Shown: positions 1 to 64,000 of the stretch, piece by piece
Numbering within the stretch: the stretch's first letter is position 1
Layout of the letters: each line of letters begins with the position of its first letter
Assembly (NCBI GenBank): GCA_023512835.1
Contig: JAKCVP010000332.1
Coordinates: 124,001-188,000, forward strand
Origin: Taxillus chinensis
Lineage: Eukaryota > Streptophyta > Magnoliopsida > Santalales > Loranthaceae
DNA length: 64,000 nt
Reading direction: 5' to 3'
Translations under genes and position numbers: made by a program
The notes under the pieces: generated by a model
Database searches by the model: none
What the model was told of the DNA's origin: nothing
What the model saw: only the letters and a program-made list of their open reading frames with translations

Positions 1-555
1 GCCGCGCGATTTGCAGTCCGCGATACAGCGCGCGCACTGCACTTGCTGCGCACAACATGGGGCTGGATTCTGAACAACGCCAATTCAACGCAGAGTACAC
101 TCCTGGAAGGCTATCTCACCAATGGCAGTTTTGCGTACAGAAATAGCCGTGGATACGAGTACGATGAAAGCTATACCTCACATGCGCACGGGTGGAGTAC
201 AGGGCCTACGGCATCACTGACAAACTTTGTGCTCGGGCTGGATATTGTCGACCCTGGCGGTGCCAGCTGGAGCTTGAGACCACAGTGGGGGGACCTGACT
301 ACGGTAGAGGGAGGCTTCAGTACGCGTCTGGGCAGGTTCAGTGCAAAATGGAGCCGGGATGCAAAGCACATTCGGTTGTCATGGGATATGCCGCTCGGAA
401 CGCATGGGAACGTGGGCGTGCCACTGCCGGCTGGTTCACGGATTGCGGGGCTGCCTAGAGGTGTAAAGCTGACTTTTGAAAAGGGTGCGTTCGCGGAGCG
501 TGTGGCTGTTTGGCCTTGTCGAGGGGGAAAGGGAGGGGTGGTGATTGATAGTTGA
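1..555 (+). CDS. GH78 alpha-L-rhamnosidase-like enzyme, C-terminal part (cut by window edge)
   Basis: The frame is open from base 1 to a TGA ending at 555, so only the last 184 or so residues are present and the start lies outside the window. The segment reads through SYTSHAHGWSTGPTASL, then a VLGLDIVDPGG stretch, then W-x-L-R-P-x-W-G-D-L and a G-G-F-S-T-R-L-G beta-strand repeat. This order (conserved SHGWS-x-GPT, the PG loop, and the C-terminal beta-sandwich) is typical of glycoside hydrolase family 78, which removes terminal rhamnose from plant polysaccharides and glycosides. Catalytic acidic residues would be upstream and cannot be checked. The call rests on motif recognition only; a related six-hairpin glycosidase is the main alternative. 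Confidence 0.75.
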   Translation, partial: AARFAVRDTARALHLLRTTWGWILNNANSTQSTLLEGYLTNGSFAYRNSRGYEYDESYTSHAHGWSTGPTASLTNFVLGLDIVDPGGASWSLRPQWGDLTTVEGGFSTRLGRFSAKWSRDAKHIRLSWDMPLGTHGNVGVPLPAGSRIAGLPRGVKLTFEKGAFAERVAVWPCRGGKGGVVIDS

Positions 556-920
556 TTCAATCCGATGCCCAGCCATTGCAAGAGCTCGGGAACGGCTTCA
601 TATTGAAAAAGGAAACTACTGAAGGATCATGCAAACAGTAGACTCAGCCAATGACTTTTTGAAGTCGCTGACGAGAGGCGTATGAAATAATTAATGATAA
701 TGCTGTAGATCGTCATGAAGGAGTGTCGTAAGTCGTAGAAGTGCTTGTGTGCAGGTCGTCAGCCCTTGTCTCTTCCCTCTCTTTCCGTTTTCCCACTTCC
801 AAAGACCACCAGGTCTCAAAGTAACCGAACGATGTGCCTCTGCTCAGTTCTGGTACGTGCCACAGATGCTGTACCCCGCAGGAGGCTGGACAGGTACTCT
901 CCGTAGTTGGGCTATGCGCT
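556..920. other. intergenic, convergent 3' ends
   Basis: This lies between the 3' end of the GH78-like gene and the 3' end of the minus-strand repeat-peptide gene. Overlapping open frames here are shadows of the repeat gene. I see no gene or RNA; it should hold the two terminators. Confidence 0.6.
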
Positions 921-1712
921 CTAGGCATTCTCAAAAGTGGCCTCAGAAGCGGCTTTAGGTGGTGCGTCATTACGCTTGTACTGGCCATACTTGGAGTAAG
1001 AGCCATATGGGTTGGGAGTAGGTGGCGGGTATGAGCCGTAGTTGGCATACGAGCCATACGGGTTGGCAGGTGGAGGAGGAACAGGGTCGGGGTTAGAAGT
1101 CTCATCACGCTTGTACTGGCCGTACTTGGAGTACGAGCCATATGGGTTGGGAGTAGGTGGCGGGTATGAGCCGTAGTTGGCATACGATCCATACGGGTTG
1201 GCAGATGGAGGAGGAACAGGACCGGGGGTAGAATTCTCATCGCGCTTGTACTGGCCATAGGTGGAGTATGAACCATATGGGTTGGGAGTAGGTGGCGGGT
1301 ATGAGCCGTAGTTGGCATATGAGCCGTAAGGATTGGCAGGAGGAGCAGGAGCCTCATCGCGCTCGAGGTTCTTGTAGGCAACGCGATCGTTATATCCTGA
1401 AGGATCGTCCACCGGCATCTCGTCGCGCTTAGCGCTCGTTTCTGGAGGAGCCTTCCGGTAGTCAGAGTAGCTCGCATAGGCCCCAAAATCGTGCTTAGCG
1501 CTGCGCTCGAGATTCTTGAAGGCAACGGGAGCAGGGAGCTCGTCACGCTTGTGGTTCAGGTAGGCAGTGTAGTCCTGGTAGGTGAGGGAGGGTCCATTGT
1601 TTTCGCCATGTCCTTGGGGAGCATCGAGTGGAATGTCAGCTTCACGCTTCTGCCGAGAGGGCAAGGCCATCGCAGCAGCGGCGAGGGCGAGGAGGAGTTG
1701 ACGCTGCATCAT
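921..1712 (-). CDS. Secreted Tyr-rich KR-punctuated tandem-repeat precursor (KEP; candidate RiPP precursor)
   Basis: A single exon encodes 263 residues. Residues 1 to about 18 form a signal peptide (Leu/Ala core after MMQRQ). A first dibasic KR lies at 22-23, and further KR or basic sites at 55-56, 95-96, 118, 156-157, 201-202 and 246-247, each followed by Asp, Glu or Asn. Three long repeats (119-157, 158-202, 203-247) each carry NPYGSYANYGSY, a PPPTP hinge, then NPYGSYSKYGQY before KR. This is the layout of KEX2-processed repeat proteins, including dikaritin RiPP precursors such as those of ustiloxin and asperipin. In those systems Tyr-containing cores are excised by Kex2 and cross-linked by UstYa-family oxidases. 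A UstYa-type gene is the next gene to the right, divergently transcribed. The repeat units are long (39-45 residues) for a dikaritin, so a structural or pheromone-like secreted peptide is the alternative. A second in-frame Met follows directly at residue 2. Confidence 0.85.
   Translation of the reverse strand: MMQRQLLLALAAAAMALPSRQKREADIPLDAPQGHGENNGPSLTYQDYTAYLNHKRDELPAPVAFKNLERSAKHDFGAYASYSDYRKAPPETSAKRDEMPVDDPSGYNDRVAYKNLERDEAPAPPANPYGSYANYGSYPPPTPNPYGSYSTYGQYKRDENSTPGPVPPPSANPYGSYANYGSYPPPTPNPYGSYSKYGQYKRDETSNPDPVPPPPANPYGSYANYGSYPPPTPNPYGSYSKYGQYKRNDAPPKAASEATFENA
972..1358 (-). repeat. Three in-frame 117-135 bp repeats of the KEP gene
   Basis: Approximate units are 1242-1358, 1107-1241 and 972-1106. 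Each encodes one NPYGSYANYGSY / PPPTP / NPYGSYSKYGQY / KR cassette. Within each cassette the NPYGSY block is itself duplicated. The last two units differ by only a few bases, so recent expansion or homogenisation is likely. Confidence 0.9.
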
Positions 1713-2198
1713 GGATGGGTGTAGTGGCTTTTAACGTTGGTGTAGATGAAAGCGAGCTGAGTTGGCAGCGAGAGAAGGGTGAGAGAGTGGGTGTTGTGGG
1801 TGTATTTATCACCAGTGGCTCCTTGGATGGTGGACGGCGATGAACGCATCAAGCAGTGCTGCTCGCATCATGGACCAGAAGCTGCCGTGCTCGCATGACG
1901 GGCCACAAACAGTGAGCAGAGGCTACGCTGGTAGCAATGGCCAGTTACAGTACAGTGGACCGTATTGTGCTAAATGTGTCATCCTTTGCTTGCCAGTGGT
2001 TGGACCGGAGGGGGACATGTGACGGAGGACGCGGGCAAGGAGTGAGGCTCGGCAGACTGAAAGAGCAGGACTGTAGCCAGAAGCAGGGTGTATGCTGGGC
2101 GCTGCGTTGGTGGATGCTACGGTGCACAGCCAGTGCAGAGAGTCTGATGGCCGTGGAGGATGATGCAACAGGATGGCTTTTGCACGCCCCCACCGGGC
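1713..2198. other. Left half of the former shared promoter of the KEP and UstYa genes
   Basis: This non-coding stretch lies upstream of the minus-strand KEP start and ends at the transposon target site. It has normal base composition, with no RIP-type AT enrichment, so mutation has not spread out of the element. A TATA-like element lies near 1803-1810. No supported gene. Confidence 0.6.
1803..1810 (-). promoter_or_regulatory. TATA-like box of the KEP gene
   Basis: On the minus strand the bases read GATAAATA, about 90 bp upstream of the KEP ATG. This is a plausible core promoter, supported only by motif and distance. Confidence 0.35.
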
Positions 2199-2203
2199 CG
2201 CCG
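2199..2203. repeat. Left target-site duplication of the Copia element
   Basis: CGCCG immediately precedes the 5' LTR and is repeated exactly after the 3' LTR at 7548-7552. Five base pairs is the usual duplication for Ty1/Copia integration. Confidence 0.9.
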
Positions 2204-2376
2204 TGTTGGAAATGAGGACGTTCATTTGACATGATGTCACGTGACCTGTCAGTCACGTGAGTTTCCTAAATAGGCTTAGCGCACCTCCTATAGTATCTCT
2301 CCCTTCTATATTATACTTACTCCTTTAGTTAATTAGATATATATATATTTATCTAATTATTATCTATATTTTAATA
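2204..2376 (+). repeat. 5' LTR (173 bp)
   Basis: It starts TGTTGGAAATGAGGACG and aligns end to end with 7375-7547 without a gap. The outer part (to about 2265) keeps its CA and TG dinucleotides. The inner part, from about 2310, is converted to TA-rich sequence. Confidence 0.92.
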
Positions 2377-2390
2377 GTTATAAGCCCGGC
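2377..2390 (+). other. Primer binding site, initiator-tRNA-Met half-molecule type
   Basis: GTTATAAGCCCGGC directly follows the 5' LTR. Apart from one RIP-type G-to-A change it is complementary to the anticodon stem-loop region of initiator tRNA-Met (CGGGCTCATAAC). Drosophila copia is primed from this internal region rather than the tRNA 3' end. Identification is by eye. Confidence 0.65.
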
Positions 2391-5300
2391 TATTATATCC
2401 TACTCGAATTAGATACTATTACTTATTATTAAGACCTATAGGATACCTAAAATCGATAAGTAAAAGACTAACTCGATTATCGAATTCTAGATTTTAAATT
2501 ACTAGAAATAGACTACCTAGATATATATAAGGACTAGATAATAGGTTAAGAAGTACTAACTCTATATCTATTAATCTAGTATAAGATCTAGAATAAGAAG
2601 AAGGTATCTTAATCGACTAATTAAGATAACTAGACTAGACCGTCTCTATAGGGTAATCTAGATAAGAGCTAATTATAAGCTCGAATTATTTTCCGATACT
2701 TAATCTATTTAATCTAACTATATCTAATACTATTACTATAGCGAACGTATACTAAATAAAGACTACTATTTATCTCGAGAAATTACTAGACTAGAAAGTA
2801 TAGTATTAAAATTTTTAAGAATATATAGAATATAATAATCTATAGGAAAAGATTAATCCTAAGGTAGATAAATCTCTACTAGAATCTATAGTTCTTAAGC
2901 CTTAGCGGACTATACTATCTATAGTTAATCCTATAGCTAAGAACTATATAGATCTCTTAATTAAAGAACGTATATTAATACGTAAGATAGTTATATTCTA
3001 CTAGATCGATTATAAAGAATTTAAATAATAAGAATAAGATCTTACTTTACTATAAGCCTTCTTTAAAGTAATACTATTATCTAGCTTAATAATAGTAGTA
3101 TTAAGGGAAAAAGGTATAAGGAATAAACTTATAGCTTTAAAGGTTATAATTACTCTAAATAAATTTATAGAGTAATAGATTATCGAAAATAATTAAGATC
3201 GCCTTATAACTATACTATATAGTAAAAATATCTAGATATACTTTAATAAATAGATAATACTCTATTAGAGACTTAAAGATACGTTTCTAAATAATATACG
3301 GTTAGAGAGAAATATAGTAATCTAGTTCTTAAGTTTAATCGAACTATTTTACTCTAATCTTATCTATAGAGATAAATTCGAGATTAAGAATAAACTATAT
3401 CTATACTTCTCGATAAAAGATACTCTTAAACTCTAGAGTACCTATTTCCTTAATAAAGGAATTTAAACGTTCCTAAAAAAGAAAAGTTTATTATTATCGA
3501 GGATAAAGAGTATTAGTACTATAAGTATATTCTTAGTAGGGCGTAGCTAACTAGATAATAGGTATAGATAATCTACTAACTATAAGCCTTATATTTATAA
3601 TAGTATATATCGATAGGCGTACTATTAGTACTTAAACGATTAAGTACTACGCTATCCTAAAAATTAGAAGCCCTTTATAGATACTAAGGATAAGATTATA
3701 AAGAAACGTAAGATAGATCCCCGACTTAATACTATTATTAAGGACGCTATTAGTAAGTAGAAATAGTATAATAAGGAGAAAAATAGTAATAATAACTTTA
3801 AGGATAATAAGATAACTTATATAACTACTATTTATTCGATTCGTACTACCTATACTAGATATACTAGTTTAGAACTACTACTATTTAACTACGTTATTCT
3901 CGATAGTAGAGCTAAGATCTATATAGTTAATAATACTCTTATAGACTAGAATCGTCTATTTAACTATTAATAGATTAATAGGAAACTCTATTACGGAAAT
4001 AAGACTATCGATATTATAATAGTAGTAGATACTAAGATTAAGTTATTAAATAGATTATTTAAAGAGTTTATCTTAAAGGATATATATTACGTCTCTAATT
4101 TTATAATAAATTTAGTCTCGTTATAAAGACTTAATAAGGTAAATATTTACTATATTATAACTAAACTAAATTACTTAATTTCGGTTAGTAATAAGACTAG
4201 TAAATAGACGAACCTTTATAATATTTTTTAAGGTAGAATTAATAGGCTATTAGACTATAGAGAAACTCTACGAAAAATAAGTAATAGTAGATACTATTAC
4301 TTTATTAAAAGTAGCTCTAAAAGAGCTCTCTTTATCGCTAAAGTAATATTATAAGTTACTCGGGTATACGAATCTAGAGGTAGTTTCGTACCTAGCTTAA
4401 AATACTTAAGGAACGAACTTTTAGAATATAACTAAAGAACTAGTACTTTTCTTTATCGACTACGATATATACGTACTATTAAAGGCGAAAGCTATTATCT
4501 CTTACTAGAGTAATAAGAATCGAGAGTTATTAACTATTAAGGAATCCGAGTACCTCGCCGTTATCTTATAGAACTTAATAGAACTTAATAGGTCTATTCT
4601 AGACGTAAGTAATAGTAATATAATATATAAATTCTTTAACTATTTTTATTATAAAAAGAATACTACTATATCGGTTATACTTACTAATCTAAAGACGCCG
4701 CCGCTAATACTCTAGAATAATATTTTAAGTATATAGAGATAGACTTTAAAGTAAAGACTATTATATTCTACTTAGATATTAAGGGAGCGCTAAAAGGTAA
4801 GGCTAATAAGGTATTTACGAATTAGGGTATAATTCGTATAATATCTACTCCTAAAACTCTAGCCTAGAATAGCGCTACTAAAGTAGTAGGTAAGATAATC
4901 TAGAGAGTCGCTAGGGTATTTAGAATAGACTTATCCTTATCCTAGGATCTCTAGCTATAGCTGATATAAGTAGCTATATATACTTTAAATAAGATCCTAA
5001 ATAGGTAATTAGATTAGCGAATACTATTCGAGATAGTAATAGGAAAACGCCTATTACTCGCTTATCTTTATCCTATTAGATATAAGGCTTTTATACTTCG
5101 CTACTATATCCTAAGGCTCGATAAATTAGATCTAAGAGTATATATTAGTTTCTATATTAGTTACTTAGATTCGACTAATATCTTTAATATTTAGATTCTA
5201 TCCTAGAATAAGGTTATCCGTACTTGCGATATATACTTTAAAGACTATAAACGGTACTAACCGTTCGAGATCAAGGAAGCGTCGCTAGTAGAATAAATAC

Positions 5301-7374
5301 TATAAGCCTATTATAATCTTATTATCTAAAGGATTATATTACTATTAGATATTTCCTAAGAAATTATACTATTTTAGGACCTAGAAAGTATAGTAAAACG
5401 ACTACTTTTTAAGGTTGATAAAATAGTCTAAAATAGAAATAGAGAAGGGAAAGGTAACTAATTATCTAAATAGATTAAGATAGATCCTTATCTAATACCT
5501 ACTCCTACTAATAATAATAGATTAAGAGATCCGACTCTATCGGCTAGTATTATCTCTATCTCCTCTAGATTATTAATACCTATTTTCGATTCGCTTTTAC
5601 TAATATCTAAGTACTATAGTACGTTCGCTATAGGTATCGAAATACTATCGAAAACTTATCTAAGAATCTACTATTTCGAATTACTACTACCGCCTAATAA
5701 CTAGTATTAGTTATTATCCTATCCGAAATACGATAAATTTAAGAAAGCTATAGAGATAGAAATAATAAAATTCTAAGTACGTCTAACTTAGAGAATAGTT
5801 AAGAATTATAATAGATATAAATTACTACTTCGGTAGGTATTTATATATAAGTATAATAAGACTAGATATCTTATTAGATATAAGGCTTACCTTTATATTC
5901 GCGGAGATCTTAAGTTACTAATAACTTAAGATATATATATAGTAATACTCGCCTATAAGGTATTTCGCTACCTCTACGTACTTATCGTAGCGTTTAGATT
6001 AGAGACTATATAGTTCGATATAGTTAATACTTTTCTTTATACTAAGATAAATAAGGACGTATATTATTAGTATCTACTAGGATTTAAGTAACTAGATATA
6101 GTACTACTATTACTATACGCCCTATATAGATTAGCCGAATTACTAAAGCTATAGTTCGACTATCTTATCTAGGAGTTAGAGGAATTCGGATTCGAATCTA
6201 TTCTAGGCCTTAACTACCTCTTACGTAGTAAAGGTATATTATTATTATTCTATATAGATAATATTATTCTTATATACTAGCTATATTAAGATTCGCTTAT
6301 AAAGGAATTTAAATTATTCCTTAATAAGAAATTTAAAATAACTTACTAAGAGGAGGTAACCTAGTTTCTAGGACTAGAAATCAGGTGTAATAGGGCCGAA
6401 AATAAGCTATTTTTAATCTAATAAGCTTATATCAAGAAGCTTATTATAAAGTTTAATCTCGATAAGATTATAGGTAAATTCCCCTCGGTACTAATTATAA
6501 CTACTATAGACCTAAATCTAAATACTAGATAGGTATTAAAGATAACTATTAAAGGATACTAATAGAAGATTAGATCTATTAGATATATAGCTATTACTAT
6601 ACGCCCTAATATCGTTAAAGCGTATACTATACTAGCTTAATTTAATTAGAATCTATTAGATTATTATAACTATCTTGCTACGTAGGTACTTAGTTATCTA
6701 GCCTATACTAAGTATCTAGGCCTCCTTTTTTATAGAGAGTAATAACTATTCGAGATATATATCGACGTAGCCTTTACCGATTACTAGGATTATAAAAGCT
6801 CCTAAGGCCTATTAATTACTATATACGGCGTAGTAGTAGAGTAGAAGGTAGTAAAGTAGAAGATAGTAATAACCTTAACTATAGAGATAGAACTACTTAC
6901 GCTATTATCTATTACTAGGTATATATACTAGTAGTAGAGGGTGTTCGAATCTCTATAATTTAAGTTATAGGTTTAACTAACTATCTTTTATAATAATTAT
7001 AGAGCGGTTTCGATCGCTAACTCTAATAATTAAACGCTATCTATAAAGCTACGCTATATAGATATATATTAGTACTAGATCTACTAGGAGATAATATTAG
7101 GACGTCTATAGATACTCTAGATTAGTACTAATAACTAGAAAGCTAATAGGCTAACTAAGTACCTATTATACTAGAAATTCGAAGAATTCCGAAGGTAAAT
7201 CGATATTATTTAGTAGAACTAAACTACTAGCCTATAAGAGAATAATAACTATAAGAGGTAGTAGGACTATATATATTCCTTTTAAGATAATACTATATAT
7301 ATATAAAGAATAAATTAGTCGAACTATAGGTAAATTCGTACTATTTATAGACTCTATAAAAGGTAGGAAAGGTA
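2391..7374 (+). pseudogene. RIP-destroyed Copia gag-pol
   Basis: Stops occur in every frame, mostly TAG/TAA where Trp or Gln codons would be. Recognisable remnants are: an aspartic protease D-S-G/R-A with following H/Y-I-x-N near 3899-3945; a C-x2-C-like remnant of the integrase zinc finger near 4460-4480; a reverse transcriptase box now reading Y-I-D-N at about 6251 in place of YVDD; and an RNase H stretch around 6760-6900 (A-F-x-D-x followed by K-S-S, then T-x-E-x-E-L-L-x-L). The integrase-before-RT order is the Copia arrangement. A purine-rich tract (about 7358-7374) precedes the 3' LTR, as expected for plus-strand priming. Confidence 0.9.
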
Positions 7375-7547
7375 TATTAGAAATAAGGACGTTTATTTAA
7401 TATAATATTACGTAACCTATTAGTTACGTAAGTTTCCTAAATAGGCTTAGCGTACCTTCTATAGTATCTCTCCCTTCTATATTGTACTTGCTCCTTTAGT
7501 TAATCAGACATGTATATATTCATCCAATTATCATCCATATTTCAACA
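7375..7547 (+). repeat. 3' LTR (173 bp)
   Basis: This is colinear with the 5' LTR. Here the first part (7375 to about 7440) is RIP-converted. The last part, from about 7486 to TTCAACA at the end, is unmutated: the mirror image of the 5' LTR. Confidence 0.92.
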
Positions 7548-7552
7548 CGCCG
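7548..7552. repeat. Right target-site duplication of the Copia element
   Basis: CGCCG is identical to 2199-2203. The following 250 bp up to the UstYa ATG are the right half of the former shared promoter and have normal composition, with a CT-rich stretch (7752-7800) just before the start codon. Confidence 0.9.
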
Positions 7553-7803
7553 CTCTTTCCAACACAGCAATGTCGCGCAGCCTCGGGCCGCCATGAGCCG
7601 GACTGGCCCGTTTTAGCAGCACTGAGCCTCGCAGCCTGCCATGCATGCCTGCCACCACCACCGCCATGCATGCATGCGATACAAGCACTGAATGGCGGCG
7701 GGCTGCCCATGTGCTTTGTGCCCTGTCTGCACTACTTGCCCCTTCGCCGGTCCTTCTCCTTCTCCTCCTCCTTCTTTTTTCTTCTTCATCTCCTAGATCC
7801 ATC

Positions 7804-8816
7804 ATGGCTCAAGAACGTTACCACAGCATCGATGATAGCTCCAGCCTCGAGGATGAAAAGGAGCGCATGCTTCAGCATGATATGCGCTTGCAGCAGTTGC
7901 GCCAGCACCGCTCACGTTCATGGGTCCCTACCGCCATAATAGCTCTGGTAGCTTTTGCTCTCGGCGTTGCTCTCGGCACCTTCCTCCAAACACTCAACAT
8001 CAGCGACACTGCATACCGATTTGTGTCCATGCCTTGTGAGTACCCATCGGCCTGAGCCTTGGAGACTCGCCTCTTCGTACAAACAGGCTGACCTGATCAG
8101 CGCCTGTTGGCCCAAACGTCGACACCTCGTACCACACAGTCCGGTTCAATGGCACTTTTATGCACGAGAACATCTACCGCAGGGACGGCTCGCCTGAGGT
8201 CGACGAGGCCTGGGAAGCGTTGGGTGTTGAGTGTGAGTTTGAGCGTCCATGACCAGTCGCTGAAGCAGCCGATGACCATCTATGCAGACCGTCCTGGCCG
8301 CATCTCTGACGAAGAGGGTAAACTGGCCGGCTTCGGAGATGATCATGTCAGGATCAACCCAAAGTACGGTGGAGGCTACCCAATGAATGTTGAAGGCTTG
8401 CACCACCTGCACTGTCTGGTATGTCGAGGTGCAGCTTGAGGGTACACTTACAGCGAGGCTAACGCCAGAGACAGAACCTCGCCCGTCAGGCTCTCTGGTT
8501 CAACTATGATTACTATCACAAGCAGGGCAAGGGAGCCTTTGTCAACGAGGACAACATCCTCAAGCTCCACGTGACCCATTGCTTGGACATTCTCCGCCAG
8601 CAGCTGCAATGCTCAGTCGACACGGGTGTACTCGGCCAGGTGTGGTATGATCCAAGCTCTCCCAAATCCTTTGTTGACTTCAACACCGTACACCGTTGCA
8701 AGAACTACGATGCGGTGCGTGAGTGGGCCAAGGAGAGGCAATTGCCCAAGGACCCGCCAGCCGACTTCGTCTTGAAGCCCGAGAAAGGGTCGGTGAAGCT
8801 GACGGAATTGCCTTGA
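7804..8816 (+). CDS. UstYa-family (DUF3328) oxidase-like protein
   Basis: Four exons are inferred: 7804-8035, 8101-8232, 8288-8418 and 8475-8816, giving 278 residues. All introns are 55-65 bp and begin GTGAGT or GTATGT. A cytosolic N-terminus is followed by one membrane helix (about 41-61). Both family-defining HxxHC motifs are present: H160-H-L-H163-C164, interrupted by intron 3 just afterwards, and H197-V-T-H200-C201. The preceding G-G-G-Y-P-x-N-V-E-G-L and W-E-A-L-G-V-E-Y segments are also typical. UstYa-family proteins catalyse oxidative cyclisation or cross-linking, often at Tyr side chains, of fungal RiPP peptides such as ustiloxins, asperipins and phomopsins. The divergent neighbour encodes a Tyr-rich KR-repeat precursor, so a substrate-enzyme pair is the natural inference. 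The family also occurs outside RiPP clusters. The start is the first ATG after the CT-rich leader. Confidence 0.88.
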
Positions 8817-9679
8817 GAGCTCAATGACCTGAAAATGACATGATGACAAGCCATTTTCTAATTACTAATGAGAGCTAATATCGACATGAAGGAAAAGGGG
8901 GAGAGGTTGTCTTGCCTGTCCACACACCCACACACTGTGCCTAGTTCTAAATTGTCTTTATGCTGCTGGCGTCAATTGCAGATGGTTCAGCTGGATCAGT
9001 ATTACGAGGCTGGAATTTGGTAAATCAGACAGTATGGACGACAGTCAAGGGCAAGAATGGTGTCGTTGCCTTGTACGTGGCTGGTCAATGTTGACGATTG
9101 CATGTGATGGCCGCGTCTCGAACGCTTGCCTCATCTGGTCTAGAAAGGCCTGGCCTCGGAGGTTCATGACACCGCGAGATGGACGTCAGACTGCCACGAC
9201 TGCTAGCACTCGACTGCGACTCTGTCTCTGCAAGTACCATTCTATGGAAATGCACTGGCAGCTACCACTTTTCTGATTCATTTCTTACAAACACACTGCC
9301 GAGCCAAGACGAACGCCGACACCCGCCCAGGCCCGAGCGCATGCCCGGTGAGCCTGTGCCACTGCAAATTCTTAGCCAGGCCGGCCGCTGCCGAGAGAGG
9401 ACTCTCAACCATTGTTCCACTGCGCGCCCCTTGCTGCAACAAGAATGGCATTCTCGATTCCAGCCGATCTGCCTAGTAGTGTTGAGCCGGTGTCGTGCTT
9501 TGCCAGGGCTAGCAGGCTAGCAAGTCGCCGTCGACCGTCTGCGGGCACGTTCCTTCCATAGGGCTCTGGACACAAAACCCTGACGTATCCAATTGCGGCT
9601 GTACTTATTGCGTGCTCCAGCTCAAAACCACAGCTGCCTCCAGCTTCCGCCAGTCGTTCGAGCCCGAGAACACAAGACC
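8817..9679. other. Intergenic, UstYa 3' end to ATRR promoter
   Basis: There are only short shadow frames and no recognisable gene or RNA. The right part should hold the promoter of the NRPS-like reductase; I see no clear TATA box. Confidence 0.55.
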
Positions 9680-12600
9680 ATGTCCTTGCTCGATACCACA
9701 AAAGACCTCAATGCCCTCTTCACTCACCAGGCGAGGGCTACCCCGGACCTCATCGCCCTCGAGGACGAGACGGCAACATACACCTACCGAGAGCTCGATG
9801 CAAAGGTCACCGCCCTTGCCGACCAGCTACGACAGTATGGTGTCAGCCGGGACAGCCTGGTAGGAGTCTTGCTGCCGCGGAGTGCTGACTATGTCATTGC
9901 CTGCATGGCCGCTCTCAGAGCTGGCGGAGCTTTCCTCGTCCTCGAGCTTGCATACCCTACCGATCTGCTGTCCGATGTCATCTCGGACGCAGAGCCTGCC
10001 GTCCTCATCACCATCCGAGCAGAAGTCGGCAAGATTCAAAGAGACCTGCCGCTTATCGTTGTAGACGAGCCAACCCCAGAGGCCAACGGCTCGGCCAAGG
10101 AGCCTGCTCCACTGCCCGCCGACGACGACCTCGATCGTCTGGCCTTTGTTGCTTATTCATCTGGCACTACCGGCAAGGTAAGTTCGGCCACCTCCTGCTT
10201 CGCCTCCTGCCCCCTCTCACCTGCTTACCCACCATTGCTCCGCCTTAGCCCAAGGGTATCGCAAACCCTCATCGTGCACCTGTGCTGTCCTACGACTTGA
10301 GATTCCAGCTGAGCGATCTCAAGCCTGGTGATCGCGTCGCCTGCAATGTCTTTTTTGTCTGGGAGATCATTCGTCCCCTGCTGCGAGGCGCTACAGTGGT
10401 CACAGTCCCAGATGAAACAAGCTTCGATCCTGTGGCCCTCGTTGAGCTTCTGGCCGCAAAGAAGGTCACCGAGACCTTGATGACGCCAACCCTACTCTCC
10501 ACTGTCTTGGCTCGCCACCCGCGTATAGGTAACCGCTTGCCTGACCTACGAAGCCTCTGGTTCAACGGGGAGGTCGTCACCACCGATCTCGCGAGACGTG
10601 CACAAAAGGCTCTTCCTCGGACAAGGCTTCTCAACTGCTACAGTGCTTGCGAGACGCACGAGATTGCTTGCGGAGACATAGCAGAAGTCATCAACGACAA
10701 GGAGCCCTACTGCGCTGTTGGTCGCCCATTCCTGCCTGAACATACCTATGTGCTGGATGATGCCGGCAAGAAGTGCGAGGTTGGAGTCAACGGTGAGCTG
10801 TTCATCGGCGGCCCTATGCTGGCGCGCGGCTACCTAAACCTGCCCGATGTCACCGCTCAGGCCTTCACCTCGAACCCCTTTGATGATACTCCTGGTGCCC
10901 GTCTATACAGAACCGGCGATCTTGCACGTATTCTTCCCACTGGTTTCCTCGAGATCACCGGTCGCGTTGGAGCCATGATCAAACTCCGTGGCTACTCTGT
11001 TGTTCCCGCCAAAATCCAAACCACAATTTTGGAACGCTTGGCTGTTGGGCATTGTGCGGTCGTCGCCCACGGTGAAGGTATTGACCGCCAGCTGGTCGCA
11101 TATATCGTCAAGGATGAAGACGCCAAGGAGCGATCAATTGTCTCTATTGATGACTCTGGTCACTGTCCATCTGCTCGTCGTGTCCTGTCGCAATACCTAG
11201 CGCAGTATATGATTCCCGCCTTGTGGGTGGAGATGGACGAGCTTCCAACGCAAAAGACATCGGGAAAGATTGACACAAAGCGCCTTCCTCCTCCTCCGTC
11301 GGGCACTTCCACGCCTCGCTTCGTGAAGAGCGGTCAACAGACGCCAGTTGACAATATCCGTGTAAACGATATCATCAAAGCTTGGGCGTCAACTCTCAAT
11401 GTGCCGGAGGCTAGCATCACGAAAGACCACACATTTTTCGATCTTGGTGGCCACTCCCTGTCCCTCGCTAATCTGGCTGCTCGTCTGTCACGCAACTTTG
11501 GTGTCCGCATACCCGTAGCCCGGTTGGCGGACCCGCCTACTCTTCAAGGTCACTTGGAAACCGTAAAGGCAGTGAGAGACGGTCAGACGGCAGCAGTTCA
11601 GGCTGATCTACCAGCTGTCCTGCGTGCAGACTCGATTCTCGACGACGACATTCAGCCTCCTATCCGCCGAGGAGCCAAAATTGTTCCGATCAAGGAGGCC
11701 AAGACCATTCTACTGACTGGGTCCACCGGCTTCCTGGGTGCATTCCTGCTCAATGACCTTTTGCAGAGCACATCTGCCCAGATTATCTGCCTCGTCCGCT
11801 TCGCCGATCCGACGGAAGCAGACACGTCTGCAGGCATCTCGCGTCTTCGCAAGCACTTACTAGACATGGGTCTTTGGCACGACCAAATCATGGAACGTGT
11901 GGAAATCCTGCCTGCCGATTTGTCCCAGAAGCGCTTGGGTCTTAGTCACGAAGCATTCGAGCGACTTGCAGACCGACTGCAAGTTATTGTGCACGCAGCT
12001 GCCTATGTCAACTTGGTGTACCCTTACGCTGCGCTGCGCTCTGCAAATGTCGGCGGAACGCGCGAGGTGCTTCGCCTTGCTTGTATTTCGGGTGCAACTG
12101 TGCAATACATCTCGACCAACGGTGTGCTGCCGCCTTCGCAAGAAGGATGGCCAGAGGACAAGAATCTAGAGGTGGACGCAGTACCGACAGATCTCCTGGA
12201 CGGCTATGGACAAACAAAGTGGGTTGCAGAGCAACTCGCTTACGAGGCCGGCCGCAGAGGTCTACCGATCAAGATCCACCGGTGTGGCACCATTAGTGGT
12301 CACAGCCTGACGGGTGCAACAAACACGGCAGACTTGGTGTCGGCTCTGATTGTGGAATCGATCCACCTGGGCTGTGCTCCTGATGTGCCTGGCTGGCGTG
12401 CAGAGATGACGCCCGTTGACTTTGTCAGCAAAGCCATTGTTCACCTGTCTAATTCGACGGATGCGACCCAGCAAGTCTATCATCTGGGCGACCCGCGCCC
12501 AGTGGACATGAAGGTTGTGTTCCACAATTTGACGAAGCTTGGGTTCCCCACCAAGGCAATCCCCTTTGATGACTGGGTGAATCTGTGGAACGAGAAGCGC

Positions 12601-13596
12601 GGAGGTGTCAAGGGCGGTGACGGCAACTTTACCGTCGACGTGCTGCGGTCTGGTATGCCTGAGGTGGAGTTTCTACAGGGAATCATTGTGCTCAACAATG
12701 CAAAGACACGCCCCTTCCGAGCGGTGGTGGAGCGTCCACTGGTCGATGCCGTTCTTCTGGAAACGTACGCCCGACACTGGTTTGCACGCGGCTGGCTTCC
12801 ACGGCCACCAGCACTGCAGGACTCGCTTGGCGGCACAGCACAGGCGATCCGCCGAGGACCTCTAAGCGGCAAGGTGGCAGTCATCACCGGTGCGTCATCA
12901 GGTATAGGTGCAGCGGTAGCGACGGCGCTCGCGCGAGAGGGGTGCCACATTGCGCTTGCAGCTCGTCGCCAAGATCAGCTGGAGTCGCTGAAGAAACGCC
13001 TCACGATCCGTGAAGGCAAAGTCATCTGCCACAAGACGGACGTGACGGACCGGGCACAAGTGGAGCTGCTGATGCGCACGGCTAGCGAAAAGCTAGGGCC
13101 AGTGGACATTCTGGTGTCGTGCGCCGGAGTCATGTACTTTACCATGATGGCCAACGCCAACACGGTAGAATGGGAGCGCACGGTAGACGTCAACTGCAAG
13201 GGCCTGCTTCACTGTCTGTCGTCGACGGTACCCGGGATGCTGAAGCGAGGATCCGGACACATTGTGGCGATTTCATCTGACGCGGGGCGCAAGGTGTTCC
13301 CCGGGCTGGGCGTGTACTCGGCCAGCAAGTTCTTCGTGGAAGCGACACTGCAGAGTCTGCGGCTGGAGACGGCGGGCAAGGGATTGCGGGTGACGGCGGT
13401 GCAGCCCGGCAACACCAACACAGATCTGCTCAACATGAGCTCGGACAAGGAGGCGGTGGAGAAGTACGGGCAGCCGAGCGGAGCGCAGATTATGGATCCT
13501 GAAGACGTGGCTAACAGTATTGTGTATGCGCTGAGGCAGCCTGCGCATGTAGCTGTCAATGAGGTTCTGATTGAGCCCCGGGACGAGCCGATCTAG
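9680..13596 (+). CDS. NRPS-like A-T-R1-R2 carboxylate reductase, probable glycine betaine reductase (ATRR type)
   Basis: There are two exons (9680-10177 and 10249-13596), 1,281 residues. The adenylation domain (about 10-520) has the core AYSSGTTGK-PKG split exactly by the 71-bp intron, then YRTGDLAR and GAMIKLRGY. A carrier domain follows with phosphopantetheine site LGGHS (Ser569). Next is a thioester reductase domain (about 650-1010) with a TGSTGFLG NADPH loop and a Y819-G-Q-T-K catalytic motif. Last is a classical SDR domain (about 1038-1281) with TGASSGIG and Y-S-A-S-K. There is no condensation domain. This A-T-R1-R2 order matches the fungal enzyme shown to reduce glycine betaine to choline in two steps via the aldehyde. 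Substrate choice cannot be read with certainty; an aryl- or amino-acid reductase with the same architecture is the alternative. It may be a neighbour rather than a partner of the RiPP pair. Confidence 0.85.
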
Positions 13597-14305
13597 TCAG
13601 GCATTTGGATGACAGGTACGAAAAGGCGTAGACTGTAGTGTATGGCGTCTGCTGTCCTTGGGTCTCTGTCGCGATGTAGACGAGTCGCGCAGTAATGCAT
13701 TTGCTTTTTATCGCATCCTGTGCACGTGCGCTTTCATACCTTGGTCTGTCCAAATTTAGAGTCGTACACGTTAGATCTCGCGTGCCGCGAGGTACCTTGT
13801 CTCGAGAGGCCGTCGCGCTCGTGCCCAAAGCACCTCACGCCAGAGGAATCCACGATCAAAAATGCACAGTAAGCAGTTAGGTTCCATTGGCAGTAGTAGT
13901 CCTTGAAGCAGGAGCGCCACGTGCAAAAAACGCATCGACAGACAAAAGGTATCTTCGCGCACTAGTCCGCGAAAAGACAGTCCTAGATCGAGCTAGACGG
14001 TATACGGCCATGTACGCGCCACATGTCCGTACGTCGGAGATGGAGGGGGGTGCGGAGGTGCGTAGGTGGGGGCTGGTTTATCAGCAGCGCTGGCCGTCGG
14101 GCGCTGCGGAGAGCGATGATGCGTCATTACTTACTTGGGGTGCGGCTGGATTTGCATTTGGCGTTTGACGTTTGGATGTGCGTCTGGTATTCGGATCTCG
14201 GGTTTTCGGTCTTGGATGCTTTGGTGTAGGGTGTAGGGTGTAGGGGTGGTTAGGTAGGTAAAGGGTGTGCTGAGTAAGGACTTGAGATGGGGATGGGGGA
14301 TGGGG

Positions 14306-14312
14306 TATATAG
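14306..14312 (+). promoter_or_regulatory. TATA box upstream of the NmrA-like gene
   Basis: TATATAG lies in a G-rich context about 310 bp before the ATG. The long distance implies a leader of nearly 300 bases. Confidence 0.45.
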
Positions 14313-14424
14313 TGCTTTGTGAGGTGTGCTTCTTATTTTTTTTTTTTTTGGGTGGATAGTATCGGTAGGCACTTGTTCTTTGAAGATCTCTTCTAATGAG
14401 AAGTTGAGCTATTATTTTATCTCG

Positions 14425-14470
14425 AGTACAAATACAAGTACAAGTACAGATACAAGACCAAGTACAAGTC
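14425..14470 (+). repeat. ACAAGT-type hexanucleotide microsatellite
   Basis: This is an imperfect run of ACAAGT/ACAAAT units in the probable 5' leader of the NmrA-like gene. Confidence 0.7.
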
Positions 14471-14617
14471 CGACTCGCATCGACGCAGAATCAAACTTAC
14501 CAGCAGTATCTAATCGACATCACCCCCAGTCGAAAATACCTACTCCAGTCAAGGAAATCCACCCTTTTCAGCAAACATCCCCAGGAAAGAAAGAAGAAGA
14601 AGAAGAAGAAGGAAGAA

Positions 14618-16034
14618 ATGTCAAGCACACGCTTCCTCGGACCAATCCTCGTCACGGGCGCCACAGGTCAACAGGGTGGCTCGCTCATTCGCGCCTTACT
14701 CTCGTACTCGCCTCCGCCGACGATTCTCGCCGTGACGCGCGATGCATCGTCTGCTTCTGCTCGTGAGTTTGCTTCCCTTTTTTTTTTTTTATCCCCCCTT
14801 CTTTCTTTTTCTTTTTTCCCTCAAACCCCCCAAGTTCTTTTTAAAAACAAGAAGAAAGAAAAGGGAAAAGAAAACGAGAAAACCAAGGGAGGAAAAAAAA
14901 AAAACCAGAAAAACCAAAATCTAACAGTATCCAACAGAGCGACTCGCAGCTAAATCGCCCTCGATAAAACTGATCCAGGGCAATCTGGACAATGTCAGCC
15001 AGATATTCAAGTCTGCGCTGGCCGTGGTGCCGTCGATTTACGGCGTGTTCAGCGTACAGCTGCCTGCTGGTCTGAGCGGGGGGGACGAGCATGTCGAGAC
15101 GAGGCAGGGGACTGCGCTCATTGATGAGGCGCTGAGGAATGGCGTGGGGCATTTTGTATATGCTAGTGTTGAGCGGGGTGGTGAGTTTTTCTGTTCCTTC
15201 TTTTTTTTTTTTTTTTTTTTTTTGGGCGAGCTTCGCTCGTTGGTGGGTGGTTGAGGGTGTGAGGATGGGTGTTGACGAGCAACGACATGTCGCGATTTGA
15301 CCGGAATACAAAATCGTCCAGTGAAGACGACTGGAAACGAAGAATCTTAACTAACAAGAAGATCAAATAGGTAATGAACATTCCTGGAGTAACGCCACGC
15401 CTGTCCCACACTTCATTACGAAGCACGCAATCGAGCACCATTTGCGCGACGTCACTTCTTCTTCTTCTTCTGCTCCCGGTCTTTCCTCTTCTTCTTCTTC
15501 TTCCGCCAAGAATGACAAGAAGATGACATGGACCATCTTGAGACCAGCTGCATTCTTCGATAATCTCGCGCCAAACTTTCAGTCGCGCGTGTTTCTCGCT
15601 TCGTTGCGCGGTACGCTCGGCGGCGACGATACGGCGAAACCGCACGATTTCACACAGGGGAAAAATGAACAGGGGAAGAATAAAAAAGGGAAAAAACTCC
15701 AATGGGTCGCAGTAAGAGATATAGGCCTCTTCGGCGCCCGGGCCTTCGCCTCGCCGGACAAATATCATCAGCGAGCGATTGGGCTGGCGGGCGACACGCT
15801 GACACTCGATGAAATGGTGCGTGTTTTCCGGGAGGAAACGCGCACTGGGCTCGAGCCTACATTTGGTATCTTGGGCGGGTTGTTGAAGTTGGCGGTCAAG
15901 GAAATGAGGCTTATGATTAATTGGTTTGGGGATGAAGGGTTTGGCGTTGATGTTGAGAAGCTGAGAGAGGAAGAGCCGAGACTGCTGGATTTGAGGGGTG
16001 GATTCGCGAGGAGAGTGCTTTTGAGAAGAAGTAA
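14618..16034 (+). CDS. NmrA-like NAD(P)-binding protein, possible C-terminal frameshift
   Basis: Inferred exons are 14618-14762, 14938-15180 and 15371 onward. The N-terminus has the Rossmann motif VTGATGQQGG. Conserved blocks follow: L-x-Q-G-N-L-D-N, Y-G-V-F-S-V-Q, F-V-Y-A-S-V-E-R-G-G, and after intron 2 the S-W-x-N-x-x-P-V-P-H-F-x-x-K family block, then a W-T-I-L-R-P-A-A-F-F-D-N segment. These are NmrA/HSCARG-type redox-sensing proteins without the usual SDR catalytic triad. Both introns are unusually long (175 and 190 bp) and full of homopolymers. Exon 3 carries a Ser-rich TTC repeat and a Lys/Gly/Asn-rich insertion. In the current frame the protein runs past 16034. In the +2 frame the sequence gives a typical family ending, G-W-I-R-E-E-S-A-F-E-K-K then TAA at 16032-16034. 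One base therefore seems missing in the G run at 15995-15998. This may be a sequencing error, a real mutation or an unseen intron. Confidence 0.8.
15201..15223 (+). repeat. T(23) homopolymer inside intron 2 of the NmrA-like gene
   Basis: This uninterrupted T run lies in the pyrimidine-rich intron 15181-15370. Length is likely to be error-prone in assemblies. Confidence 0.9.
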
Positions 16035-16594
16035 GTTTTTGGGAGGAGGAGGAGGAGAGAGAAGAGGGGTTGGGTGCTGGTGGGGAAAGTTTTGTTGGGT
16101 TGGGAATCTGCAGTTGGATTTGTGTTTGGATTTGTGTTACGGTCACATCTGCGGATTCCGACTTTCAACGGGTGGAAGAGGCGACGAGCCAGGGAGAGGA
16201 GGAAGATGCTCAGGATGGATCCACAGTTGGTCTGCATCAATACATCATTTGTCTATTTGCTATTTAATGGCTGCGCCGCACTCCGTCTGTTCAAATTGCA
16301 TGCTAGGTGGCTTGATGTCGAGCATGCATTCGCGTCGATTAGTGCATCCATCTTTTCTACCATTGCATCTTTCCTCGCTATACAGTATGCCCGTACTCCT
16401 CGATTCTTCGTCTATTCAATCCTACACCTTAGCAAGGATTGTATATTCAGGACCTTTCTGGTGCCCGTGTCTCTAGCTCTATCTCTATATGTATCTCTAT
16501 CCGCTTGCGTCCCTAATCGTCATCAACATTCGTGCAACTATATCAGTGCAAATAAGACGACCTCGTAGCCAATGCTCAATGACAGTAGCTGCGA
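16035..16594. other. Convergent intergenic region
   Basis: This sits between the NmrA-like 3' end (plus) and the Zn2Cys6 regulator 3' end (minus). If the NmrA-like gene is not frameshifted its last residues extend into this stretch. I see no separate gene. Confidence 0.5.
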
Positions 16595-18567
16595 CTAGTT
16601 CAACCACCTGCGCCTGGGAGCCAACTGCGTCCTCCAGATGCGATCAACGGCAATCTTGTTCCCAGGCACATACGGCGTAGCAACAACATTGTTACTAAAC
16701 ACCCCGCTAGACTTAATCACGGCATCCATAGGCCACCGGCATTTCTGACACGCCGCAACTTCAGAGATTTCGTCGAGCATGATAATCACCACATCCCACT
16801 TGACGGGCAGCTCATGCCCGGCTTTGAGCCCGTATTTTATCGTCAGCGTCGCCGCAGTCTTGTTTGCGCGGTCGTTATAGGCGCAGTCAACGCGCCAGGG
16901 CCATATCACGGGTATCTCGTGCATGTTCGGCCGTCGGCGCAGTTTGTTGTTGGTCTCTACCCAGGCTTCATACCAAACGTCTTGTAGCGCCGTGGCGATG
17001 CTGCTTGCCACCGTGCTGTTCCACGCTTCTTCAATGACACTCATTTCGTCTAGTATTGCGAGCGCCCTTCGTCGTATGCCAGGATGTCGGCAGCGGCACG
17101 CTACAAAGAATATGGGCCCGAGCATCGTGACCGGAAACTCAAAGTCAGCTGCATTTGCATGCATGAGACCCCCAGCTGCATGAATTATTTCATACCGCTT
17201 AACGACATTTTCGTGGCGCTGGATGTCGACCGTCACACTGTCCACATCAAAGTCCGTAGCATTGGGCGGTCTGTTCAGACACAGAAAGCTGTAGCTTGCC
17301 TCAATGGCCTCAATGTGCAAGGTCTCCTGTCGAGTGATGTGTGTCTCCGACATTTTACCCTTCAGCTCGTTCCATGACTGCTCCCAGAAGCGAAGCACCA
17401 CTTCGACAATAGCCCAGTTTTGTGTGCGGATAAACGAGCCAGTATGTGACAGATCGAAATAGGTCGGGCGGCGTGTACAGATGTCTTCAATGGCATTGTT
17501 TGCCTCCTCTAGCGTCCTAAAGTCGTACCAGCGTGTACGCGTTGTCAGAGCTTGGTCGGTTGGCGCCACGTCTTTTTGAGCGAGGATCTTGCCGAGAAGA
17601 TGGTAGTGGTCCGCCGCCATGAAAATGTATGGCGATAGCTCGTCAACGATATCCTTGCGGCGTCGCTGTCGAGCCGTGAGACCAGTTTCCACGTGATCTT
17701 CCCAGTCTTTCTGCCAGTCTGACAGGAAGAAAAAGGACTTTTCAATCTGTTTCGCGTTGGCAGCTGTATCGCCTGTTCTCATCAGCTCGCACATGCCAAC
17801 CATGATGTTGCAAATGACAAAAGCCTCGTCCGAGAACTCGCTCCAATGATTCTTCATCCGGGTCACGGCTTTGTGCACGCAGGCATAGTAATACGTCGAC
17901 TCATTGGGGCCGTCAGGGTCAACAACCGCTCGATGCACAGTCGCCAGGGCTCCTATCAGATAGTCGACGGCAGGCTCTTCCAGCCGCAGTTGGGCACAGG
18001 TCTCCTTGGACCATATTGGATAGAACTTTGGGTCAGCTTTGCAAGCGGCCGTTAGTCAACCTTGGTAGAGGCAACAGTTTCAAAAAGGGACCACAAACCG
18101 TCAGTTGGGGCTATTATAAAAGTGCTGAAGTACTGAAACGAGGCCAATCGTCGACTATCATCATGCCGCAGCAGTGACTGCAACGAAAGCTCCGGCTGCA
18201 CAGCTTCCGGCGTCTGAAAAGGACGCTGATAGGGCTGTTTCTGCGCCGGAACCACAGCTGTCTCACTCTCATCTGCAGGAGGAGACGAGTCTGGCTCGAA
18301 CAACCACGTCTTGGGTGGACTGTAACGGCACGGACGATTCCTCAGCTTGCATCTATTGCAGACGGGCCGGTTCTCGTCGCACTTTATCTTTCGCAGTTCT
18401 GTGACAAGCGTCAGTCAAAGCGTCTAGGCAGTCCGGGCAGCGCTGGGGAACCGACTACAGGTCTCGCAGCCAGAACGTGAGCGTGCAATTCTCTGCTCGC
18501 GAGGCTGTGGGGGCTGAGTGGTATTCGTCGGCGACACAGTGGGGCGCGGGTACGAGACGTTGGCCAT
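16595..18567 (-). CDS. Zn2Cys6 binuclear-cluster transcription factor
   Basis: Three exons are inferred, in transcription order 18567-18456, 18398-18099 and 18036-16595, giving 617 residues. The DNA-binding cluster is split by intron 1: CETCKLRKIKCDENRPVC continues to N-R-C-K-L-R-N-R-P-C, fitting C-x2-C-x6-C-x6-C-x2-C-x6-C with Cys at 34, 37, 44, 51, 54 and 61. The remainder is a helical fungal-specific regulatory region with no enzyme motif. Intron 2 is placed at 18037-18098 because a CTAAC branch point precedes its acceptor. A shorter 35-bp intron (18068-18034 region) would also keep the frame and retain a W-S-L-F-E-T segment. The first intron uses a weak donor (GTCGGT). Its target genes are unknown; it is convergent with the NmrA-like gene. 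Confidence 0.88.
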
Positions 18568-19633
18568 GTAGGGCAGCCGAGGTGCATTAAGGGTGGAGCA
18601 TCAGCATGGCTGACGGCTCAACGCAGGGCAAATTGGTGCTTCGTCTTTAGATGCCTTGCGACATGTTGATGATGGTACTCGTTTGAAAACGGTGGCTCTG
18701 GAGGCGCTCGGCAGTTGTGGCACTTTGACCATGGCTTTGCGGGCGCGTCGAAGGAGGGGCGAGATGAGAAGAAGGTTCGCGCCGATCCGTTTCGTATTGA
18801 GATTGGCTGAGTGGGATGACGCGCAGACAGCCGGTCTGCCGGTCTGTACAACCAGAGATTTGATGCCAGAGATGAGATTGAGGCTCAACGTGGGCGGAAG
18901 CAACGGTGTGTGATGGGAAGCGAGTCAATCCAAACGTTTTCAGCGGTATGCAGTGTCAGTCCAGCAATGTCTGACTCCCGTATTGTTTGCGGCCCAGCTG
19001 CCCAGCGGGCGCAAATTGAAAGGAGCCGACCAGTTTATTGGCTTTGACGATCACTGTAAGAAGCAGCCGGCGTGCGGACGCTGTATGAGGAAATGGCGAG
19101 GGAGATGTGAGAAGATGGAATGAAGGTGATGTGCAGCCTCACTTTGCGCGAGCTCGAGACGGGAATACACCTCCCCAACTAGGTTGGCAAGCACGACCCA
19201 GACCGACTGTAGGTACACAACGTGACGCACTTGTTTACCTTAGACACCAGGTGGTCACAGAGACCTTCGGCCAGCAAGACTGGGCGCCCAGCTCATGGAA
19301 ATGACAACAATACAAAGGCTTCAAGCACTATACCCATGTAGGTCAGACCACACAGGCGGGATATCTCAGGAGACTAGATCAGCATTCCCCTCGGCCTCTT
19401 GGTCATTTCATCAGATTTGCGTGCCCAAGACTCGAGAATCAGGACCCAATTTCCTTTCCCTTCCAAGCCAGCCTCTAACGCCACGCTGAACGGACAGGTC
19501 CACAAAATGCAGCCAACACCCAGAACTTCGCTTCAATGTGCCCTTCCAAGAGGTTAGCCAGCCAGCCAGCCAGCCAGCCAGACCCTTCATCTTCACTCGT
19601 GGAAATCATCAACATCATTGCAATCTCTTCCTC
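18568..19633. other. Intergenic, regulator promoter and TMEM184 3' end
   Basis: Frames here are short and lack family features. An AGCC tetranucleotide microsatellite lies at 19556-19581. No gene is supported. Confidence 0.55.
19556..19581. repeat. AGCC tetranucleotide microsatellite
   Basis: About six AGCC units lie just past the 3' end of the TMEM184-like gene. Confidence 0.9.
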
Positions 19634-21457
19634 TCACACCCATCCCCCTCTGCCCGGTCCTCTCGCACGCTCATCTTCCCGCTCCACATCGCGGCCTGTA
19701 TGCTCAGGCCGATATGCAGGATGCAGGTCCTCGGGGCTCTTGGCCGAATCGTGCTTTTCCAGCGCAGCACTACTCATCTTGCGCACGTGCCGTCCGCCCG
19801 CCGTGCTAGGCTGTACATCCTCCTCCTCATCGCCAAATGGGTCGCGCGCGTCTCCTTGGTGCAATAGACCGCGCGTGTCATCGCGGTCCCTCACGTCGCG
19901 GTGCGCTGTAGGTGGGTATGCCGAGTATGTTGTGTTGACCGCTGGTCGTAGCGGCGAAGGGGACCGCGATGTGCCCCGCACATTGGGATTCCACGGGTCG
20001 TCGTCTTCGTCAAAGGGAGAGCGTTCTGCGTGACCGTCGTATGGCGAAAGCTTGGGTGGGTATGCTTGCAGATGCTGGCCGCCGTGCGGATCATAGTTGG
20101 TGTTTTGGTTCGGGTAGTCGTTGCCCAGAGGCTGGAGTTTGGTTGCTGCCGCGGGCGCATCACTCTCCATGCCGGTACCGAGGGGCCCGGTGAACACGTA
20201 ACTGGAGTCGTTCCGACGGTGTTTGCGGCCTACGAATAGCCAGCGAAACCCTCGGCCGATTGCCTTTACAATGTCCCAAGGGTTAAAGGCATCTGCAAAG
20301 GCTTTGATGCCGAAGAAGCCGCCATGGTAGACGGGCGCTCCAGAGAAGCCAGCCCCGGGCGCATTGACGGCTTCGGCTGTTGTGATGCCGCCTTTCGGGA
20401 TGGTGTATGACCGCTTCCAGGGGAACGCCCAGATATGCAACACGGAGAAGATGGCCATTTCAATGCAGAGCAGCATGGACGGGATGCCAACTTTGATGTC
20501 ACTTCGTGAGAGGTACTCAGTTGGCTGCAGCGCATCGAGATGATTCGTGCCAAAGGAAATAGCAAGCTAAAAATAAGATAAAAGTCAGACTGGGGGCGGG
20601 CAAAGCAAACAGAGACAGAGCGCAACCCACATTTTGCCAAAAGGACAAGAAGATGACCAACTTGATGCAAAGAATCTTCAGAAAGGGGCGGTGCTCGGCA
20701 ATCTCCTCCTTCAGCTGGTAGTACAGTTGGATGAGGCCATACATGGCAAAGGTGACAGAGACGGCCTCGAAGGCGGTCACCCAGACGTGGGCAAACTCGG
20801 GGCTGTTTGAGTCTGCGCAATACCGGCCTCCAGCTTGAGCCAGAACAGACACGATAGTGAAGAAGACGCGAACGACGCAGTACTGGAAGACGCAAATCCA
20901 GAGAATCTATGGCTTGTTAGCTCAATGACGGGCTTCAAAGAAAATGTGCTTCGACGGCGTACGTTGAACCAGGTGAGGCCGCTAGCTGGACGGCGAAAAG
21001 GGCCCTTGTCCATGCCACCTGTGCACTTTTGCATCCAGTTGATGGGAAGAAGCCAATTCTTGACAGGGCGCAAGCCTCTGAAGTAATCCTTTTGCTCGTG
21101 AATGTTGGGCGCAACATAGTTACACATCAAGCTGAAGAAACTTGCAATGGCAAAGGCCTCGTAGCAGTCGCGCAAGACCTCGAAGTAAATGGCGTGCCGG
21201 TAGTAGTAGTACGACAGGAATGAGACGAGGGAATAAATGGGTATCATGAATAGAATGCGGATAATGTGTTTTTGTTCCCAAGGTCGGAGGTAGTGCCGGG
21301 CATGCTGGACCATGAGATACAGGGCGATGGTGGTGGCGAACAAAGCGAAGAAGGCGCTGATGATGAGGCCAGTGTGGAAGAATGTCATGCCTACGCCGGG
21401 CAGAAGTTGCTTGTCCTGACTACGCTCATAGTCAATGGTTTCATTGCAGGCCCCCAT
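19634..21457 (-). CDS. TMEM184 / DUF300 (Ost-alpha-like) multi-pass membrane protein
   Basis: Exons in transcription order are 21457-20963, 20906-20631 and 20566-19634, 567 residues, with 56- and 64-bp introns. The N-terminal 300 residues hold about seven hydrophobic helices. Family blocks include H-A-R-H-Y-x-R-P-x-E-Q-x-x-I-I-R-I-L, P-I-Y-S-L-x-S-x-L-S-Y, R-D-x-Y-E-A-F, the N-W-x-L-P-I-N cytosolic loop and K-x-V-I-F-L-S-F-W-Q. After the last helix the protein becomes a polar, Pro/Asp/His-rich cytoplasmic tail. Relatives are organic-solute-transporter-alpha-like proteins of the secretory pathway and vacuole; the fungal role is not established. The start was chosen at the first ATG directly before the conserved N-terminus; a frame extending further upstream is low-complexity leader. 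Confidence 0.9.
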
Positions 21458-22361
21458 GGCTGGCGGGCGGCGCTTATGTTTCGGAGTGGCTTTGCAGGAG
21501 TGTGGAGGGCGTTGCAGCGGGCTCACGCATAGGTGCGAGAGAAAGTGTATGGGGCAAATTGTATGCGCGCGCAGAATAGCGGTAGTGATGAGCGGTGGCA
21601 GGGTCGGTGAGGAATGAAGGGAGGAGGATTGCGGCGGAGACGGGCTGGTGACGGCGCAGTCGCAAACGAGCGGGCGGCGGGTAGAGGAGAAGGGCAGACA
21701 GCAAGCAAGTGGTGAGGCGGAATGCGAAGGGAACAAACAGTAGAGATGTAGTATGGAGAGTAGAGGTGGCAGAGTGGTGGCAGTAGTAGGGGATATGCTT
21801 CCCTTCAGGCAGGAGTGACGGAAGGAGTGACGATCGGGCGCAGCTAACTTCAGACACCGCCACACAACCCGCGTCAACTCAACGTCCTCACCTGGGGCTG
21901 CTCACCGTTGGCAGCCTCAGTCAAGCACTACAAGCTTTTCCGCGAACGGCGACGCGCTGCTCCACTCCACCGGCATCCACACCAGCCAAGCCTTCAAGAT
22001 TCGTCCTGCAGAGTCCCCTCTTCTCGGCAAGTAGCGCCCATCCGCCTCGCGTCACATCGCCCTACGGGGATGTGGCTGCGTACCTACGAAGCACGCTATT
22101 ACTGCTATCTTCTGTCTGCAGCAGACAGCCGTAGATATACCTGACTCGTATCACAGTGCAGTCTCAGGAATGAAAAAAGTTCAAAAAGCCAAGAGAGCAT
22201 TGCCATTTGCTTTGCCAAACATCAGACATCAGCCCAATAACAATCATTGCCCACACGTTTTCGTACGCCAGTTCTCCGCCTGCTCGCCCATCCCATATAT
22301 CGCCATGCTCCATCAAAGCTTGCCAACTTGATTTGATAAGTCTGTACAATGACCCTTTCGC
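21458..22361. other. Intergenic, TMEM184 5' leader and LAM 3' end
   Basis: The left part is CT-rich on the minus strand, typical of a fungal leader. No independent gene is recognised. Confidence 0.55.
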
Positions 22362-25300
22362 TTACTGCTTCTTCCGGTCATGCGCCGCCTTGAGCGTCGC
22401 CAGTCGCTCCTCCGTCACCCGGATCGCTTCTTCAATCTGCTGCTCCCCCAGCTGTTGCTCCGCCATCTTGGACGGCATCTCGCTGCTGACCCTTCGCTCA
22501 TCTGCCACCTTCGATCCAGCCCGCTCTCGCATCGCAATCTCATCAAGCTGGATTCGATCTTCCAGCCAGTCCCAAAGCTGCACTTCTTCGCGCCGCCAGA
22601 GCTCGTCATATGCTGCCATGCGAGATGCGTGTTCCATCAGGGGATCTCGGAGCGCGGCCTGTTGCCGGCTGCCGCCGCCATACGACGACCTGAGCCAGAG
22701 AATCGATACAATTACCAGCAGCACCGCCAAAGCCGTCGTCGTAGACAGCAGCGGCTCCACCAGATCCCCTACCGGCCCTAGCATCCCAATCACCGGCGCG
22801 AAAATCCCTCCCTTCTTCGCCTCCCCTTCCTTGCTTCCTCGCGATTCCGTTGCCTCCGCTGATGTTGCATGCCGCTTCTTCTTGCTCTTCACTTTGCCGC
22901 CTCGCGGAGCCTTTGCTCCGCCTCTCGATGTCACAAAGTTCTTGGTAAAGGCTGCAATCTCCGCTCCATACTGTGCTTGACCGGCGTTGGATCCGCTCTC
23001 GATTGGCCCTTTGATCCAGCTCTTGGCTGACCACTCCACCGTCCAGCTCATCTGAAATTTTGTCGAGTTGTTCGGACCCCATGCCAGACTGTACTTGGTC
23101 TTCACCACAAACGAGTTCCCACTGGGCACATCCGGAGTCTGTGTCGAGCATGTCACCGCAACAGCTTTGCTGAGGTCAAAGTAATCGAGTGTCTGGTTGA
23201 CAATGCACTTTGTTTGTTTCGGGCCAATGCCTCCTGCAAGAGACCGAATGTACTGGTACGACGACTGCTTGATTTCCTCGCCCATGCCCTTCTTGTCGTC
23301 CTCAAGCTGAAGCTCGCGTACTTTTTGATCGTCGAGGAGGAACTTGCGCATAAATGTCCCCGACTCTGGGCCAAACAGCATTGTGTAGACCTTTCCGAGC
23401 GGTGCCGGAATGATCTCCTCAGGGATGGACTTGTCGTAATGCTGCACTACATCAGATGCGTCTGTGGGCGCATGTTCCTTGGGTCCCGGGAAATCACCCA
23501 TTGCAGCGCCGGCACCTCCTTCGCCATTCTCGCGCGTCTTTGACGTCGGATCGCCCAATGCAGCCGGGCCGCTGCCGGATGGTTTGTGGCTCACCACACG
23601 CGGATGGAAGTCGCCAACTTCACTAGGTGGCACGCTGGACGTTGCATCGAGCATGCTTCCTCGCATGCTGGAGTTGTCGTCGCCGGAAAATTCGCCCTCA
23701 TCATCCGAGTCTTCGTCTTCCGCAACCGACTCGCCTTCACCCTTGTCGCCGTTGTCCTCGTCAAGCATGTGGCCGTTCTCGGAGGTTTTCAAGTTGGGGT
23801 GTCCAATCTTCCAGATTCCTATAAGCAGATCGTACGTTTGATCTCGGTTCAGGAAGCTCGCAAAGACATTCCTTGCGTGGAGCGTTTGGATGATGATTGC
23901 GTTGGGAAATATGAGTGCCGTCGACTTCTTCTCCATCGCAACAATCTCGTCAAAACTGATGACCAAATTTGTGACCCACCCCAAGATGTTGCTGCTGAAG
24001 CACACGTGCTTTTCGGAGACGTAGAGTCGTCCGTGCAACAAGATATCTCTTTGCAAGGCTGCGCTGTAGTCCTCAATCAAGTAATCATCCTCGGGCACAC
24101 TCTTGAAGAGCGCATGAAAGTCCTTGTTGCGCTTCGAGCTTGCTACAGCAAAGCCTTGTATTTGCGAGGTGCTACCGTTGGCAGAAGGGTGGGCCAACGC
24201 GGAGTGACTGCTTGCCAAGGCTGCTGCAATGGCGCTCCCCGTCGCAGTAGAGCTGTTGCGCGAGCGCTTTGCACGCCTTTTGCCGCTCAATCTACTCCGC
24301 GTTGAGCCCGTGCGGCCGAGACCCCTGTCCGGCTCATACAAAGTACCAATCCGAGGGGGCGAGCTATCGCCGGGTAAGCTATTGACCGCACTGTTCAGAG
24401 ACCGCGGCCGAGAAGCAGGAGCTGTATCATTGACCACAGGGGTGGACGGCTTTTTGTCCAAACTAGTCAGGGCGTCATGAGCTGCTGCCACCTCTTCATT
24501 TTCAATTGCGGGAAAGCTCGCCGGCGACGACATGAGCGGCTCCGATAGATCTGTTTTGGATGCCATACTTTCCTCGTCGATGCCTAGATGGCGTAGACTG
24601 AGGTTTCCAGAGCCGAGAGTGTTGACTGCAGGCTCCCGTGACGAACCTTCGGATTCGAGGATGTTCGGGTGAGCGCGCGGGTTGGACAGAACGACTTCTT
24701 CTCCGTCGAGTGTGTTTGAGACTGGCTCCTTGGGATCACTTGAGACGGTGTCACTTCGCTTCCTCAACGATGACGAACTGTTCTGATTGATGGTACTGCC
24801 TATGGAGCTGACGGCATTCTGCGTCGACGTCCAAAAGCTAGAGAAGAAGCCACTGGAGCCGCTAGGTGTGATCACAGTCCCGCCAGGGGTACTTGTCTCT
24901 TCTATGATAGGAGTGACTGGCCCGATCCTTCCTGATGCTGTTGACACAGCGGTCGCCGAGCGCGCGCGGCGATGGACAATGCCTTTTTCGGAGGGAGTCG
25001 CCGCAACTCGTGGTGGAGAGGGCAGAGAGCCGAGAGTGAGGTTTGTCTTGGACTTTGTTGGCGAGGGGGAGCGCGACTGCGGTAGTGTAGGCGTAGGCGG
25101 GGTGACAAATGTAGATGGGGTCTTGGGGACAACCTTGAGCGATAGGCCGGCGCTTGCAGGCCGTGCTCTCGAAAGGTCCGAGTCAGAACTATCTCTCTTG
25201 AGACCGTTGGACTTTCGTAGGCTGCCAAAGAATGAAGCAAAACTTGCGGGGCTTTCAGCGGGAGCTGTCGACTTGTCAACGTCAACGTTCGGATAGCCTG

Positions 25301-26501
25301 CACCGTCGTTTAGAGAGAGTGTGGGATGGTTTGCGCGAAGGACGGTGTCGTTTGAAGGAGATCGTTTGTTGAAGGCGGTGGTGGTGCGGGATAGGCTGCT
25401 TGCGTCACCGCCTGATGGGATTGTTGCAGCAGGGATGGCCGGTTCGGAAGAGGTTGGAGAATCTAGCTGAATAGTGGAAATATAGGGATCGACTGCTCGC
25501 TTGGGAGAGGGCAGTGTCTCTGTTTCAATCAAAGGCGACGTGAATGTCAGGTACTCTTCGTGCGAGCGATTTGGAGATAGCGAGGGATGATCGGTCGGCC
25601 TGCAGCAAGGAAGAGGGAAAATTTAGCCGAAAGGTCTCTTGTGGGGGGAGACGAAGGAACAAGGGACAAGATGCAAGGAGAATAGATGTCGTCGGACAAA
25701 AGGAGCCGCGTTTGCAAAGAGCAGCAGAAGGGCGGAGGGTAGAGGAGCTGAGACAGAGGGACTGGCAGGGAGAAGGGATGGGCGGCCGTTGACGCGTGGG
25801 AGGGAGAGCTAGAGAGCAGCTGGAGGGTTGGCCCCCCCTCACCGAGTCAGCGCGTCGCCGTACTGTGAGTGCAGTGGGCGTGCGTGGTATACAGTAGCAG
25901 CCGCCCAGCTCGAAGCTCATCCTCGGCTGCTCTGCGGCTGCTGCGTCGGAGGCTTGTCGTGTGTCCAGCCCACGGCTCGCCCTCCCATGCGCATACGCAG
26001 ACAATGTAGAAAAATGCAACGGACTCACATATCAGGGTCCGAGTCTTCAGTGAGCAGACTGCTGCCTCCGCTGGGGCTCAGGCCCAGCGACTCCGCGCTG
26101 GCACTCACATGCAGCCGACTGTCGTGCTCGTGCACGCCCAGGTTCGCCGTCCTGTGTTTGTGCCGTCTCCGCCGCATGCCCTTGCTCGTCCTGTCGGCGC
26201 TGGGTTCGTCTGTTGTCTGGCTGTTCTTGCGCCCTGCACGGATGAACTTGGCGAAGCGTCCAGAGTCTTGTGAGTTGGACCGCTCGACATCGTGCGAGGG
26301 TCGTGTCTTTTCGCGTAGCTTGTCTAGCGACATCTTGAGTCTGCTCTGCTCCTCTCGCGCCTTGCCATCGTCGCTGGCCACCGACACCGACGACGCGTGC
26401 TTCGATCGTTTGCTCTTGCTGGTCGAGCGGCGCAGGAGGCTCGTGAGGCTGCGGTCGGGGGAGGGTGTTGCTCGAGGGAGGTCCGCCTCAAAGGACGACA
26501 T
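22362..26501 (-). CDS. GRAM-VASt sterol transfer protein of the LAM/Ysp2 family
   Basis: Two exons are inferred (26501-26029 and 25599-22362), 1,236 residues. A Ser/Thr/Pro-rich disordered N-terminal half (about 1-640) is followed by a GRAM domain (about 645-755) with D-F-H-A-L-F-K-S-V-P, L-Y-V-S-E-K-H-V-C-F-S-S-N-I-L-G and I-F-P-N-A-I-I-I. Next comes one StART-like VASt domain (about 870-1025, V-Y-x-M-L-F-G-P-E-S through W-S-A-K-S-W-I-K). One membrane helix lies near 1115-1140, followed by a charged coiled tail. These ER-anchored proteins sit at ER-plasma membrane contacts and move sterols. A single VASt and no BAR domain make it closer to Lam5/6 than to Ysp2/Lam4, which carry two. The 429-bp intron is long for this window and stays open in one frame, so an alternative first exon is possible. 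Confidence 0.88.
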
Positions 26502-27822
26502 GGCGGTGGAGCCAGGGGGGCATGCTCGACCAGACGCTCGAGTGGGTCGTCACGTTGGTTGCTGCCTGGCAAAACAATGGCGCCGTGGGCCGTGGATGCG
26601 ACTGAAGGGCTCGGCAGCGCCAGCAAGGGATGAATGCCTTGGGCGATCGGAGATGGTCTGGAGAGAGGTACCTACAGCCGGTAGCTCTCTTCGCTGCAGA
26701 GCACAGGGACTGGTGATGGGTACTGAATGTATCAGGGCATCCGACAACAAGCAGCCAGGAGACTCGCCCGGCTACGTGACTCTTTATGTCAGAGTTGCTC
26801 CGGCCCGCCGTCTGTTGTCCACACAACGTCGGATTGCCATCCCATCCACCTTTCTGGCCCCGGCGCCTGCCCCGGTCAAAGGTGCTTGCTCGTGTCACTA
26901 TAGGTATGGCTGCCATGCCCAACCACATGAGCTCTCACTCTGTGCGCCCAAAGGTCGTGCCCGTGTCAAAGCAAGAAAAAGGAAACGTCCCGTCAAAACA
27001 TCACGTTTGGCTTCAAATTCAGATCATCGACCGAGGTCGACAGACAAACGCCAGTCCATGTCGCCGGCAAACACTAACTCAGCAGGTAGTCAAATCATCA
27101 CTAGCAGAATCCCGAATCCCCTTCTTTGATGCCGAACACAGAAAGTTGAAAGCAAAAACTCCCCAAGAATATCGATATGTGAAGCCGACAAAAAGACATC
27201 TCCCTGACCGCCCGTGCTCCATGCCAACCAGAGAGGTCCTCCGAGACCCAGATCTACTCCTGCTTCTGCTGCTCAGCGCATACCGGGGCTCCGATAGTAG
27301 GATGAAAGAGGCAGCCTTCATGCGCAACGCCGTGACTGCCGGGTATTCCAGGATATCTCCAACCGTCGTCTGCTGAAATGACGATTCTCCTTTTGGCCGT
27401 CTCGGAATATGTGTGTGTATGCGTGGTGTTTTCCCGCGCGGCCCCGAAGAAAAAGCTCCACCGCTGCTGCGTCCAATGAACCTGGTATCTCCAAAGTTTC
27501 CCGTTCAAATTTCAGACTGTCGCGCCCACAAGAAAAAGAGTTCAATCGCTTGCTGGTCCCTCCCTATGCTGATGTGAGAAGCACCAATTCCCAATCGAGG
27601 CCGTGGAAGATGCTCCCGCTGAACACCGCAAACTTATGCTCGCTCAATCACAAAACGCAAATCTCTGGTAGCCCGTCCTGTACAGTTGAATGATGCCCCT
27701 TTGACTCCGTGTTAATCTTCCTCTTTTCTTTTGCCAATACAAGATATCGCGCACCTGGAAACAAAGGAAAAGATGCGGAGACAGGTGAGCTAGCACCCAT
27801 CGCCATCGACATAGGTCGAAGT
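26502..27822. other. Intergenic, LAM promoter and next gene's 3' end
   Basis: Several open frames cross this 1.3 kb, but none has a credible protein signature or splice pattern. The part nearest 26502 should hold the LAM gene promoter. Confidence 0.5.
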
Positions 27823-29252
27823 CTAGCCCCACACAGAGGCTTGACGCGAGGATCCCCAAGCACCAGAGCCGCCGTTCCAGCCAAGGCCACCGACACCCTT
27901 CTCTTGGTTCGAGGCAGTTGTCGATGGGTTGGAGGCCGCGGACTGAGAACGCTCGCCGTTGGCTCCGTAGCTAAGCGGAGAAGGAGCAGGAGGGGTGTTG
28001 CGCTTGCCAGGAGCGCCGCCAACCGGACGAGTGCCAATTGGTGCGACACCACCCTGGGAAGCCTTTGCGACGTGACCGGGCGCATCAATGGGAGTAGAGC
28101 TGCCAGCAGACTTGACGCCAGCTTGGGCGCTGTCAAACATGGCAAATTGCTTGCCGGCGGCAATAGCCGACTGAGGCGAAGCGGTTGCATCGCGGGGAGT
28201 GACGGCGCCTGCGGTGGCCGATACTGCAAGTCCAGCCTCTCCAGAAGTGGCAGCACCGTAGCCATCAAAGGCGAGTGGGGAGGAACCATGACCAGACCCA
28301 CCAACGCCTGCGAGGACGCGGGCATCCTGGCTGACGGGACGGGGCGAAGTGCCGTCGCCAGCGTAGAGCTGAGAGTTGTCACCGTAGAGAGCACGATGCT
28401 GGCGAGCAATGAGTTCCCGGCGGTCCTCTTCGCTCATGCTAGGACTCATGGATCGGTCAGATTTGGGACCAGATGTACCCTCTAGAAGCACAAAAGGTTA
28501 GCAAGGGGGCGTGGAAGGAAGATGACGATTGACTTACTCCGGTTATATTGCTGTTCTTGATGATAGTTGCGCAGTTCGCGCTCGCGCTGAGCAGCGGCGC
28601 GACGCTTCGCTTGCATCATCTGTTCGGCTTCGCTTGGGCGCGAAGGGAAGCGCTGATGGGCGAGGTAACCCTGAAGTCCCGGGCCTCCATTGTGAGGTCC
28701 ATGACCGCCACGGCTCGGGTCCTCACTGACTGACATGTGGCGCTGTGGCCCGCGAGCATCTGTTCAATTGCGTCAACCTTTTTGAAGATCTGGCGGTGCG
28801 GTGCGGCACGGTGCGCCGAGAATTGCTCACCATGAAATTCGCCGAGCTGGCGTTGGAATGCACCCATCATAGGCATAGACTCGCGGCGACCGTGTGAGGA
28901 GGGCGCAGGCATGCCGGGTGCGTTAAAGCCCTTGCCGCTTTTCGCGAGATTGTCGGAAGCTCGAATGACCTCTTGAAGAATGTCAGCGCTATGGGCAGGC
29001 GGCGAGCGAGTGGTCAGGGATGCAAGGCAGGAGCGGGACAATGTACTGACCTTCGAATTGAGAGGTGAAGGCGGCTTCGTTGTCTTGCTGTTGTGCAGGG
29101 CTCGCGCCTAGTGAGGGAAGCGTCAGTCTAAAATGTGAGGGCAACGGGCGCTGAAAGAGCGTACCAGGACGAGCGCCAGGGTTTGTGGGGTCCCAAGATT
29201 GCTGACGGCGATGGTGAGACCAGCCAGCATCTTGACCTTCAAAGTAAGACAT
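27823..29252 (-). CDS. Unrecognised low-complexity protein, five exons
   Basis: Exons in transcription order are 29252-29165, 29107-29047, 28988-28831, 28759-28538 and 28481-27823, giving 395 residues, with introns of 56-71 bp that all keep frame. It starts MSYFEGQDAGW and has W-D-P-T-N-P-G-A-R-P-G near the N-terminus. A short helical block follows (A-D-I-L-Q-E-V-I-R-A-S-D-N-L-A-K-S-G-K), then a Glu/Arg/Gln-rich helix (M-M-Q-A-K-R-R-A-A-A-Q-R-E-R-E-L). A well-formed block EEDRRELIARQHRALYG precedes a Gly/Ala/Ser-rich tail ending in V-W-G. No enzyme motif, signal peptide or membrane helix is present. I do not recognise the family. The small exons and the tight RELIARQHRALYG block suggest a real, conserved fungal protein. 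Intron 2 uses GTACAT as donor, the least certain junction. Confidence 0.75.
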
Positions 29253-31861
29253 GGTTGTGAAGAATGTGCGAGGAGTGGAGCGGGCCTCGGTGCAAGGAGG
29301 GCTCAGCGGAGAGGGCGCAGGAGGTGGCAGCGACGCGTTTAGAGGAGCGAAGACAGGGCGATGAGATGATTGATCTAGGCAAAGTCAGTGATGAAGAGAG
29401 TATAGGCCAGGTTGAGAGTCAGGGATGGATTGGAGGGTTGGCGCGTGGGGATTGGTGCGGCCGAGGAGGTGACCGGACGAAGTTTTTTCACAATGACATA
29501 CCATCCAACGAAGGGCGAGCGAGGAGTGCAACGGGAGATGCGTGGGACTTGAGGAGCAGTCAGGAGGGAGGTGAGAAGAGAGAAGATGGTGAGTAGCAGT
29601 GGGCGAGGGTGAGGAAGGGCGGATGGGTGAGAGTCGGGTGAGGTTGTGGATAGGTAGTAGCAGAGTGGTGGTAGGTGAGTAGGTCAGGTAGTGTAGGCCG
29701 TGGGTGTACGGATGGATGGTGGCACTAGGCGTATGGAGAGAGCGATCTCATTTCCTAATTTTGAGTTTTGGCCTGTCACTTTTGGCTCCCACTAACTCAC
29801 TAAACCACCAGTGCTGCTCGGGTCGCCCGCAAAAGGAGAGAGGGGAGAGGCGAGATGAGGCACTGGCGACTGCTGCCAGACACTCTCGAGAAGCGCGTCC
29901 AGCGCCGGTGCCTCCCCATGATGATGATTGATGATGATGATTATTATTATTATTATTGCCAGCTTGGGACCTCAGTACCCGCGACCCCGTACCCGGTCGT
30001 GTCTCGCAGCGTTCGAGATGCTTGCTGATGCAACAGCACATGACCTGCATGCGCCAGAGCATCATCTTGCACCTTTGCAGCGCAGCTCCGTCAAAATCTG
30101 CGCGCGGTGCGAGCTTGCCATTGGGGGAGGCCAGGGTCAAGAGTGCGACAGTGGAGAGCGGGGCAGCCAATCTAGGCCGATGTTCGGATTCGCGGCCTCA
30201 GCTCCCTCCAGGTCCCCATTCGTCCCATTATTCACGCCAGCCATTGTTTCTCATCATCACAGACATACTGCCGCCCTGCCCTGCACACGCTTGCCGCCTG
30301 CCGCGTTCAGTCTAGTCGTCTCCTCTCCAATGCCTCTCACTCGCCCTCGTGTCACTTGCAACAGTCGATCTCGAGACATGACAGACCAGATCAGCGTCCA
30401 ATGTACAAGAGCTCTTCCCTCTTGCACCCCGTGCGACATGCCACTCTATCCGCTCCACCGCTCTTTGCAAGTCATGTGCTCCCGAGAACGATCCCGTATA
30501 CGGTGTTCACGAATCACGATCTGGATTCTGCACTAAGCACTCTGCTTCACCCTGCATAGGTCAATGACAACTTGACATGGTTGACCACACTCGCTGACTG
30601 CCAGTCGGCACTGAAAAGGCCTCTACCTCACGTAGAGCATCTAGTCATTATCCCTGTGCGCGCAATCTAGACTATCGTGCCCACTGATCAGACCATCATC
30701 ATTGGGTTAGTGAGCCGTGGTCGTGATGGCCATCCCGCAACCTCTACACACGCACAACATGGATACGCAGCCAAGCTCGGAATCTATTCTCCCAATTTGG
30801 CTCACACTGGCTTCCACAGGAGATGCGAGGGCGTTTATAGCGGTACGTGTCTCTTTCGAATATTGAGGCTACCTCTGGATACGAGCCCTTCTCGGACCGC
30901 CTGCCCTCAAGCTAGCCACTTGTCTAAGCATAGGCGCATGGGTATCGCTACCTTGAGCCTTTGTCTGATCATCTCCGACGACCGGATTCGAGTCAATGTA
31001 TCGCACCTGTCAAAGCAAGAAAATTGGCTGCCCCAGGCATCAATAAGAAGCGGCTCAGGGCATACTGTACATAGCCCCACATGTCACGTACGGCGCTATA
31101 GGCTGACCGTGGAATGCAATCGTTCGCCTTTGCACTTGCGAGGGATTCTATCGGTCTCTCATTGGCCTCATGACAAGGGCCACGAAAGCTGCGAATCATC
31201 TCTTGGACTTTTTGCAGCCAAACTGCCGTCCAGTCCAGCATCGACTCGTTATCGTCTGATGAGCTGACGCGTTGGTGTAACAAAAGCAATGTGACTCAGT
31301 CTGGGCCCAGAATGGGTGTCTGCGTGCCTCGTGCCGCAAGCGAAACCACATATACCACCCGCCACACAGGCCTCATCAGGAATCTTGGCGTGAATGATGT
31401 TGTCATGCTCAGCATCAATATCTTCAGATTCCAGCCATGCCGTTTGGTCCAAGGCGTCTCGGGCAGTTTCCTGGCAATGAGGCGGGCGATCGACCCAGAG
31501 CCCAGTCACAAGGTTCCAAAACCTACGCCTCTGGCTCTTAAAGCCGGCTGTCAGGGCCTCCTGCTAATGCGCGCGGAATCGTATTCCATGTGGTAACTCT
31601 AGCCAGGTCCAAGTCGTTTGCATCATCCCTGCAGGAGCAGATAGCTGACTTATGAACCGAGTACATCGAGAGCCGATCAAAGACGAGGGCCCTGTCTATT
31701 GCGCAATCCATAGTACGGGCACGACTGCTAAGTGTGGCTTTTTCTCAGATTCGAAGATTTGGGCGGTAGTGCGGTAAGAGGTGCGCGCGAACATGTCCAG
31801 TGAAGATGGAGGACTTGAAAGAAGCTCTAGTCGAAAATTGATAGGGAGAATGTGTCTGGGT
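29253..31861. other. 2.6-kb intergenic region
   Basis: I see the 5' leader/promoter of the minus-strand gene at the left and a trinucleotide ATG/ATT run at 29918-29957. Other open frames lack codon structure or family features. No gene or RNA is supported. Confidence 0.5.
29918..29957. repeat. ATG/ATT trinucleotide microsatellite
   Basis: ATG(A) units pass into an ATT run over about 40 bp. Confidence 0.9.
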
Positions 31862-32651
31862 TCATGAGTCTTCGCGTGAGGCGTCTCTCCAAGTCGCATG
31901 CTTCTTCGTGTCACCAAATTCAACCAGACTCATCTTGGCCAAAGACATCTCTTCGTCCGCCACTGTTTCGTCAAAGTAAATCTCGTCAGCTCCGACCTGA
32001 ACTCCCTCAACCTGCTGCAAGATACGCGCGTAAGTGCTCACGCGTACGGCAAGTAAGATCTGGATTCCAGTGACGGTCAGAGTCGCGAGACTGGCAAAGA
32101 CCATCAAGACGGAAACCACACGGTTGCATTGCATGCGTGTCGAGTTCTCAGTGTCCTGCCTTAACAGAATGGCAGCGGTATTGTCAACTTCTTCGACCGG
32201 TACGAGCAGTGAATGCGACTCCAGAAAGGCAGCGATGCTGTCTGGCGAACATATCGAGGCTCGAAGATCCGGTAGGAATGTGAGGGTCAAGAGTCGTGAT
32301 GCGGCTGAGATGAAGACATCAATGATGAGATAGTTTGAAAATATTGTCACTAGCGTTGCATTGCCCTGTTGTCTTTGGAGTCAGCGTGCTGGTAAGATGC
32401 GGCGGATCTCTTCCGCATATGGTCACAAGCGGCCCATGTCCGCTCTCTTGAATGACTGCCTGGGTATAGATACTGACATTTCTTGCGCCGATGAAACCCA
32501 GTATTGATAGCAAACAGGCCAGATAGCTGTAGAAGACAAGATGTGTGGACAGATGCAAAGGGTCTTCGGGAAGACGGTTGAGCAAGATCGCAGTGAGGGT
32601 TTGGCAGCTCAGGATGAGGAAGGTCAGAGCAAGTGTGAGCCGCCTAGCCAT
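31862..32651 (-). CDS. Unrecognised four-helix membrane protein
   Basis: Two exons are inferred (32651-32478 and 32365-31862), 225 residues, joined by a 112-bp intron with GTCAGT donor. Four hydrophobic segments can be seen at about 4-24, 36-56, 66-88 and 135-160, with a hydrophilic loop between the third and fourth (containing I-C-S-P-D-S) and an acidic cytosolic tail. The topology is that of a small fungal tetraspan membrane protein, but I cannot name the family. Start is the first ATG before the first helix; upstream sequence in the same frame is not membrane-like. It has no operon-like partner. Confidence 0.65.
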
Positions 32652-33728
32652 GTCAGCTTTCACCACATCCCGTCTTCTTTCATGTCTCTGTATATACGAA
32701 CCGGTACCCATGCAGTGGGGACATGGTGTAGGTGAGCGAAGTGGGAACGAGTGCTTAGGTAGGATGGACAAGGTAAAGGGCACGCGACTTGGCGGGCTCT
32801 GCGGAGCGATGGAGGAACGAACGACGAGTGCGGGCGACCACTGGCAGGGACTGAAGATATGGGACAATCTGCTTGCTTGCGGATGCAACACAGTACCAAA
32901 GTAGACTGGAGGCTGGGAGAAGTCGAGATAGCAGCTCGAGGTGAAGCTGTGTCAGCATTGGCGAAGCGAAGGTGCAGTTGGTCTGGGATCGTCACTTGCC
33001 AAAGTCCGAAGATAGCGCTTCGGATCCAGCATGCACTGGTGTGGCCGCCGCCATAAACCCTCTCTACTTCGCTGGAATGAGTATTGTCCTGCTTGTCTAT
33101 GCAACGTAGACCTTGGATGTGCCTCGCCTACCTGCCTTGAGGTACCCGCCCGTGCCGGGTGCGAAGAGGCTCGAGACGTCGATCGCAGGTTGACATGACG
33201 GCTTGACCTGTCATGCCCGTCACGCCTGGGCCTTCGCAGCAGAGCTGCTCCCGATGCGGCTCCAGCCTCTGCCCTTGCGTGCCTTGGTTCGCTTATTCCT
33301 CACCTTTGCTCCAGCTGTTCCGACGTGAAACTAGACGAGGCGATCTAAGTATACAGCCATGAGCGAGGCAATATCCACCTACCTAGGCGAAGCCTGCCCC
33401 GACGCTTCCTGCCCAAGTCAGTACACGTCAAAGGGAGGCAGCGCCCAATTGCGCGGCAATTTTCGGGTCCAGGCACAACAGGCTCATCATGACCGTTACC
33501 AAACAGGTAGACGACTTGCGTGCTGGGAGAAAGTATTGAGGACTTTCTCCGACGTCTGGAGCTGTGCACAACAAAGCAAGCAGCACCCAAGATTGGACCC
33601 GCACTGAACGAAGAAAGCCGACAAAGACTAGCAGCGAAGAGTAACACATTATGGGAGCGCTCAGCCGCCGCTCTTGTACTGTACATTTTGAGTCTAGACG
33701 TGCGTCCACTTCCCTGATACCTCCACCT
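32652..33728. other. Intergenic, membrane-protein promoter and xylose reductase 3' end
   Basis: Nothing beyond short shadow frames is seen. Confidence 0.5.
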
Positions 33729-34884
33729 CTATACAAAGATTGGTTGGTCAACACCATAGTCGGGTGGGTTGTTGAAGCGGACGTTCTTGTTCAAAGCACT
33801 GATTTGCTGTAGTTCGTCGGCCGAGAGATCCCAGCCCGTGGTATCGAGATTCTGCAGGAGTCTTCCCTGGTTGTTGCTCTTGGGGATGACGGCCACGCCC
33901 CGCTGAGTTGCCCATCGCAGCAAAATTTGTGCAGGTGACTTGTCGTGTGCCTTTGCAATCTGAGTTATGACCTCGTGCTCCAGGAGCAGAGGGTTGTCTT
34001 CCACCTTCTTGAACTTGAGTTCGACGAAGCTCTGGGGTCCAAACGAGCTGTACGCCGTTATTGCAATGTTGTGGTCCTGGCAGAGCTTGAGCAAGCCCTC
34101 TTGTGTCAGGTAGGGATGGTGCTCGATCTGAAGGACAGCAGCGGGAATACGAGCGTAGCGGTTCAGATCGATGATGGACTGGCCCGAGTAATTGCTAACG
34201 CCAATGGTCTTGACGAGACCTTCATCGACAAGCTCCTCCATTGCCTCCCAGGTCTTGTACAGAGGTGCCTTGATAGGAACAACCTTCTCGTTGTTTTCAT
34301 CTTTCCAGCCGGGAGGATACCTCACGCTGGGGTCGACGTACTTGAGCGAGATGGGAAAGTGGATGAGGTAAAGATCGAAGTAGTCAATGCCTGAGCGACG
34401 TGCGTCAGTGGGATCCGGAAGGGAGAGTGTGATTCATACCCCAGTCTGCCAACTGCTTCTTCGCAATGGGCTTGACTCGTTCCTTCTCGTGGAAGGTGTT
34501 CCAAAGCTGAGCAGCGTATGAAATCAGTAAGGTTCTTTGCACATACGGCAGCCAGCAGTGAAGGTGCCAGGGATGATTTACCTTGGAAACAAGGAAGAGC
34601 TCTTCGCGCTTGACCAGGCCGTCCTTGATAGCACGTGCGACTCCCTCGCCGGCTTCTTTCTCATTCCCATAGTCTTGATTCTGTCAGCACCGAAAAGGAG
34701 GCGAATGAGGAGAAGATCTGCCAAGCGTACCTGCAGCGCCATCAAAAAGTCGATATCCGGTCTTGATGGCGTTGTAGACGGTGTCTGCACACGTCTCGTT
34801 GGTGACTTTCCACAGGCCAAAGCCTACGAGAGGCATCTTCTGGCCATTGTTGAGCGTGATTGTCTCGCGTCCGAGAGATGCCAT
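33729..34884 (-). CDS. xyl1: NAD(P)H-dependent D-xylose reductase (aldo-keto reductase)
   Basis: Four exons in transcription order are 34884-34731, 34673-34582, 34506-34440 and 34390-33729. They give 324 residues, the usual length for fungal xylose reductases. The AKR tetrad is in place: Asp48 (Y-R-L-F-D-G-A), Tyr53 (D-Y-G-N-E), Lys82 (V-S-K-L-W-N) and His115 (L-Y-L-I-H-F-P). The cofactor motif IPKSNNQGR is present; its Lys-Ser-Asn-x3-Arg is shared by NADPH-preferring enzymes. The K-L-W-N-T-F-H and R-Y-P-P-G-W loops separate xylose reductases from other AKRs. It reduces xylose to xylitol in the cytosolic pentose pathway. Introns are 57, 75 and 49 bp. L-arabinose reductase is the nearest alternative. 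Confidence 0.93.
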
Positions 34885-36185
34885 GATTGCCGATGGAGTT
34901 CTATTCTAAGTAAAGGTCGAGACGGGACACAGTAGTTCTGCGAGTGGAATGGAGATGGTTGGCACAGCGGGGTCCAAAGTGGGTACCTAGGAACGCCCCA
35001 CGTCAGTCAATGGTTTGCCTTTACCTGACCCACCTAGTGACGTTGACGTCCAGGGCGCTTTGGCTTCCTCTCCACGCTCTCCAATCTGCATCCGCAGCCC
35101 AGGCAGCTCCTCAAAGTTTCTACCAACGAGCCAGTGGCCTCGACTCCAGGAAGATCAGCTCATAAGATTCGGCCGTCTCGATATAGATCGCTTTTGCTGC
35201 ATTGAGCATTCTCACCATCACTGGGGACATCATCTGAGGCGTACAACAACGCCCACTTTGCTCGCACCGTCTATCAGGAATCTCGGTCTTCAAAGTTCCA
35301 GATTTATTGGATGATATTAGGCAGTTGAGCCAACAGGAGGCTCTGTGGACCCCATCTGACTGTACTCCAGCCGCCTCGGCTCACAGCGTAAGGCGTGAGG
35401 CTGTGGTTCCTAGAACGGCAGAGTCTCTCGGTAATCCTGACAGCGACTGTTCGCATATAATACTTCACACACCTGGAGACCGCTTCTTGCTGACACTGCC
35501 TCCGAGTACCGTAAATGCAAAGCAGCAGCCACGAGCCGTATGACACTACATGCATGGCGAGCAGACTTTTTGTTGAGCTCAGGCCGAAACCTTAGCATAC
35601 TGTATGAGAGCATAAGAGTGAGACGCGCGAGCCTTTGACACTAAGGCGCGGATGTCGTCTGCGAGAGAGACGCGGATGCCGAATTCCCCACCAGCAGCGG
35701 CTCGATGCGTGGGTCAGCCGGCTAGTATGCGAGCCCTTCGCGACACTGCCCATTTCGTTGGCCCACAGGTTGAGTCAAAGATGCATCACTGTCGCTGCAA
35801 CAGGAAGGCTGCAGGTTTCTTGTATCCGAACTTTGCCTGCTTGGACACGGTGCGAGCGACGGACTAGGCTTCGGAACACGTTGCCGGCTTCTCGATGGTA
35901 ATCATGTCCACTGTGGAGATGTGGGTCATGTCTTCGAGTCCAGCGTATGGGCATCTTCTTTGAGCCGGAGCAGGGTCAGCTTACACGAAGAACTCTAGAC
36001 TATGACGGCGACAATGTTGAGCAGGCAACCGGGTGATTGGTCAGGCTTTGGGAAGATGGGATGAAAAGACTCTGTTTTGTTGCGAACCACGCTGGCATGA
36101 TGGGTATAAGAAGACAATGACCTGCCCGACATGCTCTCTTCAATACCCCTCAACCTGCAATCGCTCGGACCCGGATCGAAGCACT
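34885..36185. other. 1.3-kb intergenic region between divergent genes
   Basis: This must contain the promoters of xylose reductase (left) and of the cysteine-repeat precursor (right, TATAAG at 36105-36110). I see no further gene. Confidence 0.55.
36105..36110 (+). promoter_or_regulatory. TATA box of the cysteine-repeat precursor gene
   Basis: TATAAG lies about 80 bp upstream of the ATG at 36186, a normal core-promoter spacing for a short-leader gene. Confidence 0.5.
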
Positions 36186-36614
36186 ATGAAATTCACAATC
36201 TACGCTCTGCTCGGTGCGCAGTTGGTCGCTGGATATGTATGCGACGCCGATGGGAAGACGCCCACACTCCCTGCATGCCCAACACCAGCGCTGACGCTGC
36301 CGCCTGGCATTCATATCGGGCGACGTGCAGCAAACATTGTATGCGACCCGGACGGCAAGACACCAAACCTCCCAGCTTGCCCTACACCAGCGCTGTCGCT
36401 CCCCCCTGGCGTTCATATCGGGCGGCGCGAGGAAAATTTTGTCTGTGATGGCGACGGAAAGACGCCGAGTCTGCCTGCTTGTCCGACGAGCGTACCAGCG
36501 TACCCGACTGGAGTCCACATTGGCAAGCGCGAACAAGAGTACGTCTGCGATGGTGACGGCAAGACTCCATCACTGCCAGCATGCCCTACCAAGCCTGTAC
36601 GGCCCCCTCAGTAG
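36186..36614 (+). CDS. Secreted Cys-paired tandem-repeat precursor with dibasic sites (second KEP)
   Basis: A single exon encodes 142 residues. Residues 1 to about 16 are a signal peptide (MKFTIYALLGAQLVAG). Four repeats follow, separated by RR46-47, RR80-81 and KR114-115. Each unit has the form aromatic or Ile, then V-C-D-x-D-G-K-T-P-x-L-P-A-C-P-T. The first three continue to P-x-G-I/V-H-I-G before the dibasic site. Each therefore carries one pair of Cys spaced C-x11-C (19/31, 53/65, 87/99, 121/133), suited to one disulfide loop per released peptide. The layout is that of a Kex2-processed repeat protein that would release four similar mini-peptides. The cores do not resemble the Tyr-rich precursor at 921-1712, and no UstYa-type gene is adjacent. 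An upstream in-frame extension exists but lacks secretory features, so the ATG at 36186 is preferred. Confidence 0.85.
   Translation: MKFTIYALLGAQLVAGYVCDADGKTPTLPACPTPALTLPPGIHIGRRAANIVCDPDGKTPNLPACPTPALSLPPGVHIGRREENFVCDGDGKTPSLPACPTSVPAYPTGVHIGKREQEYVCDGDGKTPSLPACPTKPVRPPQ
36234..36611 (+). repeat. Four in-frame ~93-102 bp repeats of the Cys-repeat precursor
   Basis: Units correspond to residues 17-47, 48-81, 82-115 and 116-142. The last lacks the H-I-G-K/R end and finishes with the protein. Confidence 0.9.
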
Positions 36615-37431
36615 CTGTGATGCTTCGGCGATAGCTGGACACCAGGCTTCGACTAGGCCGATATTGATGTCCGAGATGGAGGAGAATAGGCAACGAGGTG
36701 GAATGCGGGATGACTGCAGGAGGTCATGTTCTGGAGGAAGGGGTGGGCAATGTCGATCACAGGGTCAATGCATACAAAGTCAAGCCGCAGTGCAGCCGTG
36801 TCCGTGCTCTCTTGTCGTGTGGTGCAAGACTGAGCGCTGACTAACATGGCAGATGGGCATCTACTCCGTGGAGATGGGAAAGTGAGGATGGAACATGGGC
36901 AGCGCTAGGGGAAGTCGGCGACAGGAGGAGGCTCTGAGGAGATCTCGCTTGCCGACCTCAGATTCTAGCGCTGGACCCTGGGGGGTCTTGGCTCAGCGCT
37001 TAAATTCGTGCATGTGTTGAGAGCGTCAGAGTCTTATCATGACTACAGACAGTACGGGCAGTAGGCCGCCCTCGAGCTGCTGACATGGCGTCGACGTCCC
37101 CCGCCGCCGCCCGAGCTGAGCCTGTCATACCGGCACAGTCGATGGGTGCATGTTCTAGAACCACAACAGCCGGTAAGGCGGCAGGCCTAGCAACGCTCGC
37201 TTGATCAAGGGCGACACTAATCACTTCTGCCCAGGACGATCAGCTAAAAGCCGCAGCCCTAGCACCACTGCGGATAGCAGGTAAAGGTTATGCCCGAACC
37301 TGGCAAGAGTGGCGCTTCCACAATGGATGTCGAGAGCGGTACCTGGATACCAGCCTGCCTCCCCCTGTGCTCCTCCCTCCTCTCCCTTGCACGAGCTGAC
37401 GCCCACTCCAATCGCACACTCCGCCCCTGCC
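36615..37431. other. Intergenic, with promoter of the PC-esterase-like gene
   Basis: No gene is supported. The frame of the following gene stays open upstream of its chosen ATG, to about 37309. Confidence 0.5.
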
Positions 37432-39315
37432 ATGGCTCCACCGCCGCCCATGGAGAGAGAGGCGCCCTTCAGAGACTCTGAAGAGGACATTGCCCTGCTC
37501 AATGAGGACGAGGATGGTCCGCGCGAACTCTACACACCCCAGAAGCCGCGACGCCGCCGTCTGTCGCTGCTCATCCTCCTCCCCGCATCACTGCTCATTC
37601 TTCTCGCCGCCACTGAGTTTGTCTTCCGCCCAGTCCGCAGCAGGATCCCCAGCTATCAGACCCCCCAAGAGCAAGCCGACGCTGCCACTGCTTCGCACCA
37701 CCTGGCCAACCCCTTCGCCTCCTTTGCGCCCTGTAAGGCAGTCCCTGCCAAGGTTTTGACCACTCTGGAATCTTCTGCAGAACCTTCCATTCATGTCCTC
37801 TCTAATGGTCGCATTCTAAATCCTGGCCAAAGCATCCAAGCTCCCTCCGACATCTGCGTCCTGGTCGCCATACCACAGACGCCATTGCCAGATGTCGACC
37901 CAGACTACGTCGATCCGCCCGTACCCCACAAAGGCCCCGACTCTATCCACCTGCTGATCAACACAACCGACGTGACTTTGACCTTCCCGCCTCTTCGTCC
38001 ATTGCGTCCGAATGTCGTCAACGCCACCACCACCAGCATCCTCTACCACGCAGAGACCACCGTCCTGCAGGGCGGCCTCTACACTGCCCATGCCGAGAAC
38101 GAGTTTGCGCATTGGAAATGGGGCATGGGCTGGCACTTGAAGTACGGACCACAACCCTTCCGTCTCGAGACTGGTCAGCTCCCGGACAAGACCTTTGACG
38201 CACACGAGTTCCTCCCCGTTCCCCTGCCTGCAGTCCAGTTCACTGTCGAGGGCCCCAACACGCTTCCACAATTGCCGGTATGCAATTACACCAATATCCC
38301 TTCGCGCGGCCGCTGGTATCGCAAGGAAGCCTTTCCCGAGCTCGCCCCTATCCCATCGGACGAGACAGGTTACATCTGGCAAGGTGATACTTGCCTCCTG
38401 GACCACTTCACGCCAGACGATACAGCATCCTGCCTCGCCAACCGCCAGATTCACGTCTACGGTGACAGTATGACGCGCCGTCTCACGAAGATGATCATCA
38501 ACGCCGGAAACTGGTGCCACAACCTCACCTCGAAATGCCAGGACGAGGACGAGCGTCCCGGTGTGCCACTAACAAAAATGGTTCTCGACGACCTAGGCAC
38601 GCTAGAGTGGACACCCATCAACCGCGAGTCGAACATGTTCGACCACGAGAACATCACCGCTATCCCCTTCGGCCGCAACACCACACTATCATATCAATTC
38701 ATCGAGACGATAACGAACGTGACGAGCAAATACATGGTCCGATTCTTCGAACCAGAAGACTTGATCCATGTCTCGCCGCCCGTGCCGGACATGGTGCCAG
38801 ACTACGACCCAAAACCAGGCGCACACGCGCGCATCGATCCTCGGCTACCGCAGGCGGATGCAGTCCTGCTTGGCTTCGGCGCCTGGGATCAAGCCTTCAC
38901 CGATCGCGCAGACCCCTACGAGCAGAATCTACGGCGATTCCGCGACTTCTTCCTCGAGGCCTACGGGCCAGACGTCCCCGTTCTGCTGCGCACGGCGAAC
39001 GCATTCTGCTGCCGCAGTACCGGCACGGGATTCCGACGCTTCACCGGCGGCCGGACGCAGGAATTTGACGATCGGACGCGGCGGGTGTTTGGCATTGATG
39101 TTGATGGTGGGCGTGGCATGACGGAGGACGGGCGTGTACGAGTTATTGACATTACGAATATGAATGGCAGGCCGGATATTATTTTTGGGTGGGGCCGGAG
39201 TGATGCTAATCATCCGCGTGCGAGCCATGCGCGTATTGAGATGCAGATGGTCTTGCACAGTCTCTGCGAGCGAGATGCAGATGGTGTTGTTCAGTGGAAG
39301 GGACGGGGCGAATGA
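37432..39315 (+). CDS. Type II membrane PC-esterase/NXPE/TBL-like protein (putative glycan O-acyl transferase or esterase)
   Basis: An intronless frame encodes 627 residues from an ATG in good context (GCCATGGCT); an earlier in-frame ATG at 37327 is in poorer context. An acidic cytosolic head and a basic R-R-R-R-L stop are followed by a signal anchor (about 45-66), then a lumenal domain with several N-x-S/T sites. Two blocks characterise the SGNH/PC-esterase superfamily: Y-G-D-S-M-T-R-R with nucleophile Ser346, and D591-A-N-H594-P as the Asp/His pair near the C-terminus. The preceding G-R-W-Y and C-L-x-N-R motifs are also seen in this superfamily. Known members (Cas1p, plant TBL, NXPE) acetylate or deacetylate cell-wall or capsule glycans in the Golgi. 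Substrate is unknown here. Codon use is GC-rich, like the neighbours. Confidence 0.7.
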   Translation: MAPPPPMEREAPFRDSEEDIALLNEDEDGPRELYTPQKPRRRRLSLLILLPASLLILLAATEFVFRPVRSRIPSYQTPQEQADAATASHHLANPFASFAPCKAVPAKVLTTLESSAEPSIHVLSNGRILNPGQSIQAPSDICVLVAIPQTPLPDVDPDYVDPPVPHKGPDSIHLLINTTDVTLTFPPLRPLRPNVVNATTTSILYHAETTVLQGGLYTAHAENEFAHWKWGMGWHLKYGPQPFRLETGQLPDKTFDAHEFLPVPLPAVQFTVEGPNTLPQLPVCNYTNIPSRGRWYRKEAFPELAPIPSDETGYIWQGDTCLLDHFTPDDTASCLANRQIHVYGDSMTRRLTKMIINAGNWCHNLTSKCQDEDERPGVPLTKMVLDDLGTLEWTPINRESNMFDHENITAIPFGRNTTLSYQFIETITNVTSKYMVRFFEPEDLIHVSPPVPDMVPDYDPKPGAHARIDPRLPQADAVLLGFGAWDQAFTDRADPYEQNLRRFRDFFLEAYGPDVPVLLRTANAFCCRSTGTGFRRFTGGRTQEFDDRTRRVFGIDVDGGRGMTEDGRVRVIDITNMNGRPDIIFGWGRSDANHPRASHARIEMQMVLHSLCERDADGVVQWKGRGE

Positions 39316-39685
39316 TGGCGGCGACACGACTCGACGCGCCTTGTGATTTTGATAGTGGCTTTGTCTTGCCTTTTAGCATTTGTACTTGCATGAGCGATGT
39401 TTCTATGAATTAGGATACACTTTTGACTTTCAATTTATCGCTGAAATGCTGAATGAGGAAAATGGTAACTACGATATTGATGATTACCCCTTTACAATGT
39501 AATAAAGTAGTTACCTAGACGAGGGCAAAAAGTGAAAAAAGGTAAGAGGAAGTATGATTAATCTTGACAACCTAACGACGCGAGAGCGAAAATGGCCAAC
39601 ATCTTTCAAATAAAGGCTTTAACATGACATCTCGATCGGAATGATTCAACGAGAGACTTGAGAGCCTTTTTGAACAAATTTGGAT

Positions 39686-39716
<31 letters not shown>

Positions 39717-39792
39717 AAAGGAATGATGAATGGTGCGAGAGACTCGCAAGGAAAGAAGGGGGGGGACTGGATGAAAGGTTTCTGGACGAAGG
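39316..39792. other. Convergent 3' region
   Basis: This AT-richer spacer lies between convergent genes and includes a T(23) run at 39685-39707. Terminator/poly(A) sequences of both genes are expected here; no gene is seen. Confidence 0.55.
39685..39707 (+). repeat. T(23) homopolymer
   Basis: Uninterrupted T run downstream of the minus-strand Ser/Thr-rich gene. Confidence 0.9.
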
Positions 39793-42700
39793 CTAGCAGA
39801 GATACCAGGTATGTTTTCCCTTGTGTGTATTAGACCATTTGGCGTGCGGATTACTGTTGACATTCCACGCTGCTGTGTCGGTAGTGTCTGTGCTGTCAGT
39901 GCTGTCAGCGGCGTCGGTAGCGTCGGTAGTGTCGGTAGCGTCAGTAGTGTCGGTAGTGTGGGTACTGTCAGAAGTGTGGGTAATGGCAGAAGTGTGAATG
40001 TTGCGCCGCTGATGGTGGGCATAATCGGCATTCGGGTCCTTGGCTGCTGCATCGCCTTTGCCGGCGCCGTAGTTAGTCGCTTTTGCTCGGTGGGAGGTTG
40101 TCGTTGCTGCTGCTGGCTCGTGGGTGTTAGTTTGATATTTCTGGTTGTGTGTTTTTTCCTGCGCGCGTCTGAAGGATCATGAGGTTCGAGGGAAAGTGGG
40201 GGGTTGTCCTGAATGAGGGAAGGAAAGGATGGGGGTGTGCAAAGTTTATGGGGATATGGCGAGAATGGAGAAGAGGGAGGGAATCAAAACATTACACGAA
40301 AAAAAAAGGGGGAGAAGGAAAATCAAAGCACAATCAGGGGAGATTTTTTGAAAAGAAAGGAGGACTGGAGAATGAAGAGTAGAAAGACATACCCTTGACA
40401 TCCACACCTCGTTCGAAATGCAGTTCATCCCGAGGCGTCACTGGCGTATCGGTCGGCGCCTGATAATACGCATCGTCGTGCGCCAGCTCTTTACGCGCAA
40501 ACTCCCCGAATCGATCAAGTGCGTCGCTTACGCGCGCGCTGAACACCCTGCCCAGCTGCAGCCCAAGCACGGTGAGTTGAGTGTGTAGTTGACTCAATGC
40601 GCGCGCGATGCCGATGCCTGAGAAGCCCTCTTCCCCGTCGCGAGGAAGAATTGGTCGGCCCTTTGTCGGTGGGGGCAGCGATAGATCAGCAGCGTGCGTG
40701 TGCTGCCACTCACGGAGCTCTTCGTCGGTGTCGACGGATTCGAGGGTGGAGTCGGCGGTCGTCGCGGTGAAGTCGTGTGAGAAGAAATCGTTCTTTTTCG
40801 CTTCTTTGTCGTTGGCGTCGTAGCGGTCTGCGGCGGCCTGGGCTTTGACGCGGTATTCTGCGTCATCTTCGTCTTCGTTGCGGGTGGTGAGTGCGGAGGG
40901 CTCGGCGTCTGGGGTGTGGCGGAGAATGTGGACCCAGGATGGGAGTGGGTTGTGGCGGCGGCGGGTTGTCGTGCTTGTGCTTGTGCTTGAAGTTGAGTTT
41001 GACTTTAATGCAGAAGTTGTTGCACCGGCCAGGGGAGAAGAACGTGTCGTGGAAACGGCACTGCTGTGCCCCCCGCCTGACGTTATAGTCAGAATTGTAG
41101 CGCTGGGAATGGGCGACGCGGACCGTGCAGCAAGAGGGTTTGTAAACCCGTCCATCTCATCAAAGTGCGTAGGGAAGACCGTGTCGACAGTCGGATGCGG
41201 CGTCGGTCTTGGAGACAGATCTCGAGCGCCCCAGCGATACCCCGTGTGCACCTCGGGATGAATCTTCTCTTCCGTGGGCGTCCGCGTCGACTGAGGGTAC
41301 AGCACGCTCCAGTCGTTCGTGTGGTAGTAGCCACCCCACTGCCCGTGGTCCTTCGGGTTGAACTTTTGGTCGGGCGCCGGCGTAGGCGCAACATACGTGC
41401 GCGTCTCGTCGGGATGCAGCACACTCCAGTCACTCTTGTGCATTGTGTTCATCCACTGGCCGTGGTCGTGCGAGATGCTCTTGGTCGTGCGGAGAGTCCT
41501 CGAGGCCCATTGGCCAGTGTCGCTGGGTGGTGCTGGGGTTGTTTCGGTCGATGCCCACATGCCGGGGTGCATCTCGCTGGTGTATGCGGGCGTGGTTGGG
41601 CGGTTGGGGTCTGGGGTTTTCTTGGGGGAAGGAGAAGGGATCTGCTCGGCAAGCGTCTCGTATACGGCTACCCATTTCTCAGTCAGGCGAGCGAGCTCAG
41701 CTGAGCGCGAGTCGTCTACATTCTGGTGGGAGTTGGGGGATGCGAGCAGTGCAGCTGATGATGAGACTTGGCCGCTCCAATGGTGACGACGGGAAGTTGT
41801 TGATGTGGCTGACGAGGAATCCTTTCCGTCCCAGAGGTCGCTATGAGACAGGAAAGCCGGTGTGGCCTTCGCTGAACCGTTGCCCTTTCCGTGGTAGGGA
41901 TGATCTGTCGAAAATGTAGATGACGACGACTTGCTGCTTGGCCAGTGATGATGCTGGGACGTGGTCGATGAAGTCTCTACAATGTCGTAACTCTGCCAGT
42001 AGGCACGACGGGATGAAGTAGATTCAATCAGACCTCTCTTATCCCAAAAATGGAATGTGCCGTTCGTCTGGGAAGGGTCAGCCTTTGCACTAGTAACTGT
42101 AGCGTTACTAGCGTTCAAGGTCTTATGAGCCAGCAGGCCAGCCTTGTTTACAGCACTGAGGAACTCGCTCGCAAACTTGAAAGCCTCAGTTCCATAGGTG
42201 GCAATGAACTTCTCAAGATCAAAAGACGAGCCTGTCGAAGTAGGCTTCAGAGAAGTCGTCCTGTTGGACGCATGACCAGTCGAGGACAAAGGATTAGCGG
42301 TGATTGTGAACGTAGCTGTGACAGTCGAGATCGAAATAAGCGTCTTGGTCTTGTGGTGACAAGGAATATGACGCTTTCTCTTGGTCGTGTTTTTGTCAAA
42401 AGAAGAGCCTTTGGAGAAGGATTTCAAAGAGGTTGTCCCGTTGGATACATGTCCACTTAAGGACGAGGGATTAGTGGTGACTGTGACTGTGGTGGCCGTG
42501 GAAGTCGAGATGGAAATGATGGTGCTGGTTCCCCAAGGGCAAATGATATGGCGCTTGCTCTTGATCGAGTTGTCGTTCGGCTTCAAAGGGCGGGAGATAT
42601 TGTAAATGGGGACCTTGCTCTCCGTGCTGGAGAGACGGAAGAGCAGACGCTTCTCGTCTTCGAGACTGTTCTTGTTCCTGTTCCTGATGGGAAACTCGTC

Positions 42701-43114
42701 GACATGAGGACTCCGAACATGCAGCGTGTGAGAGTGGGGAGGCCCAGTCTTTGCACTGATCTGGACTCTGCCCAGCCAGGCAGACTCGGGAGAAACCCAC
42801 GGGGTTTCAATTTCCGCGTCTTCTGCGTTCGTCTGCGATGGACTTAATGGAGTCGTGGATGTGTAAGGGACCCAGCCGACGATCGGAGAATGATCAGAAT
42901 TAGTCTCAAAAGGATGCAGGGGGGGCGTGGGCTCAGCTACAGCGACAACAGGCACGCTGCCGGTGTCAGAGCCAGAATATGCAGCGAGTTCAGGTACCAG
43001 GCCCACGGATGGGACGGCGGTGATATTGTGTCTATGATGACGAGTATGGTGATGGGAGCTGTTATGATTTTGGGAATGGGAGCGAGTCAACTGCAGGTCA
43101 ACTGCTGGCGGCAT
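39793..43114 (-). CDS. Large Ser/Thr/His-rich protein of unknown function
   Basis: Exon 1 is 43114-40393 (open for over 900 codons) and exon 2 is inferred as 40112-39793, for about 1,013 residues. The 280-bp intron has a GTATGT donor and an acceptor 14 bases after a CTAAC branch point. The protein begins with a His/Ser-rich stretch and continues with long Ser/Thr tracts carrying basic K-R-K-R-H-I/R-H clusters. Two related T-V-T-V/T-A-T-F-T beta-like segments lie in a duplicated region. Two copies of a tryptophan block follow (DHGQW-x(7-8)-DWSVL-x-P), then acidic helices. Exon 2 ends in a T-D-T/T-D-A tripeptide repeat. There is no signal peptide, membrane helix or enzyme motif. I do not recognise it. 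Composition would fit a wall-associated or scaffold-like protein, but that is a guess. Confidence 0.6.
39876..39984 (-). repeat. 9-bp-type minisatellite encoding Thr-Asp-Thr/Ala repeats
   Basis: On the plus strand GTCGGTAGC/GTCGGTAGT units recur with small changes. Read on the minus strand, in the inferred second exon, they give T-D-T and T-D-A units. Confidence 0.8.
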
Positions 43115-44523
43115 GGCGAAGTCGATCGCAGCGTCACGTCTTCCAAATATGGTGGGTGTTTGATAACCTTAGGATGACCCGCGATGCAAGTGGGGTTACA
43201 GAAGAGCTTGAGCATCTGGAGAGATCTGAGGTGCTATATAGATGGTCAAGCACCCAATGGACTGCGGACGAGAGCCTAGTTGATAACGTTGGGCTGTATT
43301 GAATGCATCATCCTGTCACGCCTGTGTAGCAGCCAAGCTCACGCAATGGCCCTAACGGTCAACCAAACATAAGCCCGCGATGAGGAGGGCTATGCGGGGT
43401 ATGGCTGGCGAATCATGAGATCCTAATGATGCTGTGCGCCACCTCTGGTATCTTCATCGGGTCTCAGTGTTGGGGTCGAGGATGATGTGCTACAACTTGG
43501 TGTAGAATATCTCCGGGAGTACCATTGGGGTGTCGTTTCACGAGACAGAGTTCCGGATTATTGGACGGGACAGCGGTGTCTATCGGCCTTAAACATGACT
43601 TCAAGGCTGTTGCCGTGAATCTCACGCGATATCGGCAAATTTTGGGCATCCAGTGCACCGGAGGATAAAATCATCTGACATGCAATGACAGCCAGACTTC
43701 AATTATCTACCATTGGAACTACCATTAAACCACTTCAGGCACATCTTTGTGATTTGATAAGTAGCGTCCAGGCCTTCACACAACGATCGAGCCATCGATC
43801 GAGGCATGGGAGCAAGCGAGGGAAGACTCAGAGTCGCTTACAAAGCGGACCCCCACGGACCCCTGCTCGTCCCGTCCTACCCTCGCTATTCTGGTTATGT
43901 CAAGTCCGACTATTTCAACCTCGACCGAGGCTGATACTTCTCCCATCATGGTGTACGAGAGATAAGGCTAGGACGCTATTCAGAGGCGATATCCCACACC
44001 ACATACTTAGATGCTTTGCTCCGCAGCACGGTCGGGGTTGCAGTACGGTGGCACCGAATACTCGCTATGCAACAAGACAAAAGGGGCGACACAGCGCTCG
44101 GTATGACTAATCATCTTCGTAATTTCAGGAGCCTGACTTCAACCGTATAGTTACAGCCAGTCTTCATCAGAATGTAAGCCAGACCATCTCTGTAGGGTTT
44201 TCGGCTTTCGAGGCGTATATTCAGAGAACTGACTGGAATGAAACGACAAGAGACTTTATACCTAAATGGAATTGACAAGGCGCGTGTTGGCATACCGCCC
44301 TGACTCGGCTCACGAAGCTAAGTGGTAGGGTAATATCATGGAGGCGCGCCGGCGACAGCGGATGGTGACTTCAATTCTGCTTTCTACGATTCTCCATTGA
44401 TTCCAAAGTGTGCCATTGAGAATAAGTACTAGGGGCTGAGATCATCTTAGCCCCCGCAACACGATCGCTTTTTCTGAATCTCTTATTCTGTCTATCTGTC
44501 CGCAAGAGAACGATCTGGGAGAT
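43115..44523. other. 1.4-kb intergenic region
   Basis: This contains the promoter of the Ser/Thr-rich gene (TATATA at 43235-43240) and the 3' flank of the NACHT-ankyrin gene. Other frames are short and unconvincing. Confidence 0.5.
43235..43240 (-). promoter_or_regulatory. TATA box of the Ser/Thr-rich gene
   Basis: TATATA (within the palindrome CTATATAG) lies about 120 bp upstream of the minus-strand ATG at 43114. Confidence 0.45.
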
Positions 44524-47500
44524 TCAGATAATACGGTACCAGGCTGTGCTTGAGCATGCACGGCGCCGAATACTAAGCTCAATCTTGGTCGCGCCACTTT
44601 CCAGGAGTATTTTGTGCATCTCTCGACCGGCATCAATGTGGCGCATGAACTCATGCTTGTGCTTACGCCTTGCATTGAATGGTTTGGGCAGTCTCCAGAC
44701 TGGCTCGATCTGATGATGTGAATGAGTAGCATCCGTGGGAAACCCTTGGGCATGAATCTTGGCCACCGCCAGTGGAGTACAACGTACATCGTATTTTTCA
44801 GAGCTTATTTCGACAAATCCTTGCTCGGCTGAGCTATTCAGACATTCTTCTCGATCCTTCAAACTTAAGATCAAGTCTCGGACCATGTCTGCGTCGCCAT
44901 GGAAACAGGCGCGATGCAGAGCTGTCCCTAAGTCTTCGATGAACAGAGATGGATCTGCGCCCGCATGTAGAAGCTTAGAGACTGTTCGCTGGCGACCAGT
45001 ATCAACCGCTGAGATCAGTGGTTCTCCAGAACAGCAAATGTAGGCATTGACATCGGCACCGTATTCGATCAACAGATCAACAACCCTGGCACACTCCGTA
45101 AGTCGTCTACAACAGACGAGAAGAGGCGTACCCTGGCACGGATCCGCTCCAGCGTCTAATAAGAATTTGACAATCCCACAAAGCTGATCCTCGTCCTCAT
45201 AGCGACTATTGTAGATTACGTAGTCGAGAAGCGTGTGGTTCTCAAGCCGAGAGTTCGCGGACATTCCATGTCTGATCAGCAATTTCAATATTGGCCATCC
45301 GGGTCCGTCTATTCCATGACTGCCCACGAGCCAACGGTCACAACATGAGCCACCCAGTTCATCGAAGCAATCGAGTACGGCACCGTGGACCATGAGCTCT
45401 TCCACGCATTGGTGACATCCGCCTGCCATTGCCTCGAGAATTGCATACGTCTTGAAGTCACCGGCTGCTAATGGTAGCAGGGCAGGAGCGTTGATATTGA
45501 CATCGGTTCTCAGTAAAAGACGTAAAACGTCGATGTTCGCGCGACGGGCTGCGACTGCTGCAGCCAATACAAGATCTGCTTGACAGAAAGCATGGGCTTT
45601 GATCAACTCGGATACGACTTTTGAGTGACCGTTCCAGGAAGCTAAGAGCATAGCTCGAGCCTTCAGGTCAGAGCTGTTGAAGTCAATAAGACTTTGAAGA
45701 AGAGTTACAACGCTCTCGCACCCCAGTGCCGCGAAGAATGCCAGGGGATTCTTTGATACGTCACGTTCAAGCGTCAGAATCTGTCTTTGTCTGCGTATGA
45801 AGAAAAAGGGAGCAAAAACGTGGTTCAGTTCAGCGGGTTGGGGTTTGTCGAGGTTGACTTGCAGAGCATGACTATACTGCTGGAAGGCATCCGATTGTAC
45901 GAAATCCCGCACTTCAGCCGCACTCAAGGATCCTTCCGATACCGCAACGTTGAGCAGATCTGAGAATATTGTGAGACCAAAAAGCCAAAAATGTTTGTGT
46001 CCATACTGCCTCAATGTTTCCAAGTTTGTGTACCAAGATGGATCCATGCTCAGTCTTTGCAGGCCATAGAAGTCTGGTGTATAGCTTATCGGAGGTGTTC
46101 GCGACCAGAAAGCGAACATCGAGCGTACATAATGTACGCAAGGATTTGACTCGGTGATACAATGGCCAAGATCCCGCCATTTTGTGGAATATTGATGCAG
46201 AAATTCTTTGGCAGATTGGTGTATCAATACGACATCTTCATCTTCGAGGGGTCTAAGGAGGTGTTTTCGAACGTGAAATCGAGCATGCGAGGGCGTGGCC
46301 GGTAAAGTCGCTTGAAGATCAGGCCAGTCGCAAATCCACCACGGATGTTTGGGCTCTTGCCTGGGCGTGAACTCTAACAGACCGAAGGTGGTTTGAAGAA
46401 CATCATCCTTGAAAGTTTCAAAGGGAAGGATCTTCTCAATGTCGCAACCAGACTCCCAAAATTTGGGGTCTAGAATCGTTGCTGCTCCGGATCGAAGACA
46501 TGATAGACTGACGGGTGTCTTAGCATATAGGATGAAGGCCAGTAAGGCACTCCGTTTTTGGCGAGTAGGTGGATCATCGTCGCTATTCGCGCGACGGAAG
46601 ATGTCTAGGTATAATTCTTCTATACCACTTGGCATCTGTCGGATGAAAGCAAGCATGTGCTCGAGAGTCCTGAGGTGCATACGACGTCTCTCGAAGTCCT
46701 TCAAGACCAAATAAATCCAAAGAAAAATGCCCTCAGATTGTCTCTGAAGCGCTCGAGCAAGCTTCAAGGCATCATCCCCGGATTTTATCAAGGCTCTTGT
46801 CTCCCAGAACGCGTATTTGTGAAGGTCCTCTTTAGTGAAATCCTTCAGCTCGATTCTAGAGACAGATGTTCCTGGAGGACAGATATCCATAGCCTCAGGC
46901 CGTCCAAGGAGAATGAATTTTACATTGCGGCTGAACCTCAATGACATCTGTAGGAAGTGAATGAGATCGCTTCTTGACGCGCTGGATTCGTCAATGCCAT
47001 CAACGATTAGGTAATGAGGCTGGCATTTATCTTGCTCCAGCCTCGACCAGAACATATCTTCAAGATCATCGATGTTGCATTCCTTCGAGTTTCCCGCAGA
47101 GTCGGTATTGAGCTTTTTCCATTTCGATAACCAGGCGTGCTCTTCAACGCTATCGGAGCCGCTTTCAATCATTTGTGTGAGGAGAGCACGAATCAGACCA
47201 GCCAGGCTCCTGGCCGCAGGATCGATCGATTTCCCATCGAAGGTAAAGAAAGCGACCTCCAGGCATTCATTCCGCAACTTCTTGTCGAGCGTCTTGGCGA
47301 GGACAGACTTGCCGCCGCCGGCTTTCGAAACAATCAATAAGCATGGACAGTCAGCATTTTCGATCCATCTACGATATTCTTGGGTATCATATATCCATTC
47401 ACAGGTCTCTGGGGCGTTGCGAAGGATAGCTGCCTTTCTCTTCTTCCAGGCTTCGAAGTCCAGACTCTCCAGTAGTTGCTGTCGGTCTGATTTGGGTTCT

Positions 47501-47619
47501 GTTGGTCGCTCAGATGCGTAGTAATTGACTGTCCGTGCATTCCCGCCCACGAGGATCCCATGATTGTCTCTCGCAGTCGTCGAAAGACATTTCAATTTTT
47601 TGTGAGGCGGAGAAGCCAT
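44524..47619 (-). CDS. NACHT-ankyrin STAND receptor with N-terminal amyloid-like motif
   Basis: An intronless frame encodes 1,031 residues. The first 40 residues carry RDNHGILVGGNARTVNYY (17-34), a short Asn/Gly beta-turn-beta segment in the place where fungal NLRs carry prion-forming motifs. A pre-NACHT helix region with T-C-E-W-I-Y-D follows. The NACHT core has P-loop SKAGGGKS (98-105), Walker B Y-L-I-V-D-G-I-D (203-210) and an L-L-G-R-P sensor block. Next are a winged-helix region with I-H-Q-S-A-K-E-F-L (the H-x-S/T-A-x-E-F-L signature) and C-terminal ankyrin repeats (about 630-960, units such as L-L-D-A-G-A-D-P and L-I-E-Y-G-A-D-V-N). Such receptors act in heterokaryon incompatibility or non-self recognition, triggering cell death by oligomerisation. 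Its ligand is unknown. Confidence 0.92.
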   Translation of the reverse strand: MASPPHKKLKCLSTTARDNHGILVGGNARTVNYYASERPTEPKSDRQQLLESLDFEAWKKRKAAILRNAPETCEWIYDTQEYRRWIENADCPCLLIVSKAGGGKSVLAKTLDKKLRNECLEVAFFTFDGKSIDPAARSLAGLIRALLTQMIESGSDSVEEHAWLSKWKKLNTDSAGNSKECNIDDLEDMFWSRLEQDKCQPHYLIVDGIDESSASRSDLIHFLQMSLRFSRNVKFILLGRPEAMDICPPGTSVSRIELKDFTKEDLHKYAFWETRALIKSGDDALKLARALQRQSEGIFLWIYLVLKDFERRRMHLRTLEHMLAFIRQMPSGIEELYLDIFRRANSDDDPPTRQKRSALLAFILYAKTPVSLSCLRSGAATILDPKFWESGCDIEKILPFETFKDDVLQTTFGLLEFTPRQEPKHPWWICDWPDLQATLPATPSHARFHVRKHLLRPLEDEDVVLIHQSAKEFLHQYSTKWRDLGHCITESNPCVHYVRSMFAFWSRTPPISYTPDFYGLQRLSMDPSWYTNLETLRQYGHKHFWLFGLTIFSDLLNVAVSEGSLSAAEVRDFVQSDAFQQYSHALQVNLDKPQPAELNHVFAPFFFIRRQRQILTLERDVSKNPLAFFAALGCESVVTLLQSLIDFNSSDLKARAMLLASWNGHSKVVSELIKAHAFCQADLVLAAAVAARRANIDVLRLLLRTDVNINAPALLPLAAGDFKTYAILEAMAGGCHQCVEELMVHGAVLDCFDELGGSCCDRWLVGSHGIDGPGWPILKLLIRHGMSANSRLENHTLLDYVIYNSRYEDEDQLCGIVKFLLDAGADPCQGTPLLVCCRRLTECARVVDLLIEYGADVNAYICCSGEPLISAVDTGRQRTVSKLLHAGADPSLFIEDLGTALHRACFHGDADMVRDLILSLKDREECLNSSAEQGFVEISSEKYDVRCTPLAVAKIHAQGFPTDATHSHHQIEPVWRLPKPFNARRKHKHEFMRHIDAGREMHKILLESGATKIELSIRRRACSSTAWYRII

Positions 47620-48178
47620 CCTGCTTGATCAAGGCAGGGCGCGCAATTCTACCAGTCTCAGAGCAAAGGTAAAGCCACTCCCCTCGTGCGAGACCTAGAG
47701 AAGCTGAGATAACGAGGGCACGGTGTTGTGAGAGAAGACGTCAGTGCGGACAGAAGGAAGGGGGCCAAGGTAGATGTGTGAGAGAACAAGGCTGAGAAGG
47801 GGTCATGTTGATGTGGGCGTGCATGAGAGGCGCCGTCCGGGCCAATGAGACGAGAAGGATTCTGCTGATCTGGTAGCAGGCAGCTGGATGGTAGCGAGAT
47901 CATCTTCTTGATAGGTTGTCGCATATTATGGAAACGTCTGGCTGCCACATTGTTGCTCTGTACTGTTTGTAGAAGTGAAGTGCACCTTCCCTGGGCTCCA
48001 CCTCACACGACTCTTCCGGAAATGGTGCGGCCCACAGCGCAATGAGGCTGAGAATCCCTCCAAGTGCCACAAGAGATGAAAATCGCCGGCATGCCTGCTT
48101 CATAGCATGGTAGAGCAGCTGCTATTCAAGACATTCAATGCGCATACTAGTACATTCAAGAGCAGCGTGCGTAGCCTC
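47620..48178. other. Intergenic between two minus-strand genes
   Basis: One 67-codon frame (47900-48103, minus) starts with a hydrophobic segment but has no second line of support. Otherwise this is the NACHT-ankyrin promoter region. Confidence 0.45.
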
Positions 48179-49209
48179 TCAGTCCACCTTACCGCCTCCG
48201 CTGCCACCCGACCCAGCGTAGCCCCAGCCTCCACCAACACCGCCGTTTGTAGTGGGAAGAGAGGGCCCTCCGTAACCACCGCCGAATCTGCTCCCTTCAC
48301 GTCCGAGACCTAGTCTGTCTCTACCGTGTCTCTGCAAGCGTCGTGGCAGCTCGAAGCCGCGGAAGTAGGCGAGCAGAATAGCAGCTGTAGCGCCTGCACT
48401 CAGGAGACAATAAATCAGAGTGACGCCGGTCAAGTGGCCCCCCATGCCTGTCCAGCCAGAGGGGAGACGGTAATCGGGATACCATCGCACGCTGAGCTTC
48501 AGACTGAGACTGTCCCCGATCTTGACTTTGCTCGTTCGTGTGGCTGTGTTGACGCTGTATGCTGTCGCTGCGTCAATCAGACCCAGTCCTTCTTTCTTAG
48601 GCGCGGCGTGGATCAGAACGTTTAGATGGTTCGCAACGTGCACGTGTGAAAGCTGTAGGGTGCCGGACAGCGCGACCACCAAAGGGATGTATGCTGTCGA
48701 CTGCGTGCCCAAAGCTCCAACTTGATGCTCTTCGGTGAACTGAGCGTCTTTTAGGGACGGAGTATTGGCGGACAGAGGGCGGGCGGGGATTCGGCAAGTC
48801 ATTGGCGCATCGTTGTGGATGTAGAATTCAAGGAGGTGAAAAGTCGGGTCGTCTACAAAGTCGATGGTGCAATTCTTCTCTACTCGAGGTGTCAGTCTAC
48901 CCTCCGCCTGTAAAGCTTGCAGTCGGACAGCAGCATGCTCAGTTGGAATCAAAGAGGCGACAGACCTTGTTCAACGCCAAATGTCAGCTCCATAGGTCTG
49001 CCTGTTTCCGCGCAGGTAGGAAAGGGTTCGTAGACGAGTTGATGTGTCGTCTCGTCGACGATGTGCTCGCCAGTGTCGACGTTCCGTTTGAGGCATGATA
49101 TAGGAATGCTGTCTCCAATACGGTAGTGTGGCAGTTCTTTTACGGATTCTGTGCGTGCGTAGGCGGAAAGCAATGGGAGGAGGCCGAGGACACTGCTGGC
49201 GAGTCTCAT
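48179..49209 (-). CDS. Unrecognised type I membrane protein with Gly-rich tail
   Basis: Two exons are inferred (49209-48966 and 48915-48179) with a 50-bp intron, 326 residues. A signal peptide (MRLASSVLGLLPLLSAYA) is followed by a lumenal domain with several conserved-looking Cys (P-I-S-C-L-K-R-N-V-D; F-P-T-C-A-E-T-G-R-P; K-N-C-T-I-D-F; M-T-C-R-I-P). One membrane helix lies near 255-275 (T-L-I-Y-C-L-L-S-A-G-A-T-A-A-I-L-L-A-Y-F). The short cytosolic tail is Arg-rich then Gly-rich. The pattern suggests an ER or Golgi resident protein; I do not recognise the family. The signal peptide and intron phase both support this start. Confidence 0.75.
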
Positions 49210-51113
49210 GGTGGCCGCGGGCGAGCCGAGGCGGCAAGAAAGGAGGCAACGAGGGACGCTCAGGATAGTGCAGATGGAAAGGAGACGGTACAAAAACGCT
49301 ACAAAGTCATGTTCGTCGTTATCTGAGAGGCATAGGAGCAGCAGGCGTGAGAGGCAGCGAAGGACAGCTGGGGTCATGGTCACTTTGTCTGCGTTGCCAA
49401 GCCACCTACCAATCACTGCCCAGAGCCGCCTGCACATCCTCCGGCACACTATCCCTGATCACCAAGACCGACCACAAACTTCCTGTCGATACTTTGCTCG
49501 TCATAAATCTACGTCAGACTGCTCCAACAGGCAGGTTCTGATTGTGCTGAGAGCGTGCGATGCTTGAAGGTCCTCGATGCCATTGCCGGCCTTACGCATA
49601 GTCAGTCGCGCGGCTACACCCTTCTTGACCCCTGAACATCGCGATACTGATAGCATACGTGTATGCATCAAGAGAGATTGCTTCTGCATGCTCAAGGTTC
49701 TTCCTAATCGCACTTGTCCTGGCGCAAGAAGCTCTACGATCACGCACTAAGGGCTCAACACCAGGCATACCAGCGCAAAGGCACTCGCCATCAAGCCAAA
49801 CACCAGCCTTTCCCCAACCCACACAGATCATGTACAAGCTTGTAGTACAGGGCAAGCGCATCGCTAGTCTCGTATAGCAAAGTCTAAAGTGAACAGCGCC
49901 CCAGTGGTGCGTTAGCCTCTTTGCGCAAGCGCGAGAGAACCTCTAAGATCGACATGCGTGCACCCAGAAATCGTCGCCTGTGTAGGTCCTGAGCCTGTCA
50001 AGACAATAGATATGACATGCTATATTCTGCTCATCGACCGCTGATGGGCTTTTCCAGAACGGACGATTTGTCCCATGTCTTATGTTTGGGTGGTCGATAT
50101 GCGTAGGTATTGGCGCCTTAGTCACTACTTCTACAGAGCGAGTATCCGTCGCGTGTGGGATCTTAGGAGCTGAGGGAGCATCAGCTGCTCTATGCCTTAG
50201 CATTGCTGCGTATCTCGGCCCCAAAGAACGTCGACATAGAACGAGTTGATGCCGAGGCGGACTCGAGTGATGCTTCATCCAGACGTGGCAAGATGGACAA
50301 GATACTCATGGTCCAGTGCGCAGTATCTGACCCTGCGCTCTTTATAAGCGCGGTTTAAAGGCCGGACTATGTCGCACAGCCGCTGGGTGTAATCTCATTG
50401 CCGTACAAGCCTCCGGGATGAGCTTCGGCACTGGAACTGGGCGTCCAACGGCCGGAACTGATGTCCTGCAAGATGAAAAGGCGATGTATGGACTTTCGTT
50501 TGGATAAAACCGCTGTCATCAGCTCTGTATTTTATTTTGATGTTATCAAGCAGAGGTGAATACACTTGATGTAGAGCAAGAAGCATCAGTGCCTTGCTAA
50601 GCCACATGCGAGTGAGATGCACGTGCTAGTGTCAAGCATGCAGCAGCAAGACATGCGCCGTTCGACAACGCTCAACAGGGGTCTATTGACAGTTCTGCCA
50701 AGTCTGGAACCGGATCTACATTACGCAAACAACTGGCTCTCACCGCAGTGGGACTCTACCTCAAAGAGAGTCACAATGAAGACGCGGGCGTGAGAATGAA
50801 ATGTTTGTCTGCTGACCTAAGCCGGTCAGCAGCCCAGATGCGGCTCTGCGCCAGCGATGGTTGCGGGGAAACCAAGTTGGAACTCGAACCTCGTGCACCT
50901 TTTCCCATCTCCATCTCTCCTCTCAGCGTTTCCTCGCGCCAAGCTCTCCGGATAAAATTTCCAACACGCAGCCCAACAGACCCTGATCCAGCCGTCCACA
51001 TGGCCGCACGTTGACTCATACAGAGACAAAGAAAAAAAAAACAGCACTGCACCTCAACCGCATTCCTCAGCTAGGCAGCTAGCCGCTCTGTTTACACCAA
51101 ACACATACAAAAC
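49210..51113. other. 1.9-kb intergenic region
   Basis: This lies between divergent genes and should hold both promoters. I see no TATA box that stands out and no credible gene. Confidence 0.5.
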
Positions 51114-52478
51114 ATGGCATCATACGCCTCCCCCACCCGCTCCAGCCAATTCAAATCCCGCCTGCCTTCAAGCAAGACTTCTTCCGTGCGCCTCAGCACG
51201 CCCGATCGCCCGCGTACACCAGACTATACGAACCCTCACGCGAACAGCGCGCGCAAACGCAGCCGCTTCGATCCTGCCGACGGCTTGTCTCCGCGACACT
51301 CCCCCGCGCCAGCTGCGTATCCCACCTTGCACGCCGCGACGAGATCACACGTGGCGCCTAGTCCGCCGCCGCTGGCGAATGCGCGGTATCGGCTTGCTGC
51401 GGGGCTTGATTCCTCCTCTGCGTCGGGATACCAGACTTCGCCCTTTTACGCGCAGCCCGATGCTGATTTTAGGAAGAGATGGTCTAGCACGCCTATTGTT
51501 GAGCGGATTGATCCGGGACTGCTGACTCGAGAGGGGAACGGGGTCAAGAGGGCGCATACGCAGACGGAGAGTGATACTGAGATGATGCGGGAGGAGTCGT
51601 GGAGGGCGTTTGTGCTGCGCATGGCTGGGCGCGTGGCCGGCGGTGTTGCGGGGAAAGTGTGGGAATTTGCTGCGGGCGGGTTCAAGGGCTTTCGTGCGGG
51701 AGGGGGCACATCCTATCAGATGACTGATGCTGGACTCCGGCCGTTTGACGATAGTGATCCCTGGCTGCGGATCCAGCCGGACGAGAAGGACGAGGAGCTG
51801 CCGCCGCCGCTGCCACCGCGCACAGCGAGCCCGCTACCCGGTGCATTTCCTGCCGAGGAGGAGCGGCCGAAGAAGAGGCTGCAGACGTCGCAGGGGACGG
51901 ACTGGGTTATCGTGGACCAGGTGGACGATCAATCGACGCAGTCATTCTCACCCAGGGCTTCATCCTACGCTACGTCGAGATCCATTGCGGCTAGCTCATA
52001 TCGCAACCACACACCCCGTCTATCTGGACCCCGCTCACAAGCCTCAGTCAGTCGACGGCCGCGAGTGGGCATTCCTCGAACGGCATCCGTGGCAGGCACA
52101 GGCTCCCCTCGCTCCGCTCAGCCAGCACATTCAGCGTCCTTTGCCCAGCAACGATCACCGCACCATTCACCGCGCCGATCATCAGTGACAACGCCGACAG
52201 ACCAGCGCGCACAACCAAGCCCGCAACAACGAGACATTGAGCGCTGGAGTGCAAAGCGCGACCGCGAACAACGCCAGGCAGACGCGAGCATGTACCGACT
52301 CAACAAGCAGTTGCAAGACATGATCAAGCAGGGCAAAGAAGCCCTCGAGACGAAATACGAAGTCGTCGAGGATGAAGACTACACGAGCGACTATCCCGCT
52401 ATTGAAGAGGAGAAATTCGGACACACACTAGTTGGCGCTATACCCAATAGTGCGGCTTCGCCTCGTGCGAGGTGGTAA
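51114..52478 (+). CDS. Unrecognised Ser/Pro/Arg-rich protein with a central Gly-rich helix
   Basis: A single open frame encodes 454 residues. The N-terminal 150 residues and the 240-400 stretch are disordered and rich in Ser, Pro and Arg, with possible kinase-target S-P/T-P sites. Between them is an ordered block (about 158-200) beginning E-E-S-W-R-A-F-V-L-R-M-A-G-R-V-A and continuing G-x-V-A-G-K-V-W-E-F-A-x-G-G-F-K-G-F. A second ordered block is T-D-W-V-I-V-D. The C-terminus has a charged helix (R-D-I-E-R-W-S-A-K-R-D-R-E-Q-R-Q-A-D) and acidic E-D-E-D-Y. This mix of a short conserved membrane-like or amphipathic helix and coil resembles fungal nuclear or cortical scaffold proteins, but I cannot name it. 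Initiation context ACAAAACATGGC is good. Confidence 0.75.
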   Translation: MASYASPTRSSQFKSRLPSSKTSSVRLSTPDRPRTPDYTNPHANSARKRSRFDPADGLSPRHSPAPAAYPTLHAATRSHVAPSPPPLANARYRLAAGLDSSSASGYQTSPFYAQPDADFRKRWSSTPIVERIDPGLLTREGNGVKRAHTQTESDTEMMREESWRAFVLRMAGRVAGGVAGKVWEFAAGGFKGFRAGGGTSYQMTDAGLRPFDDSDPWLRIQPDEKDEELPPPLPPRTASPLPGAFPAEEERPKKRLQTSQGTDWVIVDQVDDQSTQSFSPRASSYATSRSIAASSYRNHTPRLSGPRSQASVSRRPRVGIPRTASVAGTGSPRSAQPAHSASFAQQRSPHHSPRRSSVTTPTDQRAQPSPQQRDIERWSAKRDREQRQADASMYRLNKQLQDMIKQGKEALETKYEVVEDEDYTSDYPAIEEEKFGHTLVGAIPNSAASPRARW

Positions 52479-53178
52479 CCAAAGTTTAGCAAATGCTTGG
52501 TGCGAGATATACTTTTGCGGCTCTGCCTGCTTGACAGTGCATACTACCTACATGATCTCGAGATTGCTGGGGCGTGGCTCGGCGCTAGCTAGTACGAGTG
52601 TATAGTTATCAGGGAGGAGAGGATGAGAGATACCCAACGAGACGAGATCTTTGTTGCTACCAAGCGTCTGGCTCCTGAGCAGCTGATGGCAGCGATGCAT
52701 AATGAAGAAATTTTTCCTTTTCAAAATATATCCTGCCTTGAAGTTTTCTCTTGATCTACTCTGCCAAGAAGTTTTTCTTTCCATCTATTCTGCCTTGAAG
52801 GGGTCTTGGAATATTTTGGGCCTCGGGTTTTTATTTCAATCTGACTTGGAGTGAATAGTACATATCTTGAATCAGCTCCATTCAGTGTGGGACCTGGCGT
52901 TCTCTGATCTTTTTAGTATACTATTGACGCAGCAGCCTGTTCTCAGGGTCATCATTCTTTTTGGAGGTGGCTATCTCGGGTATGTAATGTAGATGACAAA
53001 GATGGTATCTCAAATATGTGGTTATAATACAAGTCGCAAGCCAAGCTCAACGCAATAATGACTTGTCCCGCAAGTCTCGCCTTCGCCGCGAGGTGAAGCA
53101 AAGGCGAAGAGAAGAGAAAAAATTATAGTGTAAAGTTCCTACTTGAACCAACTCCTCCACGCGACAGTGGTCTTTCTG
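52479..53178. other. Convergent 3' region with a short tandem repeat
   Basis: No gene is seen. An imperfect 28-29 bp repeat lies at 52734-52800. The region is AT-richer toward the right. Confidence 0.55.
52734..52800. repeat. Imperfect 28-29 bp tandem repeat
   Basis: Units start TGCCTTGAAG (52734), TGCCAAGAAG (52762) and TGCCTTGAAG (52791, partial). Each full unit continues with a T-rich stretch and then ATCTA. Confidence 0.7.
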
Positions 53179-53619
53179 CTAAGAAGCACCAATCGATTCG
53201 ATAGGTTCCTCGGTAACGTTGCGAGGAGGTTTCGTCGCGTGAGGGGGGGCAGGGATTATCGTTTCGTGGTCTTCGGATACGTCGTCACTTTCTGGCTGAG
53301 AATCTCGATCTCGCAGAGTATCTTGCTGGGAAGATTCAGAGGAGAGCAGCGTGGCGCGGCGCGACAGTCGAATTGCTTCCGAGATTGCCAATTGAGTCTC
53401 AGGGATCCAGGGCTGGAGACCGCGTGAAGTTGGGGTCACGAAGGTGATGTCAATCATGATTGTTCCGTTGTTTTGTGCGATGATCATGCCGCTATTGTGG
53501 CCCTCGTTGTTCTGTGTGATCGATCTGCTTCTCGATTCATTTGGCTGACGGCGTCTTGATGAGGGGTGTGGTCTGTTCTTGCCGCTCGCGCTGGGACGCT
53601 CGCTCGAATTTTCGGTCAT
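53179..53619 (-). CDS. Small protein with Asn/Gly amyloid-like motif
   Basis: A single frame encodes 146 residues. A basic Ser/Arg/Pro-rich head (1-33) is followed by GHNSGMIIAQNNGTIMIDI (about 40-58). This pattern, N-x-G-hydrophobic3-x-x-N-x-G-x-I-x-hydrophobic, parallels residues 17-34 of the NACHT-ankyrin protein and residues 26-44 of the NLR relic at 60335-61394. The rest has a helix (P-E-T-Q-L-A-I-S-E-A-I-R-L-S-R-R-A) and an acidic Ser/Asp/Glu tail. It has no NACHT, no signal peptide and no membrane helix. Small stand-alone amyloid-motif proteins can act as effectors or adaptors of NLR receptors in fungi, so this is a candidate partner; that is inference. It could instead be a remnant of a larger gene, but no further domain is visible upstream or downstream. 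Confidence 0.6.
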   Translation of the reverse strand: MTENSSERPSASGKNRPHPSSRRRQPNESRSRSITQNNEGHNSGMIIAQNNGTIMIDITFVTPTSRGLQPWIPETQLAISEAIRLSRRATLLSSESSQQDTLRDRDSQPESDDVSEDHETIIPAPPHATKPPRNVTEEPIESIGAS

Positions 53620-56600
53620 CAGTGAGGGGAGAAGTATAGGGGGCGTGTAAACGAGGGAGTTGGTCTGAGTATGGACAACTGAGGTGTAATCCGGTTTGAA
53701 TTTCCACGAGAAAATAATCTAGCTTGGTAGATGGAGGCTCGTAGGATTTTCTTATCAATCGATGAGAATCTGACATGCCCTCGGGTCATTGAGGAGGCCT
53801 CACGACCTTATAAGCATCAGATCGAGTATGGGTTGGCGGCGAGCTTACAAGCATGCAGCTATCAAAAAGGTATGTGCGCTCTATCCGAAAGCGCTATTCC
53901 GTTTCATTGACCTCAGGAACAGGTAATTTCGAGTCTACCAGCCTTAGTTCATTTGACAGTGACGATCTAGGCACCATTTTGGCAACCCGCTCAGCCTCGA
54001 AACGCGGGCGCAAAGCGCTTTCCGTAGTGAGCGGTGAGCAGTCAGAACTCCCTTGTGCTGCTGAAGGTTCCGTATGGCGTACATAAACGGGTCGTCAGAG
54101 GCTGAGGACCATACTGTCCTGACCATCCGGGCGGAGTGCATCCGGTCTTCCCCAGTGAACCATCGAGTAGTCTGTTGGCCACTTTATAAACTTTCGCGAA
54201 ATCTATATTTGGGTCTCGAGATGTGGCAGCCGGCGGAAGGAACGAGGATCAGGATCACACGCGAGCATTTGGGTTGCTGGCAGCCTATGAGAAGAGGTCT
54301 TGGGGCTGTACCTGTATTGCTTAGCTGGAACCTCTGCGGTTCAGTCCAAAGTCTGCATCAAGGAGCTCCTCTCAGGTCATGGCCAGCACTTGCTACAGTC
54401 CAGCAAATTCACCAGAGCGTCTCAACGTGATCAGCAATCTGTGACCTGATGTTGCTCTACGCGTGTGAGCATCGCCGCCTACCGCTTGGGCAGTGCTGCA
54501 GCTGTGCGGTGTTTGGAAGGCTAAGATATTGCGCACGCAGTGGGATATCGAGACAGGAGAGAACTAAACCCTTTTCAATTTTTGACGAAGCGATCGAATG
54601 CATGCCGCGACGGCCCACAAAGTAGGTCGAGGCTCAAGGCGGTGCAAGGGAGACGCCAGGGGACGCAGCACCCGGCTGACCCAATCTGACGCACCTTGAC
54701 AGCCTGATGAGGAAACTTGGGAGTGTGTATCTTGTACATGCAGCACCGGATTCGCCCGTCGTGCCACGTGGGATGGTATCTCAATTCCCCCTGCTGACCG
54801 CAGCGTTAGTATCAAACGTTTCGTCCCAATGTGTTGGATACAAATTTACCTTGCATACGAAGACTCGCTTGGCACAATTCGTGTAGGCCAAGTACTACTT
54901 TGAACGCGAGCTGAGATTCGAGTTCCGCGTAAGGAACTCCCATTATTTGTCGTTGATCATACAATGAAGACGTACAGAAGAACAGTGCAGACAGTTTTAA
55001 AGTTCAGATCCATGAAGATTCTCACATTTCTTTCGTAGGCAGTGCGCATGCGTGTACCAATGAAGTCGAGGGCGCCATGAATCTTATCGCTGCAGTAGCC
55101 TCTAGACACGCGGCTTGCATGAGTGCGTCTATGGTTCTCGAGGGATCCTCTTCATTCATTCGACGAGTTTCAGATGGTTCGCATGCGCCCCTATGTACCT
55201 GTGACTTCTATGCTGCACGAGGACAGATGTGGTAGAGTTTAGGCAGGCCTACAGGAACTGCGTCGAAAGCGCTGGAAAATCTGACATGATTGGATGAGAC
55301 GGTTCAACTACGACAGGTCTGTCATGCTGGCGGCTGTCGCATGAAAAGGGGCCATGGGTGCGGCCCGGGGAGGGGGGATAGAACAGATACGTCTCACAGA
55401 CTAATAAACGGCATCTGCAAAGTACCCAAATCCTGTACCGGAGGTGGTAAGCAGTTTCAAATTTGCATTGTATTTGTTAGTGACTCGTATGAAGTGTTCT
55501 TAATTTACCCCGAAGATGTAGGTCAGAGTGAAGTGAATTGAGTCCTAAAGCCAGTACGCAAGCAGAAAAGATGGATACACCAGAGCCGCCGCCGGCTGTA
55601 CGGCGATCTAGCGCAGCCTTCCTGAGCGGGGTAGTGCACGTCCCAGGTCAAAAACCTCAGTGCGGCGCGGACGGTGGGTCTGTAGCTGCGCAGCGCTTAG
55701 AAGTGGCTTGAGTGGCATGGCTGGCGGGCTGGACGTGACGATGCACTGAGGTCCAGCGCGACACCGAGTGTGCCTGCTACCTCTGGGAACTCTTAAGCTC
55801 ATACAAAGTGTAACATGTCCCCTCTGAGGCAGTGAGGCTTTGCACTATTCATCAGCAGTCTTGTAGTCCGACAAAGCCACTCTTGAGTCTTGTGCGGGCT
55901 CGAAGGGGCAATCAGGAGTGCAGGGTAGCGGTGTTAAATAACACGGAACATGGGAGACGTGAAAGCCGCAGTATCGTTCAAACCAAGCGCCGCAGTGGAC
56001 CGCCCCCCCGAGTCCCCAACAAGCTGTGATTTCTCTGCCAAGATTCAAAGAGGAGGATATCGTCGATCTTGTTCATTGTCATGCTGGAAACTGGAGACTG
56101 GGGATCGAGAGACCGGCCGCAACACGTACTTTGGAGACGAGGTCTGAAGGTAGCAACGGCGAGGGCCGGCCTGTTCGAGGACCTCAGCTTTCACCTAGCA
56201 CCAACGCGGCCGAGCAGAAGTCATAGCGTGCAGCGCGAGAAGGCGATGCTGAATGCTCGATGTTAGCGACGCTCGTCGTTGTCACAAGATCTGCAAAAAG
56301 CCGCGGCACATGTTTGTAAGCGAGAGCTTGCGTGGCCCCGCCGCTATAGCTGCAAGCAGAGAGGCTGAGAGCAGCCAATGACAGGAGAGGCGCGACGAAA
56401 GGAATACGTGGACCTGGTCATTCTGTCGGCGGCAAGCAGTGTCTCGTTGGTTGCGGTGGCGGGCCGCATGTGTCCTGGCCCAGTCAGAGAGAGCGGCGGG
56501 TGCAGATGGGGGGCGCAGGGTGCGTGACAAAAAGCGAAGTAGACGCCGACAACAAAGGAAGACGATGTGGATGTGGAATTGGACGTGAATGAAAAGGGCG

Positions 56601-56913
56601 CTGTCCGGCGACGATAAAGCTGGAAAGGGCCGCCTCGAGCTCTGCGCCACACAATCGTTCCTGCCCTGCCGAGACCAAGCTTTTGGTGGAGCGGCAAGAG
56701 CGCGTCATCTCTGCTCGTGTAATCACTGATCACCTCCACCTTCTCTCCCTCGTCCCTTCGTCTCGTCTCATCTCGTCGTCTCACCTCATCTTCCGCCTTC
56801 CTCTCCCTCCCTCTCCCTCTCTCTCGCTCGCACCCCATCTGCAACCGGGGCCTGCATTCTTTATTTCTCACTCCTTTCCTTTGCTCCGCGTTCCGCCCTC
56901 ATCGCGCTCCGTC
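53620..56913. other. 3.3-kb gene-poor region
   Basis: Frames are short and unsupported. The last 180 bp (about 56735-56910) are strongly CT-rich, the usual leader of a well-expressed fungal gene, here the aspartic protease. Confidence 0.5.
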
Positions 56914-58539
56914 ATGAAGTCCATCGCCGCCTCTCTCCTCCTGCTGGAGGCCTCCGTTGCCGCCGCCCGCAACGTCCTCCAGATGGACATCCGCAAGCCC
57001 GTCCACCGCGTCTCCGGCCTCTCCAAGCGTGCAAAGACCGTCATGGAGCCGCTCGGCAACGAAGAGACCCTCTATTACGCAAACGTCTCCATCGGCACAC
57101 CTCCCCAATTCTTTCAGCTCCAAGTCGACACTGGCTCGTCGGATGTTTGGACTGTCCAAGCTGGCGACTCCTACTGCAGGCAGCGCGGTGCCTGTGTCGG
57201 CGGCCAATTCGATCCTTCCAAATCCTCCACATACAAGGTCGTTGACCAAGGCGCCTTCCAGATCCAGTATGTAGATGAGACTGGCGCCACAGGCGACTTC
57301 TTCACAGACAACTTTGTCCTGGGCCCGTCGGGCTCCACCACCACTGTCAAGGGGCTGCAAATGGGTCTGGCTACCAACACCTCAATCGGCACCGGTATCA
57401 TGGGCGTTGGCTTTGCCGAGGACGAAAGCGTCTGTTCGCAGAGATCTAGCTTCACTAGTGCTTCCGGCTGCCGAACCTATCCCACTCTCACCCAGATGCT
57501 CGTCAGCCAAAACTACATCAACTCTCAAGCCTACTCGCTCTGGCTGAATGACCTCGACGCAAACTCCGGCTCCATCCTCTTTGGTGGCGTCGACACTGCC
57601 AAATTTGTCGGCAGCCTGATCACTATCCCTATTCAACCTGATAGCCAGACCGAGACCATCACTTCCTTCACTGTCGCATGGACCAATCTCACGCTCGGTG
57701 TGCCAAACGGAAACCCCATCAATGGCTTCGTCAGCAGCGACTTTGCCCAGCCTGCGATTCTGGATTCGGGTACTAGCCTGACCCTGCTCCCTGATGACAT
57801 CGCTCAGAAGGTCTATCAAGAGTTTGGCGCCACATACAACAGGGAAGTCGGAGGCTACATTGCTTCCTGCAGAGTTGCCGCTTCAACAGCCACTTTCGAC
57901 TTTGCCTTTGGCGGTCCTGGCGGCCCTGTTATCCGTGTACCCGCCGACGAGTTCCTCCTCCCCCTCACCTCTGACGATGGCAGCCCTGTTCAGTTCCGTA
58001 ACGGTGACCAGGTTTGCCAGATGGGTATCGAAGCCGCTGGCGAGAACCCTATTCTGTTCGGCGACACCTTCCTGCGCTCAGCCTACGTCGTCTACGATCT
58101 CGACAACAAGCAGATTTCTCTTGCCCAGACAAAGTTCAACGTCACCGAGTCCAATATCCAGGAAATCAAGGCTGGCAGCTCTAGCAATGTTCCCAACGTT
58201 GCTTCCACCGTGACGGGCGCCACAGTCCGCCAGACGGAGTCGACCGGTCCCCTTGGCAATCTCGGCGGACTCTTCGGTGGTGGTAGCGGCTCGAGAGCTT
58301 CTGCTACCGCCAATGCTGGCGCTCTGAACTCTCAGCTGGCATCTGGCACAGGTGCTCCCTTGCTGCAATACACCGCTGTCAATACTCTCAGCCCTCAGCC
58401 ATCGGGCAATGCAGCTGCTGGCTCGACTGCCGGTACTGTCCGCGGCGTCGTCACTCCTGGCCTTAACAACGAAGGCGCCTGGATGACGGCCCTGATTATG
58501 GGCTCTGCTGCTATTGGCAGCGCTATCCTCCTGCTGTGA
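56914..58539 (+). CDS. GPI-anchored aspartic protease (yapsin/OpsB type)
   Basis: An intronless frame encodes 541 residues, starting at the ATG after the CT-rich leader. A signal peptide (about 1-18) and short propeptide end at L-S-K-R39, a likely Kex2 site. The pepsin fold (A1 family) has catalytic VDTGSSDVW (Asp72) and ILDSGTSLTLLP (Asp284), the flap region before F-F-T-D-N-F, and the C-terminal I-L-F-G-D-T-F-L-R motif. A Ser/Thr/Gly/Ala-rich linker (about 425-515) follows, then a hydrophobic C-terminus preceded by L-N-N-E-G, which is a GPI-attachment signal. Yapsin-like enzymes act at the plasma membrane or wall and cut after basic residues. It could therefore in principle process dibasic peptide precursors; nothing in the window proves this. 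Confidence 0.93.
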   Translation: MKSIAASLLLLEASVAAARNVLQMDIRKPVHRVSGLSKRAKTVMEPLGNEETLYYANVSIGTPPQFFQLQVDTGSSDVWTVQAGDSYCRQRGACVGGQFDPSKSSTYKVVDQGAFQIQYVDETGATGDFFTDNFVLGPSGSTTTVKGLQMGLATNTSIGTGIMGVGFAEDESVCSQRSSFTSASGCRTYPTLTQMLVSQNYINSQAYSLWLNDLDANSGSILFGGVDTAKFVGSLITIPIQPDSQTETITSFTVAWTNLTLGVPNGNPINGFVSSDFAQPAILDSGTSLTLLPDDIAQKVYQEFGATYNREVGGYIASCRVAASTATFDFAFGGPGGPVIRVPADEFLLPLTSDDGSPVQFRNGDQVCQMGIEAAGENPILFGDTFLRSAYVVYDLDNKQISLAQTKFNVTESNIQEIKAGSSSNVPNVASTVTGATVRQTESTGPLGNLGGLFGGGSGSRASATANAGALNSQLASGTGAPLLQYTAVNTLSPQPSGNAAAGSTAGTVRGVVTPGLNNEGAWMTALIMGSAAIGSAILLL

Positions 58540-59111
58540 TGGGATTTGCCTCTGCGGCTCTTATGATGGCATGCATGATTCCGAGCAGCTTTTTCTGTTT
58601 TTCCTCATTGTTCAGAGTGCATAGTAGCGACTGGGACGGGCTAGAATGTACAGTAGAATTATCAGCATGCTGACTGCACATAGCACCAACATAATATATT
58701 GATCTGGCCGTATGAAGTAGACTTGTGCTACTTTTTTCCTTGATCGATTTTTTCATGTTTTCAATCTAAAAGACCCTCGTTGCTGCGGACACTTGCTTCG
58801 GCTGATGAAGGTTGTTCATCGGTCTGCTCGTGGGCAGATGTGCTTATCGTGGCTGCTTCTTGTGGCATATCTCGTACACCTGGGTGAGTTTTTAGGCGTG
58901 TACGCTCAGCCGAGAAACGAGAGATTTTGTGGTGGTAGAAACCTACACTCAGCTAAGTACAGACCTGAACCTCGGTGTCTCGCCGCAGCGGGTGTTGCTG
59001 GAATTGTGGCGGCGAAGAGAACGCCGGTGATATCTCGAGGTCTCGTTGGAACCTAAGTGCGCCTTCCGCACACACCTAGGTACCTACCTAGATATATGAT
59101 CAGCTCAGTTT

Positions 59112-59148
59112 CCAGTCTCCAGTCTCCAGTTTTCAGGTTCCAGCCTCC
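59112..59148. repeat. CCAGTCT-type short tandem repeat
   Basis: Imperfect CCAGTCT/CCAGTTT/TCCAGCC units occupy about 37 bp. Confidence 0.65.
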
Positions 59149-59199
59149 AAGCTATGGTTAGTAGGCGGGAATGCTCGACTGCAAGTAAGCAGGAATGCA

Positions 59200-59214
59200 G
59201 GTAGGTAGGTAGGT
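59200..59214. repeat. GGTA tetranucleotide microsatellite
   Basis: Short run of GGTA units. Confidence 0.8.
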
Positions 59215-59486
59215 ATCAGGCCGTGCCTACTATCCCATTGCAATTACGCGCATACCCGCTACAGTCAGACACTGCACATGTACCTAGTCAAGAGTGCATT
59301 GAAGGTCCCGCATGCACATTTAGACGACAAGAGCTCGTGAAGAAATGATTGTTAATGAGATGTTGTGAAATAAGTAAGCTAGCCGCAGAGGAACATGTAC
59401 ATGCCCAACGCAGTCGACACGATATCTGCAATTTCATCGCTTTATACAGCGGTATGAGACACAGTATGGCCGCGGCTATCGTGCAA

Positions 59487-61394
59487 CTAGGCAAACTCCT
59501 CATCCGTCACGCTGGAAGAGACATACGAGGCAAGTGGGCACATCTTGCTCGAGCGCGTGCCCGGCTCCCAAATCTCAGGCAGCTCGTCGCGAATAGTCGC
59601 TTCGAAACATGATTGTTCGGGTGCGATAAGTGCGGGATCGGCTTCGATCGATGCGATTAGCTCAGTTGTGAGCACGTCTAGGCAGCGAGAGCAGCCGGAG
59701 GGTATGTCCGGGTCGAATAGCATACGACGAGCTCCGGGTCCGTCGAGATCTAAAATTTCCTCCAGCCAATATGCTGATTTATTTGTTGTCGTTCAAAGAG
59801 GTCGTTTCTGGTTGTGATACTTTGTTCGAGGTCCGTCATGTGGTATACGATCGAGAAAGATTTGATCAATGCAAGCAGTGCTTCTAATTCTAGTCCCGAA
59901 ATCGTGGCTGACCTGCTCAGCAATACCATCATGCCAGAATTAAGCCCATCGCAGCGCGCCGCATGTCGATACATTGGATCCAGAAAGCTTGCCAGCAAAT
60001 TCAAAGCAGGCTTGCAGAATTTCAGGCACCTTTCTGAAGGATAGTCGTCGAATACCGTCGTTCCTTGGAAAAAGCCCGCCAAGAAACATACCTGTATGAT
60101 GGGTGACACGGCATGTTCTTCTAATTCCTTCGACTCACTCTAAAATGCATCTTCAAAGTTCGTATTGTTGAGGTTGTAACCCATATGCAAGTATAACGTG
60201 ATCCAGAACTACGCTAAAACCTCAGTGCCATTCAAGTCGAAGGGACGGCTTGTCAACTTGTAATCTGGGGCATGTACGATGGCAGTCTTCAGTTGAGCAA
60301 AGTAGACAGAATTCTTTCCCAATGCGGCGATATTCTAGGAGTTGAAGCTGTAGCAACTGTGGGAACAGAATCTCGTGCACCACCAGTAGTTGACGGCTTC
60401 CGGGTGACTCCACACAAACGATGCAGGCAATGCTACAACCAGACGAATGGACGCCTCCCACCAAGGGTCAACGTAAGCCTCTCGGTGAGCTACCTCACCA
60501 GCGCCACCATGTGGCCTCGATAGCCAGTTTCTTGAGAACTGGCATGCAGTATCATGGACCCAGCCCACTTTCATCCTTTGAAATGCGAGGAGGTCTGCCT
60601 GTATCTGTTCGGCAACGACCAGCTCACGCCGTCTTACGACCCTAAGTGGCATGGAATATAGTTTTGGCTCCGTTTTGGTGTCGGTCTGGGGAAGCGCGTA
60701 GCAGAGGCTCGAAAGATGTGAAATTCTTGGAATTTAAATTACGAGCAGTCCGACGCTGAGCCCAAAGATTTGTTTTTGAACCTGTCTACACCGAGATGCA
60801 AGCTGCGAGTAATTTGTACACGGGTCGTGGTCCTTCATAGCGGTGAAAAGCGCGACAGCGGGAATATTGAGCTTAAAGTCCACAGCCCGAGTCGCTATAT
60901 CTAAGTAGAAGTCAAGTTCCCGTCGTTGACGTTCTGAGATCCGGTCAATGATTTCGGCGAACAGATCCTCGAGCTCAGAGGGCATCTCATTCAAGATATA
61001 CCCATTCAAAGGTAGCTGGTGCGGGCGGCAGGTCCTCAATCGCACCGAACCTGGCAAACATGCCTGGAAATACAACCTCTTTTAGGAGCTTCTTGCGTCG
61101 TGTTTTCCGTTCATGCGCATTATCGGACAACTCTTGCTTCTTGAAACTTCGCAATGCCTCATCCGAGACATGTTGACGTGTCTTGGAAGCTTCGCGGGTG
61201 AGCTCAAGTCTTGTCCTTTCATTGTCCAATTTCAACGAAGCCAAGTTCTCGTCACTAAGAGAGATACTGAAGTTGATATTGCCGAAATTGTCTCTTAAGA
61301 GAATACCGTGGTTATCCCTGGTGTTTTGGGTGATTGAGCCAGAGTCCCTTTGCAATCGAGCCTTGGCCACTTCATCCAGAATGCCGTCAGTCAT
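59487..61394 (-). pseudogene. NLR (NACHT-type) relic lacking the NACHT core, with N-terminal amyloid-like motif
   Basis: An ATG at 61394 opens 135 codons. They contain RDNHGILLRDNFGNINFSI (about 26-44) and then a typical pre-NACHT region ending L-x-F/V-F-P-G-M-x-x-R-x-x-x-I then T-F-E-W-V-Y. Normally the P-loop would follow within about 40 residues. Instead another frame (61013 down to 60734) joins almost at once with N-E-M-P-S-E-L-E-D-L-F-A-E-I-I-D, a block that normally lies some 300 residues later, after the NACHT. Roughly 0.9 kb of coding sequence therefore seems deleted. Further left, broken frames show W-V-H-D-T-A-C-Q-F (like the H-R-T-A-x-D-F-L signature) around 60335-60640 and further helical frames to 59487. 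The extension left of 60335 is less certain. A short truncated product could still be made from the first frame. Confidence 0.65.
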
Positions 61395-62266
61395 GCTGAC
61401 CGGTGCTGAGCCTAGAGCTTAGGCAAGTGTGCTCGTCGGTAATTTGCCCTTGCAATGCGAACCCCGGCTCATGATATGGCTTCGTTCGTCATGTGCTAGA
61501 ATCCTACACGGCCGTACATATATCAACTCACTGCACACCCTAAATGAGGAGGGAACGGGTTTCTGGCCCCATGCGTACTCAGATCGACGGTCAGAGGGGC
61601 AGGCAGGAAGGTTGGCTGCAGCGCATGACCAATCACAGGCCCGGCGGATTGACTAGCGGCGCGTTCGCGGGACCTGGGAGCCGCCGCAAGATGTCTTGAG
61701 CGTGCCATTCTTATTGGACTTTTAGGAAGAGATCTGTCCATCTATGGGAGCGCACGACCTTGGGAAACACCTGGGGAGACGCTGGACTCAACGCGTGGTG
61801 AAGCCTGTCCGGTTCTTTCGTCGTCGGCTCCCATTCAGCATGGTGCTAGAAGTCCAAGGAAAACCAGCTCTCAGGACGGCCACAAAGGATGTGATGATTG
61901 ACGAGATGTTGAAGGAGAATGAATGCAGTCACGGCAGTGTCGTTGGGATACGGCAGGAGCCACAAGTTCAAATCATATGTGAGGCGGCGGACGGGCTACG
62001 TCAGACGGCCGACGGCGCGCTAGCACCCATCGAGCAATCGGCACAGGACAACCCAACCTCATCCCGTAAAGATCCACCTTTTCCTTTCTCTTTCCATATC
62101 GTCGGGAGCGTTCTAGACAACAGACTCCTATTTGTTAACCCTATACCACAGACCTGCAAAGCTGTAGTGGCAGCGCTTGGATATATACAGCTACTGGACT
62201 CCATTGCCGAGACCTCCGCATCTTTCCCCACCAGCAATCACCATTACCCGAGGTCTTACCGCCGAC
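61395..62266. other. Intergenic, monoacylglycerol lipase promoter
   Basis: A 193-codon frame (61744-62325) crosses this region and the true start of the next gene; it shows no family features. A TATA box lies at 62182-62187. Confidence 0.5.
62182..62187 (+). promoter_or_regulatory. TATA box of the monoacylglycerol lipase gene
   Basis: TATATA lies 85 bp upstream of the ATG at 62267. Confidence 0.5.
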
Positions 62267-63591
62267 ATGGGCGTCGTAAAAGTCAAGGAAGCAGAGTGGC
62301 CTTCTTCCGTCAAGGTCGGTGTTGAAGAAGGCTGGTCTAATTTTCCAGATGGCCTGAGGTTCTTTTGGAAGACTTGGAAGGTAAGCGTGTCATGATCGGA
62401 CGACCCGGACCCCAGTGTTGCCCAGCCAGTTCGATTGAAACGAGAGATTGAACCCCCGGTCACGCTTTTTAGCACTGCGGACAATCAAATAGTCCTTTTC
62501 TCGGTAGCGTATGCTGACGAAGACAGGCGCAAGATACCCCTCGTGCCAAGGTGATCGCTATCCACGGATTCTCTGACCACTGCAATACCTACAATGACCT
62601 CTTTTCTATCTTGGCCTCTCGTGGTATCGAAGTCTACGCATTCGACCAACGCGGATGGGGTCGCACGGCCGACAAGCCAGCTCTGCGTGGAGCCAGTGGC
62701 CCGACCACTCAGGTCCTCGCTGACATCGAGCATTTTGCCAAGATGCGCCTTCCTGAGGACGGTACCGTACGTGTCACACCTTCAACCTGATTACAAGCAT
62801 ATGTTGCTTTTGTATCGCGAAGTAGACTGATCATTCCCCAGCGCCCAATGATCCCCACGTTTCTATTCGGCCACTCCATGGGCGGCCAGGAAGCAATACA
62901 CGCAGCTCACTCCCTTCCTTCCACCATTCGGAGCCAACTTCGCGGCTACATCATCTTCTCGCCCTTTTGCGGTCTGCATCCTTCCACTACGCCTTCGGCA
63001 TTCACCGTCATCGCAGGCCGACTAGCGGCGATGGCCATGCCAAAGTTCCACATGCACCAGCCGCTCAACGAAGAGTTCTTGACACGTGACAAGGCCGCTG
63101 CCAGAAGATTTGCCGAGGATATTCTTTGCCATGATTATGGTACGCTAGAGGGACTTGCAGGCATGCTTGACCGTGCTGAGGCTATTGGGAAAGGTGCGTT
63201 GCTCTTTGCTAGTTTGCGTGAAGCTCCGCGTGCGATGCACTTTGTTGACTTTTAGCTGCAGGAAATGTCAAGATTTCAGATGATGTCCGACCCGCTGGCG
63301 AACAGGCTATTTGGGTTGCGCATGGGCGCGAAGATCACGTGTGCGATTGCGCGGCGACCGAGAAATGGTACAATGAGAGTTGTGACCTGAAAGATAAGAA
63401 GTTGAGAATCTGGGAGGAGGCGTATCACCGATGTGAGTGCACCTTTTCCTTTGAGACACACTGCTCGCTAGTGGGGTGATTGCACATGTGCTGACGACTG
63501 ACTAGTGAACGACGAGCTTGAGCCTACCAAGACCGAGTTTGTTACCGAGCTTGGCGATTGGATCTTGGAAAAGGCCGCAAGCGGGCCTTGA
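62267..63591 (+). CDS. Monoacylglycerol lipase-like alpha/beta hydrolase (serine aminopeptidase S33 fold)
   Basis: Five exons are inferred: 62267-62380, 62527-62766, 62842-63193, 63256-63432 and 63506-63591, giving 322 residues. The oxyanion block H51-G-F-S-D-H is followed by F-D-Q-R-G-W-G-R-T, nucleophile elbow F-G-H-S130-M-G-G, acid Asp261 (H-G-R-E-D-H) and His293 (E-E-A-Y-H-R). This is the complete catalytic triad and normal family length. Monoacylglycerol lipases release fatty acid and glycerol from monoacylglycerols, on lipid droplets or in the cytosol. Intron sizes are 146, 75, 62 and 73 bp, and each junction rebuilds conserved residues. The start at 62267 is the only ATG before the first conserved block. 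Confidence 0.93.
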
Positions 63592-63920
63592 TGTGTTTGT
63601 CTGAATGTTTGATTGCATCTAGGAGATCTGATTGAACGGCAAGAGGTTGATATCATCGAGGGCATCTACTAGAATATCAAGAGCATATCGCGACGCCCGA
63701 AATATTGATCAGGTGGCTAAGATAATTTCATGCTACTTCGTCAATATACGGAACACGCACCTTGAAATTTGATCACTTATTCTACGGGTAGACCAAGCAA
63801 GAGTGAGAATATAGGTATGTCACAAGCTACTTTTATTTCGATTAAGAAGTGTAAGGAACTTTTTTCTGTCACCGAGGGAACAATCTGAATTGAGTACAGG
63901 ATCTCGTGTATTCTATAAAT
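63592..63920. other. Convergent 3' region
   Basis: This is AT-richer and lies between the lipase gene and the stop of the partial gene at the right edge. No gene is seen. Confidence 0.5.
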
Positions 63921-64000
63921 TTACGCACCTTCGCCCATCTCATCGTCAGAGCTAATGTTTGTAAACTCCTCTTGAGCGCGTCGAATCGCCCGCTCAAGCT
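63921..64000 (-). CDS. C-terminal end of an unidentified gene cut by the right edge
   Basis: On the minus strand the frame is open from the edge to a TAA at 63921-63923. It reads L-E-R-A-I-R-R-A-Q-E-E-F-T-N-I and an acidic S-S-D-D-E-M-G-E-G-A end. A helical stretch with an acidic tail before a stop is coding-like, but 25 residues do not identify a family. Confidence 0.45.
   Translation of the reverse strand, partial: LERAIRRAQEEFTNISSDDEMGEGA

Follow-up and report, generated by a model that had tools for sequence, protein, structure and literature searches.

Dikaritins are fungal RiPPs, and UstYa/DUF3328 has been their class-defining enzyme since 2021 (PMC12048977). The accessory set proposed for them in 2016 comprised a tyrosinase, a methyltransferase, several DUF3328 proteins and a peptidase or transporter, part of which was later found to be dispensable (PMC12048977). 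In asperipin-2a, Tyr side chains are joined to β-carbons by ether links, and sequential macrocyclisation by one UstYa has been proposed (PMC6514808). In published descriptions, known dikaritin cores have 4 to 7 residues, for which an earlier note on this DNA gives 4-8, and their repeats 8-14 residues. By 2022 the number of reported dikaritins was only five (PMC10512285), even though a DUF3328 gene is located no more than 15 genes away, with a peak at the next gene, for 22% of 7,878 KEPs, i.e., Kex2-processed repeat proteins (PMC7329392). Tyr occurs in 65.6% of the repeats of KEPs near a DUF3328 gene vs 38.2% of the repeats of those without one (PMC7329392).

In the window analysed here (the whole stretch of DNA, 64,000 nucleotides), a KEP precursor gene faces a UstYa gene, which would encode a copper oxidase of the type that closes rings through Tyr side chains. 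From its sequence, this pair looks like the source of a fungal cyclic peptide of a type yet to be described; we put at about two in three the probability that it is a dikaritin-like RiPP pair with cores of about 27 residues, far longer than the known ones. A fungal genome has about 10,000 genes. At 6.4 DUF3328 genes per strain (9,399 in 1,461 strains; PMC7329392), chance would therefore place one immediately next to a given gene in the order of 0.1% of cases.

A Precursor Built on a Tyrosine Lattice

The precursor gene is fungal and encodes a predicted secreted protein laid out for cleavage into long peptides with Tyr at every third position. Its parts are:

921-1712, minus strand: precursor gene, one open frame of 263 aa, intron unnecessary
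1662..1712, minus strand: presumed signal peptide, residues 1-17 (MMQRQLLLALAAAAMAL), recognised by eye
1551..1643, minus strand: degenerate KR-bounded block 1, with TYQDYTAY
1431..1544, minus strand: degenerate KR-bounded block 2, with AYASYSDY
1248..1328, minus strand: core 1, residues 129-155, YGSYANYGSY-PPPTPNP-YGSYSTYGQY, followed by KR
1113..1193, minus strand: core 2, residues 174-200, YGSYANYGSY-PPPTPNP-YGSYSKYGQY, followed by KR
978..1058, minus strand: core 3, residues 219-245, identical in sequence to core 2, followed by KR

Six KR sites (residues 22, 55, 95, 156, 201 and 246) delimit blocks of 31, 38, 59, 43 and 43 residues and a 16-residue tail. The tandem cassettes have a period of 135 bp (2.8 copies, 90% matches), so that the protein shows the near-identical repeats with KEX2 sites between them that are typical of KEPs, while its secretion is predicted from the sequence. 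The earlier note had described a signal peptide and Tyr-every-third cassettes ended by KR, which is borne out (the signal peptide by eye), and had seen two Y-rich sub-blocks around a PPPTP hinge, which are present in cores 1-3. Its cassette length of 39-45 residues needs correcting: from KR to KR, a full cassette has 43 residues (45 with the KR included), eight of them Tyr, around a Tyr core of about 27, and the first of the three cassettes sits inside the 59-residue block. As linear peptides, the two 43-residue blocks would have calculated [M+H]+ values of 4598.04 and 4666.06.

The regularity of the Tyr residues is far beyond what composition would give: the precursor contains 22 YxxY pairs, against a mean of 4.3 and a maximum of 11 in 20,000 within-block shuffles, and no Tyr pair at a spacing of 1, 2, 4, 5 or 7. 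The spacing-3 lattice extends to degenerate blocks 1 and 2 near the N end, where it departs from shuffles at p 0.006 and 0.005. Differences between the cassettes are mostly silent (8 silent to 2 replacing, 6 to 2, and 3 to 0, over 31 codons), and when six half-units of 12 residues each are compared, variation affects 9 of 12 third codon positions but 2 of 12 first and 2 of 12 second positions. The Tyr spacing of 3 is thus kept while the codons drift, and the frame 921-1712 shows the pattern of selection because its cassettes differ mostly by silent changes. An overlapping 277-aa frame (713-1546) was considered as a gene and rejected on the pattern of codon changes. The string YxxYxxYxxY occurs in four distinct frames among 3,939 open frames of at least 40 aa (260,357 bases, some stretches overlapping): the precursor of the window, a second precursor described below (C256), one frame antisense to the window repeat, and a short low-complexity frame.

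For this protein Pfam, reported up to E 1, yielded no family and therefore no MF_alpha match, and the sequence has neither Cys nor a PYG[LM]P[IV]G core. The search of both proteins called for by the earlier note was fruitful for UstYa (545 database matches at E<=0.001) and empty for the precursor (0 matches among 2,263 candidates at the same threshold); in its own assembly the precursor matched its own gene and, apart from that, a single sequence at E 2.66 that we take as chance. No relevant text, judged by title, was among the listed literature matches to the core strings. A dipeptide register is present: DE follows KR directly at four of the six sites, EA at one and ND at one, and in the spacers before the three cores Pro or Ala occupies 19 of 32 even vs 6 of 32 odd positions (p 0.002, with cassettes that are not independent of each other).

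A Complete UstYa Protein Across an Inserted Retroelement

To the right of the precursor lie:

2204-7547, no strand assigned: RIP-mutated LTR retroelement, 5,344 bp, copia-like by eye, target duplication CGCCG
7804-8816, plus strand: UstYa gene, four exons, 278 aa
7804..8035, plus strand: UstYa exon 1, N-terminal tail and membrane helix
8101..8232, plus strand: UstYa exon 2
8288..8418, plus strand: UstYa exon 3, with HHLHC (residues 160-164) just before its end
8475..8816, plus strand: UstYa exon 4, with HVTHC (residues 197-201), C211 and C240

The earlier note rightly had the precursor facing an adjoining UstYa gene, since the two are divergent neighbours, but missed what separates them. They are now 6.1 kb apart because the LTR element inserted between them; with the element removed, their start codons are 742 bp apart. 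The ratio (CpA+TpG)/(ApC+GpT) falls to 0.02 in the LTR body; the genes and the remaining window sequence have values of 1.16-1.33. The element was rejected as a part of the system. It could have uncoupled or silenced the two genes.

The UstYa reading frame was chosen from 12 stop-free splicing models; it uses the donors GTGAGT, GTGAGT and GTATGT and stays in register with relatives over exon junctions 2 and 3 (46 aligned, every second one inspected). The protein matches PF11807 at 187.5 bits (4e-55; curated cut-off 25). Both HxxHC motifs lie exactly where the earlier note had placed them, and their His and Cys are invariant in the 46 aligned relatives (of 120 listed and 545 found), giving the window protein a complete copper motif of four His and two Cys. 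The family shows good conservation across leotiomycetes, aspergilli and a powdery mildew, and no relatives were found in viral and prokaryotic contigs. Compared with solved structures by sequence, the window protein found MmpS5 chains only (E 0.36, taken as chance). A Foldseek search of the PDB, with the alignment A2 model of the relative P0001 as query in place of the window protein (pLDDT 81, pTM 0.68), gave 127 matches at E<=10 and none at E<=0.001; we therefore make no argument from fold.

Recurrence of the Precursor Plan

A second pair is present on another contig of the same assembly (C256), where a related UstYa, 61% identical to that of the window over the last exon and 54% over residues 74-165, faces a different small secreted protein of the same Tyr block-Pro hinge-Tyr block plan, QTYKNYGTYKNYPAKYATYKDY-PKPAPAPAK-YSNYGKYTKYSR. 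The two start codons (UstYa 6054, minus; precursor 7285, plus) leave a gap of 1,230 bp. This precursor has eight YxxY pairs, against a mean of 2.0 and a maximum of 7 in 20,000 shuffles. It shares with the window precursor the plan alone, without significant sequence similarity (best E 0.22), and a search of the assembly with it returned only its own two exons. The earlier note had named, as outcomes that would tell against it, genes that are never neighbours in relatives and a UstYa tied to another precursor; the C256 pair speaks against both. In the UstYa tree, the smallest group with both proteins has low support (0.29); 4 of the 13 other own-assembly matches were dropped for lack of a usable frame, and the entries L005 and L015 represent the same protein.

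A third precursor, the unplaced public protein P0122, has a Tyr4-PPP-Tyr4 plan and was the one match among 1,962 to precursor residues 1-205 at E<=10, a weak one (E 2.9, 26 bits). Its spacers carry Pro or Ala at 12 of 14 even vs 0 of 14 odd positions (p 6e-6). Three precursors thus display this anatomy, and two of them adjoin a UstYa gene. It also counts against the pair that the C256 precursor has no KR sites, and that the flanks examined at the closest UstYa paralogue (C121, 79% identical to the window UstYa over the last exon), 6.6 kb on one side and 5.5 kb on the other, contain no Tyr-lattice frame; the C121 UstYa itself looks broken, seemingly in its first exon. Flanks were covered at all 11 UstYa contigs, as unspliced frames, with 0.8 to 10 kb taken on each side.

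Neighbouring Genes and Alternative Explanations

Beyond the UstYa gene, the window contains:

about 9680-13596, plus strand: NRPS-like A-T-R-SDR gene (adenylation, carrier, thioester-reductase and short-chain dehydrogenase domains), 0.86 kb downstream of UstYa
15355-16473, downstream of UstYa: NmrA-like gene
16598-18414, downstream of UstYa: Zn2Cys6 regulator gene
19637-21901, downstream of UstYa: Ostalpha-type transporter gene

Among 20 of the 50 frames listed for the window and 10 of the 31 listed for the 30 kb leftward, Pfam detected neither a tyrosinase nor a methyltransferase nor a second UstYa. Transporters lie about 11 kb off on either side, and an aspartyl protease and an S33-type hydrolase 48 kb and 54 kb rightward. 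The assignment to a dikaritin-type locus made in the earlier note is partly sustained, by the KEP precursor, the UstYa with both HxxHC motifs, their divergent neighbourhood and the C256 pair, and weakened by the paralogue without a precursor and by the absence of a tyrosinase, a methyltransferase and a second UstYa from the frames examined.

It is unlikely, though worth weighing, that the precursor is an ordinary KEP giving linear Tyr-/Pro-rich peptides (alpha-pheromone-like signals or surface peptides) next to an uninvolved UstYa. The dipeptide spacers of the window cores and P0122 look similar to those of alpha-pheromone precursors, the STE13 signature is reported to be absent from toxic cyclic tetrapeptide and epichloecyclin precursors (PMC6339444), and 78% of the 7,878 KEPs lack any DUF3328 gene at a distance of up to 15 genes (PMC7329392). 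However, one assembly holds two divergent pairs of UstYa and Tyr-lattice precursor, the precursor lacks the MF_alpha match, the Cys and the PYG[LM]P[IV]G core of pheromone precursors, and pheromone-annotated KEPs are described as being without DUF3328 neighbours, with three exceptions (PMC7329392).

We think it improbable that UstYa tailors the product of the A-T-R-SDR gene, perhaps with the NmrA-like, regulator and transporter genes, leaving the KEP a bystander. Such A-T-R-SDR genes (NPS10-like) are widespread in ascomycetes. That this one follows UstYa closely on the same strand, with NmrA-like, Zn2Cys6 and Ostalpha-type genes beyond, and that DUF3328 proteins work in NRPS and polyketide pathways (PMC12048977), are in keeping with the idea; against it, the Tyr-lattice precursor recurs at C256, no NRPS-like domain was found in the frames given to Pfam (8 of 17 listed at C256, which gave cutinase and MFS transporter, and 2 of 8 at C121), and 13 kb of C121 shares with window positions 1-20000 the UstYa gene as sole blastn match. 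Hardly more probable, and if anything slightly less so, is a structural role, in which Tyr links made by UstYa or a peroxidase would connect numerous peptides to build a wall, spore or surface polymer instead of small cyclic molecules. The many Tyr per cassette, the Pro-rich hinges and the several copies per precursor would suit a polymer, whereas the precursor has no reported Pfam domain, characterised UstYa cyclase products are small macrocycles, and the Tyr spacing fixed at exactly 3 points to intramolecular links.

Proposed Pathway and Significance

For the dikaritin-like pair, processing, cyclisation, ring pattern and product function are read from sequence. The precursor would enter the secretory pathway by its presumed signal peptide, a Kex2-type protease would cut after each of the six KR, and the KR would then be removed at the C end. 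A STE13-like dipeptidyl peptidase may trim the N end by two-residue steps, since the spacers carry Pro or Ala at every second residue, which would leave cores near YGSYANYGSY-PPPTPNP-YGSYSKYGQY. UstYa, to judge by its HxxHC...HxxHC motif, which binds two coppers in CctR, would act in the lumen as a membrane-anchored, dimeric copper oxidase, and would oxidise the Tyr side chains of each tetrad. The likeliest outcome would be i,i+3 Tyr-Tyr links (ether or carbon bonds), so that a stiff Pro hinge would connect two blocks of small rings. A bolder and rather doubtful proposal is that such 'Tyr ladders' form a separate fungal RiPP subclass, with long cores of two YxxYxxYxxY runs around a Pro hinge, pheromone-style dipeptide spacers, and one copper UstYa making several successive i,i+3 Tyr links. 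Given the good conservation of the UstYa family among these fungi, the product, on this proposal, could be a peptide of development or of the surface that many fungi share, and not a toxin.

A large UstYa family is now tied to a recognisable precursor anatomy, whose recurrence suggests looking beside UstYa genes for two YxxYxxYxxY runs with a Pro hinge between them, a rule that reaches precursors hardly found by sequence search. The cores also offer a substrate series for asking how a copper oxidase deals with Tyr residues repeated in an i,i+3 register over 27 residues.

Comparison With Known Systems

The locus has several marks of a dikaritin, namely a KEP precursor, a neighbouring UstYa with two HxxHC motifs and a core with Tyr, and a side-chain cross-link would be predicted for its product, but it departs from the short cores and repeats of known products. 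Ustiloxin, phomopsin and victorin share with it the signal peptide, the KR-separated repeats and the DUF3328 neighbours. The victorin core is short, as are those of ustiloxin and phomopsin, which carry Tyr-Ile links and whose clusters contain a tyrosinase, a methyltransferase and two to five UstY genes, the first two of which are absent from the frames examined in the window and to its left. Alpha-pheromone precursors (MF-alpha, Ppg1, Ccg-4) are alike in signal peptide, KR cassettes and perhaps in STE13-type Pro/Ala dipeptide spacers, whereas their cores are Cys-paired or PYG-type and linear and DUF3328 neighbours are rare. CctR hydroxylates cyclochlorotine, a non-ribosomal cyclic peptide. Like the window UstYa it has a membrane helix and HxxHC(x)nHxxHC, a motif that in CctR binds two coppers per monomer of a dimer (PMC12435403). 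Dikaritin precursors of the dothideomycete Venturia inaequalis (e.g., Cin3), compared here by description, are likewise secreted tandem-repeat proteins beside DUF3328 genes, in an account whose relevant passages make no mention of a Tyr lattice (PMC9632046).

Asperipin-2a (aprA/aprY, Aspergillus flavus) likewise combines a KEP precursor with a single UstYa, AprY, and its Tyr-rich core FYYTGY contains YxxY (YTGY), as the window cores do (PMC6514808). Its cluster has four genes (PMC6514808), so that the earlier note went too far in calling precursor and UstYa the minimum pair needed. Two of these, an isoflavone-reductase-like and a transporter gene, have as possible counterparts here the NmrA-like gene and transporters, 6.5 to 11 kb off and past other genes. 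The asperipin-2a core has 6 residues in a repeat of 8 (PMC7329392), compared with about 27 and 43 in the window, where, unlike in asperipin-2a, the cores follow a bipartite Tyr-Pro hinge-Tyr plan.

Organization of the locus

The earlier note had proposed a dikaritin-type locus in which a repeat precursor faces a UstYa oxidase. Both genes are present as it described them, and the two HxxHC motifs of the oxidase lie exactly where it placed them, at residues 160-164 and 197-201. The pair and the element lying between are as follows:

921-1712, minus: Tyr-rich KR-repeat precursor, 263 aa
2204-7547, 5,344 bp: LTR retroelement flanked by an exact 5-bp target duplication (CGCCG)
7804-8816, plus: four-exon UstYa (PF11807) gene, 278 aa

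Six KR sites divide the precursor into blocks of 31, 38, 59, 43 and 43 residues plus a tail, and in all five KR-bounded blocks Tyr recurs in steps of three, forming a Tyr lattice. Two blocks are degenerate (TYQDYTAY and AYASYSDY), and the last three have the layout NPYGSYANYGSY-PPPTP-NPYGSYS(T/K)YGQY. Tyr pairs at distance 3 number 22, whereas 20,000 shuffles within blocks gave a mean of 4.3 and a maximum of 11; at distances 1, 2, 4, 5 and 7 there is no pair. The degenerate blocks by themselves give p values of 0.006 and 0.005 for Tyr spacing in shuffles. Codon changes from cassette to cassette are mostly silent (silent to replacing 8:2, 6:2 and 3:0 over 31 codons), and thus the peptide sequence has been kept. 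An overlapping 277-aa frame (713-1546, minus), held open by the precursor repeat, was rejected as a gene on this codon-change pattern. In the spacers ahead of the three cores, Pro or Ala occupies 19 of the 32 even positions but 6 of the 32 odd ones (p 0.002, from cassettes that are not independent), an alternation that corresponds to the preference of STE13-type dipeptidyl peptidases. This signature is imperfect, since the first dipeptide after KR is DE four times out of six, EA once and ND once.

Direct repeats (2206-2374 and 7377-7545) form part of the ends of the LTR element, and its body has 26.8% GC and a RIP index, (CpA+TpG)/(ApC+GpT), of 0.02. The index is 1.16-1.33 in the precursor, the UstYa gene, the adjacent NRPS-like gene and the remaining window, the extreme signature being confined to the element and the genes on either side unaffected. 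The occurrence of RIP implies that the lineage has had a sexual cycle at some point. The precursor and UstYa start codons are now 6,091 bp apart; without the element the distance is 742 bp, which is the arrangement of a typical divergent pair. Despite the adjoining insertion, the precursor open frame is intact.

Because of its UstYa gene and RIP-type mutation, the window is ascomycete DNA. Its contig measures 194,739 bp in an assembly of 521 Mb and 264 contigs, where one contig (C9) reaches at least 16 Mb and those bearing UstYa genes 0.09-0.58 Mb. Given this size and this disparity, the assembly is probably a mixture of a host genome and that of at least one associated ascomycete.

The UstYa enzyme

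The window UstYa scores 187.5 bits against PF11807 and has 545 database matches. The 120 listed, at 45-63% identity and varying coverage, come, judging from the names of their sources, from Leotiomycetes, Eurotiomycetes and Dothideomycetes, with the powdery mildew Podosphaera among them. In 46 aligned relatives each HxxHC motif keeps its two His and its Cys without exception, and C211 and C240 are likewise invariant. In a tree of the 120 listed relatives, the window enzyme pairs with the public protein P0049 (support 0.65) inside a group of five (0.90). P0049 is almost the same as the UstYa of another contig of the assembly, C256 (tree distance 0.01), which means that some other public data set also covers the C256 fungus or a near relative. 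Neither sequence comparison nor fold comparison with a model of P0001, a public protein, gave a solved structure resembling the family. Excerpts of PMC12435403 describe the PF11807 member CctR as a dimer anchored in the membrane, with two coppers bound by HxxHC(x)nHxxHC, and the asperipin cyclase AprY as requiring copper and dioxygen.

Recurrence of the precursor plan

Searched with PF11807, the assembly yielded 26 matches at exon level, spread over 11 contigs, and the flanks were examined on all 11 (0.8 to 10 kb per side). The C256 UstYa, which matches that of the window at 61% over the last exon and 54% over residues 74-165, also faces a precursor. The positions of this pair, and of a UstYa paralogue on C121, are:

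C256, start codon at 6054, minus: UstYa gene
C256, 7285-7398 and 7448-7633, plus: two-exon precursor gene
C121, about 367612-368500 (stretches L039/L040), minus: UstYa paralogue

The C256 precursor (99 aa, presumably secreted) has Tyr at 35, 38, 41, 44, 48, 51 and 54 and, after a Pro-rich hinge, at 64, 67, 70 and 73, giving 8 YxxY pairs where shuffled sequences give 2.0. By BLAST its sequence does not match that of the window precursor significantly (best E 0.22): the two have only the plan in common, and the candidate cleavage sites of the C256 protein are single Arg instead of KR. An open frame of 211 aa, unmatched in Pfam, overlaps the interval separating the two C256 genes, where one further gene may lie.

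The public protein P0122, from a 2,927-bp contig, was the sole match of a loose protein search with the precursor (one of 1,962 candidates). The match is weak against the database of 5.8 billion (E 2.9; 3e-10 pairwise) and rests on the common plan: a presumed signal peptide and YGKYANYGSY-PPPKGG-YGKYANYGKYGAAKR, the spacers having Pro or Ala at 12 of the 14 even positions and at 0 of the 14 odd ones. Judged by eye, its tail is apparently out of frame.

The nearest paralogue of the window enzyme is the C121 UstYa (79% over 113 residues of the last exon; pair support 0.999), and no Tyr-lattice frame occurs in 6.6 and 5.5 kb of its flank. Its first exon contains a stop and a frame change ahead of the membrane helix, which we read as decay, although unrecognised splicing could also explain them; decay of the enzyme following precursor loss is possible. 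Simple scans of unspliced frames on the other eight UstYa contigs gave no Tyr-lattice precursor, and a repeat-type KEP (Kex2-processed repeat protein) on C99 only. The C99 KEP (stretch L033, 2173-2685, minus; UstYa match at 5372) is of a more usual kind, with cores SEYGVTMK and spacer AYDGLEKR, and is a candidate ordinary dikaritin precursor. Of 3,939 frames of at least 40 aa (260,357 bases, partly overlapping), 4 distinct ones contain YxxYxxYxxY: the window and C256 precursors, a frame antisense to the window repeat and, on C44, a short frame of low complexity.

Proposed pathway and alternatives

From its sequence, the window precursor would be secreted, then cut by Kex2 and then trimmed. That the window UstYa oxidises it is the reading we favour, with a probability of roughly two in three. 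Among the three precursors the residues between the Tyr vary (GS, AN, SK, GQ; KN, GT, AT, KD, SN, GK, TK; GK, AN, GS) but the lattice itself does not, as would be expected if Tyr side chains were joined at i and i+3; these particular links are a tentative proposal, held at somewhat less than even odds. According to excerpts of PMC6514808, the asperipin-2a pathway, which has one UstYa, connects Tyr side chains through ether bonds to beta-carbons in FYYTGY.

The surroundings bear on the other readings. To the right, where 20 of 50 listed window frames were sent to Pfam, lie:

about 9680-13596, plus: NRPS-like A-T-R-SDR gene (adenylation, carrier, thioester-reductase, C-terminal SDR), directly downstream of the UstYa gene
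15355-16473: NmrA-like gene
16598-18414: Zn2Cys6 regulator
19637-21901: Ostalpha-type transporter
44527-47628, minus: NACHT/nephrocystin-type NTPase with ankyrin repeats, a fungal NLR-like protein

On the left (10 of 31 frames listed over 30 kb sent to Pfam) are a rhamnosidase and, among the tested frames, a PLP enzyme, an amidohydrolase, a chaperonin, an LRR protein, a pinin-type protein and, about 11 kb away, a sugar transporter.

The NRPS-like gene, which we take to be NPS10-like, could form with the next three genes a small metabolite cluster using the UstYa; however, no NRPS-like domain appeared in 10 C256 and C121 frames sent to Pfam, and service to this gene is judged very improbable. 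A linear pheromone-like or surface KEP with the UstYa as bystander is unlikely, and a cross-linked structural peptide is the least probable reading. Alternatively, the NmrA-like, Zn2Cys6 and Ostalpha-type genes are perhaps accessory to the peptide pathway; the first of them might be reminiscent of the isoflavone-reductase-like gene found with asperipin-2a.

Comparison with known systems

The long core, the two-part Tyr-Pro-Tyr layout and the occurrence of dipeptide spacers next to a UstYa gene were not found in the portions consulted of PMC7329392, PMC6339444, PMC12048977, PMC10512285, PMC6514808, PMC9632046, PMC7099791, PMC12186524, PMC12435403 and PMC7303927. Core-string and term searches of the literature gave no such precursor; supplementary tables of KEP surveys, outside their scope, may list some as unnamed types. 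Rhizophagus KEPs are described as tyrosine-rich (PMC6339444), so Tyr-rich KEPs as such are not new, and the kind of system, a KEP with a UstYa, is already known from the dikaritins.
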